A DNA stretch of 50,353 nucleotides, from IMG/VR virus record IMGVR_UViG_3300009124_000028, positions 1 to 50,353 of that record. One strand, written 5' to 3'. The stretch comes from a virus. The translations under genes were made by a program, and so were the position numbers. The notes beneath the pieces were generated by a model. That model was not told where the DNA came from and did not search any database. It was given only the letters and a program-made list of their open reading frames with translations. This document shows, piece by piece, positions 1 through 50,353 of the stretch (the first letter of the stretch is position 1; each line of letters opens with the position of its first letter).

Positions 1-2
1 TA

Positions 3-1337
3 CAGCCTATTACATCGCCAGCAATTAGTGGAATAGGTAGATCGCCAACAGGTGTTGTAGAAGGCACATGGGTGTTTGGAGTCTTTTTAGATGAGGGCGA
101 ATACCAACAGCCTTTAGTTATGGGATCGCTAGCAGGTAATCCTAGCGAGGAGCCAAATCCTGGAAAAGGATTTTATGATCCAAATGGAGTATATCCAAAA
201 GATGATCCAGGCTTATCATCATTATACGAGAGTTCTGTTGATAGACATGCAAGAGGCGAAGATGCTGAATCACATGATTTGCTAATAGAAAAAAGAAAGA
301 ATAAAGATGAGTTTGGCGTAGTAGAAAGTGCAAAGGGATCCAAAATAGAGTCTGTTCTTGCAAACAAAGATGACAAGTATTACGAACCGACTGCTTGGAA
401 AGAGCCACATCCAAGATTTGGTGGACAGGACGATGATTATCCTGAGGACCATATCCAATCAGCATATCCATTAAATCACACTTGGTACACTGAAGGCGGA
501 CATTTATTTGAAGTAGATGATACACCAGATGGCGAAAGAATACATATGCTGCATTCGACTGGAACCTTCCAAGAAATACAGCCAGACGGCAATAGAGTAA
601 CTAAAATTAATGGAACCGACTATGAGATAACTCTTAAGGACAAAGATGTTTATATTAGAGGTAATGTAAACGTTACGATTGATGGTGACGCAAGATTACT
701 AATCAAAGGCGACAAGGTGGAAGAAATAGGAGGCAATTATTTCTTAACTGTTGTTGGAGATTATGTTAAGAAAGTTCAAGGTAATGAAGCCAAAGAAATT
801 ATATCAGACAAGTCGACACAAATAAATGGAAACAAGAGAGAAAGAGTTTCAAAAAATAAAGATGAGATTACTGTCGGCAACTTTACAGAATCTATTGGCG
901 GCAAGCACGACGAGACTATTAATAAAGAAGAGACAGTAACTAACTTAGACTCATCAAAAAGAACTTGTGCAAATAATGTAACGTGGTTAGTTGCAGAGAA
1001 CATTGATATTGGTGCTGGTAATAACATTGCTATTGCAGCGGCTGAGAAAATGACGATCAAGAGTATTAATGATATGAAGATCGAAACAGAAAACAACCAA
1101 TTAATCAATGTAGTTAAAACTCAAACAATTACAGCAAATACTCAGGACATCGATGCTTCTACTGGTACTATTGATTATGCAGATGGTTCAATAGACGTAG
1201 TATCTGGTAACATTACTGACACTAATGTTACATTGCATACTCATACACATCAAACAACATCGATGGATACTGGAGATGGATCTAATGCGGATGAGAAAAA
1301 TACTTCTGACTCGCCTAATTCAGATACACAGGAGTAA
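3..1337 (+). CDS. gp5: gp5-like baseplate hub / central spike protein (5' end cut by window)
   Basis: The frame is open from base 3, so the GTG at 72 is internal and the true start lies left of the window. The first ~45 visible residues (GVVEGTWVFGVFLDEGEYQQ, then PLVMGSL) look like the end of the gp5/VgrG-type OB-fold. From about base 600 to 1230 the protein becomes short beta repeats rich in V/I-x-G/N-x, typical of the triple-stranded beta-helix needle that punctures the outer membrane. The end carries LHTHTHQ (about 1234-1254), a candidate metal site near the spike tip. T4 gp5 has a lysozyme domain between OB-fold and needle; none is visible here, as I recall is also the case in marine T4-like phages. 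It is followed after 3 nt by the next gene. Identification is by fold-like pattern and position before gp25/gp6. Confidence 0.85.
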   Translation, partial: QPITSPAISGIGRSPTGVVEGTWVFGVFLDEGEYQQPLVMGSLAGNPSEEPNPGKGFYDPNGVYPKDDPGLSSLYESSVDRHARGEDAESHDLLIEKRKNKDEFGVVESAKGSKIESVLANKDDKYYEPTAWKEPHPRFGGQDDDYPEDHIQSAYPLNHTWYTEGGHLFEVDDTPDGERIHMLHSTGTFQEIQPDGNRVTKINGTDYEITLKDKDVYIRGNVNVTIDGDARLLIKGDKVEEIGGNYFLTVVGDYVKKVQGNEAKEIISDKSTQINGNKRERVSKNKDEITVGNFTESIGGKHDETINKEETVTNLDSSKRTCANNVTWLVAENIDIGAGNNIAIAAAEKMTIKSINDMKIETENNQLINVVKTQTITANTQDIDASTGTIDYADGSIDVVSGNITDTNVTLHTHTHQTTSMDTGDGSNADEKNTSDSPNSDTQE

Positions 1338-1340
1338 TAT

Positions 1341-2399
1341 ATGGCATGTGGACTACCAGAAGCAGCAACAGCTCTAAATGATCAGATAGATTCCGTTAAA
1401 GGAGAAATTAATGGATTAATAGCAGATGCCAATGAGGGTATTGCTAGTGCCGTGCTGGGTCTTAAAGATAAAATCAAAGGAACTATAACTGATGCAATGC
1501 AAAGCAAGTTAGATGAGATTGCACCTGAGCTGCCTGTTCCTCAAGCTAACCTACAAGATACAATGAATGAAATGATGGCGGCAGCAAATGATCCAAAAAA
1601 GTTTTTAGAATCTTTTAATAGCATTCAAGACAATTTTCCAGGATTAGATGTAAATGGAATTCTAGCATCAGCAGGAATTGATGCAGATAAAATGAATAAC
1701 CTTGCTGGCAAAGTTACTGATTTACTTAATACAGATTTGTCATCTCCAGAAAGTATACTAGGAGCAGTCGGCGGTTTTGAATTACCATTTAGTGGTGGTC
1801 AGTCTATTGAGGGTGCATTGAATGATATATGTCAAAAGGTGCCTAATATTGAAAAGGATGCTCTAGGCAACATAGTTAAAAAAGGCGTTCCTTCTATATT
1901 GCCAACCATAGACGCAGCAGTAGCAGCTGCATTGCCTGAAAAGAAAACAGGAGCAGAACCAGCTCCACCAAAACACAATGCTCCATTAAACTCATCTGCT
2001 ACTGTAAAGACAAGAGAAAAGGGACAAACCAAAGAACAAAAACTAACGTTTAACCAGATTGTAAAAGATAAAAATTTACGTCAACGAAATGAGCTCACTC
2101 CTTTAAGAAAAAAATTGTTTGCTCTCAAAGAACAAATTCAAGCAGCTAAGGATGCGCAACAACCAGTAGACGCTCAATTAGTTGCTGAAAAGAACGCTGT
2201 GTTGTATACTAGGATTACTGTAGACCTTGATATAACAGCTGAATCAAGGAAGAAGTATTGGGATAATAAAGTGCTTTCAAGTATGGATACAGCTCCAACG
2301 CCTCCCAAAATTCCTGATGCAGAGGTTAAAAAGTTTACTAAAGGATTTTCTTCTTACGAATCACAAATTAGAGCTTTACAATTCATAGAGATAGTTTAA
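1341..2399 (+). CDS. Predicted virion structural protein of unknown function, baseplate cluster
   Basis: 352 residues, ATG preceded at 6 nt by AGGAG (1330-1334). I do not recognise a named family. It starts MACGLPEAATALND and looks mostly alpha-helical. The N-terminal half has alternating helical Ala/Asp/Leu segments with several LNDI/DLL stretches. The C-terminal part (about residues 225-300) is a charged Lys/Glu/Gln-rich probable coiled coil. A low-complexity Pro/Ala/Lys linker lies near residues 195-215. No signal peptide or membrane segment is seen. It lies between gp5 and gp25, so a baseplate hub or tail-assembly role is likely by context. It could equally be a chaperone not found in the mature particle. 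Confidence 0.75.
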   Translation: MACGLPEAATALNDQIDSVKGEINGLIADANEGIASAVLGLKDKIKGTITDAMQSKLDEIAPELPVPQANLQDTMNEMMAAANDPKKFLESFNSIQDNFPGLDVNGILASAGIDADKMNNLAGKVTDLLNTDLSSPESILGAVGGFELPFSGGQSIEGALNDICQKVPNIEKDALGNIVKKGVPSILPTIDAAVAAALPEKKTGAEPAPPKHNAPLNSSATVKTREKGQTKEQKLTFNQIVKDKNLRQRNELTPLRKKLFALKEQIQAAKDAQQPVDAQLVAEKNAVLYTRITVDLDITAESRKKYWDNKVLSSMDTAPTPPKIPDAEVKKFTKGFSSYESQIRALQFIEIV

Positions 2400-2419
2400 A
2401 AGGATTAATAAATAAACTC

Positions 2420-2800
2420 ATGAGTACTTTTTCTGACTTCAACACCAGCCTTGCTGTTCACCCAGTGAAGAGAGACTTGTCGCTAAAAACTGACGTAGCG
2501 GCTGTGAAGCAGTCAGTAAGAAATTTAATATTAACTAACCGAGGCGAAAGATTAATGCAGCCTAGTGTTGGTTCTAAAATAAGATCGCTGTTGTTTGAAA
2601 ACTTTACACCAACCACTGTTAGGTTAATCAAGCAATACATAACGGAGACAATAGACAATCATGAGCCAAGGGCGTCTATAATTGACATTGATGTCAGTGC
2701 AGACGATGATAACAACCTACTGCTAGTGTCGTTGAAATTTATGGTAATAAATAATGATGAGCCCGCGTTGCTAGATTTACAAATAGAGAGAATAGGATAA
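2420..2800 (+). CDS. gp25: gp25-like baseplate wedge subunit
   Basis: 126 residues, close to T4 gp25 (132). It shows the GPW/gp25 fold pattern: an N-terminal region with VKRDLSLKTDVAAVKQSVRN, then LTNRGERLMQPSVGSKI, then the conserved EPR tripeptide (NHEPRASIIDIDV), followed by a beta strand pair ending LQIERIG. In T4-like phages gp25 binds gp6 and the tube/sheath start site in each baseplate wedge. The stop codon overlaps the gp6 start as TAATG, indicating translational coupling. The purine-rich AAAAGGA upstream is about 15 nt from the ATG, farther than usual. An AATAAATA octamer lies just before the start but is too close to act as this gene's own promoter. Confidence 0.95.
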   Translation: MSTFSDFNTSLAVHPVKRDLSLKTDVAAVKQSVRNLILTNRGERLMQPSVGSKIRSLLFENFTPTTVRLIKQYITETIDNHEPRASIIDIDVSADDDNNLLLVSLKFMVINNDEPALLDLQIERIG

Positions 2801-4590
2801 TGGCAAATACATCACTTTCAGTAGCTAATATTAATTTTGAAGATATTAAATCAGATCTTCAAACTTTCTTGCAGACGCAATCTGCACTAAAGGATTATGA
2901 TTTTACAGGATCCAATTTAAACGTATTGCTGGACGTTCTTTCCTATAACACGTTCATGCAGAACTTCTACCTTAACATGGTAGCAAACGAATCGTTTCTT
3001 AATAGTGCTGTATTAAGGGATAGCATTGTCTCTCACGCAAAAACATTAAACTACTTGCCTTCGTCATACTCAAGTGCAAAAGCTGTTGTAGATATTTCAA
3101 TTTATCCAAATGACACGCCAGCACAAATTGCCATACCTAAACACACAGAATTCACTACATCTGTAGAATCAAACTCTTATATTTTTACAACAGACGAGTC
3201 TATAACAGTATCAGCTGATGCAAATGGAAACTATATTGCGAGCGATGTAGAAATATTTGAAGGAAATATTATTACTGAATTGTTTACAGTATCCACTTCT
3301 AACACCGAACAAAGATTTGTGTTAAGTAATCCAGATGTAGATGTCAATAGTTTAACTGTCAAAGTCGTTGCGTCAGCATCTGACACATCTAATTCACAGT
3401 GGACGAGAAACCTTAATACTATTGGTATTGATGGAACTACTAACACATACTTTGTAGTGCCGGCTGAAACTGGCAAGTATGAAGTACAGTTTGGTGACGG
3501 TATTCTAGGAAGACCATTAGAAAACGGAAATATTATTGAAGCAATTTATAGAAGATCTGATGCTGATGGACCAAACAGCGCAAACAATTTTGCATTATCT
3601 GGTAACATACAAGGGTACAGCAATGTAGTAATATTTACTAGATCCTCTGCTCAAGGCGGCAGTGTTGGAGAGACTCTCGACTCAATTAAAAAGAATGCTT
3701 CTAGGTCCTTATCATTACAAGACAGAACTGTAACAGTCAATGATTACAAAACACTTTTGTTGCAGAATTTTAATGATATAGAGGCTTTGAATGTATACGG
3801 CGGGGAAGAAGCTATTCCGCCACAGTTTGGTAAAGTGTTGGTATCAGTTGATCTCAAGAACGCAGAGGGTATCCCTTTATCAAGAAAGAGAGATATAGAG
3901 AACTTCTTAAAATTAAGAGCGCCTTTATCTATTGAACCTAGAGTTATTGATCCAGAGTTTTTATTCGTTGACATTATTACCTCAGTAAGGTATAATCCTA
4001 ATGTCACCGTTAAAAGTGATAATGAGATTAAGTCGGTAGTGCAAAATGCAATTCAGGCACACGCAGATGCAGAGATAAATGATTTTGCAGCTACATTAAG
4101 AGTATCCAAAGTGTCAGCAGCAATAGATGCAGCCGATCCTTCTATTCTTAATAATGACACAGACGTAATATTAGAAAAGAAAATTATTCCAATACTTGGT
4201 GTTGCGGTGACGTTTGTATTACAATTTAATAATGAGATTCTTAGAGAGATTCCTCTCAATAACCGATTTGTTGACGGAAGCTCTCCTATAACATCTACCA
4301 CGTTTACGTTTGGTGGATTGAATGGATGCATACTTAGAGATGATGGTTTAGGAAAAATACAAATTATTCAACAACAAAATGCTACTCTTCAAATTGTTTC
4401 ACCAGATGCAGGTTCTGTAAATTATGAGACAGGGACAGTTACGTTGAACTCATTTTTAGTAAGTGCTTTTTCTGGCGACTCAATTAAGATTAGTGCTACA
4501 CCTAAACGCAGAACAATTAAGTCTGATAAGAATATCATTTTAAGTTATAACAAGACTCCAGGTATTACGATCGTTCAAGAGAGGTTGTAA
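2800..4590 (+). CDS. gp6: gp6-like baseplate wedge subunit
   Basis: 596 residues (T4 gp6 is 660). The N-terminus has the family signature of a short helix pair followed by LLDVLSYNTFMQNFYLNMVA and then NESFLNSAVLRDSIVSHAK and LNYLP, as in gpJ/gp6-type baseplate proteins. The middle is beta-rich with VQFGDGILGRPLENG, and a helical region TVNDYKTLLLQNFNDIEALN resembles the gp6/gpJ core. gp6 dimers link neighbouring wedges and drive sheath contraction signalling. The start overlaps the gp25 stop and the stop overlaps the next ATG (TAATG), so gp25, gp6 and gp7 form one coupled unit. Assignment rests on motif and gene order. Confidence 0.93.
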   Translation: MANTSLSVANINFEDIKSDLQTFLQTQSALKDYDFTGSNLNVLLDVLSYNTFMQNFYLNMVANESFLNSAVLRDSIVSHAKTLNYLPSSYSSAKAVVDISIYPNDTPAQIAIPKHTEFTTSVESNSYIFTTDESITVSADANGNYIASDVEIFEGNIITELFTVSTSNTEQRFVLSNPDVDVNSLTVKVVASASDTSNSQWTRNLNTIGIDGTTNTYFVVPAETGKYEVQFGDGILGRPLENGNIIEAIYRRSDADGPNSANNFALSGNIQGYSNVVIFTRSSAQGGSVGETLDSIKKNASRSLSLQDRTVTVNDYKTLLLQNFNDIEALNVYGGEEAIPPQFGKVLVSVDLKNAEGIPLSRKRDIENFLKLRAPLSIEPRVIDPEFLFVDIITSVRYNPNVTVKSDNEIKSVVQNAIQAHADAEINDFAATLRVSKVSAAIDAADPSILNNDTDVILEKKIIPILGVAVTFVLQFNNEILREIPLNNRFVDGSSPITSTTFTFGGLNGCILRDDGLGKIQIIQQQNATLQIVSPDAGSVNYETGTVTLNSFLVSAFSGDSIKISATPKRRTIKSDKNIILSYNKTPGITIVQERL

Positions 4591-7500
4591 TGAGAGAAAT
4601 CGATGATCAGATTTCTTTATTTGTAAAAGATCAGTTTCCTGCCTTCTATGCTGAAGAAGGGGAATCGTTTCGTGTATTTCTTGAGGCATATTATGAATGG
4701 ATGGAGCAATCTGGTAATACAGTAGACGTTGCTAGAAACCAAATTGAATATAGAGATATAGATAAAACAACGTCTCAGTTTCTTGAAGAGTTTAAAAGAA
4801 CATACTTAAAAGACCTGCCAGGTCTTATCAAATCTGATGATAGATTAACCATAAAAAATATATTTGACTTTTATAAATCAAAAGGATCACAACGAGCAAT
4901 TCAATTACTTTTTAGAATAGTTTTTAATGATAATGCTACAGTGTTCTATCCTTCCGAGGACGTGATTAAGCCATCTGATGCAAGTTATAGAAGACCAAGA
5001 TACATTGAGTGTTACGCACCAGACGTAGCAATATTAAAGTCACTAGAAGGAATTGAAATAACAGGTGCTACTAGTGGCGCTAAAGCATTTGTTGAAAGTA
5101 TATCAACAAAGTTATTAAATAACGTACGAACAAACGTATTAAGATTATCTAACCTAAGAGGCAACTTTTTAAGAGGAGAATTACTCTCAAAATCATCTGA
5201 TGGCATTCAAGACAACATGCCAATTGTTACAGGATCCCTCTCAGATATTAATATTACATTGGGTGGTAGTAATAATGCAATTGGAGACATCTTTAATGTC
5301 ACAGGGCCTCAAGGAAAACAAGGTCTTGCTAGGGTAACGTCTATTGCTGATGCAACAGGCCTCGTTAGCTTTGATTTGGCTAACGGTGGGTTTGGTTTTA
5401 GTACTAATACAGAATTTACTGCTATCAATGTTAATGATCAGAATGTTGTTGTAGCTAACGTTGTCAATGAAGCTCAGACATACAGCAATACAGTAGAATC
5501 AGCATATGATTATGTTGGTAAAAGAATAGACAATGCCCAATTTATAAGATTTGAAACAGTAGATCAAACACTCGAAGAAATTTCTATTTTAAGTGGCGTG
5601 GCTTTCAACTCAAACATTCAGAACTTTATTGCTAATACAGAAAATGAAACAACCTCTCCATGGATTACAGGGAGAGACTCTGGCAATACTGTTATTGCTA
5701 ATGGATACGTGGTCAACTTAAACGTAACTAATACAGGAGAGAGTGCAGTATTAATTGCTCCTATAACTGGATCATTTGGTAATCAAAATGAACTAACAAT
5801 AACCCTTGCCGATAGCACTCATACTTTTCAAGTAAGAGAAAGAATTGATGAAGAAGATCAAGTAGAATTAGAATATGCTTCTAACACAGATGCGTTTACT
5901 GCTGGAGACATTATTCAAGGCGACGAGTCTAATGCTAATGGTGTTGTTGAGTCTGTTAACGCTACTCACATTACAGTTAATGGTTCATTTGGTACTTGGG
6001 TAGCTAACGATAACGTTTACATAGTATCGGCTAACTCTACAACAGCTAATGTAACAGGCATCAATGTAACTACTCAAGGAGCTAATGCAGAAGTCTCTTC
6101 AGCAAATAGTACCGTATTAAATGTAGCTGATATTGTTGGCGAGTTTACACAAAACAAAAAAGTTAAAGGTCAGCGAACAAATGCCATTGCAACTATTGAT
6201 GCTGGAGGCGTTGCAGTTACTGGCGTATCGGACGTATTCTTTAATGATACTAATGGAACACAGGCTGTAGTAGATACGTATGCAAATGCTACTGTAACAG
6301 CTGAAGTAATTGGATCCAATGCTACTAACGTTGGTTTTAGAAACACGAGATACCCTGCTAATAATTCAGTTGCTACTTTTGTAGCAAATACGTCTGCATA
6401 TATTGTTGGCAGAGATTCAAATACTTTTGCAAATATTGTAACTGTAGGTACAGGTTCTGGAGCAACATTTAAAATAGGGTCTTTAGAAAACGAAGATGCT
6501 ATTACAATCTACACAGATTTCATTGGAGATAACAACTCAGCAAACGTTGCCTATCTGGATTGTGTTATTGATGGAGGAAACTCAGGAATTGGGTTCCTTG
6601 ATAGCATTGACATTACTGATGGCGGAAACAATTATGAGCCAGGTCAAACAATTGTGTTTGACAGGGGAGGTCCTGGCGGTGGTCCACCTAACATAAATGC
6701 GGTAGCAACTATTACTACAGTCACAACAAACGCAACGCATACAAATACCGTGACTTCTATTACAGTAACTAATCCTGGAGATGGATTTTTTACATCAAGT
6801 CCTGCAAACTCAGACAACCTTTCTGTAGGAACAGGACTAACATTTGATACTAATTTTGACTTCGGTTATGGATTCCCTAAAGATAGCGATGGTGATTACA
6901 CATCTATTCTTGATACAGTACTAACAAGATATAGTGGTAACATTGGAACAATATCTTCACTAACAGAAATCAACCCTGGAAACAATTACAACTTTGATCC
7001 ATTCCTTTCTGTTTACTCTGGTGGTATTGCTAAATTTGATAAAAGAGATGTTATTTTATATTTAGAAGATAAGAATGGAACATTTATAGTTGGCGAAAAC
7101 GTCAATCAAACGGTTACTAATCCAGGACAGACTTTAACTATTTCTACTATCACTGGATCATATTCAAACGGCGATCCGTATGCAGCAACTATAGAGGATT
7201 TTACAATAGGGTCATCTGTACAACAGGTAATTAACTCAACAGCTAATGCTATCGGTGATATATTCCAATCAGACACCAATACTATAAGTATTGTTAATCC
7301 TAGAATTAAAATATTCAATGCAGCAGCAAGCGTGTTTGAATATAATGCAGCAAACTTAATTCCATTTGTGTCATCAGCTAGCAATCTAGTATTCTCAGTA
7401 TCACCTAACACAGAAATAAACGTTGCAAGTGTCAGCGCTGAAATTACAGCAGTGGGCCAAGTTGTACAAAGTGCCGTGTCTAAAGGACAAGTGTATGCTC

Positions 7501-8057
7501 AAGGCGACGATCCACAACAAGTTAGATTAAGGCGTCTTTCGTTTGCTGTTGGATTCAATGACTCAGGACCAGTTACTGGATCATTGTCTGGTGCTACCGG
7601 AACCGTTATTGGTATCCAAGCAGATGAAGATACAAGGCCTATTGGTGACAATGCTGATATCAATGCCACTGCTCAGGCAGCAAATGGTATTGTTACGTCC
7701 GTTGAAGTTATTGATAGCGGATATGGATATCAACATGACTCAACAGTAACTCTAGTATCAACAAACACTGCACAAAACATTGTAGTTAGCGGAACCGCTA
7801 ATGTAACTACTACAGGCCTAGGACAAGGATTTTGGGCAGACAAGACATCATTCTTGAATAATAAATACATTCACGACAATAATTTCTATCAGTCTTATTC
7901 TTATTTGATTGAGTCTGGTTTATCGTTGGATAAATATAGAGATATAGTACTGAAGTCAGCTCACGTAGCAGGCACAAGATTATTTGGAAGAGTTATTAAG
8001 CAGAGCACTGTTAACAATGAGGTTACGATAGCAAACAGCTCTATAGAGGCAATTTAA
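4590..8057 (+). CDS. gp7: gp7-like baseplate wedge protein, rearranged and expanded
   Basis: 1155 residues (T4 gp7 is 1032). The first ~120 residues (FRVFLEAYYEWMEQ, FLEEFKRTYLKDL, IFDFYKSKGSQRAIQLLFRI) correspond, from my memory of T4 gp7, to a region in the second half of that protein (FYSTKGIEASYKFLFKVLY). The extreme C-terminus (FYQSYSYLIESGLSLDKYRD, then IVLKSAHVAGTRLFG) matches the T4 segment around YYVMKIKSNLPSSRW. Between them lie ~950 residues of Asn/Thr/Ser/Val-rich beta modules not in T4, with recurrent G-x-G-Y-type and 'G-V-V-x-x-V' motifs. The N-terminal part of T4 gp7 is absent. In T4, gp7 clamps gp6, gp8 and gp10 in the wedge. Position between gp6 and gp8 agrees. Confidence 0.85.
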   Translation: MREIDDQISLFVKDQFPAFYAEEGESFRVFLEAYYEWMEQSGNTVDVARNQIEYRDIDKTTSQFLEEFKRTYLKDLPGLIKSDDRLTIKNIFDFYKSKGSQRAIQLLFRIVFNDNATVFYPSEDVIKPSDASYRRPRYIECYAPDVAILKSLEGIEITGATSGAKAFVESISTKLLNNVRTNVLRLSNLRGNFLRGELLSKSSDGIQDNMPIVTGSLSDINITLGGSNNAIGDIFNVTGPQGKQGLARVTSIADATGLVSFDLANGGFGFSTNTEFTAINVNDQNVVVANVVNEAQTYSNTVESAYDYVGKRIDNAQFIRFETVDQTLEEISILSGVAFNSNIQNFIANTENETTSPWITGRDSGNTVIANGYVVNLNVTNTGESAVLIAPITGSFGNQNELTITLADSTHTFQVRERIDEEDQVELEYASNTDAFTAGDIIQGDESNANGVVESVNATHITVNGSFGTWVANDNVYIVSANSTTANVTGINVTTQGANAEVSSANSTVLNVADIVGEFTQNKKVKGQRTNAIATIDAGGVAVTGVSDVFFNDTNGTQAVVDTYANATVTAEVIGSNATNVGFRNTRYPANNSVATFVANTSAYIVGRDSNTFANIVTVGTGSGATFKIGSLENEDAITIYTDFIGDNNSANVAYLDCVIDGGNSGIGFLDSIDITDGGNNYEPGQTIVFDRGGPGGGPPNINAVATITTVTTNATHTNTVTSITVTNPGDGFFTSSPANSDNLSVGTGLTFDTNFDFGYGFPKDSDGDYTSILDTVLTRYSGNIGTISSLTEINPGNNYNFDPFLSVYSGGIAKFDKRDVILYLEDKNGTFIVGENVNQTVTNPGQTLTISTITGSYSNGDPYAATIEDFTIGSSVQQVINSTANAIGDIFQSDTNTISIVNPRIKIFNAAASVFEYNAANLIPFVSSASNLVFSVSPNTEINVASVSAEITAVGQVVQSAVSKGQVYAQGDDPQQVRLRRLSFAVGFNDSGPVTGSLSGATGTVIGIQADEDTRPIGDNADINATAQAANGIVTSVEVIDSGYGYQHDSTVTLVSTNTAQNIVVSGTANVTTTGLGQGFWADKTSFLNNKYIHDNNFYQSYSYLIESGLSLDKYRDIVLKSAHVAGTRLFGRVIKQSTVNNEVTIANSSIEAI

Positions 8058-8060
8058 TAA

Positions 8061-10490
8061 ATGAGTAAAATAGTAACATCAGATTTTAAAACGCATAACG
8101 CAAAGCAGTTTGTTGAGTCCCTCAGCGAGACAGCTAATTCTATCTATTATGTAACGATTGGTAAACACACAGCATTTCCTGATGATGCTACGCCCCCTGC
8201 TCCATCTCAATCACTAGAATCATCGTTCTATCAGTTGTATCGTGATATGATATATGGTAAGCAAGTTAAAACTTCTGATATAAGACACATGATTGACAAC
8301 TATCCATGGACATCGGGAACAGTTTATACGCAATACGATCACACTGTAGATTTATCAGGCGAAAAGTTTTTTGTTGTAGTTCAAGAAGAAGGTGGCGACT
8401 ACAGCGTATTCAAATGCTTATTTAATAATAAAGGAGCTCCTTCTACAGACAAACCTGTAAAAATAGAAACATCTGCTGATGATGACATATATGTTACGAC
8501 TGGTGACAGCTATCAGTGGAAGTATATGTTCACCATACCAGAATCAATTTACAACAAATTCTCAACATCAGACAAAGTTCCTGTAGTGGCAGATGCTAAT
8601 GTCGAAGCAAATGCAATTGCTGGATCTATTGATGTTGTAGACGTTAAAGCAGGTGGAAGCAGATACTTCTCTGTTGCTAACGGCGTAGTTAAAGTGGCAG
8701 CTGTTGCAGCTAACGATCAAATAATAGAGTTAGAATCTCTTGCTGGTGCCAACCTTAATATTACTACATCTAACGGAACGTTCCAAATTGAAAAAATTGA
8801 TCTTGTTGGTAAACATGCTAATGGAGATCCAGACACAACGAACAACGTAGCTAACGCTGTTGCTATTGAAGCTAACAGTACTTTCCTTAGAGTCACTGAT
8901 ATCAAAGGCAATTTCTTTGGCGAAACAAGCAACGTATATGCTAAAGGCGCTACATCAAACGCATTTGCAACAATAAGCTCAATAACAAAAACAACGAGTA
9001 CGCTTTCTGCTAATACAGATTTTTATAAAGGAAGTACGTTTTATATTACAGCTGGAGCAGGTGCTGGACAAGCAAAGACTATTAGTGAATATGTTGTAAC
9101 TGGTTCAGCAAGAAGAATTGTAATTCCTAGTGCTTTTGCAACAACTATTGGCACGACTTCTTTATTTGAAATTACACCAAGAGTTGTTATTGCTGGAGAC
9201 GGCCAAGGAGCATCTGGTAGAGCAATCGTTAATACTTCTACCTTTGCTATCGACACAATTGAAATGACCGATAGAGGTTATGGCTATTCATATGCAACTG
9301 CTCTAGTATTAGGTAACACAGGTATCAGTTCAAATGGCATTACATTGCAAGCAAACAATGCAAACGTTGTTCCAATTATATCTCCAAGAGGAGGACATGG
9401 ATCTGATCCAGTTTCAGAATTAAAAGCAGACACAGTAGGCATTTCTGTAGACTTTGCTAATAGCCAAGGCGGACAGATTCCTGCTGTCAATGATTTTAGA
9501 CAGGTCAGCATATTAAAAGATCCTTTATTTGCAAATGTAGTGTTAACAATTAGTGACACTCTAACATCTGCAAATGCCTCTGGTACAGGAACATCGTTTA
9601 CAGACGGCGAAACAGTAGTACAAGGAAGTTCAGCTGAAACAATATCAAAAGCTAATGTTACTATAGCAAATACTAACGGAACATTCCAAATAGAAGAATT
9701 TACTCTCTATGGCGCAAATTCAACAGGATCGTTATTCCACGCAAACAGCGATCCAGCAGGAACATCTAACGTAATAACAACTGGTGTTATTGTTAACGTC
9801 GATGGAAGCGTGCTAACACTACACAACGCAAATGTTGCAGCAATTGACGCTTATGACAAATACTCAAATGGAGATTTTGCTTCTGTTTTAGTTGGAACAG
9901 AGTCTTCTGCAACTGGCCAAGTTGACATATTAGATAATAAAGCAGATCCCGGTGGCGCTTATGGAATAGTGTCTACAAGAGCAGCAGGATCTATTAACTT
10001 GTCTAACGTTTATGGACAGTTTGTATCGTCAGGCAGCAACACAGAATTAAGAATTACAGGACTAACATCGGGCACTACTGCTAACCTAGTATCTTTCAAA
10101 ACAAATGAAAGAGCCGGATCTAATTTTGATCAGTTTGACCAACGAGTAAGGTTAACTGGTTTTGAAAATTCATCGTCATTAGAGTTTCAAATTGATGAAC
10201 GAATTGTTCAGGACGAAACTGATGCGGAAGGGGTTATACATAGTATAAATACGTCTAGTGGTGCAACAATATTAGCTATTACTAATAAGAAAGGCAATTT
10301 AGCAGAATCTGAAGGAACAGATCCAAAATACGTAAGAGGTCAAGATTCTGAAGCTGTTGGTTACTTTACGGATGAGGCAGGACCAGACATCCAACATCAC
10401 ACAGGCGAAATTCTTTATGTAGAGAACATTACGCCAATTACAAGAAGTGATGACCAAACAGAACGTGTTAAATTAATGATTAAATTTTAG
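8061..10490 (+). CDS. gp8: gp8-like baseplate wedge protein with two large insertions
   Basis: 809 residues against 334 in T4 gp8. Conserved blocks in order: IVTSDFKTHNAKQF at the start (T4 IVTSKFRTEKM), GDSYQWKYMFTIP at ~148-160 (T4 GDGYVWEYLFEIP), FRQVSILKDPL near 480 (T4 FRQISIITNPL), and HHTGEILYVENITPITR with DDQTERVKLMIKF at the end (T4 HSGEMIYMENRPPI and DQTEEINILFTF). The extra ~470 residues fall between these blocks as beta-rich modules with DRGYGYSYA and 'F-x-D-G-E-x-V' motifs like those in the neighbouring gp7. gp8 is a wedge component linking gp7 and gp10 in T4. It starts 4 nt after the gp7 stop. T4 comparisons are from memory, but the order of four blocks makes the call firm. Confidence 0.93.
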   Translation: MSKIVTSDFKTHNAKQFVESLSETANSIYYVTIGKHTAFPDDATPPAPSQSLESSFYQLYRDMIYGKQVKTSDIRHMIDNYPWTSGTVYTQYDHTVDLSGEKFFVVVQEEGGDYSVFKCLFNNKGAPSTDKPVKIETSADDDIYVTTGDSYQWKYMFTIPESIYNKFSTSDKVPVVADANVEANAIAGSIDVVDVKAGGSRYFSVANGVVKVAAVAANDQIIELESLAGANLNITTSNGTFQIEKIDLVGKHANGDPDTTNNVANAVAIEANSTFLRVTDIKGNFFGETSNVYAKGATSNAFATISSITKTTSTLSANTDFYKGSTFYITAGAGAGQAKTISEYVVTGSARRIVIPSAFATTIGTTSLFEITPRVVIAGDGQGASGRAIVNTSTFAIDTIEMTDRGYGYSYATALVLGNTGISSNGITLQANNANVVPIISPRGGHGSDPVSELKADTVGISVDFANSQGGQIPAVNDFRQVSILKDPLFANVVLTISDTLTSANASGTGTSFTDGETVVQGSSAETISKANVTIANTNGTFQIEEFTLYGANSTGSLFHANSDPAGTSNVITTGVIVNVDGSVLTLHNANVAAIDAYDKYSNGDFASVLVGTESSATGQVDILDNKADPGGAYGIVSTRAAGSINLSNVYGQFVSSGSNTELRITGLTSGTTANLVSFKTNERAGSNFDQFDQRVRLTGFENSSSLEFQIDERIVQDETDAEGVIHSINTSSGATILAITNKKGNLAESEGTDPKYVRGQDSEAVGYFTDEAGPDIQHHTGEILYVENITPITRSDDQTERVKLMIKF

Positions 10491-10498
10491 AGGAAGAA

Positions 10499-13400
10499 AT
10501 GGCATTAGAAACAGATCTTAACGTCAACCCATATTTTGACGACTATGATGAAACAAAGAACTTTAACAGGGTATTATTTAAACCTGCCGTTCCTCTGCAA
10601 GCTAGGGAACTAACTCAGCTTCAAACAATACTTCAAGCTCAAATTGAAAGATTTGGACAGTATCAATTTAAAGAAGGTTCAATCATCAAAGGTTGTAACT
10701 TCTATTATGATGCAAAAGTTAAATACGTAAAAGTAAACGATAAAGACACTTCAGGTTTAGATGTAAACGTTGGGCTGTATGGTGAAGGTGATTACATCAG
10801 AAACAGTGCTAATCTAGTAGCAAGAATAGTATCGACAGCTTCTGGACTAGAGACACAGAATCCTGGATTAAACTCACTGTTCTTCCATTATCTTAATATT
10901 GGAACAGACGATTCAACAACATATTCAGCTGGTGAACAGATTGATGTTTTCCCAGCAAGCACCGGTATTGCCAACATTGTATTTTCATCAGCTAACGGCG
11001 ATTTTAGTAACAGCGATACTATTACAGTAAGCACAGAAGACAACGGTTCTGGGTTTGATGGATCCGTGGTCACAACTGATGGCGGTACCACACTATTTGC
11101 AATTACTGTCACATCTAATGGATCAGGATATACAGTAGACGATTATCCTGTAGCAAGCATTACACATGCTAATGGATCCACAGCAAACGTTCAGTTAACT
11201 GTCAACTTAAACAAAACATCAACGCTGACTATTGCAAACTCTCAGTTTGAAAGTGATTCTGGAAACACACAGTTTAATACTGTTGGTAACTCATTCTTGA
11301 TGACAGTAAATGATGGTATTATTTTCCAGAAAGGACATTTCCAAAGATTTGAAGAACAAAATATTATTGTAACAAAATATACAAGTTCTCCCGACGAAGT
11401 ATCTGTAGGCATTGAAACTGCAGAGGCTATTATAAATAGCTCTGTTGACACCTCGTTATTAGACAATGCATCTGGCTTCAATAACGAAAATGCGCCGGGC
11501 GCTGACAGATTAAGACTTACGCCTACGTTAGTCGTAAACACGACATCTGATGCTCAGTCTTCAAATAATTTCTTATCTATTGTATCTTTCCAAGGTGGAA
11601 GACCAATTCAATTAAACCAAAAAGCAGTTCTTAATAGATTAGGCGATCAAATAGCAAGACGAACATATGAAGAATCTGGCGATTATGTAGTTGATCCATT
11701 TGCTATTGGTACAGAAGAAATTTCAGGAAACACTACACATATCAATGCGCAGATTGGCGCTGGTGTAGCATATGTTAAAGGTTATAGAGTAGAGACAAAC
11801 AATACAACAAGACTACCAATTAAAAAAGCAACAGTGAGTGCAAACGTTACTTCACAAGAAGTAGCGCTTACGTACGGAAATTATGTTGAAGTAGACAATG
11901 TTATAGGACAGTTTGGCCATGAAACTAATGACATGGTCTTGCTGACTGATGCAACTTTTAATGCTCATAACTCAGCAAATGCTTCAGATCCAGCTGTATC
12001 AAACACTTCTGTAGCCTATGATGGAACAACAGGAAGTGTCGTTGGTACTGCAAGAGTCAGAAACATTGAGTGTCAAGATAATAACAATAACAATTTTGAT
12101 AGCATATACAACCTATACCTTTATGATATAGAGATGAAAAAAGGTAAATCCTTTTCTAAGCACGTAAATTCTATTGTTCACTATTCTGGTTCAGATTATA
12201 GTGCAGCAGGTGCTGAGACTAATATTACTAAAATTGGTGTAGCTGACATTGAAGCAGCAACTGCAAAACTAAAAGATTCGTTTGCAGAAGGACAATTATT
12301 TAACTTAGGTCAATCAGGTATTAAGTCTGTTGGTAATAACGCATCTTATGTTTATAAGAGCAAAGTGTCTAATACAATTAGTACTGCTGGTGAGATAACA
12401 TTAACCGTAACAGGTAATGAGCAATTTAACTATGGTGATGGCACATTAACGAACACACAAGAAAAAGAAATTATTATCTTACCACAGCAGAATGCAAATG
12501 CAACCACTAATGTAACATCTACTGCGGCTACAAGCAACGCTACGACTACAGTGGTTACTGGTATTGGAGACACATCTTCAGTATACGTAGGGGACTTATA
12601 TTACCTAGCAAACACAACTGTAACAAACGGGCCGTTCCAAATTAGAAAAGTAGCTAATAGTGACGCTGTAGTTGTAGATTCTGCTCCAGGTAGTATGTCT
12701 GCAATGAATATGATGCAGACCTATCAAAAGAATTATCCATTATCTCTGAACGATAGATCTGATGCAAACGTAGTCGTGTCGAGCTCTAGCACTACAATGA
12801 CTATCTCAACAAATATCGGTATTAATGGAACAACTCCTGTTGATGTTTTAGTCAATGTAAAAGATACTGCTGCAAATGCTGTGCTTAAGAGCTATGTTAC
12901 AACTGAAGTGGGTATTGATACATCTAATAATACTGGTGGAACATCAGGACCTTGGAGTCTTGGTGTAGTAGACGGACATGCTTTAGTGTCTGTTTATCAA
13001 GGCACCGGCGGTGGTTACGATTCATTTACAACTGACGTAACTGATCAATTTGAAATTAACAATGGGCAGACTGATTCAATTTATGGTCTTTCTAAGCTAA
13101 GAACAAAGCCTGGTTCAACAATTTCATTGTCTAGCGGAGATCAATTAGCCGTAACTTTCAGACACTTCAAGAAAGGATCTGGAACAGGATTCTTTAATTT
13201 TAATTCATATCCTATCGATGATGAAAATACAGCAAATACTTCAGCGGTCACTACACAACAGATACCAATGTTTGTATCACCAAAAACAGGTAGAGAAGTT
13301 GATCTTAGAAATCATTTAGATTTTAGACCTCAGCTTTCTAACACTGCAGTAATAGAAGGTACGTTAGACGGATCGTTTACCATTAACCCTTCTGCCACAT

Positions 13401-16400
13401 CTACATTAGATGACGTATCAAAAATTGGAGCTCCAGACACATCTTGGTCTGGTAGCTTTGAATACTATCTGCCAAGAAAAGATAGAATCATTGTCGAGTC
13501 AAGCGGTTTATTTGTTGTAGAGGGTGTTCCTAGCGTTAATCCTAAACTTCCTCCTCTACCAGAAAATGCAATGCAGCTAGCATCTTTAGATGTTCCTGTA
13601 TATCCTTCATTAGCACAGCCTACTGCAAGAGCAGATAGAAGACCAGATTATGGCGTAATAATCAAAGCTACTCAGCTTAAGAGATACACCATGGAAGACA
13701 TTAGGTCAATTGATGATAGGGTTACTAATCTAGAATATTACTCATCATTAAATTTCTTAGAGAAGTTTACTACTGATGCTGTAATTCCTGGAAGAACCGA
13801 TCCTACAACTAACAGATTTAAGAATGGATTTATTGTAGACAACTTTGCATCGTTTACTACAGGTAATCCACTAGACACAGAATTTAAAGCGGGATTTGAT
13901 GCTGCAAGAGACCTATTGGTTTCTAAGTTTGAAAACTACAGCATTAAAATGAGATTTAAGAGCGGCACTAATATTTCAAGAAGTAACGACTTAATTCTTC
14001 CTAGGTATTTCAATAGAAGCATCATTATACAGCAAAGAGCTACAAGACAAAGAAGAGTTACTTCTGCACTATGGGCTTATAATGGTACAGTACGATTGTT
14101 CCCAGATTACCTTGCAGGCGTGGACAATAAGAAATCACCTGAATCTGCTGTACAGATTAACATTGATAATGCTAGCTCTACTTTAGCGTTGATTGACGAA
14201 TTGAACAAAATTGCTCCTCAACAATTTACAAGCAGTGAAGTAATACAGGACAATACAAATACAAGAGTTGTGTCATCGACTCCTACAGATACACAAGTTA
14301 CAAACCAAGTAGAAATAGTACGAAGTCAAAGAATAAGACAAACGACCACGACATTAAGTGCTAGAGCAAGAACAACTACTAGAAAAGTCGGTGATTTTGT
14401 TACAGACATTTCATTCCAGCCTTATATTCCTGGAACAGAAATTAGATTCGTAGCTACTGGTTTGAGACCAGGAATGAGACACTACGTTTATTTTGACGGT
14501 AAAGATCAAACAAGTAACTGTAGACCCGCATCCGTGTCTAATCCTTTTGATGCTGTAGCTACAGAGAGAAGACTGTCTTCTTCAAGAGCAAGAAGAATGA
14601 TTAGAAGTAGAGGGGCATTTGGCGATTCTCTTACAGCAAATAGCTCAGGTGGTATTTCAGGAATTTATAGAATTCCTTCTAATACTTTCTTTGCAGGAGA
14701 AAGAGAGTTTGTAGTCAGCGATGCGTCTGATATTGGGCTACTAGGTGATTCAGTTTCAGAAGCCACAGCAAAATTCAATTGCTATAACTTTACTGTAAAC
14801 AAAGGCGATGTTATAACTTCTACTAGATCAGCATTACCAAGAGCATCACAAAGACAAACAACAATAACTCAACGAACAAGAAATGTTGAGCAAGTAATTA
14901 CACCGTTACCTCCAGCTGAGGTGACTGTAATTGAAAATCATATTGAGGTTCCTAACCCAGTACCTGTTCCTGTTCCAGTACCTGGCCCTGAAAGACCTAC
15001 GCCGGTGCCAAACCCTATACCGGTTCCTAACCCAGTACCTGTTCCTGTTCCAGTTCCTGGACCTACAATTCCAGGACCACCTGTAACAGTATTGGTTCCA
15101 GGTCCGCCTATAACAATACCGATTCCAACTGTTCCTCCAATAGCTCCACCGCCTCAGCCGCCTGACACATGGACAGACGGTCAAAGAGAGCGTAGATTTA
15201 GAGATGAAGACGATCCATTAGCACAATCGTTCTTAATTGATTCACAACAGTTCAATGGATATAAGGACGGTTATATTACTGCGGTTGATATTTATTTTGC
15301 TGGCAAAGATGCAAGAAGAGGATGTACAGTAGAAATTAGATCAACTGAAAACGGCGTCCCAGCATCTAAAGTTTTACCATTTAGTAGAACTCACTTAAAT
15401 GCTAATGAGATCACTGCATCAACAAATGGTGCTACAAAAACAACGTTTACCTTTACTTCACCGGTTATGGTCGAAGCTGGAAGAGAGTATGTTGTAGTTA
15501 TTTTACCAGATGGAAACAGCCCAGAGTATAAAGTTTGGACAGCTAAAGCTGGCCAGAAAGATGTTAGAACAAACATTGTTAACAACCAAGACTGGGGTCA
15601 AGGTACTATGTTCTTATCTACAAACAACAGAACATGGACAGAGTATGTAGATGAAGACCTTAAGTTTACTTTGTATGCAGCTGTGTTTGCTTCTCAGAGA
15701 GCTACAGTGTTAACAGAAAATGAAGACTATGAGTTCTTCCAATCAAACACAACAAACATTAACGGAAACTTTACTGTTGGTGAAGAAGTGTTTAAGTTAG
15801 CTGCAAATGTTGCAGGTAACATTGTTATCAACAAAGGAAACAGTACAATACGTTCTACAACAAGTGGCGGATCAGATTTCTCTGCTGTTACAGGATTGAG
15901 TGCTGGTAGTAAAATTGTGTTAACAGGCAACAGTTCTACATTTGACGTTGTAGAAGTTGCATCTGTTGCAAACTCTAGTACAATTACATTAAGAGGCGCA
16001 CCGAGCTTTACAGACTCAACTGGTAACTTTATGTTTACGCCAGTTGCAGAATTTGTACAAATTGATGCTAATACAAAAACTATTCAATGTAATGATAGTA
16101 ATGCAACCAATAGCACATTCTTGTTTGCAAACGGCGATACAATAATTGGCGTGGACAGCGTAGCAAATGCTGTAATCAATCAAGTAGTAGATACTAACAT
16201 TAGCTATCTTGAGCCAAGATTGTATAGAAATGTACCAGAAGGCACAATGCACAATGCGCATATTAAAGGTCGTCTGAGTGATGATACTGGCGATTCTAGT
16301 TATGAACTTCTTATAACAAATGATAGATTCTATAGTGATTCTGCTATTAAGGTAATGAGTAAATCTAATGAGATTGTAAACAACAGTGGTAACAAGTCTT

Positions 16401-17230
16401 TAAATATTCTTCAAACGCTAACCAGTGAAGATAACTTTATCGGCGCAAGTATAGACCTCCAATCTCAAGAATGTTTAATATACGAAAACATTATTAATAA
16501 CGTTTTGACTAATGAGTATATAACAGATCAAGGTTCTGCTTCAGCAAAATATGTTTCAAGAACAATTGAGCTAGCAGAAGGCTTAGATGCAGAAGATATC
16601 AAAGTTTATGTAAACGCTTATAAGCCAGCTGGTACAGATGTTAAAGTTTATGCTAAAGTACTGAACAGCGAAGATCCAACACCATTTAAAGATACAAGGT
16701 GGTCATTATTACAATCCACTGGAGCAAATGCTACTAAAATTAGCTCTGCTAAAGACAGGGGCGATGTAATAGAATATACATATGAATTTGGAAATGCACC
16801 TGAGGCTACAAGCATTAACGGCACGGTAACTGTTGTCAATGGTAATACTACATTGACTGGTACAGGCACTGCATTTACATCTGATCTTGAAGTAGGAGAT
16901 TTAATTAAAATAAACTTGCTAAACAATGATACCAATTATTTCGCATCAATGGTAACAGCAGTCAATAGCGATACAGAAATTGTTGTTGGTGATGAACCAG
17001 ACTTTGATGATCCTCAAGGCACAGCAATTCAAAAAGTAACTGAAGAATATAAGAATCAAGTGTTTAGGGATCCTAAAGCTCCTTCTGCATTTGAAGCAAC
17101 TTACTATAACCAAAACGATATGAAATATATCGGTTATAAGTATTTGGCAATTAAAATTGTACTAACAGCTACAAGTACAGCGCTTAATCCTTATGTTCAA
17201 GATTATAGAGCAATAGCGGTATCATTATAA
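10499..17230 (+). CDS. Giant baseplate/fibre structural protein (DUF4815-like N-terminus, polyproline hinge)
   Basis: 2243 residues, ATG with AGGAAG just upstream. The N-terminus (NPYFDDYDETKNFNRVLFKP, then LQARELTQLQTILQAQIERF) is the pattern I know from DUF4815-type baseplate proteins of marine T4-like phages. The middle is long beta-rich sequence, with a segment near residues 1110-1150 (RRPDYGVIIKATQLKRYTME, RVTNLEYY) typical of these proteins. Residues ~1485-1557 are a (PVP)n/PGP-rich linker, probably extended or a hinge. After it comes DDPLAQSFLID, a domain with jelly-roll-like strands. The C-terminus has a large beta region ending PYVQDYRAIAVSL. It occupies the T4 gene 9/10 position after gp8, so it may replace the proteins that anchor fibres to the wedge. 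Exact T4 equivalence is inference. Confidence 0.8.
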   Translation: MALETDLNVNPYFDDYDETKNFNRVLFKPAVPLQARELTQLQTILQAQIERFGQYQFKEGSIIKGCNFYYDAKVKYVKVNDKDTSGLDVNVGLYGEGDYIRNSANLVARIVSTASGLETQNPGLNSLFFHYLNIGTDDSTTYSAGEQIDVFPASTGIANIVFSSANGDFSNSDTITVSTEDNGSGFDGSVVTTDGGTTLFAITVTSNGSGYTVDDYPVASITHANGSTANVQLTVNLNKTSTLTIANSQFESDSGNTQFNTVGNSFLMTVNDGIIFQKGHFQRFEEQNIIVTKYTSSPDEVSVGIETAEAIINSSVDTSLLDNASGFNNENAPGADRLRLTPTLVVNTTSDAQSSNNFLSIVSFQGGRPIQLNQKAVLNRLGDQIARRTYEESGDYVVDPFAIGTEEISGNTTHINAQIGAGVAYVKGYRVETNNTTRLPIKKATVSANVTSQEVALTYGNYVEVDNVIGQFGHETNDMVLLTDATFNAHNSANASDPAVSNTSVAYDGTTGSVVGTARVRNIECQDNNNNNFDSIYNLYLYDIEMKKGKSFSKHVNSIVHYSGSDYSAAGAETNITKIGVADIEAATAKLKDSFAEGQLFNLGQSGIKSVGNNASYVYKSKVSNTISTAGEITLTVTGNEQFNYGDGTLTNTQEKEIIILPQQNANATTNVTSTAATSNATTTVVTGIGDTSSVYVGDLYYLANTTVTNGPFQIRKVANSDAVVVDSAPGSMSAMNMMQTYQKNYPLSLNDRSDANVVVSSSSTTMTISTNIGINGTTPVDVLVNVKDTAANAVLKSYVTTEVGIDTSNNTGGTSGPWSLGVVDGHALVSVYQGTGGGYDSFTTDVTDQFEINNGQTDSIYGLSKLRTKPGSTISLSSGDQLAVTFRHFKKGSGTGFFNFNSYPIDDENTANTSAVTTQQIPMFVSPKTGREVDLRNHLDFRPQLSNTAVIEGTLDGSFTINPSATSTLDDVSKIGAPDTSWSGSFEYYLPRKDRIIVESSGLFVVEGVPSVNPKLPPLPENAMQLASLDVPVYPSLAQPTARADRRPDYGVIIKATQLKRYTMEDIRSIDDRVTNLEYYSSLNFLEKFTTDAVIPGRTDPTTNRFKNGFIVDNFASFTTGNPLDTEFKAGFDAARDLLVSKFENYSIKMRFKSGTNISRSNDLILPRYFNRSIIIQQRATRQRRVTSALWAYNGTVRLFPDYLAGVDNKKSPESAVQINIDNASSTLALIDELNKIAPQQFTSSEVIQDNTNTRVVSSTPTDTQVTNQVEIVRSQRIRQTTTTLSARARTTTRKVGDFVTDISFQPYIPGTEIRFVATGLRPGMRHYVYFDGKDQTSNCRPASVSNPFDAVATERRLSSSRARRMIRSRGAFGDSLTANSSGGISGIYRIPSNTFFAGEREFVVSDASDIGLLGDSVSEATAKFNCYNFTVNKGDVITSTRSALPRASQRQTTITQRTRNVEQVITPLPPAEVTVIENHIEVPNPVPVPVPVPGPERPTPVPNPIPVPNPVPVPVPVPGPTIPGPPVTVLVPGPPITIPIPTVPPIAPPPQPPDTWTDGQRERRFRDEDDPLAQSFLIDSQQFNGYKDGYITAVDIYFAGKDARRGCTVEIRSTENGVPASKVLPFSRTHLNANEITASTNGATKTTFTFTSPVMVEAGREYVVVILPDGNSPEYKVWTAKAGQKDVRTNIVNNQDWGQGTMFLSTNNRTWTEYVDEDLKFTLYAAVFASQRATVLTENEDYEFFQSNTTNINGNFTVGEEVFKLAANVAGNIVINKGNSTIRSTTSGGSDFSAVTGLSAGSKIVLTGNSSTFDVVEVASVANSSTITLRGAPSFTDSTGNFMFTPVAEFVQIDANTKTIQCNDSNATNSTFLFANGDTIIGVDSVANAVINQVVDTNISYLEPRLYRNVPEGTMHNAHIKGRLSDDTGDSSYELLITNDRFYSDSAIKVMSKSNEIVNNSGNKSLNILQTLTSEDNFIGASIDLQSQECLIYENIINNVLTNEYITDQGSASAKYVSRTIELAEGLDAEDIKVYVNAYKPAGTDVKVYAKVLNSEDPTPFKDTRWSLLQSTGANATKISSAKDRGDVIEYTYEFGNAPEATSINGTVTVVNGNTTLTGTGTAFTSDLEVGDLIKINLLNNDTNYFASMVTAVNSDTEIVVGDEPDFDDPQGTAIQKVTEEYKNQVFRDPKAPSAFEATYYNQNDMKYIGYKYLAIKIVLTATSTALNPYVQDYRAIAVSL

Positions 17231-17448
17231 TGGCTAAGAAAATTTTAATAGAAACAGAAGATCAAAGATTTCTTAGGGATCCATCCAACATGGCACTTAT
17301 AAATAATGATGCGGCTGCGTATGCGCAATATAAAGCTAAAAGGAACGAGAAGAACAAAGTGGCAAATATTTGTAATGAAATAGATTCTCTAAAACAAGAT
17401 ATGGGCGAAATCAAACAAATGTTAAGAAGTTTATCGGGGGTAAAGTAA
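17230..17448 (+). CDS. Small coiled-coil protein between baseplate and fibre genes
   Basis: 72 residues, start overlapping the previous stop (TAATG). Two parts are visible: MAKKILIETEDQRFLRDPSN, a short beta/loop segment, and a helical C-terminal half with heptad-like spacing of hydrophobics (NICNEIDSLKQDMGEIKQML). No named family is recognised, although small proteins of this look occur beside fibre genes in marine T4-like phages. The 2-nt gap to the 1366-residue fibre suggests coupled translation. An adaptor, trimerisation helper or assembly chaperone for the fibre is the likely role by context. The sequence alone does not prove function. Confidence 0.7.
   Translation: MAKKILIETEDQRFLRDPSNMALINNDAAAYAQYKAKRNEKNKVANICNEIDSLKQDMGEIKQMLRSLSGVK
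17298..17305 (+). promoter_or_regulatory. TATAAATA octamer inside the 72-residue gene (weak late promoter candidate)
   Basis: Exact T4-type late promoter octamer about 145 nt upstream of the S74 fibre gene. It lies inside a coding region, where a few chance copies are expected in AT-rich DNA, so support is weak. Confidence 0.2.
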
Positions 17449-17449
17449 G

Positions 17450-20400
17450 ATGGCTAGTAATGCTTATTCAAGTGCAAATATAACCCCATCGTCAGATACG
17501 TTTAGAGAATGGGTAGACCTAACAAACAGAATTACATACGATATGGAAAAGTATGTAGTTACGACTGCTCCGTTTGGAAATACACAAGGTGCAGAGACAA
17601 TAGGCAATGGTTATGTAAATGGTTTCTTTGGCGCTAATACATTAAAAGTTTTCGATGAGCTCCAAGGTGCCACAGGTAACACGACAGACTATGGTACTGG
17701 TTCGCCTACTGCCAACTTAATAATTTCTACCAACACAGTTTTCTTTGCAAACAGTACATATGGTTCAGAAGTATATGCACAGGCTAATGTTTACTTTACA
17801 AACACTGGCGTCCAGATCTTAGCTAACACAACTAATACAGTATTCATTGCAAACGGCAATGTCTCTGATTTTATATCTGACGCAACAAGAAACAGATTTA
17901 ACACACAAGTCGATATCAATGCTAACGTAGATATTGATAATGGACTGACAACAATAGATTCAACAAACACTTACATTGCAAGTGGCGAACTTAATATAGA
18001 TTCAAATACAGTATTCAATGCTAATGTTCATGCACACGCTAACAGATTTGAAATAAGTTCAAACAATGTAATCGTTACTGCAAATGCTGACGTATTAAGA
18101 TCAAACGCTACATTAAACGACTTTAACAGTAACGTAGATATTGACAATGCTCTAACAACAATAGATTCAACAAACACATATATTGCTAGTGGTGAGTTGA
18201 ATGTAGATTCAAATACTGTATTTAATGCTAATGTCTATGCTCATGCAGACACTGTAGAGTTTAGTTCTAATAACGTCACACTAACAGCTAATGTAGATAC
18301 TTTCCAGTCAAATGCTACGTTAAATGACTTTAACAGTGAAGTAGACATCGACAATGCTTTAACAACAATTGATTCTACTAATACCTCTATAGGTTCTGGA
18401 GAGCTAAACATTAGCTCGAACTTAGTAGTTAACAGTACAGCTACAAATGCAAATATTGCCGCTAACGTTGCGCTATCAGGCGCTAATGTATACGTAACTT
18501 CTACTAACGTAAATATTACAAGTACTGGCGTTACAATTGGTGATGCTAACTCAGATTTATTAACAGTCAACTCTAATACGGTATTGACTGACAAACTTAA
18601 CGTACAAGAGAACGCAGACTTTGATTCTGATGTAAACGTAGATGGTAATGTTCAAGTTGATCAAACTGTTACGGTTGGTAACTCTACTGCAAATGCGCAC
18701 ATCTCTACAGAAGGTAATATTGATACTGATGGTACATTAACAGTTGCAGGAGCATCAGACCTTAACAACACGTTAAATGTATCTGGAATTACTACATTAG
18801 AAAACACGCAAAACTCTACATCAAATACTACTGGCGGTACTAGAATATCAGGTGGTGTTGGTGTTGTAAAATCTGCAACTATTGGAGAGAAGTTAACTGT
18901 CCATGGAGCCATAGATGGTAAATCAACATTAACTGTTGCTAATAATACTGATCTTAATGGCGAGCTGGATGTATTACGTGCAGCATCATTCTCTAACACT
19001 TTAACAGTAACAGGATTTGCAAATCTTGAAAGCACATTAGAAGTAAATTCAACATCTCAATTTGATGATACTATTACAGTCGGTAACTCAACAGCAAATC
19101 TTGTAGTATCGGCTAACGGTAATATGGATACTGATGGACAGCTGTTTGTTAAAGGAACAACACACCTTCAAGACCAAGCAAACGTTGATGGACTACTAAG
19201 AGCAAAAGGTGGCGCAAACGTAACAGGAACAGCTAACGTAAGTAGCACGATCCATGTTTCTACTGGCGATAACAGAGTAAAAATTGCTGATGACGATGTT
19301 ACAGTTGGTAACAGCACTGCTAATACATCTTTATCAGTATCAGGAATTCATACAGACGGAACACTAGATGTAGACAGCACAAGTAATTTGTTAGGTGCTG
19401 TCGTAATGGCTAATACATTAAACACACAAGGCAATGCTGACTTTGATAAAGATGTACAAATAGATCAAACTCTAACAATTGGTAATTCAACAGCCAACGT
19501 AGTAATAGCAAACACAGGTAATATTGATACAGACGGTACATTAACGGTAGCCGGTGCAACATTACTAAACGGAACAGTAGGATTGGGGGATGCAGTTGGA
19601 GATGACATATCAATTAATGGTAGAGTCGCTACTAACATTGTTCCTAATTCTAATGCAGATCAATCAATAGGTACGACAGCTTTAAGATGGGATGTATATG
19701 GAAACCATGTTAGAACTGTAAATTTAACAGCTACAGGTAATGCTCAAATCGATGGGTTTGTAAACGCTGTAGGAAGTGCTAATGTTGGATACCCTTTTGA
19801 AGTATCTAATTCTTCAACAGTAGCATTCAAAGTACAGACAAGAAATTCAGGCGACGATAGAGAAATTATTGTTGGAAATACAGTACCAAATGCAACTCAT
19901 GCAGAAGACAGATTAGTAATAAGATCAGCAATTGGTAACAGTTCAATAGGCGTTCTACCACTACATGGTAATAATGTGGTACTTGGTGATGCTACTCACA
20001 GATGGGTATTCAGTGCTAACACTGGTGACTTCAGTGGCGCTGTAAATATTTCTGATACAACAGAATCTTCAAGCGACACAACTGGAGCATTGAAAGTTGC
20101 AGGTGGACTTGGCGTAGATAAAAAAGCATTCTTAGGTAGCGATGTTGTTATTACTGGATCCGCAAACGTAGGCACTAATTTAGACGTTACAGGCACATCA
20201 CAGTTTGACGGCAAAATTACAATTGGTAATTCTAGCGCTAATGCTGTTGTTACCTCTGCAGGTAATATTGATACTGATGGAACATTAACAGTTGCTGGAA
20301 AAACAACATTAAACGGTGGTGCAGATATTGGTGATGCTTCTTCCGATATAATTAAACTATTAGGATCCATTGGTGGTAACAGCACAGTAGGTATTATTCC

Positions 20401-21550
20401 AAGTGCTAACGGTAGAATTCTTGGTACAAGCGAAAAGAGATTTGCTGGCCAGCTAACAACATTAAACGCATCAGGCGACATTACAGCTGGGTCAGACGTA
20501 GACATTAGCGGAGAAGTAAATGCAGCTTCAGCAGCAATAGTTGGCAGCGCTTCTATTGGTAGCAACCTAGATGTCACTGGTACATCACAATTCGACGGTG
20601 CAATTACAGTTGGTAACTCTACTGCAAATGCAGTTATTGCTTCGTCAGGTAATATTGATACTGATGGATCATTGACAGTTGCAGGAGCATCAGACCTTAA
20701 CAGTACATTAAATGTTGAGGACGATGCTACGTTCCAAGCTAACGTAAGTGTTGATGGAACATTACAAGTAGATACACAGCTTGACTTTGGTAACAGTTCT
20801 GTAAATGCTAACTTAACTGCCAATACCAGTAAAACTGCATTTGCTGTAGACGCAATCAATGCTACTAATTTAATAATAACAGGCTCTGCAGTGTTACCAG
20901 ATGACACTACATTGACAGCTACAGAATTAGGAACAGCTAATTTAAATGTCACCGATACTACTCAGTTCTTAGCTGCAACAAGTAACTCTACATACAGTGC
21001 ATCAGTACAATTTGGTAACGGCAACGATCGACTAGTAGTTAATTTTGCAAATGCTGTTGTCAATACGCATTTTATATCAGATACTTCTACTAGAGATTTA
21101 GGTACTTCATCTAACAAGTGGGGCGAAGTATATCTTGCTGATAAAGTTAATGTTGGTAACTCATCGATATATGCTAACGTATTTGTTAACTCAACTGCGT
21201 CATATGTCATAGCTGACAACATTATTGCAAGAGATGATTTAGTCGCTGCTTCTAGTTCAGACCAAAGACTTAAGTCTAATGTATTAACAATAGACACAGC
21301 AATAGATAAAGTTGAGTCAATTGGTGGTTATGAGTTTGAGTGGAATTCTGCTATTGGAGACTTTAGAGAGGGAACTAAGGATTATGGTGTGCTAGCACAA
21401 GAGGTAGAACAAATCTTACCTCATGCTGTAACCATAAATAGCCGAGGATACAAAACCGTTAACTACAATAGTTTGATACCGCTCCTCATTGAAGCAGTTA
21501 AAGAGTTATCTGGTAGAGTAAGAGAATTGGAAAGAGTAGAGGAAGAATAA
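17450..21550 (+). CDS. Long tail fibre with C-terminal S74 self-cleaving chaperone
   Basis: 1366 residues. The N-terminus (SDTFREWVDLTNRITYDMEK) is a probable baseplate-attachment domain. Residues ~160-320 contain a 69-residue repeat. The rest is built from repeats around the core TVGNSTAN...GNIDTDGTLTVAG, six recognisable copies, predicting a trimeric beta-helical shaft. The end is an intramolecular chaperone autoprocessing (peptidase S74) domain: SDQRLK with putative catalytic Ser1270 and Lys1275, then YGVLAQEVEQILPHAV, VNYNSLIPLLIEAVKEL and a terminal coiled coil. In this family the chaperone trimerises the fibre and cleaves itself off before the Ser. About 97 residues would be released here. 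It is a strong candidate host-recognition fibre. The next gene starts directly after the stop. Confidence 0.92.
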   Translation: MASNAYSSANITPSSDTFREWVDLTNRITYDMEKYVVTTAPFGNTQGAETIGNGYVNGFFGANTLKVFDELQGATGNTTDYGTGSPTANLIISTNTVFFANSTYGSEVYAQANVYFTNTGVQILANTTNTVFIANGNVSDFISDATRNRFNTQVDINANVDIDNGLTTIDSTNTYIASGELNIDSNTVFNANVHAHANRFEISSNNVIVTANADVLRSNATLNDFNSNVDIDNALTTIDSTNTYIASGELNVDSNTVFNANVYAHADTVEFSSNNVTLTANVDTFQSNATLNDFNSEVDIDNALTTIDSTNTSIGSGELNISSNLVVNSTATNANIAANVALSGANVYVTSTNVNITSTGVTIGDANSDLLTVNSNTVLTDKLNVQENADFDSDVNVDGNVQVDQTVTVGNSTANAHISTEGNIDTDGTLTVAGASDLNNTLNVSGITTLENTQNSTSNTTGGTRISGGVGVVKSATIGEKLTVHGAIDGKSTLTVANNTDLNGELDVLRAASFSNTLTVTGFANLESTLEVNSTSQFDDTITVGNSTANLVVSANGNMDTDGQLFVKGTTHLQDQANVDGLLRAKGGANVTGTANVSSTIHVSTGDNRVKIADDDVTVGNSTANTSLSVSGIHTDGTLDVDSTSNLLGAVVMANTLNTQGNADFDKDVQIDQTLTIGNSTANVVIANTGNIDTDGTLTVAGATLLNGTVGLGDAVGDDISINGRVATNIVPNSNADQSIGTTALRWDVYGNHVRTVNLTATGNAQIDGFVNAVGSANVGYPFEVSNSSTVAFKVQTRNSGDDREIIVGNTVPNATHAEDRLVIRSAIGNSSIGVLPLHGNNVVLGDATHRWVFSANTGDFSGAVNISDTTESSSDTTGALKVAGGLGVDKKAFLGSDVVITGSANVGTNLDVTGTSQFDGKITIGNSSANAVVTSAGNIDTDGTLTVAGKTTLNGGADIGDASSDIIKLLGSIGGNSTVGIIPSANGRILGTSEKRFAGQLTTLNASGDITAGSDVDISGEVNAASAAIVGSASIGSNLDVTGTSQFDGAITVGNSTANAVIASSGNIDTDGSLTVAGASDLNSTLNVEDDATFQANVSVDGTLQVDTQLDFGNSSVNANLTANTSKTAFAVDAINATNLIITGSAVLPDDTTLTATELGTANLNVTDTTQFLAATSNSTYSASVQFGNGNDRLVVNFANAVVNTHFISDTSTRDLGTSSNKWGEVYLADKVNVGNSSIYANVFVNSTASYVIADNIIARDDLVAASSSDQRLKSNVLTIDTAIDKVESIGGYEFEWNSAIGDFREGTKDYGVLAQEVEQILPHAVTINSRGYKTVNYNSLIPLLIEAVKELSGRVRELERVEEE
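17927..18415 (+). repeat. 207-bp (69-residue) tandem coding repeat in the S74 fibre
   Basis: Copies begin at 17927, 18134 and 18341 with exact 207-nt spacing. The third is partial. Each starts VDIDN(G/A)LTTIDSTNT and continues SGELN(I/V)DSNTVFNANV. Copies differ at the DNA level, so they are not very recent, but the register is perfect. They look like fibre-shaft units. Confidence 0.85.
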
Positions 21551-21868
21551 ATGGCCGATAAAATATTACATGGTACTACGGAGATTGTTAATACCTCTGC
21601 CCAGGTTACAGATACAGCCCTTCCTAATACAGGCGTCACTGCAGCTGCATATACATCTAATAACACACAATTGGTATCGTTTACAGTTGATGCCAAAGGC
21701 AGATTAACATCAGCTAGTAACGCGTCAGTTAATGTAACTGGTGTTACATTTGGTAACACAACTTCTCACACTCATACAGAAAACCAGAGAATTTATATAT
21801 CTACTTCAGCGCCAGCTAATAATTCAGTTGGTAACAATGGAGACGTTTGGTATCAGACTCTAACGTAA
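21551..21868 (+). CDS. Small fibre-associated beta protein
   Basis: 105 residues starting directly after the S74 fibre stop, with GAGGAAG as the ribosome site. It contains FTVDAKGRLTSASNASVN, a motif common in phage fibre proteins ('DxxGRLT'), a SHTHTENQ segment and a C-terminus NNGDVWYQTLT like the 'GDxWYxT' ends seen in many fibre modules. It is too short to be a fibre alone and may be a detached fibre tip, a collar or an accessory adhesin. No signal peptide or membrane segment is seen. Fibre-related identity is probable; the precise role is unknown. Confidence 0.7.
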   Translation: MADKILHGTTEIVNTSAQVTDTALPNTGVTAAAYTSNNTQLVSFTVDAKGRLTSASNASVNVTGVTFGNTTSHTHTENQRIYISTSAPANNSVGNNGDVWYQTLT

Positions 21869-21880
21869 GGGAGAGCCTGA

Positions 21881-24800
21881 GTGGCAAACATAAATTATTC
21901 AAAATCTTATTTAAGTGGTTCTAGAGATTATGATGCGTCTTTTATTGGCGTAGATAACCTAGCCCCTAAGATTCTTTACGTTGGTGCTTACATTAAAGCA
22001 TATACAGGACAATATACAAAAACGTATGTTGGTCTGTTTACAAAAGTTTACGGCAAACAATACACAAAAACTTATCTAGGACAGTACACAGGAACGTTTG
22101 TAGGGCAGTATAGTAGACAGTTTGAAGGCGCATTTAATAAACAATATTCTGGCGTTTTTAATAAAACTTATGTCGGTGCCTATGTAAAATCATATAACAA
22201 AACGTATACCAAAACATACATTGGCCAATATTCTCACCAGTGGTCCCATCAATGGGAAGGTTCTTATACAGGAAACTTTTCTGGCGGTCCTTATGCAAGA
22301 CAATATACAGGAGCATTTACAGGGCTTTTTGCAAGAGACGGGGTAGGCGTATATACAAAAATCTACAATAAACAATATACTGCAGTATATACACATCTTT
22401 TTTCAAAAGCGTATACCAAGACTTACGTTGGCCAATACGAGAAAGCCTATACAGGCATTTATACCCAACTGTTCACTAAAACATACAATAAAGCATACGA
22501 TGCTGCGTATACAGGAGTGTTCCAAAGCTATAGAACAGCTACTGAATATTTTGAAACAAACTATGCTCGTCAATATACTAAAACCTGGCAGAGACAATAT
22601 GGCGATAACTATGAGGGACAGTATACAGGATACTACGGAGCAAATTACTCTAGGGATTATACTAAACACTATGTAGGAGTGTATGAAGGCGTTTATACTG
22701 AAAACTACGACAGACAGTACACAGGTAATTATGTTAAACTATATCAGGGCCAATACCAGAATGAGTATGATACAAATTGGGTAGGACAATGGTCTAGAGA
22801 TTGGGCTGGATCCTATCAAAGACAATGGATCAAGTTATATGGCGGCCAATGGTCTAGGCAGTATACTACTGCTGATTTTACTGCAACATACTCTACTCAA
22901 TGGCTAGGTACGTATTCAAGAGCTTGGGCTGGTCCAGGTCCATCTTATATTCGTGGATGGGCAAGATTCTATACAGGCCTGTATCAAGGATGGGCATGGT
23001 TCCAACAAACCTTTGATGGGATACAATTACCAGCTAATGGAGAGAATTATTATCGAGGCCTACGCAACTATGCTGGTGGTGAGAACGTTTTTTTTGGAGG
23101 ATTGGCTTATCATAGAGCATTTATAGGCACTTATTTAAAACAATTTGAAGGTGGGGCATCGTATGTAAAGACGTATTCAAGAACCGAAGTCGAGCCCGAG
23201 TTTAATCCACCAATTGTTTTCTATGAGAGTTTCAACGCCTCCTATCAAGGGACTGGAACTCAAAACTACGGTAGAAATTATGTTGGTTCGTTTGAGCCGC
23301 AATATGTTGGATCGGTTGATGAAGTGTTTACTGGGAGTTATCAAAGAGTTTGGACTAAGCAGTGGACAAAGCAATATTCAGCAAACTATCAAAACGAGTA
23401 TGCAAATTCATATGCTGGCGATTACACTGGAACATACCAAAACTCTTGGACAAAAAGATATATAAAACTGTACACAGGAAACTACGAAAGACAGTATGAT
23501 AGACAGTGGACAAAACTTTATCAAAAAGCATATACTGGCCAATGGCAAAGAAACTGGACAAAAAATTATATTAAGCAGTATGCAAAAATTTGGGATCAGA
23601 TATGGGTTGGCATTTATTCTAAAACGTGGACAAAAAATTACAACAGACAATTTACGGAACAGTATACAAAAGCGTACGAAGGTACTAGAGACTACATTGG
23701 ATATTGGACAGGCGTATATAACAAACAATGGATAAAGTCATATCATAAACAATATGAAGGTGCCTTTGAGGGTGTGTTTACTAAACAGTATGAAGGATCT
23801 TTTGATAAGAATTATATTAAGCAATATGAAGGTGCGTTTACTAAACAATGGACAAAAGCATATAGTAAAAATTGGAATTCACAGTGGTCAGGGACCTACT
23901 CTAGACAATTTACTGGCGTACAGTACTATGGCGGAAATGACATAGGAACGTTCTCAAGAGTGTTTGTTGGTCTGTATACTAAGCAGTATACAAAACTATA
24001 CGAAGGCGCATTTAATAAAAATTATATAAAAACATATAATAAGACTTACTTAGGCGATTACGTCAAAACATATTCTGGCGTTTACAATAAAACATATCTT
24101 GGCCAATATACAGGAACTTTTGAAGGCGCATTCAATAAACAATTTGAAGGTGCATTCACTAAGCAGTATGGTAAAACGTATACAAAGGTATACGAAGGTG
24201 CATTCAACAAGCAATACGAAGGAACCTTTGTTAAGTCATATGGTGGCGTATTCGTAGGAAACTATGCTAGCGTATCTAAAGCACTTCATTATACAAACAA
24301 TTATACAGGACCTATTTCGTATGTTACTAGTTATGCTAGCACAACGGCCGTTGCAAATACCAAGACAGGAGAATTAACTACTACTGGCGGTGGTGTCAGC
24401 AATATCAATGAAAGCGGCACAATGAAGCAAGTCGAAGAGCTTAATGTTAAAGTAGCTGATGAATGGAAAAATGTAATTGTTGGTAGGATTAAAGAAGGGG
24501 ATGAGTGGAAAGTTTCTCATGTTAAGTATCAAAGGCATGATATAACAATCTCTTCTAATACAACCAATTATGTTTTGAGAACCGAATTAAGCAATCTTGG
24601 GGCAAGTCCTGGAACGCTTCCTCAGCATGTAAACATTACTATTGAACCTGGGGTATTTTTATTTGGAACATCCACAACTTCGCCAGCATTGGATTTGAGT
24701 ACTTTGAATGTGCTTAGGTCAATATTCAGACATAAAGTTAGAATACTAATTAAAGATGGTGGTGGTATAATCGGATCTTCTGGTGCTAGAGGAACAGCAA

Positions 24801-25312
24801 CACCGGCCACAAGAACAGGATCGAGCGGTGGTAATGGCGGTAATGCTGTTAAGACCGAAAATGGCGTAGATTTGTTTATAGAAAACTACGGTACAATATC
24901 TGGAGGCGGTGGCGGTGGTGGTGCCGGTGGCTTCCCAGTCAATGGTTCTACAGAATCATTAGCAGGTGGTAATGGTGGTCATGGTGCTGGTTACAATACT
25001 ACATTAGGCTATATTACAGAAAACAATTCAAACAGAAATGGCACAGATAGTGCTGTCAATTATGGAATACATGGAGGAGACGGAGGATTACTAGGCCAAT
25101 TAGGTATAGGAGCTGGCGGATTTAATGATTCACCAGCAGCTGGTACAAATGATATTAGTGAGCCTAATCCAGGTACAAACTATACTCAGTATGGTCAATC
25201 TGGTGACGGAGGAATTCCTGGATCTGCTATCATTGGTTACGATGCAGCTAGGATTACATTTATAAATACCGGTAGCGTCTATGGTGACAGCGCTTACAAA
25301 TTTAAGGCATAG
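21881..25312 (+). CDS. Tyrosine tetrapeptide-repeat adhesin with glycine-rich C-terminal domain
   Basis: 1143 residues with a GTG start, supported by AGGGAGAG (21867-21874). No better in-frame start keeps the conserved-looking MANINYSKSYLSG. From about residue 30 an aromatic residue (Y, sometimes F or W) recurs every fourth position, e.g. YTGQYTKTYVGLFTKVYGKQ. The tract is interrupted around 22,930-23,290 by a non-repetitive segment rich in W/G/P and resumes to ~24,290. Then follow a segment with DEWKNVIVGRIKEGDEWKVS and a glycine-rich end (GTISGGGGGGGAGGF near residue 1010). The latter resembles polyglycine sandwich tips of phage receptor-binding adhesins. I infer a virion adhesin with repeat stalk and Gly-rich tip. 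The repeat family is not one I recognise. Confidence 0.85.
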   Translation: MANINYSKSYLSGSRDYDASFIGVDNLAPKILYVGAYIKAYTGQYTKTYVGLFTKVYGKQYTKTYLGQYTGTFVGQYSRQFEGAFNKQYSGVFNKTYVGAYVKSYNKTYTKTYIGQYSHQWSHQWEGSYTGNFSGGPYARQYTGAFTGLFARDGVGVYTKIYNKQYTAVYTHLFSKAYTKTYVGQYEKAYTGIYTQLFTKTYNKAYDAAYTGVFQSYRTATEYFETNYARQYTKTWQRQYGDNYEGQYTGYYGANYSRDYTKHYVGVYEGVYTENYDRQYTGNYVKLYQGQYQNEYDTNWVGQWSRDWAGSYQRQWIKLYGGQWSRQYTTADFTATYSTQWLGTYSRAWAGPGPSYIRGWARFYTGLYQGWAWFQQTFDGIQLPANGENYYRGLRNYAGGENVFFGGLAYHRAFIGTYLKQFEGGASYVKTYSRTEVEPEFNPPIVFYESFNASYQGTGTQNYGRNYVGSFEPQYVGSVDEVFTGSYQRVWTKQWTKQYSANYQNEYANSYAGDYTGTYQNSWTKRYIKLYTGNYERQYDRQWTKLYQKAYTGQWQRNWTKNYIKQYAKIWDQIWVGIYSKTWTKNYNRQFTEQYTKAYEGTRDYIGYWTGVYNKQWIKSYHKQYEGAFEGVFTKQYEGSFDKNYIKQYEGAFTKQWTKAYSKNWNSQWSGTYSRQFTGVQYYGGNDIGTFSRVFVGLYTKQYTKLYEGAFNKNYIKTYNKTYLGDYVKTYSGVYNKTYLGQYTGTFEGAFNKQFEGAFTKQYGKTYTKVYEGAFNKQYEGTFVKSYGGVFVGNYASVSKALHYTNNYTGPISYVTSYASTTAVANTKTGELTTTGGGVSNINESGTMKQVEELNVKVADEWKNVIVGRIKEGDEWKVSHVKYQRHDITISSNTTNYVLRTELSNLGASPGTLPQHVNITIEPGVFLFGTSTTSPALDLSTLNVLRSIFRHKVRILIKDGGGIIGSSGARGTATPATRTGSSGGNGGNAVKTENGVDLFIENYGTISGGGGGGGAGGFPVNGSTESLAGGNGGHGAGYNTTLGYITENNSNRNGTDSAVNYGIHGGDGGLLGQLGIGAGGFNDSPAAGTNDISEPNPGTNYTQYGQSGDGGIPGSAIIGYDAARITFINTGSVYGDSAYKFKA
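21970..24290 (+). repeat. 12-bp periodic coding repeat (aromatic tetrapeptides), first tract
   Basis: Coding repeat of four residues, consensus aromatic-[T/V/E/N]-[G/K/R]-x. Typical units are YTGQ, YTKT, YVGQ, FEGA, FNKQ and WTKQ. The register is broken once by the unique segment ~22,930-23,290. Units are degenerate at the DNA level, so the 12-bp period is seen best as evenly spaced TAT/TAC codons. Confidence 0.9.
25261..25268 (+). promoter_or_regulatory. Candidate late promoter before the 2121-residue gene
   Basis: Exact TATAAATA within the last codons of the preceding gene, 49 nt before the ATG at 25318. The position suits a T4-type late transcript for the giant repeat gene. Because it lies in coding sequence, chance occurrence is possible. 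Confidence 0.4.
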
Positions 25313-25317
25313 TATTA

Positions 25318-28300
25318 ATGGGTAATCCTCTAAGATTAAAAGAAACTGTTGGCAGTACATTTCTTGGTTTACAAGAGATGCAAGATGCCGAGATGGACTA
25401 TGCTGTTCATCAGGTTCTTACAGAATTTTCAGTCTCATTAACTGCATCAGGAACCATTAATATAAATGGTGACGGAACGGATGCGGGATCATTTTCTGAT
25501 ACTACCAGAACAGAGGTGGTAGGATTTCACCCTTCGCAAAATGCAATATCAACCAGTACGTATACGTTAAAACAAAACTTAACATCTACGTCGGAGTCGT
25601 CTATTGTGTATCCTTTATTTGTCGACGATAATGGATATGCAGCAGAGCATAGCAACAACCTATCTTCTACCATTATTTCAAGAGCTCTTTCTAACCTAGT
25701 TTCTAATGGTTTGGGATCATATTGGTTATCTGAAGTAAATCCAAATGCAAGTCTTTATAGTGATTCAGGATACAGCGTAACAGATACAAACAAACAAGGT
25801 ACCACAGTATACAAGCTATGGAGAAAAGACCAAGGCGTTTCTAGTCCTTCTGTAACTAGACCTGTAAGACTAAACAGCAGCTCAATTCAAGAAATGTCAG
25901 ATGCAGAGATTAAAACTCTTGCAGCTCGATTAAGAAATCAAATAGTAGATACGGGAATTGGAACATATAGATTAGCTTCTACTAATCCAGCTGCACCGGG
26001 TGAGACTTGGGTGTTAGTTAGTGATGATGTTACAGATACAAGAAACACTATTTCAAGTCAGCAGTATGCTGCTACGTATGTAGGTGCATTTGACAAAACA
26101 TATTCTGGCGCTTACATTGGTATTTACGAAAAAGCATATAATAAGCAGTATGAAGGTGCATTTACAAAACAATACGAAAAAACTTATGTAGGTGCTTACA
26201 CTGGCCAATATACAAAAACATATGTAGGCCAATACGAAGGAACGTTTACAGGAAACTATACCAAGCAATATGAGGGATCCTTCGTTGCACAATACACAGG
26301 AGCATTTGAAGGCGTCTATGTTGGCGTTTATACAAAACAATATCAAGGCCAGTATGTAGGAACATATTTAAAATCCTATGTTGGTCAATATAGTAGACAA
26401 TTTGAAGGAGCGTTCAACAAACAATACGAAGGAACGTTTACTGGATATTTTTCTGATACTTACTCTAGAATTTTCTTAGGACTGTATACCAAAACTTTCT
26501 TGGGCCAATACACTGGAACTTTTATAGGCCAATATGTAAAACAATATACTGGAACATTCGAAGGCGCATTTAACAAAACATACACAGGCGTATACGTCGG
26601 CCAGTATGAAAAACTTTATATTGGAAACTACACTAAGACATATGTTGGCCAATATGAGAAAGCATACACCGGACAGTATGAGGGTACGTTCACAGGATAC
26701 TATACAGGCGTAAGACAGTTTGAAGGCGTGTATGCTGGCAACTATGAAGGAACGTTTACTAAGCAATATGTAAAAACATACGAAGGCGCTTATGAAGGAG
26801 TATATGCAGGATCCAGAACATATGCTGGCCAGTATGCAGATCAATATCAAAAAGCATATGTCGGTAATTGGACCAAAACTTACATTGGCATATTTTCAAG
26901 ACAGTTCTCAGGTACCAGAACCTATGAAGGACAATACACAGGATACTTTAATAAAACTTATCTAGGTGTAAACTATGTCAACCAATATGCAAAGCTGTAT
27001 GCAGGATCTAGAACTTACAATGGACAATATAGCACAAACTATTTAAAATCATATACTGGCCAGTATACAGCTCAATATGAAGGCACTCGTACGTTCGAGG
27101 GCACATATGCTAGTACAACGGAATTCTACACGGGATTCTTCCTTGCTGGGTCTTTTGAGGGCGCATACACAAGTGCTTACGTAAAAACGTATACAACCGA
27201 TTACAATAGGTTATACACCGGGAATTACACCAAGACATACGTAGGCGCGTATGTCAAGACTTATGCTAAAGATTACATAAAAAACTACGAAACTAATTAC
27301 ACCAAACAATACCAAAAGGCTTATACTGGTGCTTATGTAAAAGCATATACAAAAACGTATGTTGGCCAATTTGATAGATTGTGGACCAAAACATATGAGG
27401 GAGCATACACTGCTAACTATATTAGCAGCTGGAATAAGAACTATACAAAAGAATATGCAGGCATCTACACAAAACTGTATCAAAAGGCTTATGCGGGCAT
27501 CTACAGTAGAAACTGGTTAAAGCAGTATACTGGCTTATATGCAAAAATTTGGATCAATCAATATACTGGTCTGTACACAAGTCTGTGGACTAAAGCGTAT
27601 ACTGGTAACTGGGTAAAATCATACACTGGCCAATGGAACAGACAATATCTTAAACAGTACACTGGATCCTATCAAAGATTATACACAAAAGCATACACAG
27701 GCAACTATGCCAAAATTTGGCAAAAAGCATATGTGGGACAATACGTAAGCCAGTGGACAAAAACATACGGCGGTAATTACGAAAGATTATACACTGCTAA
27801 TTATAACAAAGATTATACAGCATCTTTCCAAAAAGCATATGCTGGTTTATACGAGAGAGCATTTACAGGCCAATATGCTACAAATTATCTACAGCAATAT
27901 TCCAGACTATATGGCGGTGTTTATCAAACTACTTTCTCTGGACAGTATGCTACAAATTATCTACAGCAATATTCCAGACTATATGGCGGTGTTTATCAAA
28001 CTACTTTCTCTGGACAGTATACAACTAACTATCAAGTAGCTTGGCAAAAACAATATTTAAAAAGTTATACAGGCGCTTACGATAGAACGTTTACTGGCCA
28101 ATATACGACTAACTGGCAAGTAGCTTGGACAAGACAATATCTTAAACAATACACTGGTGCTTATAATACATTGTTTGCTGGAACGTATGGAACCAACTAT
28201 CTTGTTCAATGGACAAAACAATATCTTAAACAATACACTGGAAATTATGATAGGTTATTTGCTGGAACGTATGGAACCAACTATCTCGTTCAATGGACTA

Positions 28301-31300
28301 GAAGATATACTAGACAATATACAGGAAACTATGATAGAGCATTTAGTGGGCAGTATGGAACTAACTATCTCGTTCAATGGACTAGAAGATATCAAAAAGC
28401 ATATACAGGAAACTATGTAAGAGCATTTGCTGGTAACTATGTAAAACAATGGGCTAAGACTTGGACAAAAGCATGGCAAAAAGCATATACAGGAAACTAT
28501 GCAAGACAGTTTGCTGGAACATATGGAACTAACTATCTAGTTCAATGGACAAAGGCATATGATAGACAGTATGCAGGAACTTATAATACTACCTTCTCCG
28601 GCCAATATGCGACTAACTTCTTAAAGCAATGGACTGCTAGATATGCTAGACAATACTCTGGAACATATAATACAAATTATCAGAGAGAGCAATTCTTCCT
28701 CGGTCCTGGAACAAACTATACGGGTAGCATTAACTATGCTCGTGATGTTGCTTTTGCAGCTGCAAAAGCAGGTCCATTCTATTTAAGCACCCAATACTAT
28801 GCTGGGGGAGCAGTAAACTATAATAACGATATGCTTCCAAAGGGTTGGATTGCCGGTAGTAACATACTAAATGGTGAAATGGAATATAACGGTCCAGGGA
28901 CAGTAAGTTACGCAAGACTTATTAACTATACTAAAGGGTTTACTGGACAGTATACAAGCAACTATGATAGACAATATAGTATAAACTATACTAGACAATA
29001 TACAGGAAACTATACTAGAGCGTATACTGGTAACTATACAAAAAGATATAACAGACAATATGGTACTAACTATTTAAAGCAGTATACAGGAAACTATGAT
29101 AGAGCATTTAGTGGAACATACGTAACAAACTATAATGTTAATTGGAACAGACATTTCTCAGTTACGTCCACTGGGTATTATGATAATACGTTTACTGGAA
29201 CGTACACTAGTAACTATGACAGACAATATGGTACTAACTATTTAAAGCAGTATGCAGGAAGCTACGCAAGACAATTTGCTGGAACTTACGCATCAAATTA
29301 TGACAGGCAATACGGTACCAATTACTTAAAGCAATATACTGGCCAATACACTGGCACGTTTGCTGGAACTTATGGTACAAACTACGGAAGACAATACGGT
29401 ACCAATTACTTAAAGCAATATACTGGCCAATACACTGGCACGTTTGCTGGAACTTATGGTACAAACTACGGAAGACAATACGGTACCAATTACTTAAAGC
29501 AATATACTGGCCAATACACTGGCACGTTTGCTGGAACTTATGGTACAAACTACGCCAAAGCATACACAGCAAACTATGCCCAACAGTATACAGGCAACTA
29601 TGCCAGACAGTTCAGTGGAACATACAACACTAACTACACAAAAGACTATACTGCAAACTATGCTAAACAATACACTGGAAATTATACTCGCGATTATTCT
29701 GGTAACTATACTAAGCAATATAGTACCAATTATACTAAACAATATACAGGTAATTACACTCGCGATTATTCTGGCAACTATACTAAGCAATATGGTACCA
29801 ATTATACTAAACAATATACTGGTAACTATTCAAGACAATTTGGTGGCACTTACACAAGAAACTATGTAAAAAATTGGATCAGAACATATGCTAAGCAATA
29901 TGCAAAATTGTATGCAGGACAATACAATAAACAATATGAAGGCGCGTTTACTGGTACGTATACATCAAACTATGGTGCAGATTATGCAGGTACCTATAAT
30001 AAGAATTATGCAAACGAGTATGCAGGAACGTATGGTACCAATTATACTAAATTATATGAAGGCGTATACAACACTACGTTTGTAGGCATATACAATCAAC
30101 AATATGAAGGCATATTCTCTGGCACTTTCTCAAAATCATATGGTGCTGACTATGCAGGTACATATGGAACAAACTATGCTGGTGAGTATGCTGGAACATA
30201 CAATACTAACTATAACAAAGGATATGAGGGAGTATTTGCAAAGCAATATGTTGCAACTTACACTGGACTGTTCATTAAAACGTATGTTGGACAATACAAC
30301 AAACAATATCTTGCTCTGTATGAAGGATCTTTCAACAAAAATTACTCTGCAACGTACGAGGGCGTGTATACAAAACAATATCTCAAGCAGTACACAGGGT
30401 TATGGTCTAAAAATTATATTAATATCTACAGTGCATTGTATGAAGGCGCATACAACAAAAACTATGTAGGAAATTATACAAGAGATTACATTAAGTCGTA
30501 TAATAAAAATTATGAAAGAGCATACGTAGGAATATTTAACTTATTCTATTCTGGAACATTTGCTGCGCAATATGCTGGATCAAGAACATACACTGGTCAA
30601 TATAATAAACAGTATGAAGGTACATTTAATAAGAATTACACTAAGCAATATGCTGGTACAAGAACGTATGCGGACCAATATGGAACAAATTATGCTAAAA
30701 CATACGCACCTGGATACGTAAAAGCATATGCAGGTCAGTATGCTGGATCCAGAACATATGCTGGTCAATATACAGGCAACTTTGAAGGCGCTTTTAATAA
30801 GACATATGTTTCAGTAGCATATATTAAAGCATATGCTAAACTATGGGCCGGATCAAGAACATATAACGGTGATTACACTGGCTACTATAATGGGTTCTAT
30901 AATAAGTCATATGAAAAAGCATATGCGGGTATCTATACAGGATACTATATAGGAATTTATGAGGGACCTCAAATATACGAAGGCGTGTATACAGGCGTGT
31001 ACGAAGGAACGTATACCAAGCAATACGAAGGCGCATACAACACAACGTATCTTGGAAACTACACAAAACAATACGAAGGTGCATTTACAGGCAACTACAT
31101 AAAAACATATATTGGTCAATACAGTCAACAGTTTAGTAAAACATATGAAGGTGCTTTTAACAAACAATTTGAAGGAGCATTTACAAAACAATATGAAGGA
31201 GCTTACGTTGGCGACTTTGTTAAAGTGTGGGCCGGTGACTATTCTGGTCAATACACTAAAACTTATCTTGGATTGTATGAAGGAACATTTGAAGGAGTGT

Positions 31301-31683
31301 TCCAAAGACAGTATAGCGGTACTTACTTAAAAGTTTATACAAAAGAGTATGAAGGATCGTTTACTGGATACTACAGCAGTCAGTTTGAAAAAGTATGGGT
31401 AGGTCTATACACTAAACTGTATCAAGGTCAGTACTCGCAATTGTTTACTGGGTATTTTGATAAAGTATATGAAGGCGTATTTACTGGTTACTACACAACC
31501 CAATATACAAAAACATATATTGGCCAGTATACTAAGACATATACAAAACAATACGAAGGAACTTTTATTGGAAATTATGTTGCCACGTACCTTGGAAACT
31601 ATGATAATGCCTGGTCAGGATTAACAGTTGACTCTGGAACTGAAACAATTTCTACAGTTAAATTGTGGTTAAGAGTAGCTTAA
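25318..31683 (+). CDS. Giant tyrosine tetrapeptide-repeat fibre protein
   Basis: 2121 residues, ATG 5 nt after the previous stop with a weak AAGG upstream. The N-terminus (MGNPLRLKETVGSTFLGLQE) resembles marine-phage fibre N-termini. Residues ~20-245 hold two copies of a module: EMQDAEMDY..GLGSYWL..NPNA..VTDT..VYKLWRK, then EMSDAEIKT..GIGTYRL..NPAA..VTDTRN. The next ~1850 residues are aromatic tetrads (YTGNYTKQYEGAFNKQ style), interrupted once at ~28,690-28,935 by a unique GPGTNY...GPFYLSTQYYAGG segment. The protein ends SGTETISTVKLWLRVA. Tract composition is zoned: Y/F with EG at both ends, W-rich in the middle, GTNY-rich later. It likely forms a very long virion fibre. Its fold is unknown to me. 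Confidence 0.85.
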   Translation: MGNPLRLKETVGSTFLGLQEMQDAEMDYAVHQVLTEFSVSLTASGTININGDGTDAGSFSDTTRTEVVGFHPSQNAISTSTYTLKQNLTSTSESSIVYPLFVDDNGYAAEHSNNLSSTIISRALSNLVSNGLGSYWLSEVNPNASLYSDSGYSVTDTNKQGTTVYKLWRKDQGVSSPSVTRPVRLNSSSIQEMSDAEIKTLAARLRNQIVDTGIGTYRLASTNPAAPGETWVLVSDDVTDTRNTISSQQYAATYVGAFDKTYSGAYIGIYEKAYNKQYEGAFTKQYEKTYVGAYTGQYTKTYVGQYEGTFTGNYTKQYEGSFVAQYTGAFEGVYVGVYTKQYQGQYVGTYLKSYVGQYSRQFEGAFNKQYEGTFTGYFSDTYSRIFLGLYTKTFLGQYTGTFIGQYVKQYTGTFEGAFNKTYTGVYVGQYEKLYIGNYTKTYVGQYEKAYTGQYEGTFTGYYTGVRQFEGVYAGNYEGTFTKQYVKTYEGAYEGVYAGSRTYAGQYADQYQKAYVGNWTKTYIGIFSRQFSGTRTYEGQYTGYFNKTYLGVNYVNQYAKLYAGSRTYNGQYSTNYLKSYTGQYTAQYEGTRTFEGTYASTTEFYTGFFLAGSFEGAYTSAYVKTYTTDYNRLYTGNYTKTYVGAYVKTYAKDYIKNYETNYTKQYQKAYTGAYVKAYTKTYVGQFDRLWTKTYEGAYTANYISSWNKNYTKEYAGIYTKLYQKAYAGIYSRNWLKQYTGLYAKIWINQYTGLYTSLWTKAYTGNWVKSYTGQWNRQYLKQYTGSYQRLYTKAYTGNYAKIWQKAYVGQYVSQWTKTYGGNYERLYTANYNKDYTASFQKAYAGLYERAFTGQYATNYLQQYSRLYGGVYQTTFSGQYATNYLQQYSRLYGGVYQTTFSGQYTTNYQVAWQKQYLKSYTGAYDRTFTGQYTTNWQVAWTRQYLKQYTGAYNTLFAGTYGTNYLVQWTKQYLKQYTGNYDRLFAGTYGTNYLVQWTRRYTRQYTGNYDRAFSGQYGTNYLVQWTRRYQKAYTGNYVRAFAGNYVKQWAKTWTKAWQKAYTGNYARQFAGTYGTNYLVQWTKAYDRQYAGTYNTTFSGQYATNFLKQWTARYARQYSGTYNTNYQREQFFLGPGTNYTGSINYARDVAFAAAKAGPFYLSTQYYAGGAVNYNNDMLPKGWIAGSNILNGEMEYNGPGTVSYARLINYTKGFTGQYTSNYDRQYSINYTRQYTGNYTRAYTGNYTKRYNRQYGTNYLKQYTGNYDRAFSGTYVTNYNVNWNRHFSVTSTGYYDNTFTGTYTSNYDRQYGTNYLKQYAGSYARQFAGTYASNYDRQYGTNYLKQYTGQYTGTFAGTYGTNYGRQYGTNYLKQYTGQYTGTFAGTYGTNYGRQYGTNYLKQYTGQYTGTFAGTYGTNYAKAYTANYAQQYTGNYARQFSGTYNTNYTKDYTANYAKQYTGNYTRDYSGNYTKQYSTNYTKQYTGNYTRDYSGNYTKQYGTNYTKQYTGNYSRQFGGTYTRNYVKNWIRTYAKQYAKLYAGQYNKQYEGAFTGTYTSNYGADYAGTYNKNYANEYAGTYGTNYTKLYEGVYNTTFVGIYNQQYEGIFSGTFSKSYGADYAGTYGTNYAGEYAGTYNTNYNKGYEGVFAKQYVATYTGLFIKTYVGQYNKQYLALYEGSFNKNYSATYEGVYTKQYLKQYTGLWSKNYINIYSALYEGAYNKNYVGNYTRDYIKSYNKNYERAYVGIFNLFYSGTFAAQYAGSRTYTGQYNKQYEGTFNKNYTKQYAGTRTYADQYGTNYAKTYAPGYVKAYAGQYAGSRTYAGQYTGNFEGAFNKTYVSVAYIKAYAKLWAGSRTYNGDYTGYYNGFYNKSYEKAYAGIYTGYYIGIYEGPQIYEGVYTGVYEGTYTKQYEGAYNTTYLGNYTKQYEGAFTGNYIKTYIGQYSQQFSKTYEGAFNKQFEGAFTKQYEGAYVGDFVKVWAGDYSGQYTKTYLGLYEGTFEGVFQRQYSGTYLKVYTKEYEGSFTGYYSSQFEKVWVGLYTKLYQGQYSQLFTGYFDKVYEGVFTGYYTTQYTKTYIGQYTKTYTKQYEGTFIGNYVATYLGNYDNAWSGLTVDSGTETISTVKLWLRVA
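27874..28017 (+). repeat. Exact 72-bp tandem duplication
   Basis: 27874-27945 and 27946-28017 read identical by eye, encoding YATNYLQQYSRLYGGVYQTT plus FSGQ twice. Exact DNA identity in a region of otherwise diverged units indicates a recent duplication. Confidence 0.9.
29311..29554 (+). repeat. 84-bp tandem repeat, three copies
   Basis: Copies begin at 29311, 29395 and 29479. The first two are complete and the third matches through its first 76 bases. Each encodes YGTNYLKQYTGQYTGTFAGT followed by YGTNYGRQ. Identity at synonymous sites points to very recent expansion. Confidence 0.9.
29671..29814 (+). repeat. Near-identical 72-bp tandem repeat
   Basis: Two copies (29671-29742 and 29743-29814) encode YTGNYTRDYSGNYTKQY(S/G)TN followed by YTKQ, with a handful of mostly synonymous differences. 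This is an older duplication than the exact ones nearby. Confidence 0.85.
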
Positions 31684-31692
31684 TGTTGACTT

Positions 31693-31700
31693 TATAAATA
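31693..31700 (+). promoter_or_regulatory. T4-type late promoter
   Basis: Exact TATAAATA in the intergenic gap after the giant repeat gene, 38 nt before the ATG at 31739, with GAGGAT as ribosome site downstream. It probably drives the 31739-34130 cassette late in infection. Confidence 0.7.
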
Positions 31701-31738
31701 GATTCATATAGAATATCATTAACTCGTGAGGATATATT

Positions 31739-32278
31739 ATGGCTGAAGAAGCAAAAGAAGCAAAGGTGCCTGAGGGCGCCAATATAAAACAACCTAAACC
31801 AGAGAGACCGCAGAGATCAGGATTAACTATTCCTGAATTTTCTGTCGACGCTAGTTTACCAAATATCTGCTATCCACATTATACTAATAATGCTAGAGAT
31901 CAACTTTCTTGTGTTCTGATTAGACCAGATGGAATGGCAATGATAGAACAAAATATTCCTAGGGATGAAAAACATCCACTTTACAGAGATATTAAAAGAC
32001 AGTTTACAGATCAAGAGATTGATCATAACACGGAGCGTGAGATTGCAATCCAACAAGCAAAAGCTAAGGATGCTGATCTTAAAACAAAGGATGAAAACAG
32101 AGAGAGACGTAGAGCAGAGTTATGGGCACGCAAAAGCACTTTCTTAGATTTAGATGTAGTTAAAAATACTCAGCATAAAAATCTTAAAAGAAAATTACGA
32201 CAAGCTACTAATCCTGAAGAAGCTCTAGCATACGGCGTAGCGATCATCATTAAAGAGTCTGAAAAAGATGGAGAATAA
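31739..32278 (+). CDS. Conserved-looking protein of unknown function
   Basis: 179 residues. The N-terminus is a charged Lys/Glu/Pro-rich, probably disordered segment (MAEEAKEAKVPEGANIKQPK). A compact part follows with SVDASLPNICYPHYTNNARD and VLIRPDGMAMIEQNIPRDE, then a highly charged helix (residues ~100-135, many K/E/D/R) and a C-terminal helix (NPEEALAYGVAIIIKESEKD). No domain is recognised and no membrane segment is clear. It opens the cassette behind its own late promoter, and its end overlaps the glycosyltransferase start by 11 nt, so the two are probably co-translated. An assembly or virion accessory role is possible but unproven. Confidence 0.75.
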   Translation: MAEEAKEAKVPEGANIKQPKPERPQRSGLTIPEFSVDASLPNICYPHYTNNARDQLSCVLIRPDGMAMIEQNIPRDEKHPLYRDIKRQFTDQEIDHNTEREIAIQQAKAKDADLKTKDENRERRRAELWARKSTFLDLDVVKNTQHKNLKRKLRQATNPEEALAYGVAIIIKESEKDGE

Positions 32279-33101
32279 AGGATACTTATTAGTGTCCACT
32301 ATGTCAAAAGCATTTTACGAAGCCATGGTGATGGCAGTTGAATCCTTGAAAGATGAAGTTCCGGATGCTAAAGTTGCTGTGTACACTCATGAGGAATGGA
32401 TACGAGATCAAGATAGACCCTTGTTTGATCATATCGTGACCCCTGTTCCTGTTCACGTAAGAACTAAACTATGGGCATTAGATCAATCGCCGTTTGATAA
32501 AACAATCTACCTAGATTGTGACGTATTTGTCTTAAACAATGAGATAGAAGAAGTTTGGGATCATTTAGGCGACCATGATGTTGTAATGTCAGAGAATAGG
32601 CCTTATAATGCTAAGGTAGTTTATTTTACTCACGACGACCAAGTTGGCCCAGGAATTAAAGGTGCCGAACTAGAACACTACAGATCAGAGCACATGGATC
32701 TTTATAGACAAGGTAAAGCTCATAAGTTTCAATGGCACTGTGGTATGTTTGCTTGGAATAAAAATGAACGTACTCAAAAGTTATGGCAAGAATGGCTGAA
32801 GTGGTATAGAAGGCATACGGAGCAAACTACATCACCTTTTCCAAGTGGGCTAGCTTATTGGGACACATTTGCTTTTTGGAGGGCTCTATATGAGAATCCA
32901 GAATTGAATGTAGACATTAAAAGAATGCCAAACGATGCTAAGTATAACTTTGTTACTGGTTATAAAGAAACTGAATTGAGACCTGGATCCGAAAAATCAG
33001 TTTTACATTACACAATTGATCCAGAATATACTAAGGAGGGATTTATTATCCATGAGACAAGTTTTGACACTAACTACGGATCTTTTGAAACTTTTAGATG
33101 A
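32268..33101 (+). CDS. GT8-like glycosyltransferase (GT-A fold, DxD)
   Basis: 277 residues. The visible pattern fits family GT8-type GT-A enzymes: an N-terminal nucleotide-sugar region, RTKLWALDQSPFDKTIYLDC with the metal-binding D-x-D at residues 83-85 (DCD), a HCGMFAWNKN loop in the acceptor region, WDTFAFWRAL in the place of the DQ-type helix, and a late LHYTIDP histidine element. It would transfer a sugar from a nucleotide-sugar donor using a divalent metal, in the cytoplasm. Substrate is not readable. Placement between two fibre clusters suggests glycosylation of a virion protein, or alternatively of host surface material or phage DNA. Start chosen at ATG 32268, overlapping the upstream gene. 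The 3' end contains the next gene's ribosome site. Confidence 0.8.
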   Translation: MENKGYLLVSTMSKAFYEAMVMAVESLKDEVPDAKVAVYTHEEWIRDQDRPLFDHIVTPVPVHVRTKLWALDQSPFDKTIYLDCDVFVLNNEIEEVWDHLGDHDVVMSENRPYNAKVVYFTHDDQVGPGIKGAELEHYRSEHMDLYRQGKAHKFQWHCGMFAWNKNERTQKLWQEWLKWYRRHTEQTTSPFPSGLAYWDTFAFWRALYENPELNVDIKRMPNDAKYNFVTGYKETELRPGSEKSVLHYTIDPEYTKEGFIIHETSFDTNYGSFETFR

Positions 33102-33768
33102 GTATCAACAATTCATAATTAATAACAGGCCCGATAAACTTTTACCTAATTGGAAAACAAAAGGTAAGTTTATGAAAGAAGGTCGTCCAGAATACTCTAC
33201 ATCTATAGAATGTTTGAAAAGTATGCCTGCTGACACTCATGACGGATATCCTCCTGACAGCTATGGCTATGATATGAATGCTCCTACTTTGCAAAGAGTG
33301 TTGGCTGAAGACGGTGATAGATTCACACAAGCAGAAAAAGACGCCATCCGAATGTACATAGAAAAATCTGAAGAACTTGATGACACATTGGGTGCTTACA
33401 TTGGATATAAGTTCTGTGCGTTAAAGATGTTCTATCCTGAAGATGGTTATATTGCATGGCATACTAATTGGAATGTCCCTGGATATAATTGTCTATTCAC
33501 TTGGAGCGATGGTAAAGGATATTGGAGACATTTAGATTCTACTGATGAGAAGCCAGGATCCATAATGCCAGATCCAGACACTAAATTAGTTCATCTACAA
33601 GACAAAGATGGATGGCATTGCAAATTAGGTTACTATGGTGAGAAGCAAGAACACAATAGAATTATGTGGCACTCTGCTTATGGAGGACCTAGAATTACAT
33701 TAGGATTTGTTGTATACGACGTAAATATTTGGGACGATATTGTTGAAGAGATTACATCTGCAGAATGA
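33052..33768 (+). CDS. Hypothetical protein, possible double-stranded beta-helix / Fe(II) oxygenase-like
   Basis: 238 residues from ATG 33052. An upstream in-frame ATG at 33016 is rejected because AAGGAGG at 33033-33039 is well placed for 33052. The C-terminal half carries GYIAWHTNWNVPGYNCLFTW and later IMWHSAYGGPRITLGF. His137-x-Asn139, His207 and Arg214 sit roughly where 2-oxoglutarate/Fe(II) oxygenases have HxD...H...R, but Asn replaces the usual Asp. The fold and activity are therefore tentative, and a non-catalytic cupin is equally possible. It overlaps the glycosyltransferase by 50 nt and overlaps the following gene at ATGA, so the three genes are tightly coupled. Co-occurrence with the glycosyltransferase suggests a joint modification role. 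Confidence 0.7.
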   Translation: MRQVLTLTTDLLKLLDEYQQFIINNRPDKLLPNWKTKGKFMKEGRPEYSTSIECLKSMPADTHDGYPPDSYGYDMNAPTLQRVLAEDGDRFTQAEKDAIRMYIEKSEELDDTLGAYIGYKFCALKMFYPEDGYIAWHTNWNVPGYNCLFTWSDGKGYWRHLDSTDEKPGSIMPDPDTKLVHLQDKDGWHCKLGYYGEKQEHNRIMWHSAYGGPRITLGFVVYDVNIWDDIVEEITSAE

Positions 33769-34130
33769 AAGATTTAAGATACGATTTTAAGCATGCGCTT
33801 ATAGAAGAGTATAAAACATACTGGAATGCCTTTCAAGATCCAGATGATGCTTACTGTGAATTACTAATAATGGATCCATTAATCAATGACCACTTTAGAA
33901 ATAGAAAACAACAAGCAAAAGGTTTTCACGGTATAACAGAAACAAGATTGCTAGATCAAAATACTTTATGGTTCATTACTTACGCCAAATCACTCAAAGC
34001 ACTGTCTTGCATAAATGATATAAAGCAAGATGAGATAGATATTATTTGTCGAAATAATCGTTGGGAGTCACATAGAAAAATTGTTTCTCTAAAAGACGAT
34101 CATAAACCAGTGGATCCACTGACTGTTTAA
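33765..34130 (+). CDS. Hypothetical protein, end of glycosyltransferase cassette
   Basis: 121 residues, start overlapping the previous stop (ATGA). Mostly helical and charged: YDFKHALIEEYKTYWNAFQD, PLINDHFRNRKQQAKGFHGI, then TLWFITYAKSLKALSCINDI. It ends with basic and acidic residues. No family is recognised. It is the last gene before a 52-nt gap containing a late promoter, so it closes the 31739-34130 unit. A role alongside the glycosyltransferase is inferred only from coupling. Confidence 0.65.
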   Translation: MKDLRYDFKHALIEEYKTYWNAFQDPDDAYCELLIMDPLINDHFRNRKQQAKGFHGITETRLLDQNTLWFITYAKSLKALSCINDIKQDEIDIICRNNRWESHRKIVSLKDDHKPVDPLTV

Positions 34131-34151
34131 TAGTACATAGCTTCCGTCTCA

Positions 34152-34159
34152 TATAAATA
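34152..34159 (+). promoter_or_regulatory. T4-type late promoter
   Basis: Exact TATAAATA in the 34131-34182 gap, with TAGGAG (34171-34176) between it and the ATG at 34183. It probably starts the second fibre operon. Confidence 0.7.
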
Positions 34160-34182
34160 CATACGTATTATAGGAGATTTGG

Positions 34183-34512
34183 ATGGCAACTAAGGTCAAT
34201 ATAGTCCTAGATCAGGGCACTGATTTTGAAACAACAGTTAACTTAACAAACGACGAGGGAGCACAGCTTGACCTTACAGGCATGGCTGCCGCCTCGCAAA
34301 TCAGAAAAACTTACTCATCCTCTAACTCCGTAGCATTTACAACTGCATTAGCAAATAATAATGGAACACTAACTCTTTCATTAAATAACGCTACAACTGC
34401 TAGTATGTCTCCAGGCAGATATAAATATGACGTGGAGATAACATCCTCTAGTGGAGTGATAACACGAATACTAGAAGGAACTGTTACCGTAACACCGGAG
34501 GTAACAAGATAA
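34183..34512 (+). CDS. Ig-like BppU-N-type virion protein
   Basis: 109 residues, ribosome site TAGGAG 7 nt upstream. The pattern DFETTVNLTNDEGAQLDLTG, then SQIRKTYSS, GTLTLSLNNATTASMSPGRY and YDVEITSSSG...ILEGTVTVTPEVT is that of the small all-beta domain (BppU N-terminal type) found in phage baseplate and fibre proteins. In larger phage proteins this domain attaches to the baseplate. Here it stands alone as the first gene of the second fibre operon and may be an adaptor for the fibres encoded downstream. Its stop overlaps the next start, with GGAGGT 9 nt before. Confidence 0.75.
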   Translation: MATKVNIVLDQGTDFETTVNLTNDEGAQLDLTGMAAASQIRKTYSSSNSVAFTTALANNNGTLTLSLNNATTASMSPGRYKYDVEITSSSGVITRILEGTVTVTPEVTR

Positions 34513-34763
34513 TGGCAAACACGTTATTTAACACTAACAGCACCAGTATTAAAGTAAATCTTGGATCTAGTGGCGGTGTAGTCGGATCTACATTGGGTTC
34601 TAATAATGTAACTCTACAAACATCAGCTACCGCAAAAAAGAATATTAGAGATCTAGATGACGTAAATGATCTAACGGAAGTAGATGGAGGCACATTAGTA
34701 TATGATGCCGCACTAGATGAGTATGTGCTAAAAGCATTACCGATTGATGGCGGGGAGTTTTAA
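34512..34763 (+). CDS. Small structural protein with C-terminal DGGEF tag
   Basis: 83 residues. The N-terminal part is Asn/Ser/Gly-rich beta sequence (STSIKVNLGSSGGVVGSTLG). Then comes NIRDLDDVNDLTEVDGGTLV and YDAALDEYVLKALPIDGGEF. The 'DLDDVN...DGxxLVYDAALDEYV' segment is common in marine-phage fibre proteins. It ends in DGGEF, related to the DGGTF and DGGTY ends of two other genes in this operon. Start overlaps the previous stop and stop overlaps the next start (both TAATG). It is probably a fibre adaptor or tip component. Confidence 0.7.
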   Translation: MANTLFNTNSTSIKVNLGSSGGVVGSTLGSNNVTLQTSATAKKNIRDLDDVNDLTEVDGGTLVYDAALDEYVLKALPIDGGEF

Positions 34764-37700
34764 TGGCAAATACTGTCGTACAGATTAAACGAAGTAACAC
34801 TACTTCACAACCAGCTAATCTGGCATATGGGGAATTAGCTTACTCGCTTGTAAGTAATAATTTATTCATTGGAACTGATTCTAACACTATCATAAAAATT
34901 GGTGGTGGGTCTGACGTCGCTTTACTAAACGTCACGCCTGGAGCAGTTACAGGCGACAAGGCATTAATTGCAAACTCTACCGGTGGCCTAGATAATATAA
35001 CATTTACAAATGTTGTAACTACCGATCTAACTACTACAGCTAATATATCTGCTTTTAATTTTACAGCTGATACTATTACGGCCAACACAACATTAACAAC
35101 ATCAAACCTCGATGTCACTTCAACAGCAAATATAGTATCACTTACCGCTAATGACATTGTCGTTTCAAACACTTTAACTGTTGATGGTGATATTATATTA
35201 CGAGGCGATAGCATTACACTTGGTGATGGTGGAGATATTATTAGCTTTGGCGCTACAGTAAATTCTCATATCATACCAGATGCTAATGTAACATACGATT
35301 TAGGATCCTCTATTGGCTACTGGAGAATGGCTTACGCAAATCAAGTAACGGTAGGAGCAGATCCAACTGCACCATTACAAGTAGCTACAAAACAATACGT
35401 AGACAATATTGAAGCACAGTTAGGAGGTAATAGTATTATAATTGGTCCTCCTGCTGACGGCGCATATGCAAATGGTTCTGGTTCCGGTAATGTAGAAGGT
35501 GCCGTGACATCATTAGAATCAAGCACAAAAATTTCAGATGCTATTGATGTACTCAATGAAGTGATTCTTAATGTTTACAACAATACTTACGTTCGAGATG
35601 TAGTAGCAACTTGTTCAGTTGGCAATACAGGAGGAGCTCCTTTAACCAGTACTTTAACAATCAATGTGGTTGGTAATGCTGACAGATATGATATAAACTG
35701 GGGCGATGGTACATGGACAAACAATACTACAGATTCTACTCCTTCACATACGTATACAGACAACACCAATTCACCATTTGATGTAGTTGTTTATGCTAGA
35801 AACACAAATGCACTAGGTGAAGGAAATTCAGCAAGTTTTACAGCAACAGATTTAATCACTTTATTTACTGGTGATCCAAGTGCAGCATTCCAAATCTATA
35901 ATGCAGTATCAGGTGGCAGTGTAATAACTGAAGCAAACGTAGGCGAAACAATTTATGTTGAAAACGATACAACTAACTCGAATGGTGTTGTTGCTACTTT
36001 TAATATCGATTGGGGCGATGGCAGTTCTGAATCGATTGCAAACACATCAGTTGAAGGTGGTCCAGAAGGAGCTAGAGCAGACCACATTTATGCTACAGGA
36101 ACTGGAACAGGAACAAATACTATCACAGTGTCCGTTAATACCCATAGCACCGCTGACCCGTCATCAATACCAGACAGCGCAACTAGAACTATAAAAATAT
36201 TTGATACAGCTATTGGAGCTCCAGAAGGGTTATCAGGCAAGTCATTTACTTTAACATCATCATCAGTGAGTACAGGGACTCCTAAACTAGCATTTAATCA
36301 TACAGACAATTCAAGCGAGTCTACACTAGGTGTCAATGATACAGTAACAAGATATACGACATCTGGAGCAATTCAAACTTCAGGTGAAGCCAATTCACAG
36401 GTCGTTTATGATGCATCAGCAGGAACATTATCTGCTATTGTTGATGGATCAGTAGACGGTTCAATAACATTCGATTCTAGTGATAACACAGGATCAAATA
36501 GTTCACTCGTGGTTGTTGACGAGTTAGATTTTTATAACTTTAGTAACACAGGTACTTCAGTTAGTGCTTCTAACAGAATACATGCTCCAGGATTATATTC
36601 CGGGTTTAGAGCTAGAGTTTCTAAGTCATCCGTATCGACAGGCTTACATACATACAAGCTAAGTCATAGTACGACTGGAAATACCTCTGTCCTTCAGTTT
36701 GTTAAAGATAATCTAACGGGCACGCCAGTAATAAACTTTAGTGGAACTACGGTGTCTCAAAACTCAGCAGGAACATTAGCGTATGTTTCAGGGGTACCAT
36801 ATTACACTAATGATGCAGTGCTTGATGTGTCAGGCGTATTAGTATCTAATGTAGCAGGTCAAGTTTACAGAGATACATCTACTCCTTTCTCTATAATATC
36901 AGGAACAAATGTAGAGTCAGATAGTGGATCAGCATTCTCTACACAAACAAAAGGGTATTCTATATTACCATCTGCAACACTTAACAGCAGCAACCCAATT
37001 GCTAATACTGGAGTTGGCGCTAATGTAACTATAGATGATTTCACGGTAAATGTCAACGGCGGAGGTAGAGTCGTTGAAGGTTTTGCTATGAACATGAATA
37101 ATATAAATGGAACTGGAGATACTGTCCAATATGCAAACACAAAAATTGCAGTATACAATGGGAACTCTTCGGGCGTTAGAGAAGACAGTATACCCGTATC
37201 GTCATCATTGGGAGCAGGGTTTGATACGAACGGAATTAGAGTTGACGCGTTCTCGTCAACAAATGCAACGCCAACGTTTACAAACAACACAGACTACTAC
37301 GTAAACAATGCATGGTCAGGCGCAGTTACAGTCGCTGGCACAGATGAAGCAGTTGTAAGATACGGAAACTTACAACATTATACTACCGACCTTTCAACAG
37401 GATATCTACCTGCAGGACCAGATTTAAATACAGGTAGGTCTGGTAGTCAATATTTTAGATTTGCATTCAAACGAACAACAATGGCAAACTTTGATCTTGT
37501 ATTAACAGGTAAAGTATCAGGAGTGTTTATTGCAGCACCTAATACTGCAATAGATAGTGCTTCAGGATTAAATGGTTGGATTGATGCATCGACAACGTAT
37601 GGTGGAGCAGGAACACCAGGAAGCGACACCGGCAACGGAGGTAATGGTTCAGACGGTTGCGCATTTACATCTGGAGATAGAATTATAGACGGAACAACAT

Positions 37701-37825
37701 ATAGCAACCAATCGTTTACATTGACTCTAGGAGATCAAAGCGCTACGGACGCATATAACAATCAAATATTAGTTTCAATCAAATTAGATGATGGTGACTA
37801 TTTAACTAAGCTGGAGGTACAATAA
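34763..37825 (+). CDS. Fibre protein with PKD-like domains
   Basis: 1020 residues. The N-terminus VVQIKRSNTTSQPANLAYGE (with LAYSLVSNNLFIG) is a fibre-docking motif shared with the products starting at 38823 and 40133. A shaft-like beta region follows, including VTYDLGSSIGYWRMAYANQV near residue 180. Then come two PKD-type Ig repeats, each with a WGDG turn (INWGDGTW near 311, IDWGDGSS near 415). The remaining ~550 residues are Ser/Thr/Gly-rich beta sequence with a Gly-rich stretch near 955-970 and end LDDGDYLTKLEVQ. PKD-like domains in phage fibres commonly mediate carbohydrate contacts. No enzyme motif is seen. It is likely a receptor-binding fibre. Confidence 0.85.
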   Translation: MANTVVQIKRSNTTSQPANLAYGELAYSLVSNNLFIGTDSNTIIKIGGGSDVALLNVTPGAVTGDKALIANSTGGLDNITFTNVVTTDLTTTANISAFNFTADTITANTTLTTSNLDVTSTANIVSLTANDIVVSNTLTVDGDIILRGDSITLGDGGDIISFGATVNSHIIPDANVTYDLGSSIGYWRMAYANQVTVGADPTAPLQVATKQYVDNIEAQLGGNSIIIGPPADGAYANGSGSGNVEGAVTSLESSTKISDAIDVLNEVILNVYNNTYVRDVVATCSVGNTGGAPLTSTLTINVVGNADRYDINWGDGTWTNNTTDSTPSHTYTDNTNSPFDVVVYARNTNALGEGNSASFTATDLITLFTGDPSAAFQIYNAVSGGSVITEANVGETIYVENDTTNSNGVVATFNIDWGDGSSESIANTSVEGGPEGARADHIYATGTGTGTNTITVSVNTHSTADPSSIPDSATRTIKIFDTAIGAPEGLSGKSFTLTSSSVSTGTPKLAFNHTDNSSESTLGVNDTVTRYTTSGAIQTSGEANSQVVYDASAGTLSAIVDGSVDGSITFDSSDNTGSNSSLVVVDELDFYNFSNTGTSVSASNRIHAPGLYSGFRARVSKSSVSTGLHTYKLSHSTTGNTSVLQFVKDNLTGTPVINFSGTTVSQNSAGTLAYVSGVPYYTNDAVLDVSGVLVSNVAGQVYRDTSTPFSIISGTNVESDSGSAFSTQTKGYSILPSATLNSSNPIANTGVGANVTIDDFTVNVNGGGRVVEGFAMNMNNINGTGDTVQYANTKIAVYNGNSSGVREDSIPVSSSLGAGFDTNGIRVDAFSSTNATPTFTNNTDYYVNNAWSGAVTVAGTDEAVVRYGNLQHYTTDLSTGYLPAGPDLNTGRSGSQYFRFAFKRTTMANFDLVLTGKVSGVFIAAPNTAIDSASGLNGWIDASTTYGGAGTPGSDTGNGGNGSDGCAFTSGDRIIDGTTYSNQSFTLTLGDQSATDAYNNQILVSIKLDDGDYLTKLEVQ

Positions 37826-38568
37826 TGGCTATTTCAGATACCCAAAAGGTTGACCTCCTATGGAAAAAAGTTGGATTTAGTAAAGCAAAGACAGATACTA
37901 ATGATGCAAAGAAAGCTCCTAACGAAGCTATTGTATCTAATTTAATAATTAGACCAACTGAAATATGGTCAGATGCAAGCAACATTAACGCAGTACAGCC
38001 AGCAAGCAATACATCAATTCTACACATTTACACAGAATTAGAAACTACAGAAGACGGTACTGCAACAAACAATAGAACATGGAAGACGGGATTAACTAAC
38101 TGGGTGCCACCTTCATTTGGTGCAACGTATCAGTTAAAAGTGTATGCCGATTCTGCAGGATCAGGTAATCCAGCAGCTAACGGAACGCAGTTATTTGAAA
38201 CAGGATCTGGCAATAATGATGAATGGTACTTCGATTATCAATCAGGTACATTAAACTTCATAGGATCCAATTTGCCTTCAGGGGTATCTGATGGCAATAG
38301 TATTTTTGTGTCCGGCGCAAGATATGTCGGTGACAGTTTTAATACAGGAATAAAAGACGTAACATTGTATAATGCTACGATAGATAGTTTAGCCTCACCA
38401 CTAAAAACCTCAGACGGTGGTACAGGGTTAACTACATTTACAGCCAAGGGGGTATTTTACGCAAGTAATACTTCTACCATGGCACAAGCAACAGGCTCTA
38501 ATGGACAAATTTTACAAATTACAAATGGAGAGCCAACCTTTGATGATGTTGATGGAGGAACATTTTAA
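37825..38568 (+). CDS. Fibre-associated structural protein with DGGTF end
   Basis: 247 residues, GGAGGT upstream and start overlapping the previous stop. The N-terminus is basic and helical (TQKVDLLWKKVGFSKAKTDT). The centre is beta-rich with WKTGLTNWVPPSFGATYQLK and WYFDYQSGTLNFIGSNLPSG, a pattern known from marine-phage structural proteins. The C-terminus has KTSDGGTGLTTFTAKGVFYA, as in many fibre shafts ('DGGTG'), and ends FDDVDGGTF. It probably attaches to or caps one of the fibres of this operon. Exact partner unknown. Confidence 0.75.
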   Translation: MAISDTQKVDLLWKKVGFSKAKTDTNDAKKAPNEAIVSNLIIRPTEIWSDASNINAVQPASNTSILHIYTELETTEDGTATNNRTWKTGLTNWVPPSFGATYQLKVYADSAGSGNPAANGTQLFETGSGNNDEWYFDYQSGTLNFIGSNLPSGVSDGNSIFVSGARYVGDSFNTGIKDVTLYNATIDSLASPLKTSDGGTGLTTFTAKGVFYASNTSTMAQATGSNGQILQITNGEPTFDDVDGGTF

Positions 38569-38813
38569 TGAAATTGAGTGATCTAGAAAATGATGAGGTT
38601 CAAATGTTAAGCCAGTATATTCAAAATCAACAACAGATTATTAATGAACTTACTGAGAAAAACATGCAATTGACTACTGAAATACAAATTCAGCGCATGA
38701 CAATCAAACAGCTTGAATCTATAAATAATGTTAAGATTAAATCGAAAAAACGAATTAGCGCTTTTAAGCAGGAACGCATGGGCATCCTCAAAAACGCAAT
38801 TACTAAAGATTAG
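38568..38813 (+). CDS. Small coiled-coil protein
   Basis: 81 residues, start overlapping the previous stop (TAATG). It is nearly all helix, with heptad-like hydrophobics through YIQNQQQIINELTEKNMQLT and IQIQRMTIKQLESI, then a basic tail (KIKSKKRISAFKQERMG). No family is recognised. Like the 72-residue gene at 17230 it sits between fibre genes. Both may be fibre trimerisation or assembly factors, which is inference from position and helix content. Confidence 0.7.
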   Translation: MKLSDLENDEVQMLSQYIQNQQQIINELTEKNMQLTTEIQIQRMTIKQLESINNVKIKSKKRISAFKQERMGILKNAITKD

Positions 38814-38822
38814 GAGAAATAA

Positions 38823-40067
38823 ATGGCTTCGATTATTAAACTAAAAAGATCGTCAACAGCATCAGCAGTGCCTGGCGATTTAACCTTGCAAGCCGGTGAA
38901 TTAGCGATTAACTTAGCTGATAAGAAGCTATTCTCTGCAAGGTCGAATGGTGAGACAATCACTATTTCGGGTGACCAATATAACTTAGATACCTCTGCAG
39001 GTAACTCTACACAGGGTGTTGTTACTTTAACAGTAGATAACGCTGCGTTATCTAACGACTCAATTGTTTTTGTTGGTGACAACGGTACAGTAGTTTCACA
39101 AACTAACTCTTCGCATATCACTGTTGACAGTACTACATATGCAGTATCTACGGGTGGTAATTCATCTATAGGTCAAATCACTTTAACACCTACTGGTGGT
39201 GGTGATACTTCTGCAGACACATTAAGCATTAAAGGTGCTAATGGTATTGTTGTTTCAGGTAACTCTACACAAATCACAGTTACAGCTGAGAGCTTTGACT
39301 ACGACTTAAGTGCTGGTGGATCTGCTACAACAGGTACGGTTGTACTTGGAGATTCAGCTGGCGATGACGCCGACGTTGATACAGTAACATTCAGTGGTGC
39401 AAATAACGTTGTAGTTAAGAACGTTGATGGCAGTAACATTGAAGTTTACTTAGCAAATGATGTAACAACTGCTACTGTAACAACTACAGGCTTAGCAAAC
39501 GTAAACAGCTTAGACGTAGTAGGAAATGCTACTGTTGGCGGCACATTAGACGTAACAAGCACATCACAATTTGACGGTGCAGTCACAGTTGGTAACTCTA
39601 CTGCAAATGCAGTTATTTCTGCATCAGGTGATATTAACACTGATGGTACTCTTGATGTTGCTGGCAACACTTCACTTCAAGGGGCAAACACAGACGTCGG
39701 TGGCCACTTAGATGTAACAGGCAGTGCAAGAGTTGGAGTAAACTTAACAGTTGCTGGTAACTTAACAGTTGAAGGTACAACAACTACTGTTGAATCAACT
39801 ACGGTTACTATTGACGATCCTATGTTATCTCTTGGTGATAATAACACATCAGGTGACGTAGTAGACATAGGTTTCTATGGAACATACAATGACGGAACTA
39901 CTAAGCACTTTGCTATCGTAAGAGATGCAACAAATGATACAATTGTTGCTGTAAATGGCATTGGAACAGAGCCCGGTACAACCGTGACATACAATGCTGC
40001 TAACTCGTCTAGCACAGGAGACCTTGCAACGTTTGATGCTATCATAGATGGCGGAACATACAGTTAA
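38823..40067 (+). CDS. Fibre protein with shaft repeat shared with the S74 fibre
   Basis: 414 residues, ribosome site AGGAGAA. N-terminal docking motif IIKLKRSSTASAVPGDLTLQ with AGELAINLADKKLF. The middle contains SQFDGAVTVGNSTANAVISA and NTDGTLDVAGNTSLQ, the same shaft unit as in the 1366-residue fibre, including a 33-bp DNA identity. Then TTVESTTVTIDDPMLSLGDN and a globular VDIGFYGTYNDGTTKHFAIV region, typical of marine-phage fibre proteins. It ends FDAIIDGGTYS, the C-terminal tag of this operon. It is followed by two inverted repeats. Probable short fibre or collar fibre. Confidence 0.85.
   Translation: MASIIKLKRSSTASAVPGDLTLQAGELAINLADKKLFSARSNGETITISGDQYNLDTSAGNSTQGVVTLTVDNAALSNDSIVFVGDNGTVVSQTNSSHITVDSTTYAVSTGGNSSIGQITLTPTGGGDTSADTLSIKGANGIVVSGNSTQITVTAESFDYDLSAGGSATTGTVVLGDSAGDDADVDTVTFSGANNVVVKNVDGSNIEVYLANDVTTATVTTTGLANVNSLDVVGNATVGGTLDVTSTSQFDGAVTVGNSTANAVISASGDINTDGTLDVAGNTSLQGANTDVGGHLDVTGSARVGVNLTVAGNLTVEGTTTTVESTTVTIDDPMLSLGDNNTSGDVVDIGFYGTYNDGTTKHFAIVRDATNDTIVAVNGIGTEPGTTVTYNAANSSSTGDLATFDAIIDGGTYS
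39585..39617 (+). repeat. 33-bp exact repeat shared with 20606-20638
   Basis: The same 33 bases (beginning ACAGTTGGTAACTCTACTGC) occur in two different fibre genes about 19 kb apart, in the same reading frame. Flanking sequence is also similar but with substitutions. It is a possible site for recombination between fibre genes. Confidence 0.85.
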
Positions 40068-40074
40068 ATAATAT

Positions 40075-40098
40075 AAGCCCCTTATATAAGGGGCTTTG
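40075..40098 (+). terminator. Perfect inverted repeat, likely terminator
   Basis: An 11-bp perfect arm (AAGCCCCTTAT) meets its complement with no loop, at 40075-40096. Read as RNA it gives a GC-rich hairpin with a small AU loop followed by only a short T run, so it is a modest intrinsic terminator or a processing hairpin. Confidence 0.5.
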
Positions 40099-40103
40099 AA
40101 CTC

Positions 40104-40117
40104 TGCGTATATACGCA
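40104..40117 (+). repeat. Second perfect palindrome TGCGTATATACGCA
   Basis: A 14-bp perfect palindrome seven bases after the first inverted repeat and 15 nt before the next ATG. It could be an operator-like site or part of the leader structure near the GAGGAG ribosome site. Confidence 0.5.
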
Positions 40118-40132
40118 TTGACGAGGAGCTAA

Positions 40133-40828
40133 ATGGCATCTGTAATTAAGATCAAGCGCTCCAGTACTTCTGGAAACGCACCAAATACATCACAACTATC
40201 TGCGGGTGAGTTGGCTATCAACACAGCCGACGGTATCTTATACTCCGCAAATGCAACAGCTGTATTTGAAGTAGGTGCTAATCTCTCCAATTTAACTGTA
40301 AACTCACAATCCTTTCCTACCCAAGACGGTTCGTCTGGTCAAGTCTTAAAAACAGATGGCGATGGACAACTCTACTGGACTAATGAAGCCGGTGCAGCAG
40401 GGTTTTCAGCTTTTACCTTATATGAATTCGTAGCAAGTAATAACCAGACAAACTTTGCAGGGAACGATGATAATAGTAATAGTTTAGGATATAGAAGCGG
40501 AGATAGTATTCAAGTATTTTTGAATGGTATCCTATTAGAAGAAACAGAAGACTATACTGCTACTAATGGTGCTAATGTCATATTAACACAAGCAGCATCT
40601 AATAATGACTTACTACAAATCATGTCTTATGGGGTTGGATCTTCAAACAACATAACAATTGCTGCTAATAACAACATAGGTATTGGCAATACAAATCCAG
40701 CCCATGTATTATCTGTTAATGGCAATGCATATTTCAGTGCTAACGTAACCGTCAATGACACATTGTTAGATGGAAGCGATAGAGCATTTAAAGTTTATTA
40801 TGCAAACGGTGATGTAGCGTGGGGGTAA
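40133..40828 (+). CDS. Short fibre-type protein
   Basis: 231 residues, GAGGAG upstream. N-terminal docking motif VIKIKRSSTSGNAPNTSQLS with AGELAINTADGILY. Then SSGQVLKTDGDGQLYWTNEA, a common fibre motif. The central domain FTLYEFVASNNQTNFAG...SIQVFLNGILLEETEDYT is the 'QTxF..VFLNGxxL..DYT' module of many phage fibres. The C-terminus has IGIGNTNPAHVLSVNGNAYF and ends FKVYYANGDVAWG, a tail repeated in the next gene. It probably forms a short fibre. It is 3 nt upstream of the next gene. Confidence 0.82.
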   Translation: MASVIKIKRSSTSGNAPNTSQLSAGELAINTADGILYSANATAVFEVGANLSNLTVNSQSFPTQDGSSGQVLKTDGDGQLYWTNEAGAAGFSAFTLYEFVASNNQTNFAGNDDNSNSLGYRSGDSIQVFLNGILLEETEDYTATNGANVILTQAASNNDLLQIMSYGVGSSNNITIAANNNIGIGNTNPAHVLSVNGNAYFSANVTVNDTLLDGSDRAFKVYYANGDVAWG

Positions 40829-40831
40829 TAA

Positions 40832-41140
40832 ATGGCAAGTAAAGGTAGACATTTAGCAGACATTATATCAGACACAGCAAGAGGTCAAAATATTGGGGCT
40901 GCTAATGCAAAAATTAAACAATCTAAAGATGCTCAAGGCGGTAAGAGACTTGGTGCTGACGCAGACGATGATTTATTAGTTGCAAATACTATATCTGATA
41001 GAGTTGGTATACAGACAGCTAATCCACAGGCAACGCTTGATGTAGAAGGCGATATTAGAATAGGCACTGACTTAGAAGACAATTCAGGTAGAGTGTTCAA
41101 AGTATATCAGGCAAACGGCAACATAGCCTGGGGAGAATAA
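40832..41140 (+). CDS. Small fibre-related protein sharing the FKVY..ANG..AWG tail
   Basis: 102 residues with GGGGGT ribosome site. The N-terminus is basic (MASKGRHLADIISDTARGQN) and is followed by DRVGIQTANPQATLDVEGDI, a motif widespread in fibre shafts. It ends FKVYQANGNIAWGE, nearly the same tail as the upstream 231-residue protein. It may pair with it or be a cut-down duplicate supplying the same tip. It is the last gene of the adhesion region before gp13. Confidence 0.75.
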   Translation: MASKGRHLADIISDTARGQNIGAANAKIKQSKDAQGGKRLGADADDDLLVANTISDRVGIQTANPQATLDVEGDIRIGTDLEDNSGRVFKVYQANGNIAWGE

Positions 41141-41148
41141 ATAGTATT

Positions 41149-41889
41149 ATGAGTGTACCAACAACAAAAGATGAATTTAAAGAACACTGTCTTAGAAGAT
41201 TGGGTAAACCTGTAATTGAAATTAACGTTGATGAAGATCAAATTGATGATAGAGTAGATGAGGCATTATCGTACTACCAAGATTATCATTTTGATGGCGT
41301 AGAGCAAACATATTACAAACACGTCGTAACCGATGCTGATAAGACAAATGGATATATCACTGTGCCAGATAATATTATTGGCGTAGTGGATCTCTTTGAC
41401 ATTGGTGACTCAACATCTACAAACAACCTGTTTAATATCAGGTATCAGATCGCTTTGAACGATCTCTACGACCTTTCTAGATACGAGCTGGTACCTTACT
41501 ATATGAACTTCCAAAACATTCGTATGATCGAAGAAATACTGATTGGAAAGCAGTTGTTTAGATATAGTAGAGTAGGCAACCAATTACATATTGATATGAA
41601 TTGGGATAGAATTAATACTGGCAATTACATTATAGCTAAGGCTTATAAAGTATGGGATCCAGCAACATATACAGATATCTGGAAAGATAGATGGTTATTA
41701 AGATATGCTTCTTGCTTGATAAAGATTCAATGGGGTAGCAACTTAACAAAGTTTGAGGGGCTGCAACTTCCTGGGGGAGTTCAATTTAATGGACAAAAGA
41801 TATATGATGATGCAGTTGCAGAAAGACAACAATTAGAAGAAGAAATGGCAACAGCATATATGTATCCTCCAGAAGATATGGTGGGATAA
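41149..41889 (+). CDS. gp13: gp13-like neck protein
   Basis: 246 residues (T4 gp13 is 309). Recognised by the order TKDEFKEHCLRRLGKPVIEI, DDRVDEALSYYQDYHFDG, the beta segment YITVPDNIIGVVDLF, and WKDRWLLRYASCLIKIQWG with KFEGLQLPGGVQFNG, all features of marine T4-like gp13. gp13 forms the neck ring under the portal that closes the packaged head and joins head to tail, together with gp14. The position directly before gp14 and gp15 matches the T4 order. GGGGAG overlaps the previous stop and serves as ribosome site. Confidence 0.9.
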   Translation: MSVPTTKDEFKEHCLRRLGKPVIEINVDEDQIDDRVDEALSYYQDYHFDGVEQTYYKHVVTDADKTNGYITVPDNIIGVVDLFDIGDSTSTNNLFNIRYQIALNDLYDLSRYELVPYYMNFQNIRMIEEILIGKQLFRYSRVGNQLHIDMNWDRINTGNYIIAKAYKVWDPATYTDIWKDRWLLRYASCLIKIQWGSNLTKFEGLQLPGGVQFNGQKIYDDAVAERQQLEEEMATAYMYPPEDMVG

Positions 41890-41890
41890 A

Positions 41891-42634
41891 ATGGCTACAA
41901 ATGTATTCTTCAATAACTTTAACAATAGTGGCGAACAAGACTTAATAGAAGATTTAATTATTGAGTCTATTTCCATCTATGGTATTGATGCATACTATTT
42001 GCCAAAGACGTACTATGACTATGATAACCTTTATGGTGAAAGTGATCTAGGTTTATTCAAAGAATTTTACACCACGACTATGTACATTAATTCTGTAGAA
42101 GGATTTGGTGGCGAGGGTGATTTCTTGTCTAAGTTTGGCGTTGAGCAAAGAGATACTATGACAATGTCAGTAGCTAGAAGAACTTTTGAAGATGAAGTAG
42201 GACGTTCTGATTTAGCAAACATTCCAAGACCTAGAGAAGGCGATTTAATTTGGTTCCCACTTAATCAAAAATTGTACTCATTAAGTTTTGTAGAACACGA
42301 ACCTGTATTCTATCAAATGGGCCAGCTACAGTTTTATGAACTAAGATTAGAAATGTTTGAATACTCTGGTGAGAGATTTAGTACTGGTATACAAGAAATT
42401 GATCAGCTTGAGCAACAAAGATCAATGGATATATTCATGGAGTCTCAGCTAATGATGGAAACTGGAGATTTACCAATCCACGATGAAAGAGGTGATAGAA
42501 TTATATTAAGCGGGTTTACAGAATTAGATCAAGACGATATAACAGACAGTGAAAATTCATTTATAGAAACACAAGCTGATAATTTTATTGACTTTACAGA
42601 CAGGGATCCATTCAGTGAAGGAGGATCGTTCTAA
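41891..42634 (+). CDS. gp14: gp14-like neck protein
   Basis: 247 residues (T4 gp14 is 256). Starts one nt after the gp13 stop. Diagnostic segments are VFFNNFNNSGEQDLIEDLII, ESISIYGIDAYYLPKTYYD, FLSKFGVEQRDTMTMSVARR and RPREGDLIWFPLNQKLYSLS with FVEHEPVFYQMGQLQFYELR. gp14 assembles on gp13 to complete the neck through which DNA passes. The C-terminal 60 residues are acidic and end FSEGGSF. The stop overlaps the gp15 start (TAATG), with GAAGGAGGA upstream as a strong ribosome site. Confidence 0.93.
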   Translation: MATNVFFNNFNNSGEQDLIEDLIIESISIYGIDAYYLPKTYYDYDNLYGESDLGLFKEFYTTTMYINSVEGFGGEGDFLSKFGVEQRDTMTMSVARRTFEDEVGRSDLANIPRPREGDLIWFPLNQKLYSLSFVEHEPVFYQMGQLQFYELRLEMFEYSGERFSTGIQEIDQLEQQRSMDIFMESQLMMETGDLPIHDERGDRIILSGFTELDQDDITDSENSFIETQADNFIDFTDRDPFSEGGSF

Positions 42635-43449
42635 TGTTTGGTCATGATTACTACCATGAAAGTATTAGAAAGTATATCATTTTATTTGGTACACTTTTCA
42701 ATGACATTCATATAAAAAGAAAAAACAGTAGTGGCAATGTTATTCAAAAAATAAAGTGCCCGTTAACATATGCACCCAGAGAAAAAGTTACTGCAAGATT
42801 AGAACAAAACTTAAATCTAACAGAACAACAAAGTATGTTGTTACCAAGACTGTCATTTGAAATGACTACTTTGCAATACGATCCAGCTAGAAAGTTAAAT
42901 ACTATTAATAAAAGAAGAAAAGATGCAACGGATCCAGCATTAAGAAAGAGCGTTTTTAATCCTGTTCCTTATGATATATCTTTTGACTTCAACATTTATG
43001 TTAGATATGCAGAAGATGCTACACAAATATTAGAACAGATACTTCCGTTCTTTACACCAGAATATACTGCAACAATTAACTTGATTCCAGAAATGGACAT
43101 TAAAGCAGATATTCCTATTGTGTTGCAAGGAATGAGCTCACAAGATACATATGAAGGCGACTTTGAAACAAGAAGAGCGCTTATATGGAATTTAAATTTT
43201 GTAATGAAAGGGTATTTGTATGGACCTATAAAAGAAACTGGCATTATTAATAATGCTAATATTAATTTTTATACATCATCCACAGCTAATGTAATAGCAA
43301 CATCTACCAAATTAACTCCCGGATTGGATGAATTTAGAAATCCAACCACAAATGCTGCTGCAACGTTACCGCCTTCAGAAATCAAATCTGGTGATAACTT
43401 TGACTACATTTTTAATTATGAGGACTATTTCAATGGAGATATCGAATAA
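42634..43449 (+). CDS. gp15: gp15-like tail terminator / sheath stabiliser
   Basis: 271 residues (T4 gp15 is 272). MFGHDYYHESIRKYIILFGT, FNDIHIKRKNSSG, PLTYAPREKVTARLEQNLNL and MLLPRLSFEMTTLQYDPARK followed by LNTINKRRKD are characteristic. gp15 caps the finished tail tube and sheath and binds the neck proteins gp13/gp14. The C-terminal ~35 residues are Asn/Thr/Ala-rich and end NYEDYFNGDIE. The next gene starts inside its 3' end (17-nt overlap), consistent with coupling to the terminase genes. Confidence 0.93.
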   Translation: MFGHDYYHESIRKYIILFGTLFNDIHIKRKNSSGNVIQKIKCPLTYAPREKVTARLEQNLNLTEQQSMLLPRLSFEMTTLQYDPARKLNTINKRRKDATDPALRKSVFNPVPYDISFDFNIYVRYAEDATQILEQILPFFTPEYTATINLIPEMDIKADIPIVLQGMSSQDTYEGDFETRRALIWNLNFVMKGYLYGPIKETGIINNANINFYTSSTANVIATSTKLTPGLDEFRNPTTNAAATLPPSEIKSGDNFDYIFNYEDYFNGDIE

Positions 43450-43858
43450 CGATCCTATCAGTCAAGCACTAGACATTTCGCCACTAGAAAAAGAAGGTGA
43501 ATTGTTGCCTGCAAAGACTGAAAAGGAAAAACCAAGTAACCCGGAACTAGAGAACGATTTCAAATATGCACGAGAAAATCTATACAATATTATAGAAAGA
43601 GGAACGGACGCATTAAATGGAATTGTTGATTTAGCTCAACAGAGTCAACACCCAAGATCATTTGAGGTAGTTGCTGATTTAGTACGAACTTTATCTACTG
43701 CAAACAAAGACTTGCTGGATCTTCAAAAGAAGATGAAAGATATGCAACCAGAGGATAAAGGACCTAGTAAAGTAACAAACAATCTATTTGTAGGCAGTAC
43801 AAAAGATTTAACGTCGCTATTAGAAGGTGGCGCAAGAAAAATAAAGAAAGATGGCTGA
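43433..43858 (+). CDS. gp16: gp16-like small terminase subunit
   Basis: 141 residues from ATG 43433 (MEISNNDPISQALDISPLEK). A longer in-frame start at 43328 is rejected because it would lie deep inside gp15 and gives an atypical N-terminus. T4 gp16 is 164 residues. The pattern fits: acidic N-terminus, a central helical pair (ENDFKYARENLYNIIERGTD, FEVVADLVRTLSTANKDLLD) for oligomer formation and a basic C-terminus (GGARKIKKDG). The small terminase binds concatemeric DNA and regulates gp17. The stop overlaps the gp17 start by 8 nt. Confidence 0.9.
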   Translation: MEISNNDPISQALDISPLEKEGELLPAKTEKEKPSNPELENDFKYARENLYNIIERGTDALNGIVDLAQQSQHPRSFEVVADLVRTLSTANKDLLDLQKKMKDMQPEDKGPSKVTNNLFVGSTKDLTSLLEGGARKIKKDG

Positions 43859-45503
43859 TCATTATCTAGGTAATCCAAAACTAAAGAAAGGCAATATTGA
43901 AATTGACTTTACTGAAGAACAAATAAAAGAGATTGTTAAATGTAGCAAAGATGTCGTTTACTTTTGTGAAAAGTATATTAAGATTGTTAATATTGATGAA
44001 GGTCTTGTAGGCTACAATCCATACGAATATCAAAAAAATATTATGAGGACTGTTGATGCTAATAGATTTGTAATATGTAAAATGCCTAGACAGACTGGTA
44101 AGACAACTACAATGGTTGCTATCATGATGCACTATGCATTATTTAATCCAGATTTCAATATTGCTATTCTTGCTAACAAAGCAGCCACATCAAGAGAAAT
44201 TTTATCAAGATTACAATTGGCTTATGAAAACTTGCCATGGTTTTTACAACAAGGTATTGTAGAATGGAACAAAGGTAATATTGAATTAGAAAATGGTTCA
44301 AAAATATTTGCATCGTCAACGTCTGCATCATCTGTAAGGGGCATGTCTATTAACCTAGTATACTTGGATGAGTTTGCATTCGTACCTGCAACAGTACAAG
44401 ACGAGTTCTTTTCGTCTGTGTATCCTACTATTTCATCTGGTAGAACATCAAGGGTGCTAATAACATCTACGCCAAATGGCATGAATATGTTTTACAAACT
44501 GTGGCATGATGCAGAAAAGGGAATGAATGATTATGCAACAGTTAGTGTTAACTGGTGGGATGTTCCTGGTAGAGATGAAGCGTGGAAAGAAGAAACAATA
44601 CGTAATACATCGGAAAAACAATTCGCGGTTGAGTTCGAATGTGAGTTCTTAGGTTCATCAAACACATTGATTGATCCTAACAAACTTAGAATGATGGTAT
44701 ATGAAGAACCAATCAAACATAACGACAGTTTAAAAATTTTCCATGAACCGCAACCTAATCACCTCTATGCAATTGCTGTAGATGTGAGTAGGGGCGTAGG
44801 AAACGACTACAGTGCATTTGTAGTTGTAGATGTAACAGAAGTGCCTTATAAGGTAGTAGCTACATTTAGAAACAATACAATAGCACCAGTATTATATCCA
44901 AAAGCAATTTACAATGCGGGCAGAGCATATAACAATGCATCTGTTCTAGTTGAAATTAATGATATTGGACAGCAAGTTGCTGATATACTACATCATGATT
45001 TAGAATACGAAGGTCTTATAAAGGCAGTCTGGAAGGGTAGAGCTGGACAGATTTGTGGTGGAGGCTTTGGCGGTGGAGATAGCCAACTAGGGGTTAGAAC
45101 AACATCATCTTTAAAAAGAATAGGTTGTTCTATGTTAAAAACAATTATTGAAAACGATAGATTAGTTATAAATGATTTTGATATATTATCTGAACTGACC
45201 TCGTTTGTATCAAACAAACGAGGAACAAACTATGAAGCTGAAGAAGGAATGACGGATGACCTTGCAATGTGCTTGGTATTATTTTCATGGTTAACAGGTC
45301 AAGATTACTTCAAAGAACTAACCGACATAGATATTAGAAAAAATTTATATGAACTCAACCAACAAGCATTAGAGGATGAACTTGTGCCTTTTGGTTTTAT
45401 AGATATTGGTACAGATGATAGTTGGGATGAAGACGATGAGTTTAGAGGCGGAGAGTTAGTTAAGTCTTGGGATTATGATTATGACAGAGATCAAACTTTC
45501 TAA
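43851..45503 (+). CDS. gp17: gp17-like large terminase (packaging ATPase-nuclease)
   Basis: 550 residues (T4 gp17 is 610). The ATPase domain has Walker A MPRQTGKTT (~78-86), Walker B LVYLDE (~169-174) and a coupling motif LITSTPNG (~203-210). The RNase-H-like nuclease domain shows AVDVSRGVGNDYSAF with Asp311, an acidic residue in VLVEIND (~Glu369), and GMTDDLA (~466-472), matching the catalytic triad pattern of T4 gp17. It drives DNA into the prohead through the portal and cuts at the end of packaging. The C-terminus is very acidic (DDSWDEDDEFRGG). No intron or inserted homing gene interrupts it. Confidence 0.97.
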   Translation: MADHYLGNPKLKKGNIEIDFTEEQIKEIVKCSKDVVYFCEKYIKIVNIDEGLVGYNPYEYQKNIMRTVDANRFVICKMPRQTGKTTTMVAIMMHYALFNPDFNIAILANKAATSREILSRLQLAYENLPWFLQQGIVEWNKGNIELENGSKIFASSTSASSVRGMSINLVYLDEFAFVPATVQDEFFSSVYPTISSGRTSRVLITSTPNGMNMFYKLWHDAEKGMNDYATVSVNWWDVPGRDEAWKEETIRNTSEKQFAVEFECEFLGSSNTLIDPNKLRMMVYEEPIKHNDSLKIFHEPQPNHLYAIAVDVSRGVGNDYSAFVVVDVTEVPYKVVATFRNNTIAPVLYPKAIYNAGRAYNNASVLVEINDIGQQVADILHHDLEYEGLIKAVWKGRAGQICGGGFGGGDSQLGVRTTSSLKRIGCSMLKTIIENDRLVINDFDILSELTSFVSNKRGTNYEAEEGMTDDLAMCLVLFSWLTGQDYFKELTDIDIRKNLYELNQQALEDELVPFGFIDIGTDDSWDEDDEFRGGELVKSWDYDYDRDQTF

Positions 45504-45514
45504 GAGTCAGATTT

Positions 45515-45522
45515 AATAAATA
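45515..45522 (+). promoter_or_regulatory. Candidate late promoter for tail sheath gene
   Basis: AATAAATA in the 61-nt gap after gp17, 42 nt before the sheath ATG. It differs from the T4 consensus only at the first base, a variation I recall as tolerated in marine T4-like phages. The leader carries AAAGGAGAA just before the start. Confidence 0.55.
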
Positions 45523-45564
45523 TATCGAGAGCTTTATACACTATTTAAATAAAGGAGAATTGAG

Positions 45565-47496
45565 ATGCCATTTCAGGTCAGTCCAGGCGTAAATGTATCA
45601 GAAATAGATCTGAGTACTGTTGTACCAGCTGTTTCGACTACAGAAGGCGCAATTGCAGGGGTTTTCAAATGGGGACCGGTAGATACTCGTGTTCTAGTCG
45701 ACAGTGAAGAAACGCTGGTTGCTAGGTTCGGGGATCCGAAACCATTTGCGAACGGAGATCTGCTAAATTCAGAGACATTTTTTACCGCAGCTAATTTCTT
45801 AGCATACGGTAATAAATTGTATGTAACACGTGTTGTAGACTCTGGTGCACTAAATGCTGCAACAGAAGCAAATACAGCATTAATCAAAAATGATGATTTA
45901 ATTGACAGCGTAACCGTACCAGCTGGGGGACACTTCATAGCAAGATACCCTGGTTCTTTAGGTAACAGCTTAAAAGTATCAGTGTGTGATTCTGGGAATG
46001 CATATAGCATTGCTTTAGGCACAGGTATTACTATTAGTTCTGGTTCTAATACTGCAACTGTAGTTGAGGACGTAAGTTCTAAAATCCAAGTCGGAGATAG
46101 ATTAAGATTTGGTAATACAAAAATTGGTACATTTGATTTACAGCTATCTGCTATTTCAGTAGACGGTCAAACATTATCTTTCAAAAACAAATACACAGGG
46201 TCTGATGATCTTTCATCTTTTACAGGTGCAACAAGATATTGGAAACACTTTGACTTAGTCAGAGCAGCTCCTGGAACATCAGCTTTTGCAACAGCTAAAG
46301 GTGGTGTGGGTGATGAAATTCACGTAGTTGTTGAAGACGAAGATGGTGATATCACAGGTGTCAAAGGAACAGTTTTAGAACTATACGAAGGCGTATCAAG
46401 AGCAACAGATGCTAAAACAGAAGTTGGCGAATCTAATTATTGGATCGATGTAATTGAAAGATCCTCTGGTTGGATTTATGCAAAGAATGCTGCATCGTTA
46501 GCTGCTGACACAACAGCTGCAACAGCAACTGCATTAACCTCTAGCTTAGCAACATACCAATCAATGAGCGGTGGTGTTGACTCATCTAACGAATCTACTA
46601 TCGCATTAGGCGAAGTTGTGGCAGGTTATGATTTATACAAATCTGCAGAAGATGTAGATATTAGCTTAGTACTTCAAGGTAAGGCAATAGGTGGAACACA
46701 CAAAGTAGGCCTTGCTAACTATATTAGAGACAATATTTGCGAATCAAGAAGAGATTGCGTAGGGTTTATCTCTCCAGACAAAGATGACGTAGTCAACAAT
46801 GCTGGTGATGAACACACAGACGTAGTAGAATTCAGAAATCAAATTGCTGGTTCTTCTTACATCTTCATGGATAGCGGATACAAATATCAATACGACAAGT
46901 ATTCCGATAAGTACAGATGGATCCCTCTTAACGGTGACATTGCAGGTTTAGCTGTAAGAACAGATGAACTAAGAGACGCATGGTTCTCTCCTGCTGGTTA
47001 CAACAGAGGCCAAATCAAGAACATCGTAAAACTTGCATTTAATCCTAAGAAGGGTCAAAGAGACGTTATGTATCAAGCAGATGTTAACCCAGTAGTAACA
47101 TTCCCTGGACAAGGCACAGTCTTGTTTGGTGATAAAACATTACTAGGTAAGCCTTCTGCATTCGATAGACTAAACGTAAGAAGATTGTTCATCGTACTTG
47201 AGAAAGCAATCAGCACTGCATCTAAGTTTACATTGTTCGAATTCAACGATCAGTTTACCAGAGCGCAGTTTAGAAATTTGGTAGAACCATTCTTAAGAGA
47301 TGTACAAGGTAGAAGAGGAATTACAGACTTCAGAGTTGTATGTGACGACACAAATAACACAGGAGAAGTAATTGATAGAAACGAGTTTGTTGGAGACATT
47401 TACATCAAGCCTGCTAGATCAATCAACTTCATTCAGTTAAACTTCGTTGCAGTAAGAACTGGAGTAGAATTCTCAGAGATTGTTGGTCAATTTTAA
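45565..47496 (+). CDS. gp18: gp18-like contractile tail sheath
   Basis: 643 residues (T4 gp18 is 659). N-terminus MPFQVSPGVNVSEIDLSTVV and GAIAGVFKWGPVDTRVLVDS are sheath signatures. The middle is variable surface domains. The C-terminal part (FRNQIAGSSYIFMDSGYKYQ, WIPLNGDIAGLAVRTDELRD, WFSPAGYNRGQIKNIVKLAF, QGTVLFGDKTLLGKPSAFDR, LNVRRLFIVLEKAISTASKF) is the conserved core of the sheath. The protein polymerises around the gp19 tube and contracts at infection. AAAGGAGAATTGAG gives a strong ribosome site and an independent upstream promoter is likely, consistent with high expression. Confidence 0.97.
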   Translation: MPFQVSPGVNVSEIDLSTVVPAVSTTEGAIAGVFKWGPVDTRVLVDSEETLVARFGDPKPFANGDLLNSETFFTAANFLAYGNKLYVTRVVDSGALNAATEANTALIKNDDLIDSVTVPAGGHFIARYPGSLGNSLKVSVCDSGNAYSIALGTGITISSGSNTATVVEDVSSKIQVGDRLRFGNTKIGTFDLQLSAISVDGQTLSFKNKYTGSDDLSSFTGATRYWKHFDLVRAAPGTSAFATAKGGVGDEIHVVVEDEDGDITGVKGTVLELYEGVSRATDAKTEVGESNYWIDVIERSSGWIYAKNAASLAADTTAATATALTSSLATYQSMSGGVDSSNESTIALGEVVAGYDLYKSAEDVDISLVLQGKAIGGTHKVGLANYIRDNICESRRDCVGFISPDKDDVVNNAGDEHTDVVEFRNQIAGSSYIFMDSGYKYQYDKYSDKYRWIPLNGDIAGLAVRTDELRDAWFSPAGYNRGQIKNIVKLAFNPKKGQRDVMYQADVNPVVTFPGQGTVLFGDKTLLGKPSAFDRLNVRRLFIVLEKAISTASKFTLFEFNDQFTRAQFRNLVEPFLRDVQGRRGITDFRVVCDDTNNTGEVIDRNEFVGDIYIKPARSINFIQLNFVAVRTGVEFSEIVGQF

Positions 47497-47502
47497 TAAA
47501 TA
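47495..47502 (+). promoter_or_regulatory. AATAAATA before tail tube gene
   Basis: The octamer overlaps the gp18 stop and lies 16 nt before the gp19 ATG, leaving a very short leader with ATAGGAG. It could give separate tube transcripts; support is moderate because the stop codon itself supplies part of the motif. Confidence 0.4.
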
Positions 47503-47518
47503 GGAATAGGAGACAAAA

Positions 47519-48070
47519 ATGGCTTTTAACATTAACGAAATTAGGTCACAGCTAACACTTGGTGGTGCTAGACCTACCCTGTTCCAAGTAAACATCTCTA
47601 ACCCAGCAAACAGTGCCGGTGATCTGAAAACTCCATTTATGGTGAGAGCTTCTCAGGTCCCAGCATCTACTTTAGGTTTTATCGAAGTACCATATTTCGG
47701 TAGAAAGGTAAAGATTGCAGGCGACAGAACATTTGCTGAATGGAACGTAACAGTAATCAATGACGAAGACTTCTTAATTAGAAATGCTATGGAAGAGTGG
47801 ATGCAATCAATCAACTCTCACCTTGGCAACGTAAGAGGCTTCGGATCTGCGAGTGACTTATCTTATAAGTCAACAGCACAGGTCATTCAATATTCTAAGA
47901 CAGGAGTACCTATCAGAGAATATAGCTTCAACGGTTTATTCCCAGTAAACATTACTGAGATGGAAGTTGACTGGAATGCCACAGACGTGCTTCAAGAATT
48001 CCAGGTCACTTTCCAGTACGACTGGTGGGAAGTAACTGGTGGTTCTACAGGGAACGCAGGCGGAAACTAA
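47519..48070 (+). CDS. gp19: gp19-like tail tube protein
   Basis: 183 residues (T4 gp19 is 163). MAFNINEIRSQLTLGGARPT, FMVRASQVPASTLGFIEVPY, FGRKVKIAGDRTFAEWNVTV and the ending NITEMEVDWNATDVLQEFQV with TFQYDWWEV are the classic T4-family tube pattern. Subunits stack as hexameric rings to form the conduit for DNA inside the sheath. The C-terminal tail (TGGSTGNAGGN) is slightly longer than in T4. It is followed immediately by a strong terminator, so it ends the sheath-tube unit. Confidence 0.96.
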   Translation: MAFNINEIRSQLTLGGARPTLFQVNISNPANSAGDLKTPFMVRASQVPASTLGFIEVPYFGRKVKIAGDRTFAEWNVTVINDEDFLIRNAMEEWMQSINSHLGNVRGFGSASDLSYKSTAQVIQYSKTGVPIREYSFNGLFPVNITEMEVDWNATDVLQEFQVTFQYDWWEVTGGSTGNAGGN

Positions 48071-48074
48071 GATT

Positions 48075-48110
48075 AAAGGGCAACAACTCGTTGCCCTCTT
48101 TTCTTTTATA
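48075..48110 (+). terminator. Rho-independent terminator after tail tube gene
   Basis: Stem GGGCAAC (48078-48084), loop AACTC, complementary stem GTTGCCC (48090-48096), then TCTTTTCTTTT. Perfect 7-bp GC-rich stem with T-rich tail just after the gp19 stop. Confidence 0.85.
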
Positions 48111-48127
48111 GGGTACGATATGCCCTT

Positions 48128-48135
48128 TATAAATA
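48128..48135 (+). promoter_or_regulatory. T4-type late promoter for portal gene
   Basis: Exact TATAAATA right after the terminator and 18 nt before the gp20 ATG, with a TGAGGT ribosome site in between. Confidence 0.75.
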
Positions 48136-48153
48136 TATGATGAGGTAACCCCT

Positions 48154-49734
48154 ATGGCAGAATTATTCGGATTCGAGATAAAAAGAAAGTCCACAGATCA
48201 GGACTTAGGCTCATTTGTAAACAAATCAGATGATGACGGCGCTGTCGTTGTTGCTGAAGGTGGTGTTTATGGGCAATACGTAGATCTCGAACAGACAGCA
48301 AAGAACGAAGGTGAGCTTGTAACTAGATATCGTAAGATGTCTATGCAGCCTGAATGCGAAAACGCTATTGACGATGTTGTAAATGAATCAATTGTTTACG
48401 AGCCGGATAGCCATACAGTCGAACTCAATTTAGATCAAGTCGAAGTCACAGACGGTATTAAGAATAAAATATTTGAAGAATTTAACATAGTAAAAGATCT
48501 GTTAGACTTTGAAAGACAATCATACGAAATTTTCAGACATTGGTATATTGACGGAAGGGTATACTACCACGTCATTATAGATGAACAAAATGTTCAGAAT
48601 GGTATTCAAGAACTTAGATACATAGATCCTAGAAAGATTAGGAAAGTAAGGGAAGTTCAAAAGAAAAACAAAGGACAAGGACCTAACAGAATCACACTTA
48701 GCCAAACAAAGCAAGAATACTATCTGTTCAATGACAAAGGATTTAAGGGCGGACCAGGAGTAACAAATCCCGCTCAAGGCACTACAAATGGTCTTAAGAT
48801 AGCCAAAGATAGTGTGTTACATTGTACATCTGGATTAATGGACGAAGCAAATAAAATGGTATTAAGCCATTTACATAAAGCCATTAAACCTTTAAACCAA
48901 CTAAGAGTCTTAGAAGATGCAACGGTTATCTATAGAATATCAAGGGCACCAGAACGAAGAATATTCTATATCGATGTTGGAAATTTACCAAAACTAAAAG
49001 CCGAACAATATCTTAGAGATATGATGGCTAAACATAAAAATAGACTTGTCTACGATGCAACTACTGGTGAGCTAAGAGACGATAGAAAGTTTATGACTAT
49101 GTTAGAAGATTATTGGCTACCAAGAAGAGAAGGCGGCAAAGGTACAGAGATTACTACTTTACCAGCTGGACAAAACTTGGGAGAAATGGACGACGTATTA
49201 TATTTCCAAAAGAAATTATATAGAGCTTTAAATGTTCCTGTATCAAGATTAGAACCTGAACAAGGGTTTGCAATTGGTAGAGCGTCTGAAATAAGCCGAG
49301 ACGAAATTAAGTTTCAAAAATTTATTGCAAGATTAAGACTTAAATTTTCTAGATTATTTGAATCTGCATTAGAAAAGCAACTGGTGTTGAAAGGTATTAT
49401 TACACCTGACGACTGGCCCGCCATTAGAAGAGAGATGAGATTTGATTATGTCACTGACAGTCACTTCTCTGAACTTAAACAACTCGAAATCTTTAGAGAA
49501 AAAATCAGTGCTGTTAATGATGTGGATCCATATCTTGGAAAATACTTCTCAACTATGTGGGTTAAGAAGAATGTTCTTAAACAAACGGACAAAGAAATTG
49601 AAGATATGCATGCTGAGATGATGGCTGATACAGAAGCCGAGCAAGAAAATATGGACCAATATGGCCCAGATCAAGGCGAAGAACAGCCAGATCAGGACAA
49701 TGGATTCCCTGAAGCACCGCCTGAGCAAGTGTAA
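48154..49734 (+). CDS. gp20: gp20-like portal protein
   Basis: 526 residues (T4 gp20 is 524). YRKMSMQPECENAIDDVVNE with SIV, FEIFRHWYIDGRVYYHVIID-like segment (RQSYEIFRHWYIDGRVYYHV), LRYIDPRKIRKVREVQKKNK, then SHLHKAIKPLNQLRVLEDAT, VIYRISRAPERRIFYIDVGN and DYWLPRREGGKGTEITTLPA are the hallmark gp20 blocks. Twelve copies form the portal at the head vertex, through which gp17 pumps DNA and onto which gp13/gp14 dock. The C-terminus is acidic and Gln/Pro-rich. Placement after gp19 matches T4. Confidence 0.97.
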   Translation: MAELFGFEIKRKSTDQDLGSFVNKSDDDGAVVVAEGGVYGQYVDLEQTAKNEGELVTRYRKMSMQPECENAIDDVVNESIVYEPDSHTVELNLDQVEVTDGIKNKIFEEFNIVKDLLDFERQSYEIFRHWYIDGRVYYHVIIDEQNVQNGIQELRYIDPRKIRKVREVQKKNKGQGPNRITLSQTKQEYYLFNDKGFKGGPGVTNPAQGTTNGLKIAKDSVLHCTSGLMDEANKMVLSHLHKAIKPLNQLRVLEDATVIYRISRAPERRIFYIDVGNLPKLKAEQYLRDMMAKHKNRLVYDATTGELRDDRKFMTMLEDYWLPRREGGKGTEITTLPAGQNLGEMDDVLYFQKKLYRALNVPVSRLEPEQGFAIGRASEISRDEIKFQKFIARLRLKFSRLFESALEKQLVLKGIITPDDWPAIRREMRFDYVTDSHFSELKQLEIFREKISAVNDVDPYLGKYFSTMWVKKNVLKQTDKEIEDMHAEMMADTEAEQENMDQYGPDQGEEQPDQDNGFPEAPPEQV

Positions 49735-49738
49735 GATA

Positions 49739-49746
49739 TATAAATA
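49739..49746 (+). promoter_or_regulatory. T4-type late promoter before head core gene
   Basis: Exact TATAAATA 4 nt after the gp20 stop and 15 nt before the ATG at 49762, with AGGAGA as ribosome site. Confidence 0.7.
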
Positions 49747-49761
49747 TAGCAGGAGATTATT

Positions 49762-50094
49762 ATGACAGATAATGTAAAGAGTATTGTTGATTTGGCAATG
49801 GACGACAAACCAAATAAAGCTAGTGAAGTTTTAGATGATATTTTGAGAGATCGATTAGCTGCTAAAGTTCAAACTATGAAAAACGAACTAAGCAACGATA
49901 TGTTCGGTCAAGAATATCAAGGTGATGTTCATGCTGAGCCAGTAGAAGATCAACAAGAACTTGATTTAGAACCTATTGAAGACGAAGAGGAGCTAGATCA
50001 AGAAGAACTCGTTGATGATGGTGAAGTAGAAACTGAAGACCAAGAGCAGGATGAAGATCCTGTCGAAGACGAGGAAGAAAATGAAAACACTTAG
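49762..50094 (+). CDS. gp67-like acidic prohead core protein
   Basis: 110 residues. The N-terminal half is helical (VKSIVDLAMDDKPNKASEVL, DILRDRLAAKVQTMKNELSN) and the C-terminal half is almost entirely Asp/Glu (for example DLEPIEDEEELDQEELVDDG). T4 has the small acidic core protein gp67 directly after gp20, later degraded by the head protease. Length (T4 80), charge and position agree, but such sequences carry little family-specific signal. Its stop lies inside the next gene (14-nt overlap). Confidence 0.75.
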   Translation: MTDNVKSIVDLAMDDKPNKASEVLDDILRDRLAAKVQTMKNELSNDMFGQEYQGDVHAEPVEDQQELDLEPIEDEEELDQEELVDDGEVETEDQEQDEDPVEDEEENENT

Positions 50095-50353
50095 ACAAAT
50101 TGTAGAACTGAAGAAGATTGATATTGTTCCTGATCCAGAAGAACAAGCTGGACAAATCAGCAACTATGCTAATCCTAAATCAGAAGCAGAAAAGAATTTT
50201 GTCGGCAAACATTTAGACGCAGTGCAACAACAACTTCATCCTGCATTTAAAAATCAAGCAGAACAAGATGCTGTATTTAAAGGCGGCACTATTAAAAAAG
50301 ATCATTCAACAATTGCTTCTTATAAAGAGGGCGAAGACGCTGAAGTTTATGAG
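50081..50353 (+). CDS. Unknown head-cluster protein, cut by right edge
   Basis: 91 codons from ATG 50081, open to the last base. It starts MKTLRQIVELKKIDIVPDPE and continues with NYANPKSEAEKNFVGKHLDA and VFKGGTIKKDHSTIASYKEG. The ribosome site GAGGAAG lies in the previous gene. It does not resemble the gp21 protease. By position it may be a gp68-like core component or another capsid-assembly gene. Too little sequence is present for a firm call. Confidence 0.7.
   Translation, partial: MKTLRQIVELKKIDIVPDPEEQAGQISNYANPKSEAEKNFVGKHLDAVQQQLHPAFKNQAEQDAVFKGGTIKKDHSTIASYKEGEDAEVYE

Follow-up and report, generated by a model that had tools for sequence, protein, structure and literature searches.

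Two adjacent giant viral proteins with an aromatic tetrapeptide repeat belong to a family nearly always linked to a cassette with a putative glycosyltransferase and an oxygenase-fold protein

Two adjacent genes in IMG/VR virus record IMGVR_UViG_3300009124_000028, whose 50,353 nucleotides form the window analysed here, encode giant proteins (P0001 and P0002) in which an aromatic residue recurs at every fourth position, and tetrad repeat genes of this kind nearly always travel with three further genes, c2, c3, and c4. This near-obligate linkage is new. We read P0001 and P0002 as host-contact fibre proteins (shaft and adhesin) of a T4-like myovirus that would be modified by their own cassette, through a substrate and chemistry that we infer, and we give this reading a probability of about 0.5. 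The relevant features are:

21881-25312, plus strand: P0001, 1143-residue aromatic-tetrad protein with a Gp38-like adhesin domain at its C-terminus (open reading frame, GTG start)
21977-24274, plus strand: tetrad-repeat region of P0001, residues 33-798 with breaks (in-phase aromatic runs)
24449-25288, plus strand: Gp38-like glycine-rich adhesin domain of P0001, residues 857-1136 (Pfam, PHROG)
25318-31683, plus strand: P0002, 2121-residue aromatic-tetrad protein (open reading frame, ATG start)
25318-26043, plus strand: conserved N-terminal domain of P0002, residues 1-242 (20-sequence alignment A1; AlphaFold2)
26065-31623, plus strand: tetrad-repeat region of P0002, residues 250-2102 with short breaks (in-phase aromatic runs)
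31624-31680, plus strand: C-terminal end of P0002 (..TVKLWLRVA), counterpart of the YTLY-x-[RK]/LW-x-[RK] ends in relatives
31739-32278, plus strand: c2, 179-residue charged protein, first cassette gene
32268-33101, plus strand: c3, putative GT-A/GT8-like glycosyltransferase with an invariant D-x-D (Pfam GT8, alignment)
33052-33768, plus strand: c4, predicted Fe(II)/2-oxoglutarate (2OG) oxygenase fold with H-x-N...H...R (AlphaFold2, Foldseek, VIA-align, motif)
34183-34512, plus strand: c5, LtfC-like small protein near the cassette (Pfam LtfC at 4.5e-5, below cutoff)

The aromatic every-fourth-residue repeat is real in both proteins. P0002 contains 480 aromatic residues, with neighbouring aromatics separated by 4 in 408/479 gaps, and its 13 in-phase runs of at least four units all lie inside residues 250-2102, the longest reaching 54, 128, 117, and 54 units, compared with a maximum run of 9 in 200 composition shuffles; in P0001, 159/216 gaps equal 4 and the longest run is 30 (shuffle maximum 7). 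Counted across both proteins, the unit reads aromatic - T/S/A/E/V/N - G/K/R - Q/N/T/A, with Tyr (66-77%), Phe (16-18%), and Trp (6-16%) at the aromatic position, and the repeats contain much Tyr, Gly, Asn, Gln, and Thr. The initial annotation, which had proposed two adjacent giant aromatic-tetrad proteins with the consensus aromatic-[T/V/E/N]-[G/K/R]-x, was right on both counts; its span, 21970-31610, was too short, as the genes start before and stop after it (21881-25312 and 25318-31683). Besides the tetrads, P0002 has a 242-residue non-repeat N-domain and P0001 a Gp38-like C-terminal domain; the conserved N-domain, the C-terminal end motif, and the linked c2-c3-c4 cassette were absent from that annotation.

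Could these open frames be an artefact of a 12-bp DNA tandem repeat, with no selected protein repeat? A degenerate DNA pattern of 14 in-phase Tyr/Phe codons has 177 overlapping matches in the window and 0 in 100 dinucleotide shuffles of it. As such an artefact would have it, local DNA duplications are present (24-, 84-, and 168-nt spacings), and many pattern-scan matches elsewhere are low-complexity repeats of such kind. However, the 128-unit run of P0002 holds 83 distinct tetrads, i.e., variety at the protein level, and the N-domain and C-terminal end are conserved across diverged contigs. Further, when P0002 is aligned with the L008 protein, the aromatic at position 1 is kept in 339/339 aligned sites and identity at unit positions 1-4 is 80/37/64/39%, values imposed in part by the aligner's preference for matching aromatics, yet positions 2 and 4 are only 37-39% identical. 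Judged from sequence, this position-specific constraint already contradicts the DNA-repeat artefact, which we consider highly improbable.

That the repeat lies outside described repeat families, as had been suspected, agreed with searches at E ≤ 1, in which P0002 matched nothing in Pfam, P0001 matched only GP38 at its tail with no match over the repeat region, and phmmer found nothing for either protein among PDB sequences. No pentapeptide, hexapeptide, collagen-like, or other Pfam repeat model matched this repeat, whose period is 4, not 3, 5, or 6. The repeat protein family lies outside Pfam and functionally annotated PHROGs, and no description of the aromatic tetrad repeat or of a c2-c3-c4 operon was found in the openly accessible journal literature.

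An N-domain profile matched 236 IMG/VR viral stretches, and among the best 80 of these, which were analysed, tetrad open reading frames occurred in 75 of the 79 loci kept; two such frames were found in 55/111 repeat-bearing loci. A separate pattern scan gave at least 120 loci, of which 31 were kept by eye as tetrad proteins; the remainder, of types such as FPP, FGQG, and YRIP, were set aside as low-complexity sequence or different repeats. The counts given for the family are minima, drawn from the best 80 of 236 N-domain matches and the best 80 of at least 575 c4 loci. P0001 and P0002 belong with a virus family whose layout is an N-domain, a variable repeat, and a conserved C-terminal end.

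Cultured relatives were few. Against 50,697 phage records at 1e-5, P0002 had one match, phage C48C1, and window c3, c4, and the proteins of other members likewise matched C48C1 only, with the exception of the L237 repeat protein, which also matched 8 S-RIM2 records (E near 1e-3; 29.6%, covering 15% of the query). The C48C1 protein (CDS0201; OQ984149.1, WJE88074.1; Kyanoviridae; "hypothetical protein"; 3347 aa; from a record with no named host) resembles P0002 in its N-domain, tetrads, and YVRVA end followed by c2-c3-c4-c5 homologues, but is only 27% identical to it, contains more Arg and R-x-S-type units, carries insert domains, and has no annotated function. In prokaryote genomes, an 8-sequence N-domain profile matched 10 stretches, none of them a relative, and c4 matched 85 stretches with 4 relatives, all on metagenome-assembled genome contigs. 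Three of these four also carry tetrad open reading frames and c2/c3, and they are therefore probably viral contigs in bins.

Host contact, the role initially suggested for these proteins, is supported by the adhesin domain on P0001 and by location among tail genes, the window's open reading frames matching PHROG baseplate, sheath, tube, portal, and terminase families, as in a T4-like myovirus tail module. Residues 911-1136 of P0001 match PF05268 (E 1.8e-10, 41.4 bits vs a cutoff of 25), residues 857-1136 match phrog_2056 (E 1.1e-10), and residues 842-1022 match phrog_10745 (E 2.5e-18); tblastn with this domain found nothing in the 50,697 phage records at 1e-5. GG-rich motifs recur in the P0001 sequence. 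In T-even phages, Gp38 is a separate tip protein that binds its receptor through polyglycine loops. The P0001 domain resembles these T-even adhesins (PF05268, phrog_2056) in matching their profile and in being glycine-rich, but is fused to the tetrad repeat, and P0002 has no Gp38 domain.

AlphaFold2 confidence (pLDDT) in the P0002 N-domain lies mostly between 72 and 95 in blocks up to residue 240, with a low of 58 near residues 61-80. Structural searches used a 530-residue model, more than half of it of low confidence, with which Foldseek, at E ≤ 0.001, matched nothing in PDB or BFVD, and VIA placed 14/340 chains at Z ≥ 2 but not one at 5; the N-domain profile had no convincing match among PDB sequences. 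Coming from such a model, these missing structural matches do not make the N-domain a new fold, and they carry no information on the low-confidence repeat. At the other terminus, a YTLY-x-[RK]/LW-x-[RK]-type end, a pattern composed after inspection of the ends, occurs in 103/103 relatives' open reading frames that are complete at the 3' end (82/82 distinct).

Cassette linkage was assessed from both directions. The repeat-anchored set comprised 115 loci (L067 included), of which 43 were set aside (4 without a qualifying repeat open reading frame and 39 with less than 2.2 kb downstream); c2-c3-c4 was present downstream in 71 of the remaining 72 and c3-c4 in the other. In the c4-anchored set, i.e., the best 80 of at least 575 loci, 19 with less than 2.5 kb upstream were set aside, and 59/61 carry an upstream tetrad open reading frame plus c2 or c3. 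L280, from this set, combines c2 and c3 with an N-domain gene whose repeat is a variant one, L278 has c4 with no repeat gene, c2, or c3 in its available DNA, and L290 has c4 with no repeat gene in its available DNA. Some contigs are listed under two locus ids, doubles that are handled by collapsing similar c4 sequences, after which linkage held in 46/47 repeat-anchored and 40/42 c4-anchored groups, and in 37/39 of the c4-anchored groups unlike the first set.

The cassette proteins themselves offer uneven clues to function. No convincing family match was obtained for c2, and c3 and c2 had only chance-like matches to PDB sequences (ribosomal eS25 at 0.054 and RNase III at 0.14, respectively). 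Window c3 matches Pfam GT8 (PF01501) at E 7e-5 with 23.0 bits, under the cutoff of 24.3; across its family, GT8 is matched at E ≤ 0.05 by 2/22 members and GT2 by 5/22, and D83 and D85 of the D-x-D are invariant in 22/22 aligned sequences, which together assign c3 weakly as a glycosyltransferase. Cluster c5, present in 69/115 loci, matches phrog_3304 (L-shaped tail fibre assembly) at 3.7e-20.

For c4, a confident AlphaFold2 model (mean pLDDT 91.3) points to the double-stranded beta-helix of Fe(II)/2OG oxygenases and, among these, to the neighbourhood of the prolyl hydroxylases. The best Foldseek match was Pseudomonas putida prolyl-4-hydroxylase (E 7.9e-4), with ABH3 also among the top matches, and VIA-align gave Z 10.1 to PHD2 (rmsd 3.5 over 143 residues), 9.7 to P. 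putida P4H (4j25), and 9.1 to Chlorella virus vCPH (5c5t). The model shares with these enzymes the fold and the H...H...R order; the second His (H207) and R214, seven residues past it in sequence and a candidate for the Arg/Lys that binds 2OG in such enzymes, are invariant in 48 aligned sequences. 2OG oxygenases normally carry H-x-D/E. The c4 family differs in that this iron triad was not found, its first motif being H-x-N in 76/76, and it has no sequence match in Pfam (0/21 members) or PDB; given H-x-N for H-x-D/E, the iron site may be altered or inactive.

Since two of the linked genes resemble enzymes of sugar transfer and hydroxylation, the fibre is probably chemically decorated. The folded N-domain of P0002 would anchor the protein to the virion, its presumed location, followed by a long shaft built from [YFW]-x-[GRK]-x units, then by the short conserved C-terminal end, and P0001 would pair a similar repeat with a Gp38-type glycine-rich receptor-binding domain. 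The c2, c3, and c4 products may form a dedicated fibre-modifying set, in which c2 could serve as an adaptor or chaperone and c3 (GT-A-type) and c4, if active and if the fibre is their substrate, would glycosylate and/or hydroxylate residues present in every member, namely the aromatic at position 1 and Thr/Ser at position 2. Two classical targets were considered and rejected: the N-glycosylation sequon N-aromatic-[ST] is not enriched (observed 1040 vs expected 1156.5, ratio 0.9), and a collagen-type Pro or Lys target is missing from the units of many repeat proteins (no Pro in 80/132, no Lys in 112/132). Hence, these counts single out no classical target of hydroxylation or of N-glycosylation, and the shortage of Pro sets c4 apart from a plain prolyl hydroxylase acting on the repeat.

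A different role for the cassette would leave the fibre unmodified, with the glycosyltransferase altering the host surface (superinfection exclusion), c4 acting elsewhere or as a non-catalytic binder, and linkage reflecting a co-inherited host-range module. In the accessible text of PMC7029224, GT8 genes are reported from the host recognition cluster of pelagimyophages and cyanomyophages, which appears to occupy a similar site among tail-fibre genes, ahead of the neck gene, and the pelagimyophage enzymes are interpreted as host O-chain modifiers; that text differs from our case in mentioning neither aromatic tetrad repeats nor a c2-c3-c4 operon. The H-x-N of c4 and the position of the module among tail and baseplate genes would fit this role as well. 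However, linkage is near-absolute and in fixed order (71/72; 59/61) among diverged members, which seems tighter than independent cargo would require, and c4 without a repeat gene is rare (L278, L290). We consider a host-surface role possible but rather unlikely.

How the repeat folds bears on the shaft. The AlphaFold2 monomer model has pLDDT of about 24-41 over the repeat (P0002 residues 241-530), and this, with the lack of a family-wide super-period, did not bear out the new beta-solenoid initially envisaged, or any fixed fold. Super-periods as a solenoid turn were rejected, none being common across the members tested: the lag in tetrads is 7 in P0002, 3 in C48C1, L018, L055, L111, L161, and L176, 5 in L049, and 2 in L025 and L118, differences that speak against a single solenoid turn of fixed size. 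The related idea of an aromatic ladder would fit the finding that skipped aromatic sites are most often filled by Arg (207/338). With L067 left out of phase-shift, skipped-site, and unit-composition counts, phase shifts between runs across the family are by 2 in 177/307 cases (against 1/3 under equal likelihood of all shifts; p 4e-18) and odd in 130/307, and in 58 aligned pairs of relatives the gaps that fall within repeats have lengths divisible by 4 in 140/212 cases and even lengths in 195/212, gap counts that the aligner's reward for aromatic matches partly forces.

These observations can be set against a flexible sticker-and-spacer chain, with Tyr/Phe and Arg as stickers and Gly and polar residues as spacers, which in place of a folded shaft would form a sticky brush resembling a hydrogel. 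The low repeat pLDDT, the Tyr-, Gly-, Asn-, Gln-, and Thr-rich composition, the very variable length (224-3347 aa across family open reading frames, fragments included), and the tolerance of breaks and insertions all suit such a chain. Yet disorder would not obviously need a period kept strictly at 4 through as many as 128 units, indels whose lengths are for the most part multiples of 4 or 2, phase shifts by 2, or the uneven identity across unit positions between P0002 and L008, and Pro, common in disordered chains, is almost missing from the units. A disordered brush is, we think, unlikely; phase shifts by two and Arg in place of aromatics favour, as far as sequence can tell, a stacked beta structure. 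In the shaft that we prefer, residues at positions 1 and 3 (aromatic or Arg; Gly or Arg/Lys) would point to one side of extended beta strands, those at positions 2 and 4 (Thr/Ser/Val; Asn/Asp/Gln/Thr) to the opposite side, and planar side chains would be stacked, probably in an oligomer.

Collagen is a Gly-X-Y triple helix with Lys/Pro targets, and in this Mimivirus collagen differs from the aromatic tetrad here. As an analogy in how the system might work, however, Mimivirus encodes both a repetitive fibre protein and the enzymes that modify it. Hydroxylation and glycosylation of Mimivirus collagen are the subject of PMC9546862. More speculatively, and doubtful at present, these proteins could constitute a new viral fibre class built of aromatic/arginine-ladder tetrapeptides with a new fold, whose assembly or stickiness would depend on its own hydroxylase-glycosyltransferase pair, with c4 an H-x-N iron oxygenase of new target (Tyr, Thr, or another unit residue), spread among T4-like environmental viruses and nearly unseen in culture.

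Together, these results describe a tetrad family of proteins of up to 3347 residues, carried by hundreds of environmental viral contigs and matched by one of 50,697 phage records at 1e-5, and c4 as an H-x-N variant of a major enzyme superfamily. The tetrad fibre would be a case supplied by nature in which to test how aromatic and arginine residues stack in a biological fibre, and the cassette linkage yields a testable claim, namely that phages may hydroxylate and glycosylate their own host-contact fibres, much like collagen.

The window, a virus record of 50,353 bases, carries T4-like genes for baseplate wedge proteins, tail sheath, tube, portal, terminase, and head-tail adaptor, together with two adjacent repeat genes:

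21881-25312, open reading frame of P0001, a 1143-aa protein
25318-31683, open reading frame of P0002, a 2121-aa protein

The aromatic residue at every fourth position that the initial annotation had described in both products was confirmed by gap counts and by run lengths measured against shuffled sequences. In P0002, 408 of 479 gaps between aromatics have a spacing of four, with runs of 54, 128, 117, and 54 units, and no run exceeded 9 in 200 shuffles of the same composition; the corresponding values for P0001 are 159 of 216 gaps and a longest run of 30, against at most 7 in shuffles. P0002 starts with a 242-residue non-repeat N-terminal domain (N-domain), carries its repeats at residues 250-2102, and closes with a short TVKLWLRVA stretch; it yielded no Pfam match at E ≤ 1 and only a weak PHROG match (phrog_15773, function unknown, 1.9e-4). 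P0001 has a short, different start unmatched by the N-domain profile and interrupted repeats at residues 33-798; its adhesin domain is of the Gp38 type (PF05268, 41.4 bits vs a cutoff of 25; also phrog_2056). A 105-aa ORF and P0001 are immediately preceded by the gene of a 1366-aa tail fibre (window 17450-21550), which has long Asn/Ser/Thr/Val-rich repeats and carries an S74 endosialidase chaperone at its C terminus (Pfam 1.4e-13).

These proteins belong to a family. A tblastn search with P0002 (1e-5) matched one of 50,697 phage records, C48C1 (Kyanoviridae, 156 kb, host not stated), where the relative is a hypothetical protein of 3347 aa. A pattern scan found at least 120 stretches with 14 in-phase Tyr/Phe codons, from which 31 loci were retained by eye, and N-domain alignments of 20 and 8 sequences were the basis for a profile scan that matched 236 viral stretches. 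The best 80 of these 236 represented 79 loci, 75 of which held 119 tetrad ORFs, and every one of the 103 ORFs among them with a complete 3' end (82 distinct) had an end of the YTLY-x-[RK] or LW-x-[RK] type, from which the C-terminal ends of P0001 and of the L025/L030 members differ. Two repeat genes were present in 55 of 111 repeat-bearing loci. In a genome collection of 84,980 species, the N-domain profile built from 8 sequences yielded no relative. The family also has short members, among them L226 (314 aa) and L256 (313 aa). Variant members include those of L280 and L272, with an NFLGVTPANYxGVR-like repeat and interspersed tetrads, and a 1488-aa protein (L217:3-4466) built mainly of [YW]-x-K-x units vs the Gly/Arg majority. 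A "structural protein" of S-RIM2 (KX349226.1, 94638-94961, and seven other records) weakly matches the L237 repeat (29.6%, E about 1e-3). A different aromatic four-residue repeat, FPP[FYH], occurs in ORFs of many viral contigs (L014, L019, L021, L026, L039, L054, L057, L060, and others of the pattern scan).

Pooled over non-redundant proteins with enough units (134 or 132 depending on the count), the unit is [YF]-[TSAV]-[GR]-[NDT] (134 proteins). In each of the 132 proteins, position 2 is occupied by Thr/Ser in 10% or more of the units and position 3 by Gly in 8.9% or more. At non-aromatic in-phase sites where the pattern resumes, Arg (207/338) and Ser (46/338) are found, and since the side chain of Arg is planar like those of aromatic residues, this would fit a stacked ladder of side chains. 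Spacings between runs are even in 475 of 605 cases, and true phase shifts are by two in 177 of 307 and by one or three in 130; within repeats of 58 relative pairs, gap length is a multiple of four in 140 of 212 cases and even in 195, a count weakened by the aligner's preference for matching aromatics. Because shifts by two preserve both faces of a beta strand, the repeat is probably an extended beta structure. The previously suggested solenoid, if built with one fixed turn, is unsupported, as no longer period common to the family was found. Duplications of 84 nt (28 aa, seven tetrads) occur inside P0002 (window 28936-29691), and one 28-residue alignment gap separates P0002 from the ORF of a near-identical contig (L007), which together suggest that tetrad proteins may grow and shrink by whole tetrads.

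An alternative is that the repeat is a disordered sticky brush. AlphaFold2 modelling of P0002 residues 1-530 (23 sequences; five models, mean 48-53) resolved the N-domain well (most blocks at 72-95, with a dip to 58 around residues 61-80) and gave the repeat a pLDDT of about 24-41, a monomer value that cannot separate disorder from an obligate oligomer, and structure searches with this model returned no significant match. A brush would fit these low values, as would beta strands that fold only as an oligomer; the shifts by two lead us to favor beta structure, probably in an oligomer.

Neighbour clustering revealed that the repeat genes are followed in a fixed order by c2, c3, and c4 (products of about 150, 245, and 225 aa, respectively), often with the LtfC-like c5 close downstream. 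After setting aside 4 of 115 repeat-anchored loci without a qualifying repeat ORF and 39 with less than 2.2 kb downstream, profile counts placed all three genes in 71 of the remaining 72, the other (L204) having c3 and c4. A c4-only scan matched at least 599 stretches and at least 575 relatives; among the best 80 of the latter, 19 had less than 2.5 kb upstream and were set aside, and 59 of the remaining 61 had a tetrad gene accompanied by c2 or c3, the other two being L280 (an N-domain gene with variant repeat, c2, and c3) and L278 (none). Since the profiles were built from first-set loci, the second set is not fully independent of the first; with similar c4 collapsed, linkage was 46/47 and 40/42, and 37/39 for groups unlike the first set. 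Of four MAG contigs carrying c4, three also had the repeat. The c4-like genes of L278 (6001-6627; neighbours resembling capsid genes by eye) and of the fourth MAG contig, L290, had no tetrad gene in the sequence examined. Additional genes follow c4 in L117, L020, L244, L291, and similar loci, many on the opposite strand, and several (cluster c10 and others) resemble further glycosyltransferases by eye.

Two of the cassette products resemble modifying enzymes, c3 a GT8 glycosyltransferase and c4 a 2OG oxygenase, each failing one tested feature of strict membership; searches with c2 matched no family convincingly. The Pfam GT8 match of c3 is weak, slightly below cutoff, and its D-x-D is invariant (22/22). 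For c4, which had no Pfam match, the AlphaFold2 model (pLDDT 91.3, 48 sequences) predicts an Fe(II)/2OG oxygenase fold: its first match, and the sole one below 0.001, was Pseudomonas putida prolyl-4-hydroxylase (E 7.9e-4), and it aligned to PHD2 with Z 10.1 and rmsd 3.5 over 143 residues (VIA-align). The second His (H207) and following Arg (R214) are invariant in 48 sequences, but the first motif (H137, N139) reads H-x-N in all 76 sequences compared; we know of no characterised oxygenase with this motif. Units lack Lys in 112 of 132 proteins and Pro in 80 of 132, and unit composition disfavours Pro, Lys, and N-glycosylation sequons as a general modification target; aromatic and Thr/Ser residues remain the candidates.

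The enzymes might instead act on the host surface, as was suggested for the GT8 genes that pelagimyophages carry in their host recognition cluster, a region described as bounded by VrlC and gp14, the neck gene (PMC7029224). The cassette of the window is flanked by a 2243-aa ORF with a match to phrog_358 and by a gene matching the head-tail adaptor profile phrog_211, a site that probably corresponds to that cluster. The near-constant company of tetrad genes and cassette is closer than we would expect of independent cargo, and we consider a host-contact fibre with its own modifying enzymes most likely: the tetrad proteins would be carried on the virion, contact the host, and serve as substrates of catalytically active c3 and c4 products. 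Such a system would work like mimivirus collagen, where a viral fibre of repetitive sequence likewise comes with modifying enzymes of its own. The tetrad repeat belongs to none of the repeat families tested, and there is a real chance that the system is something categorically new.
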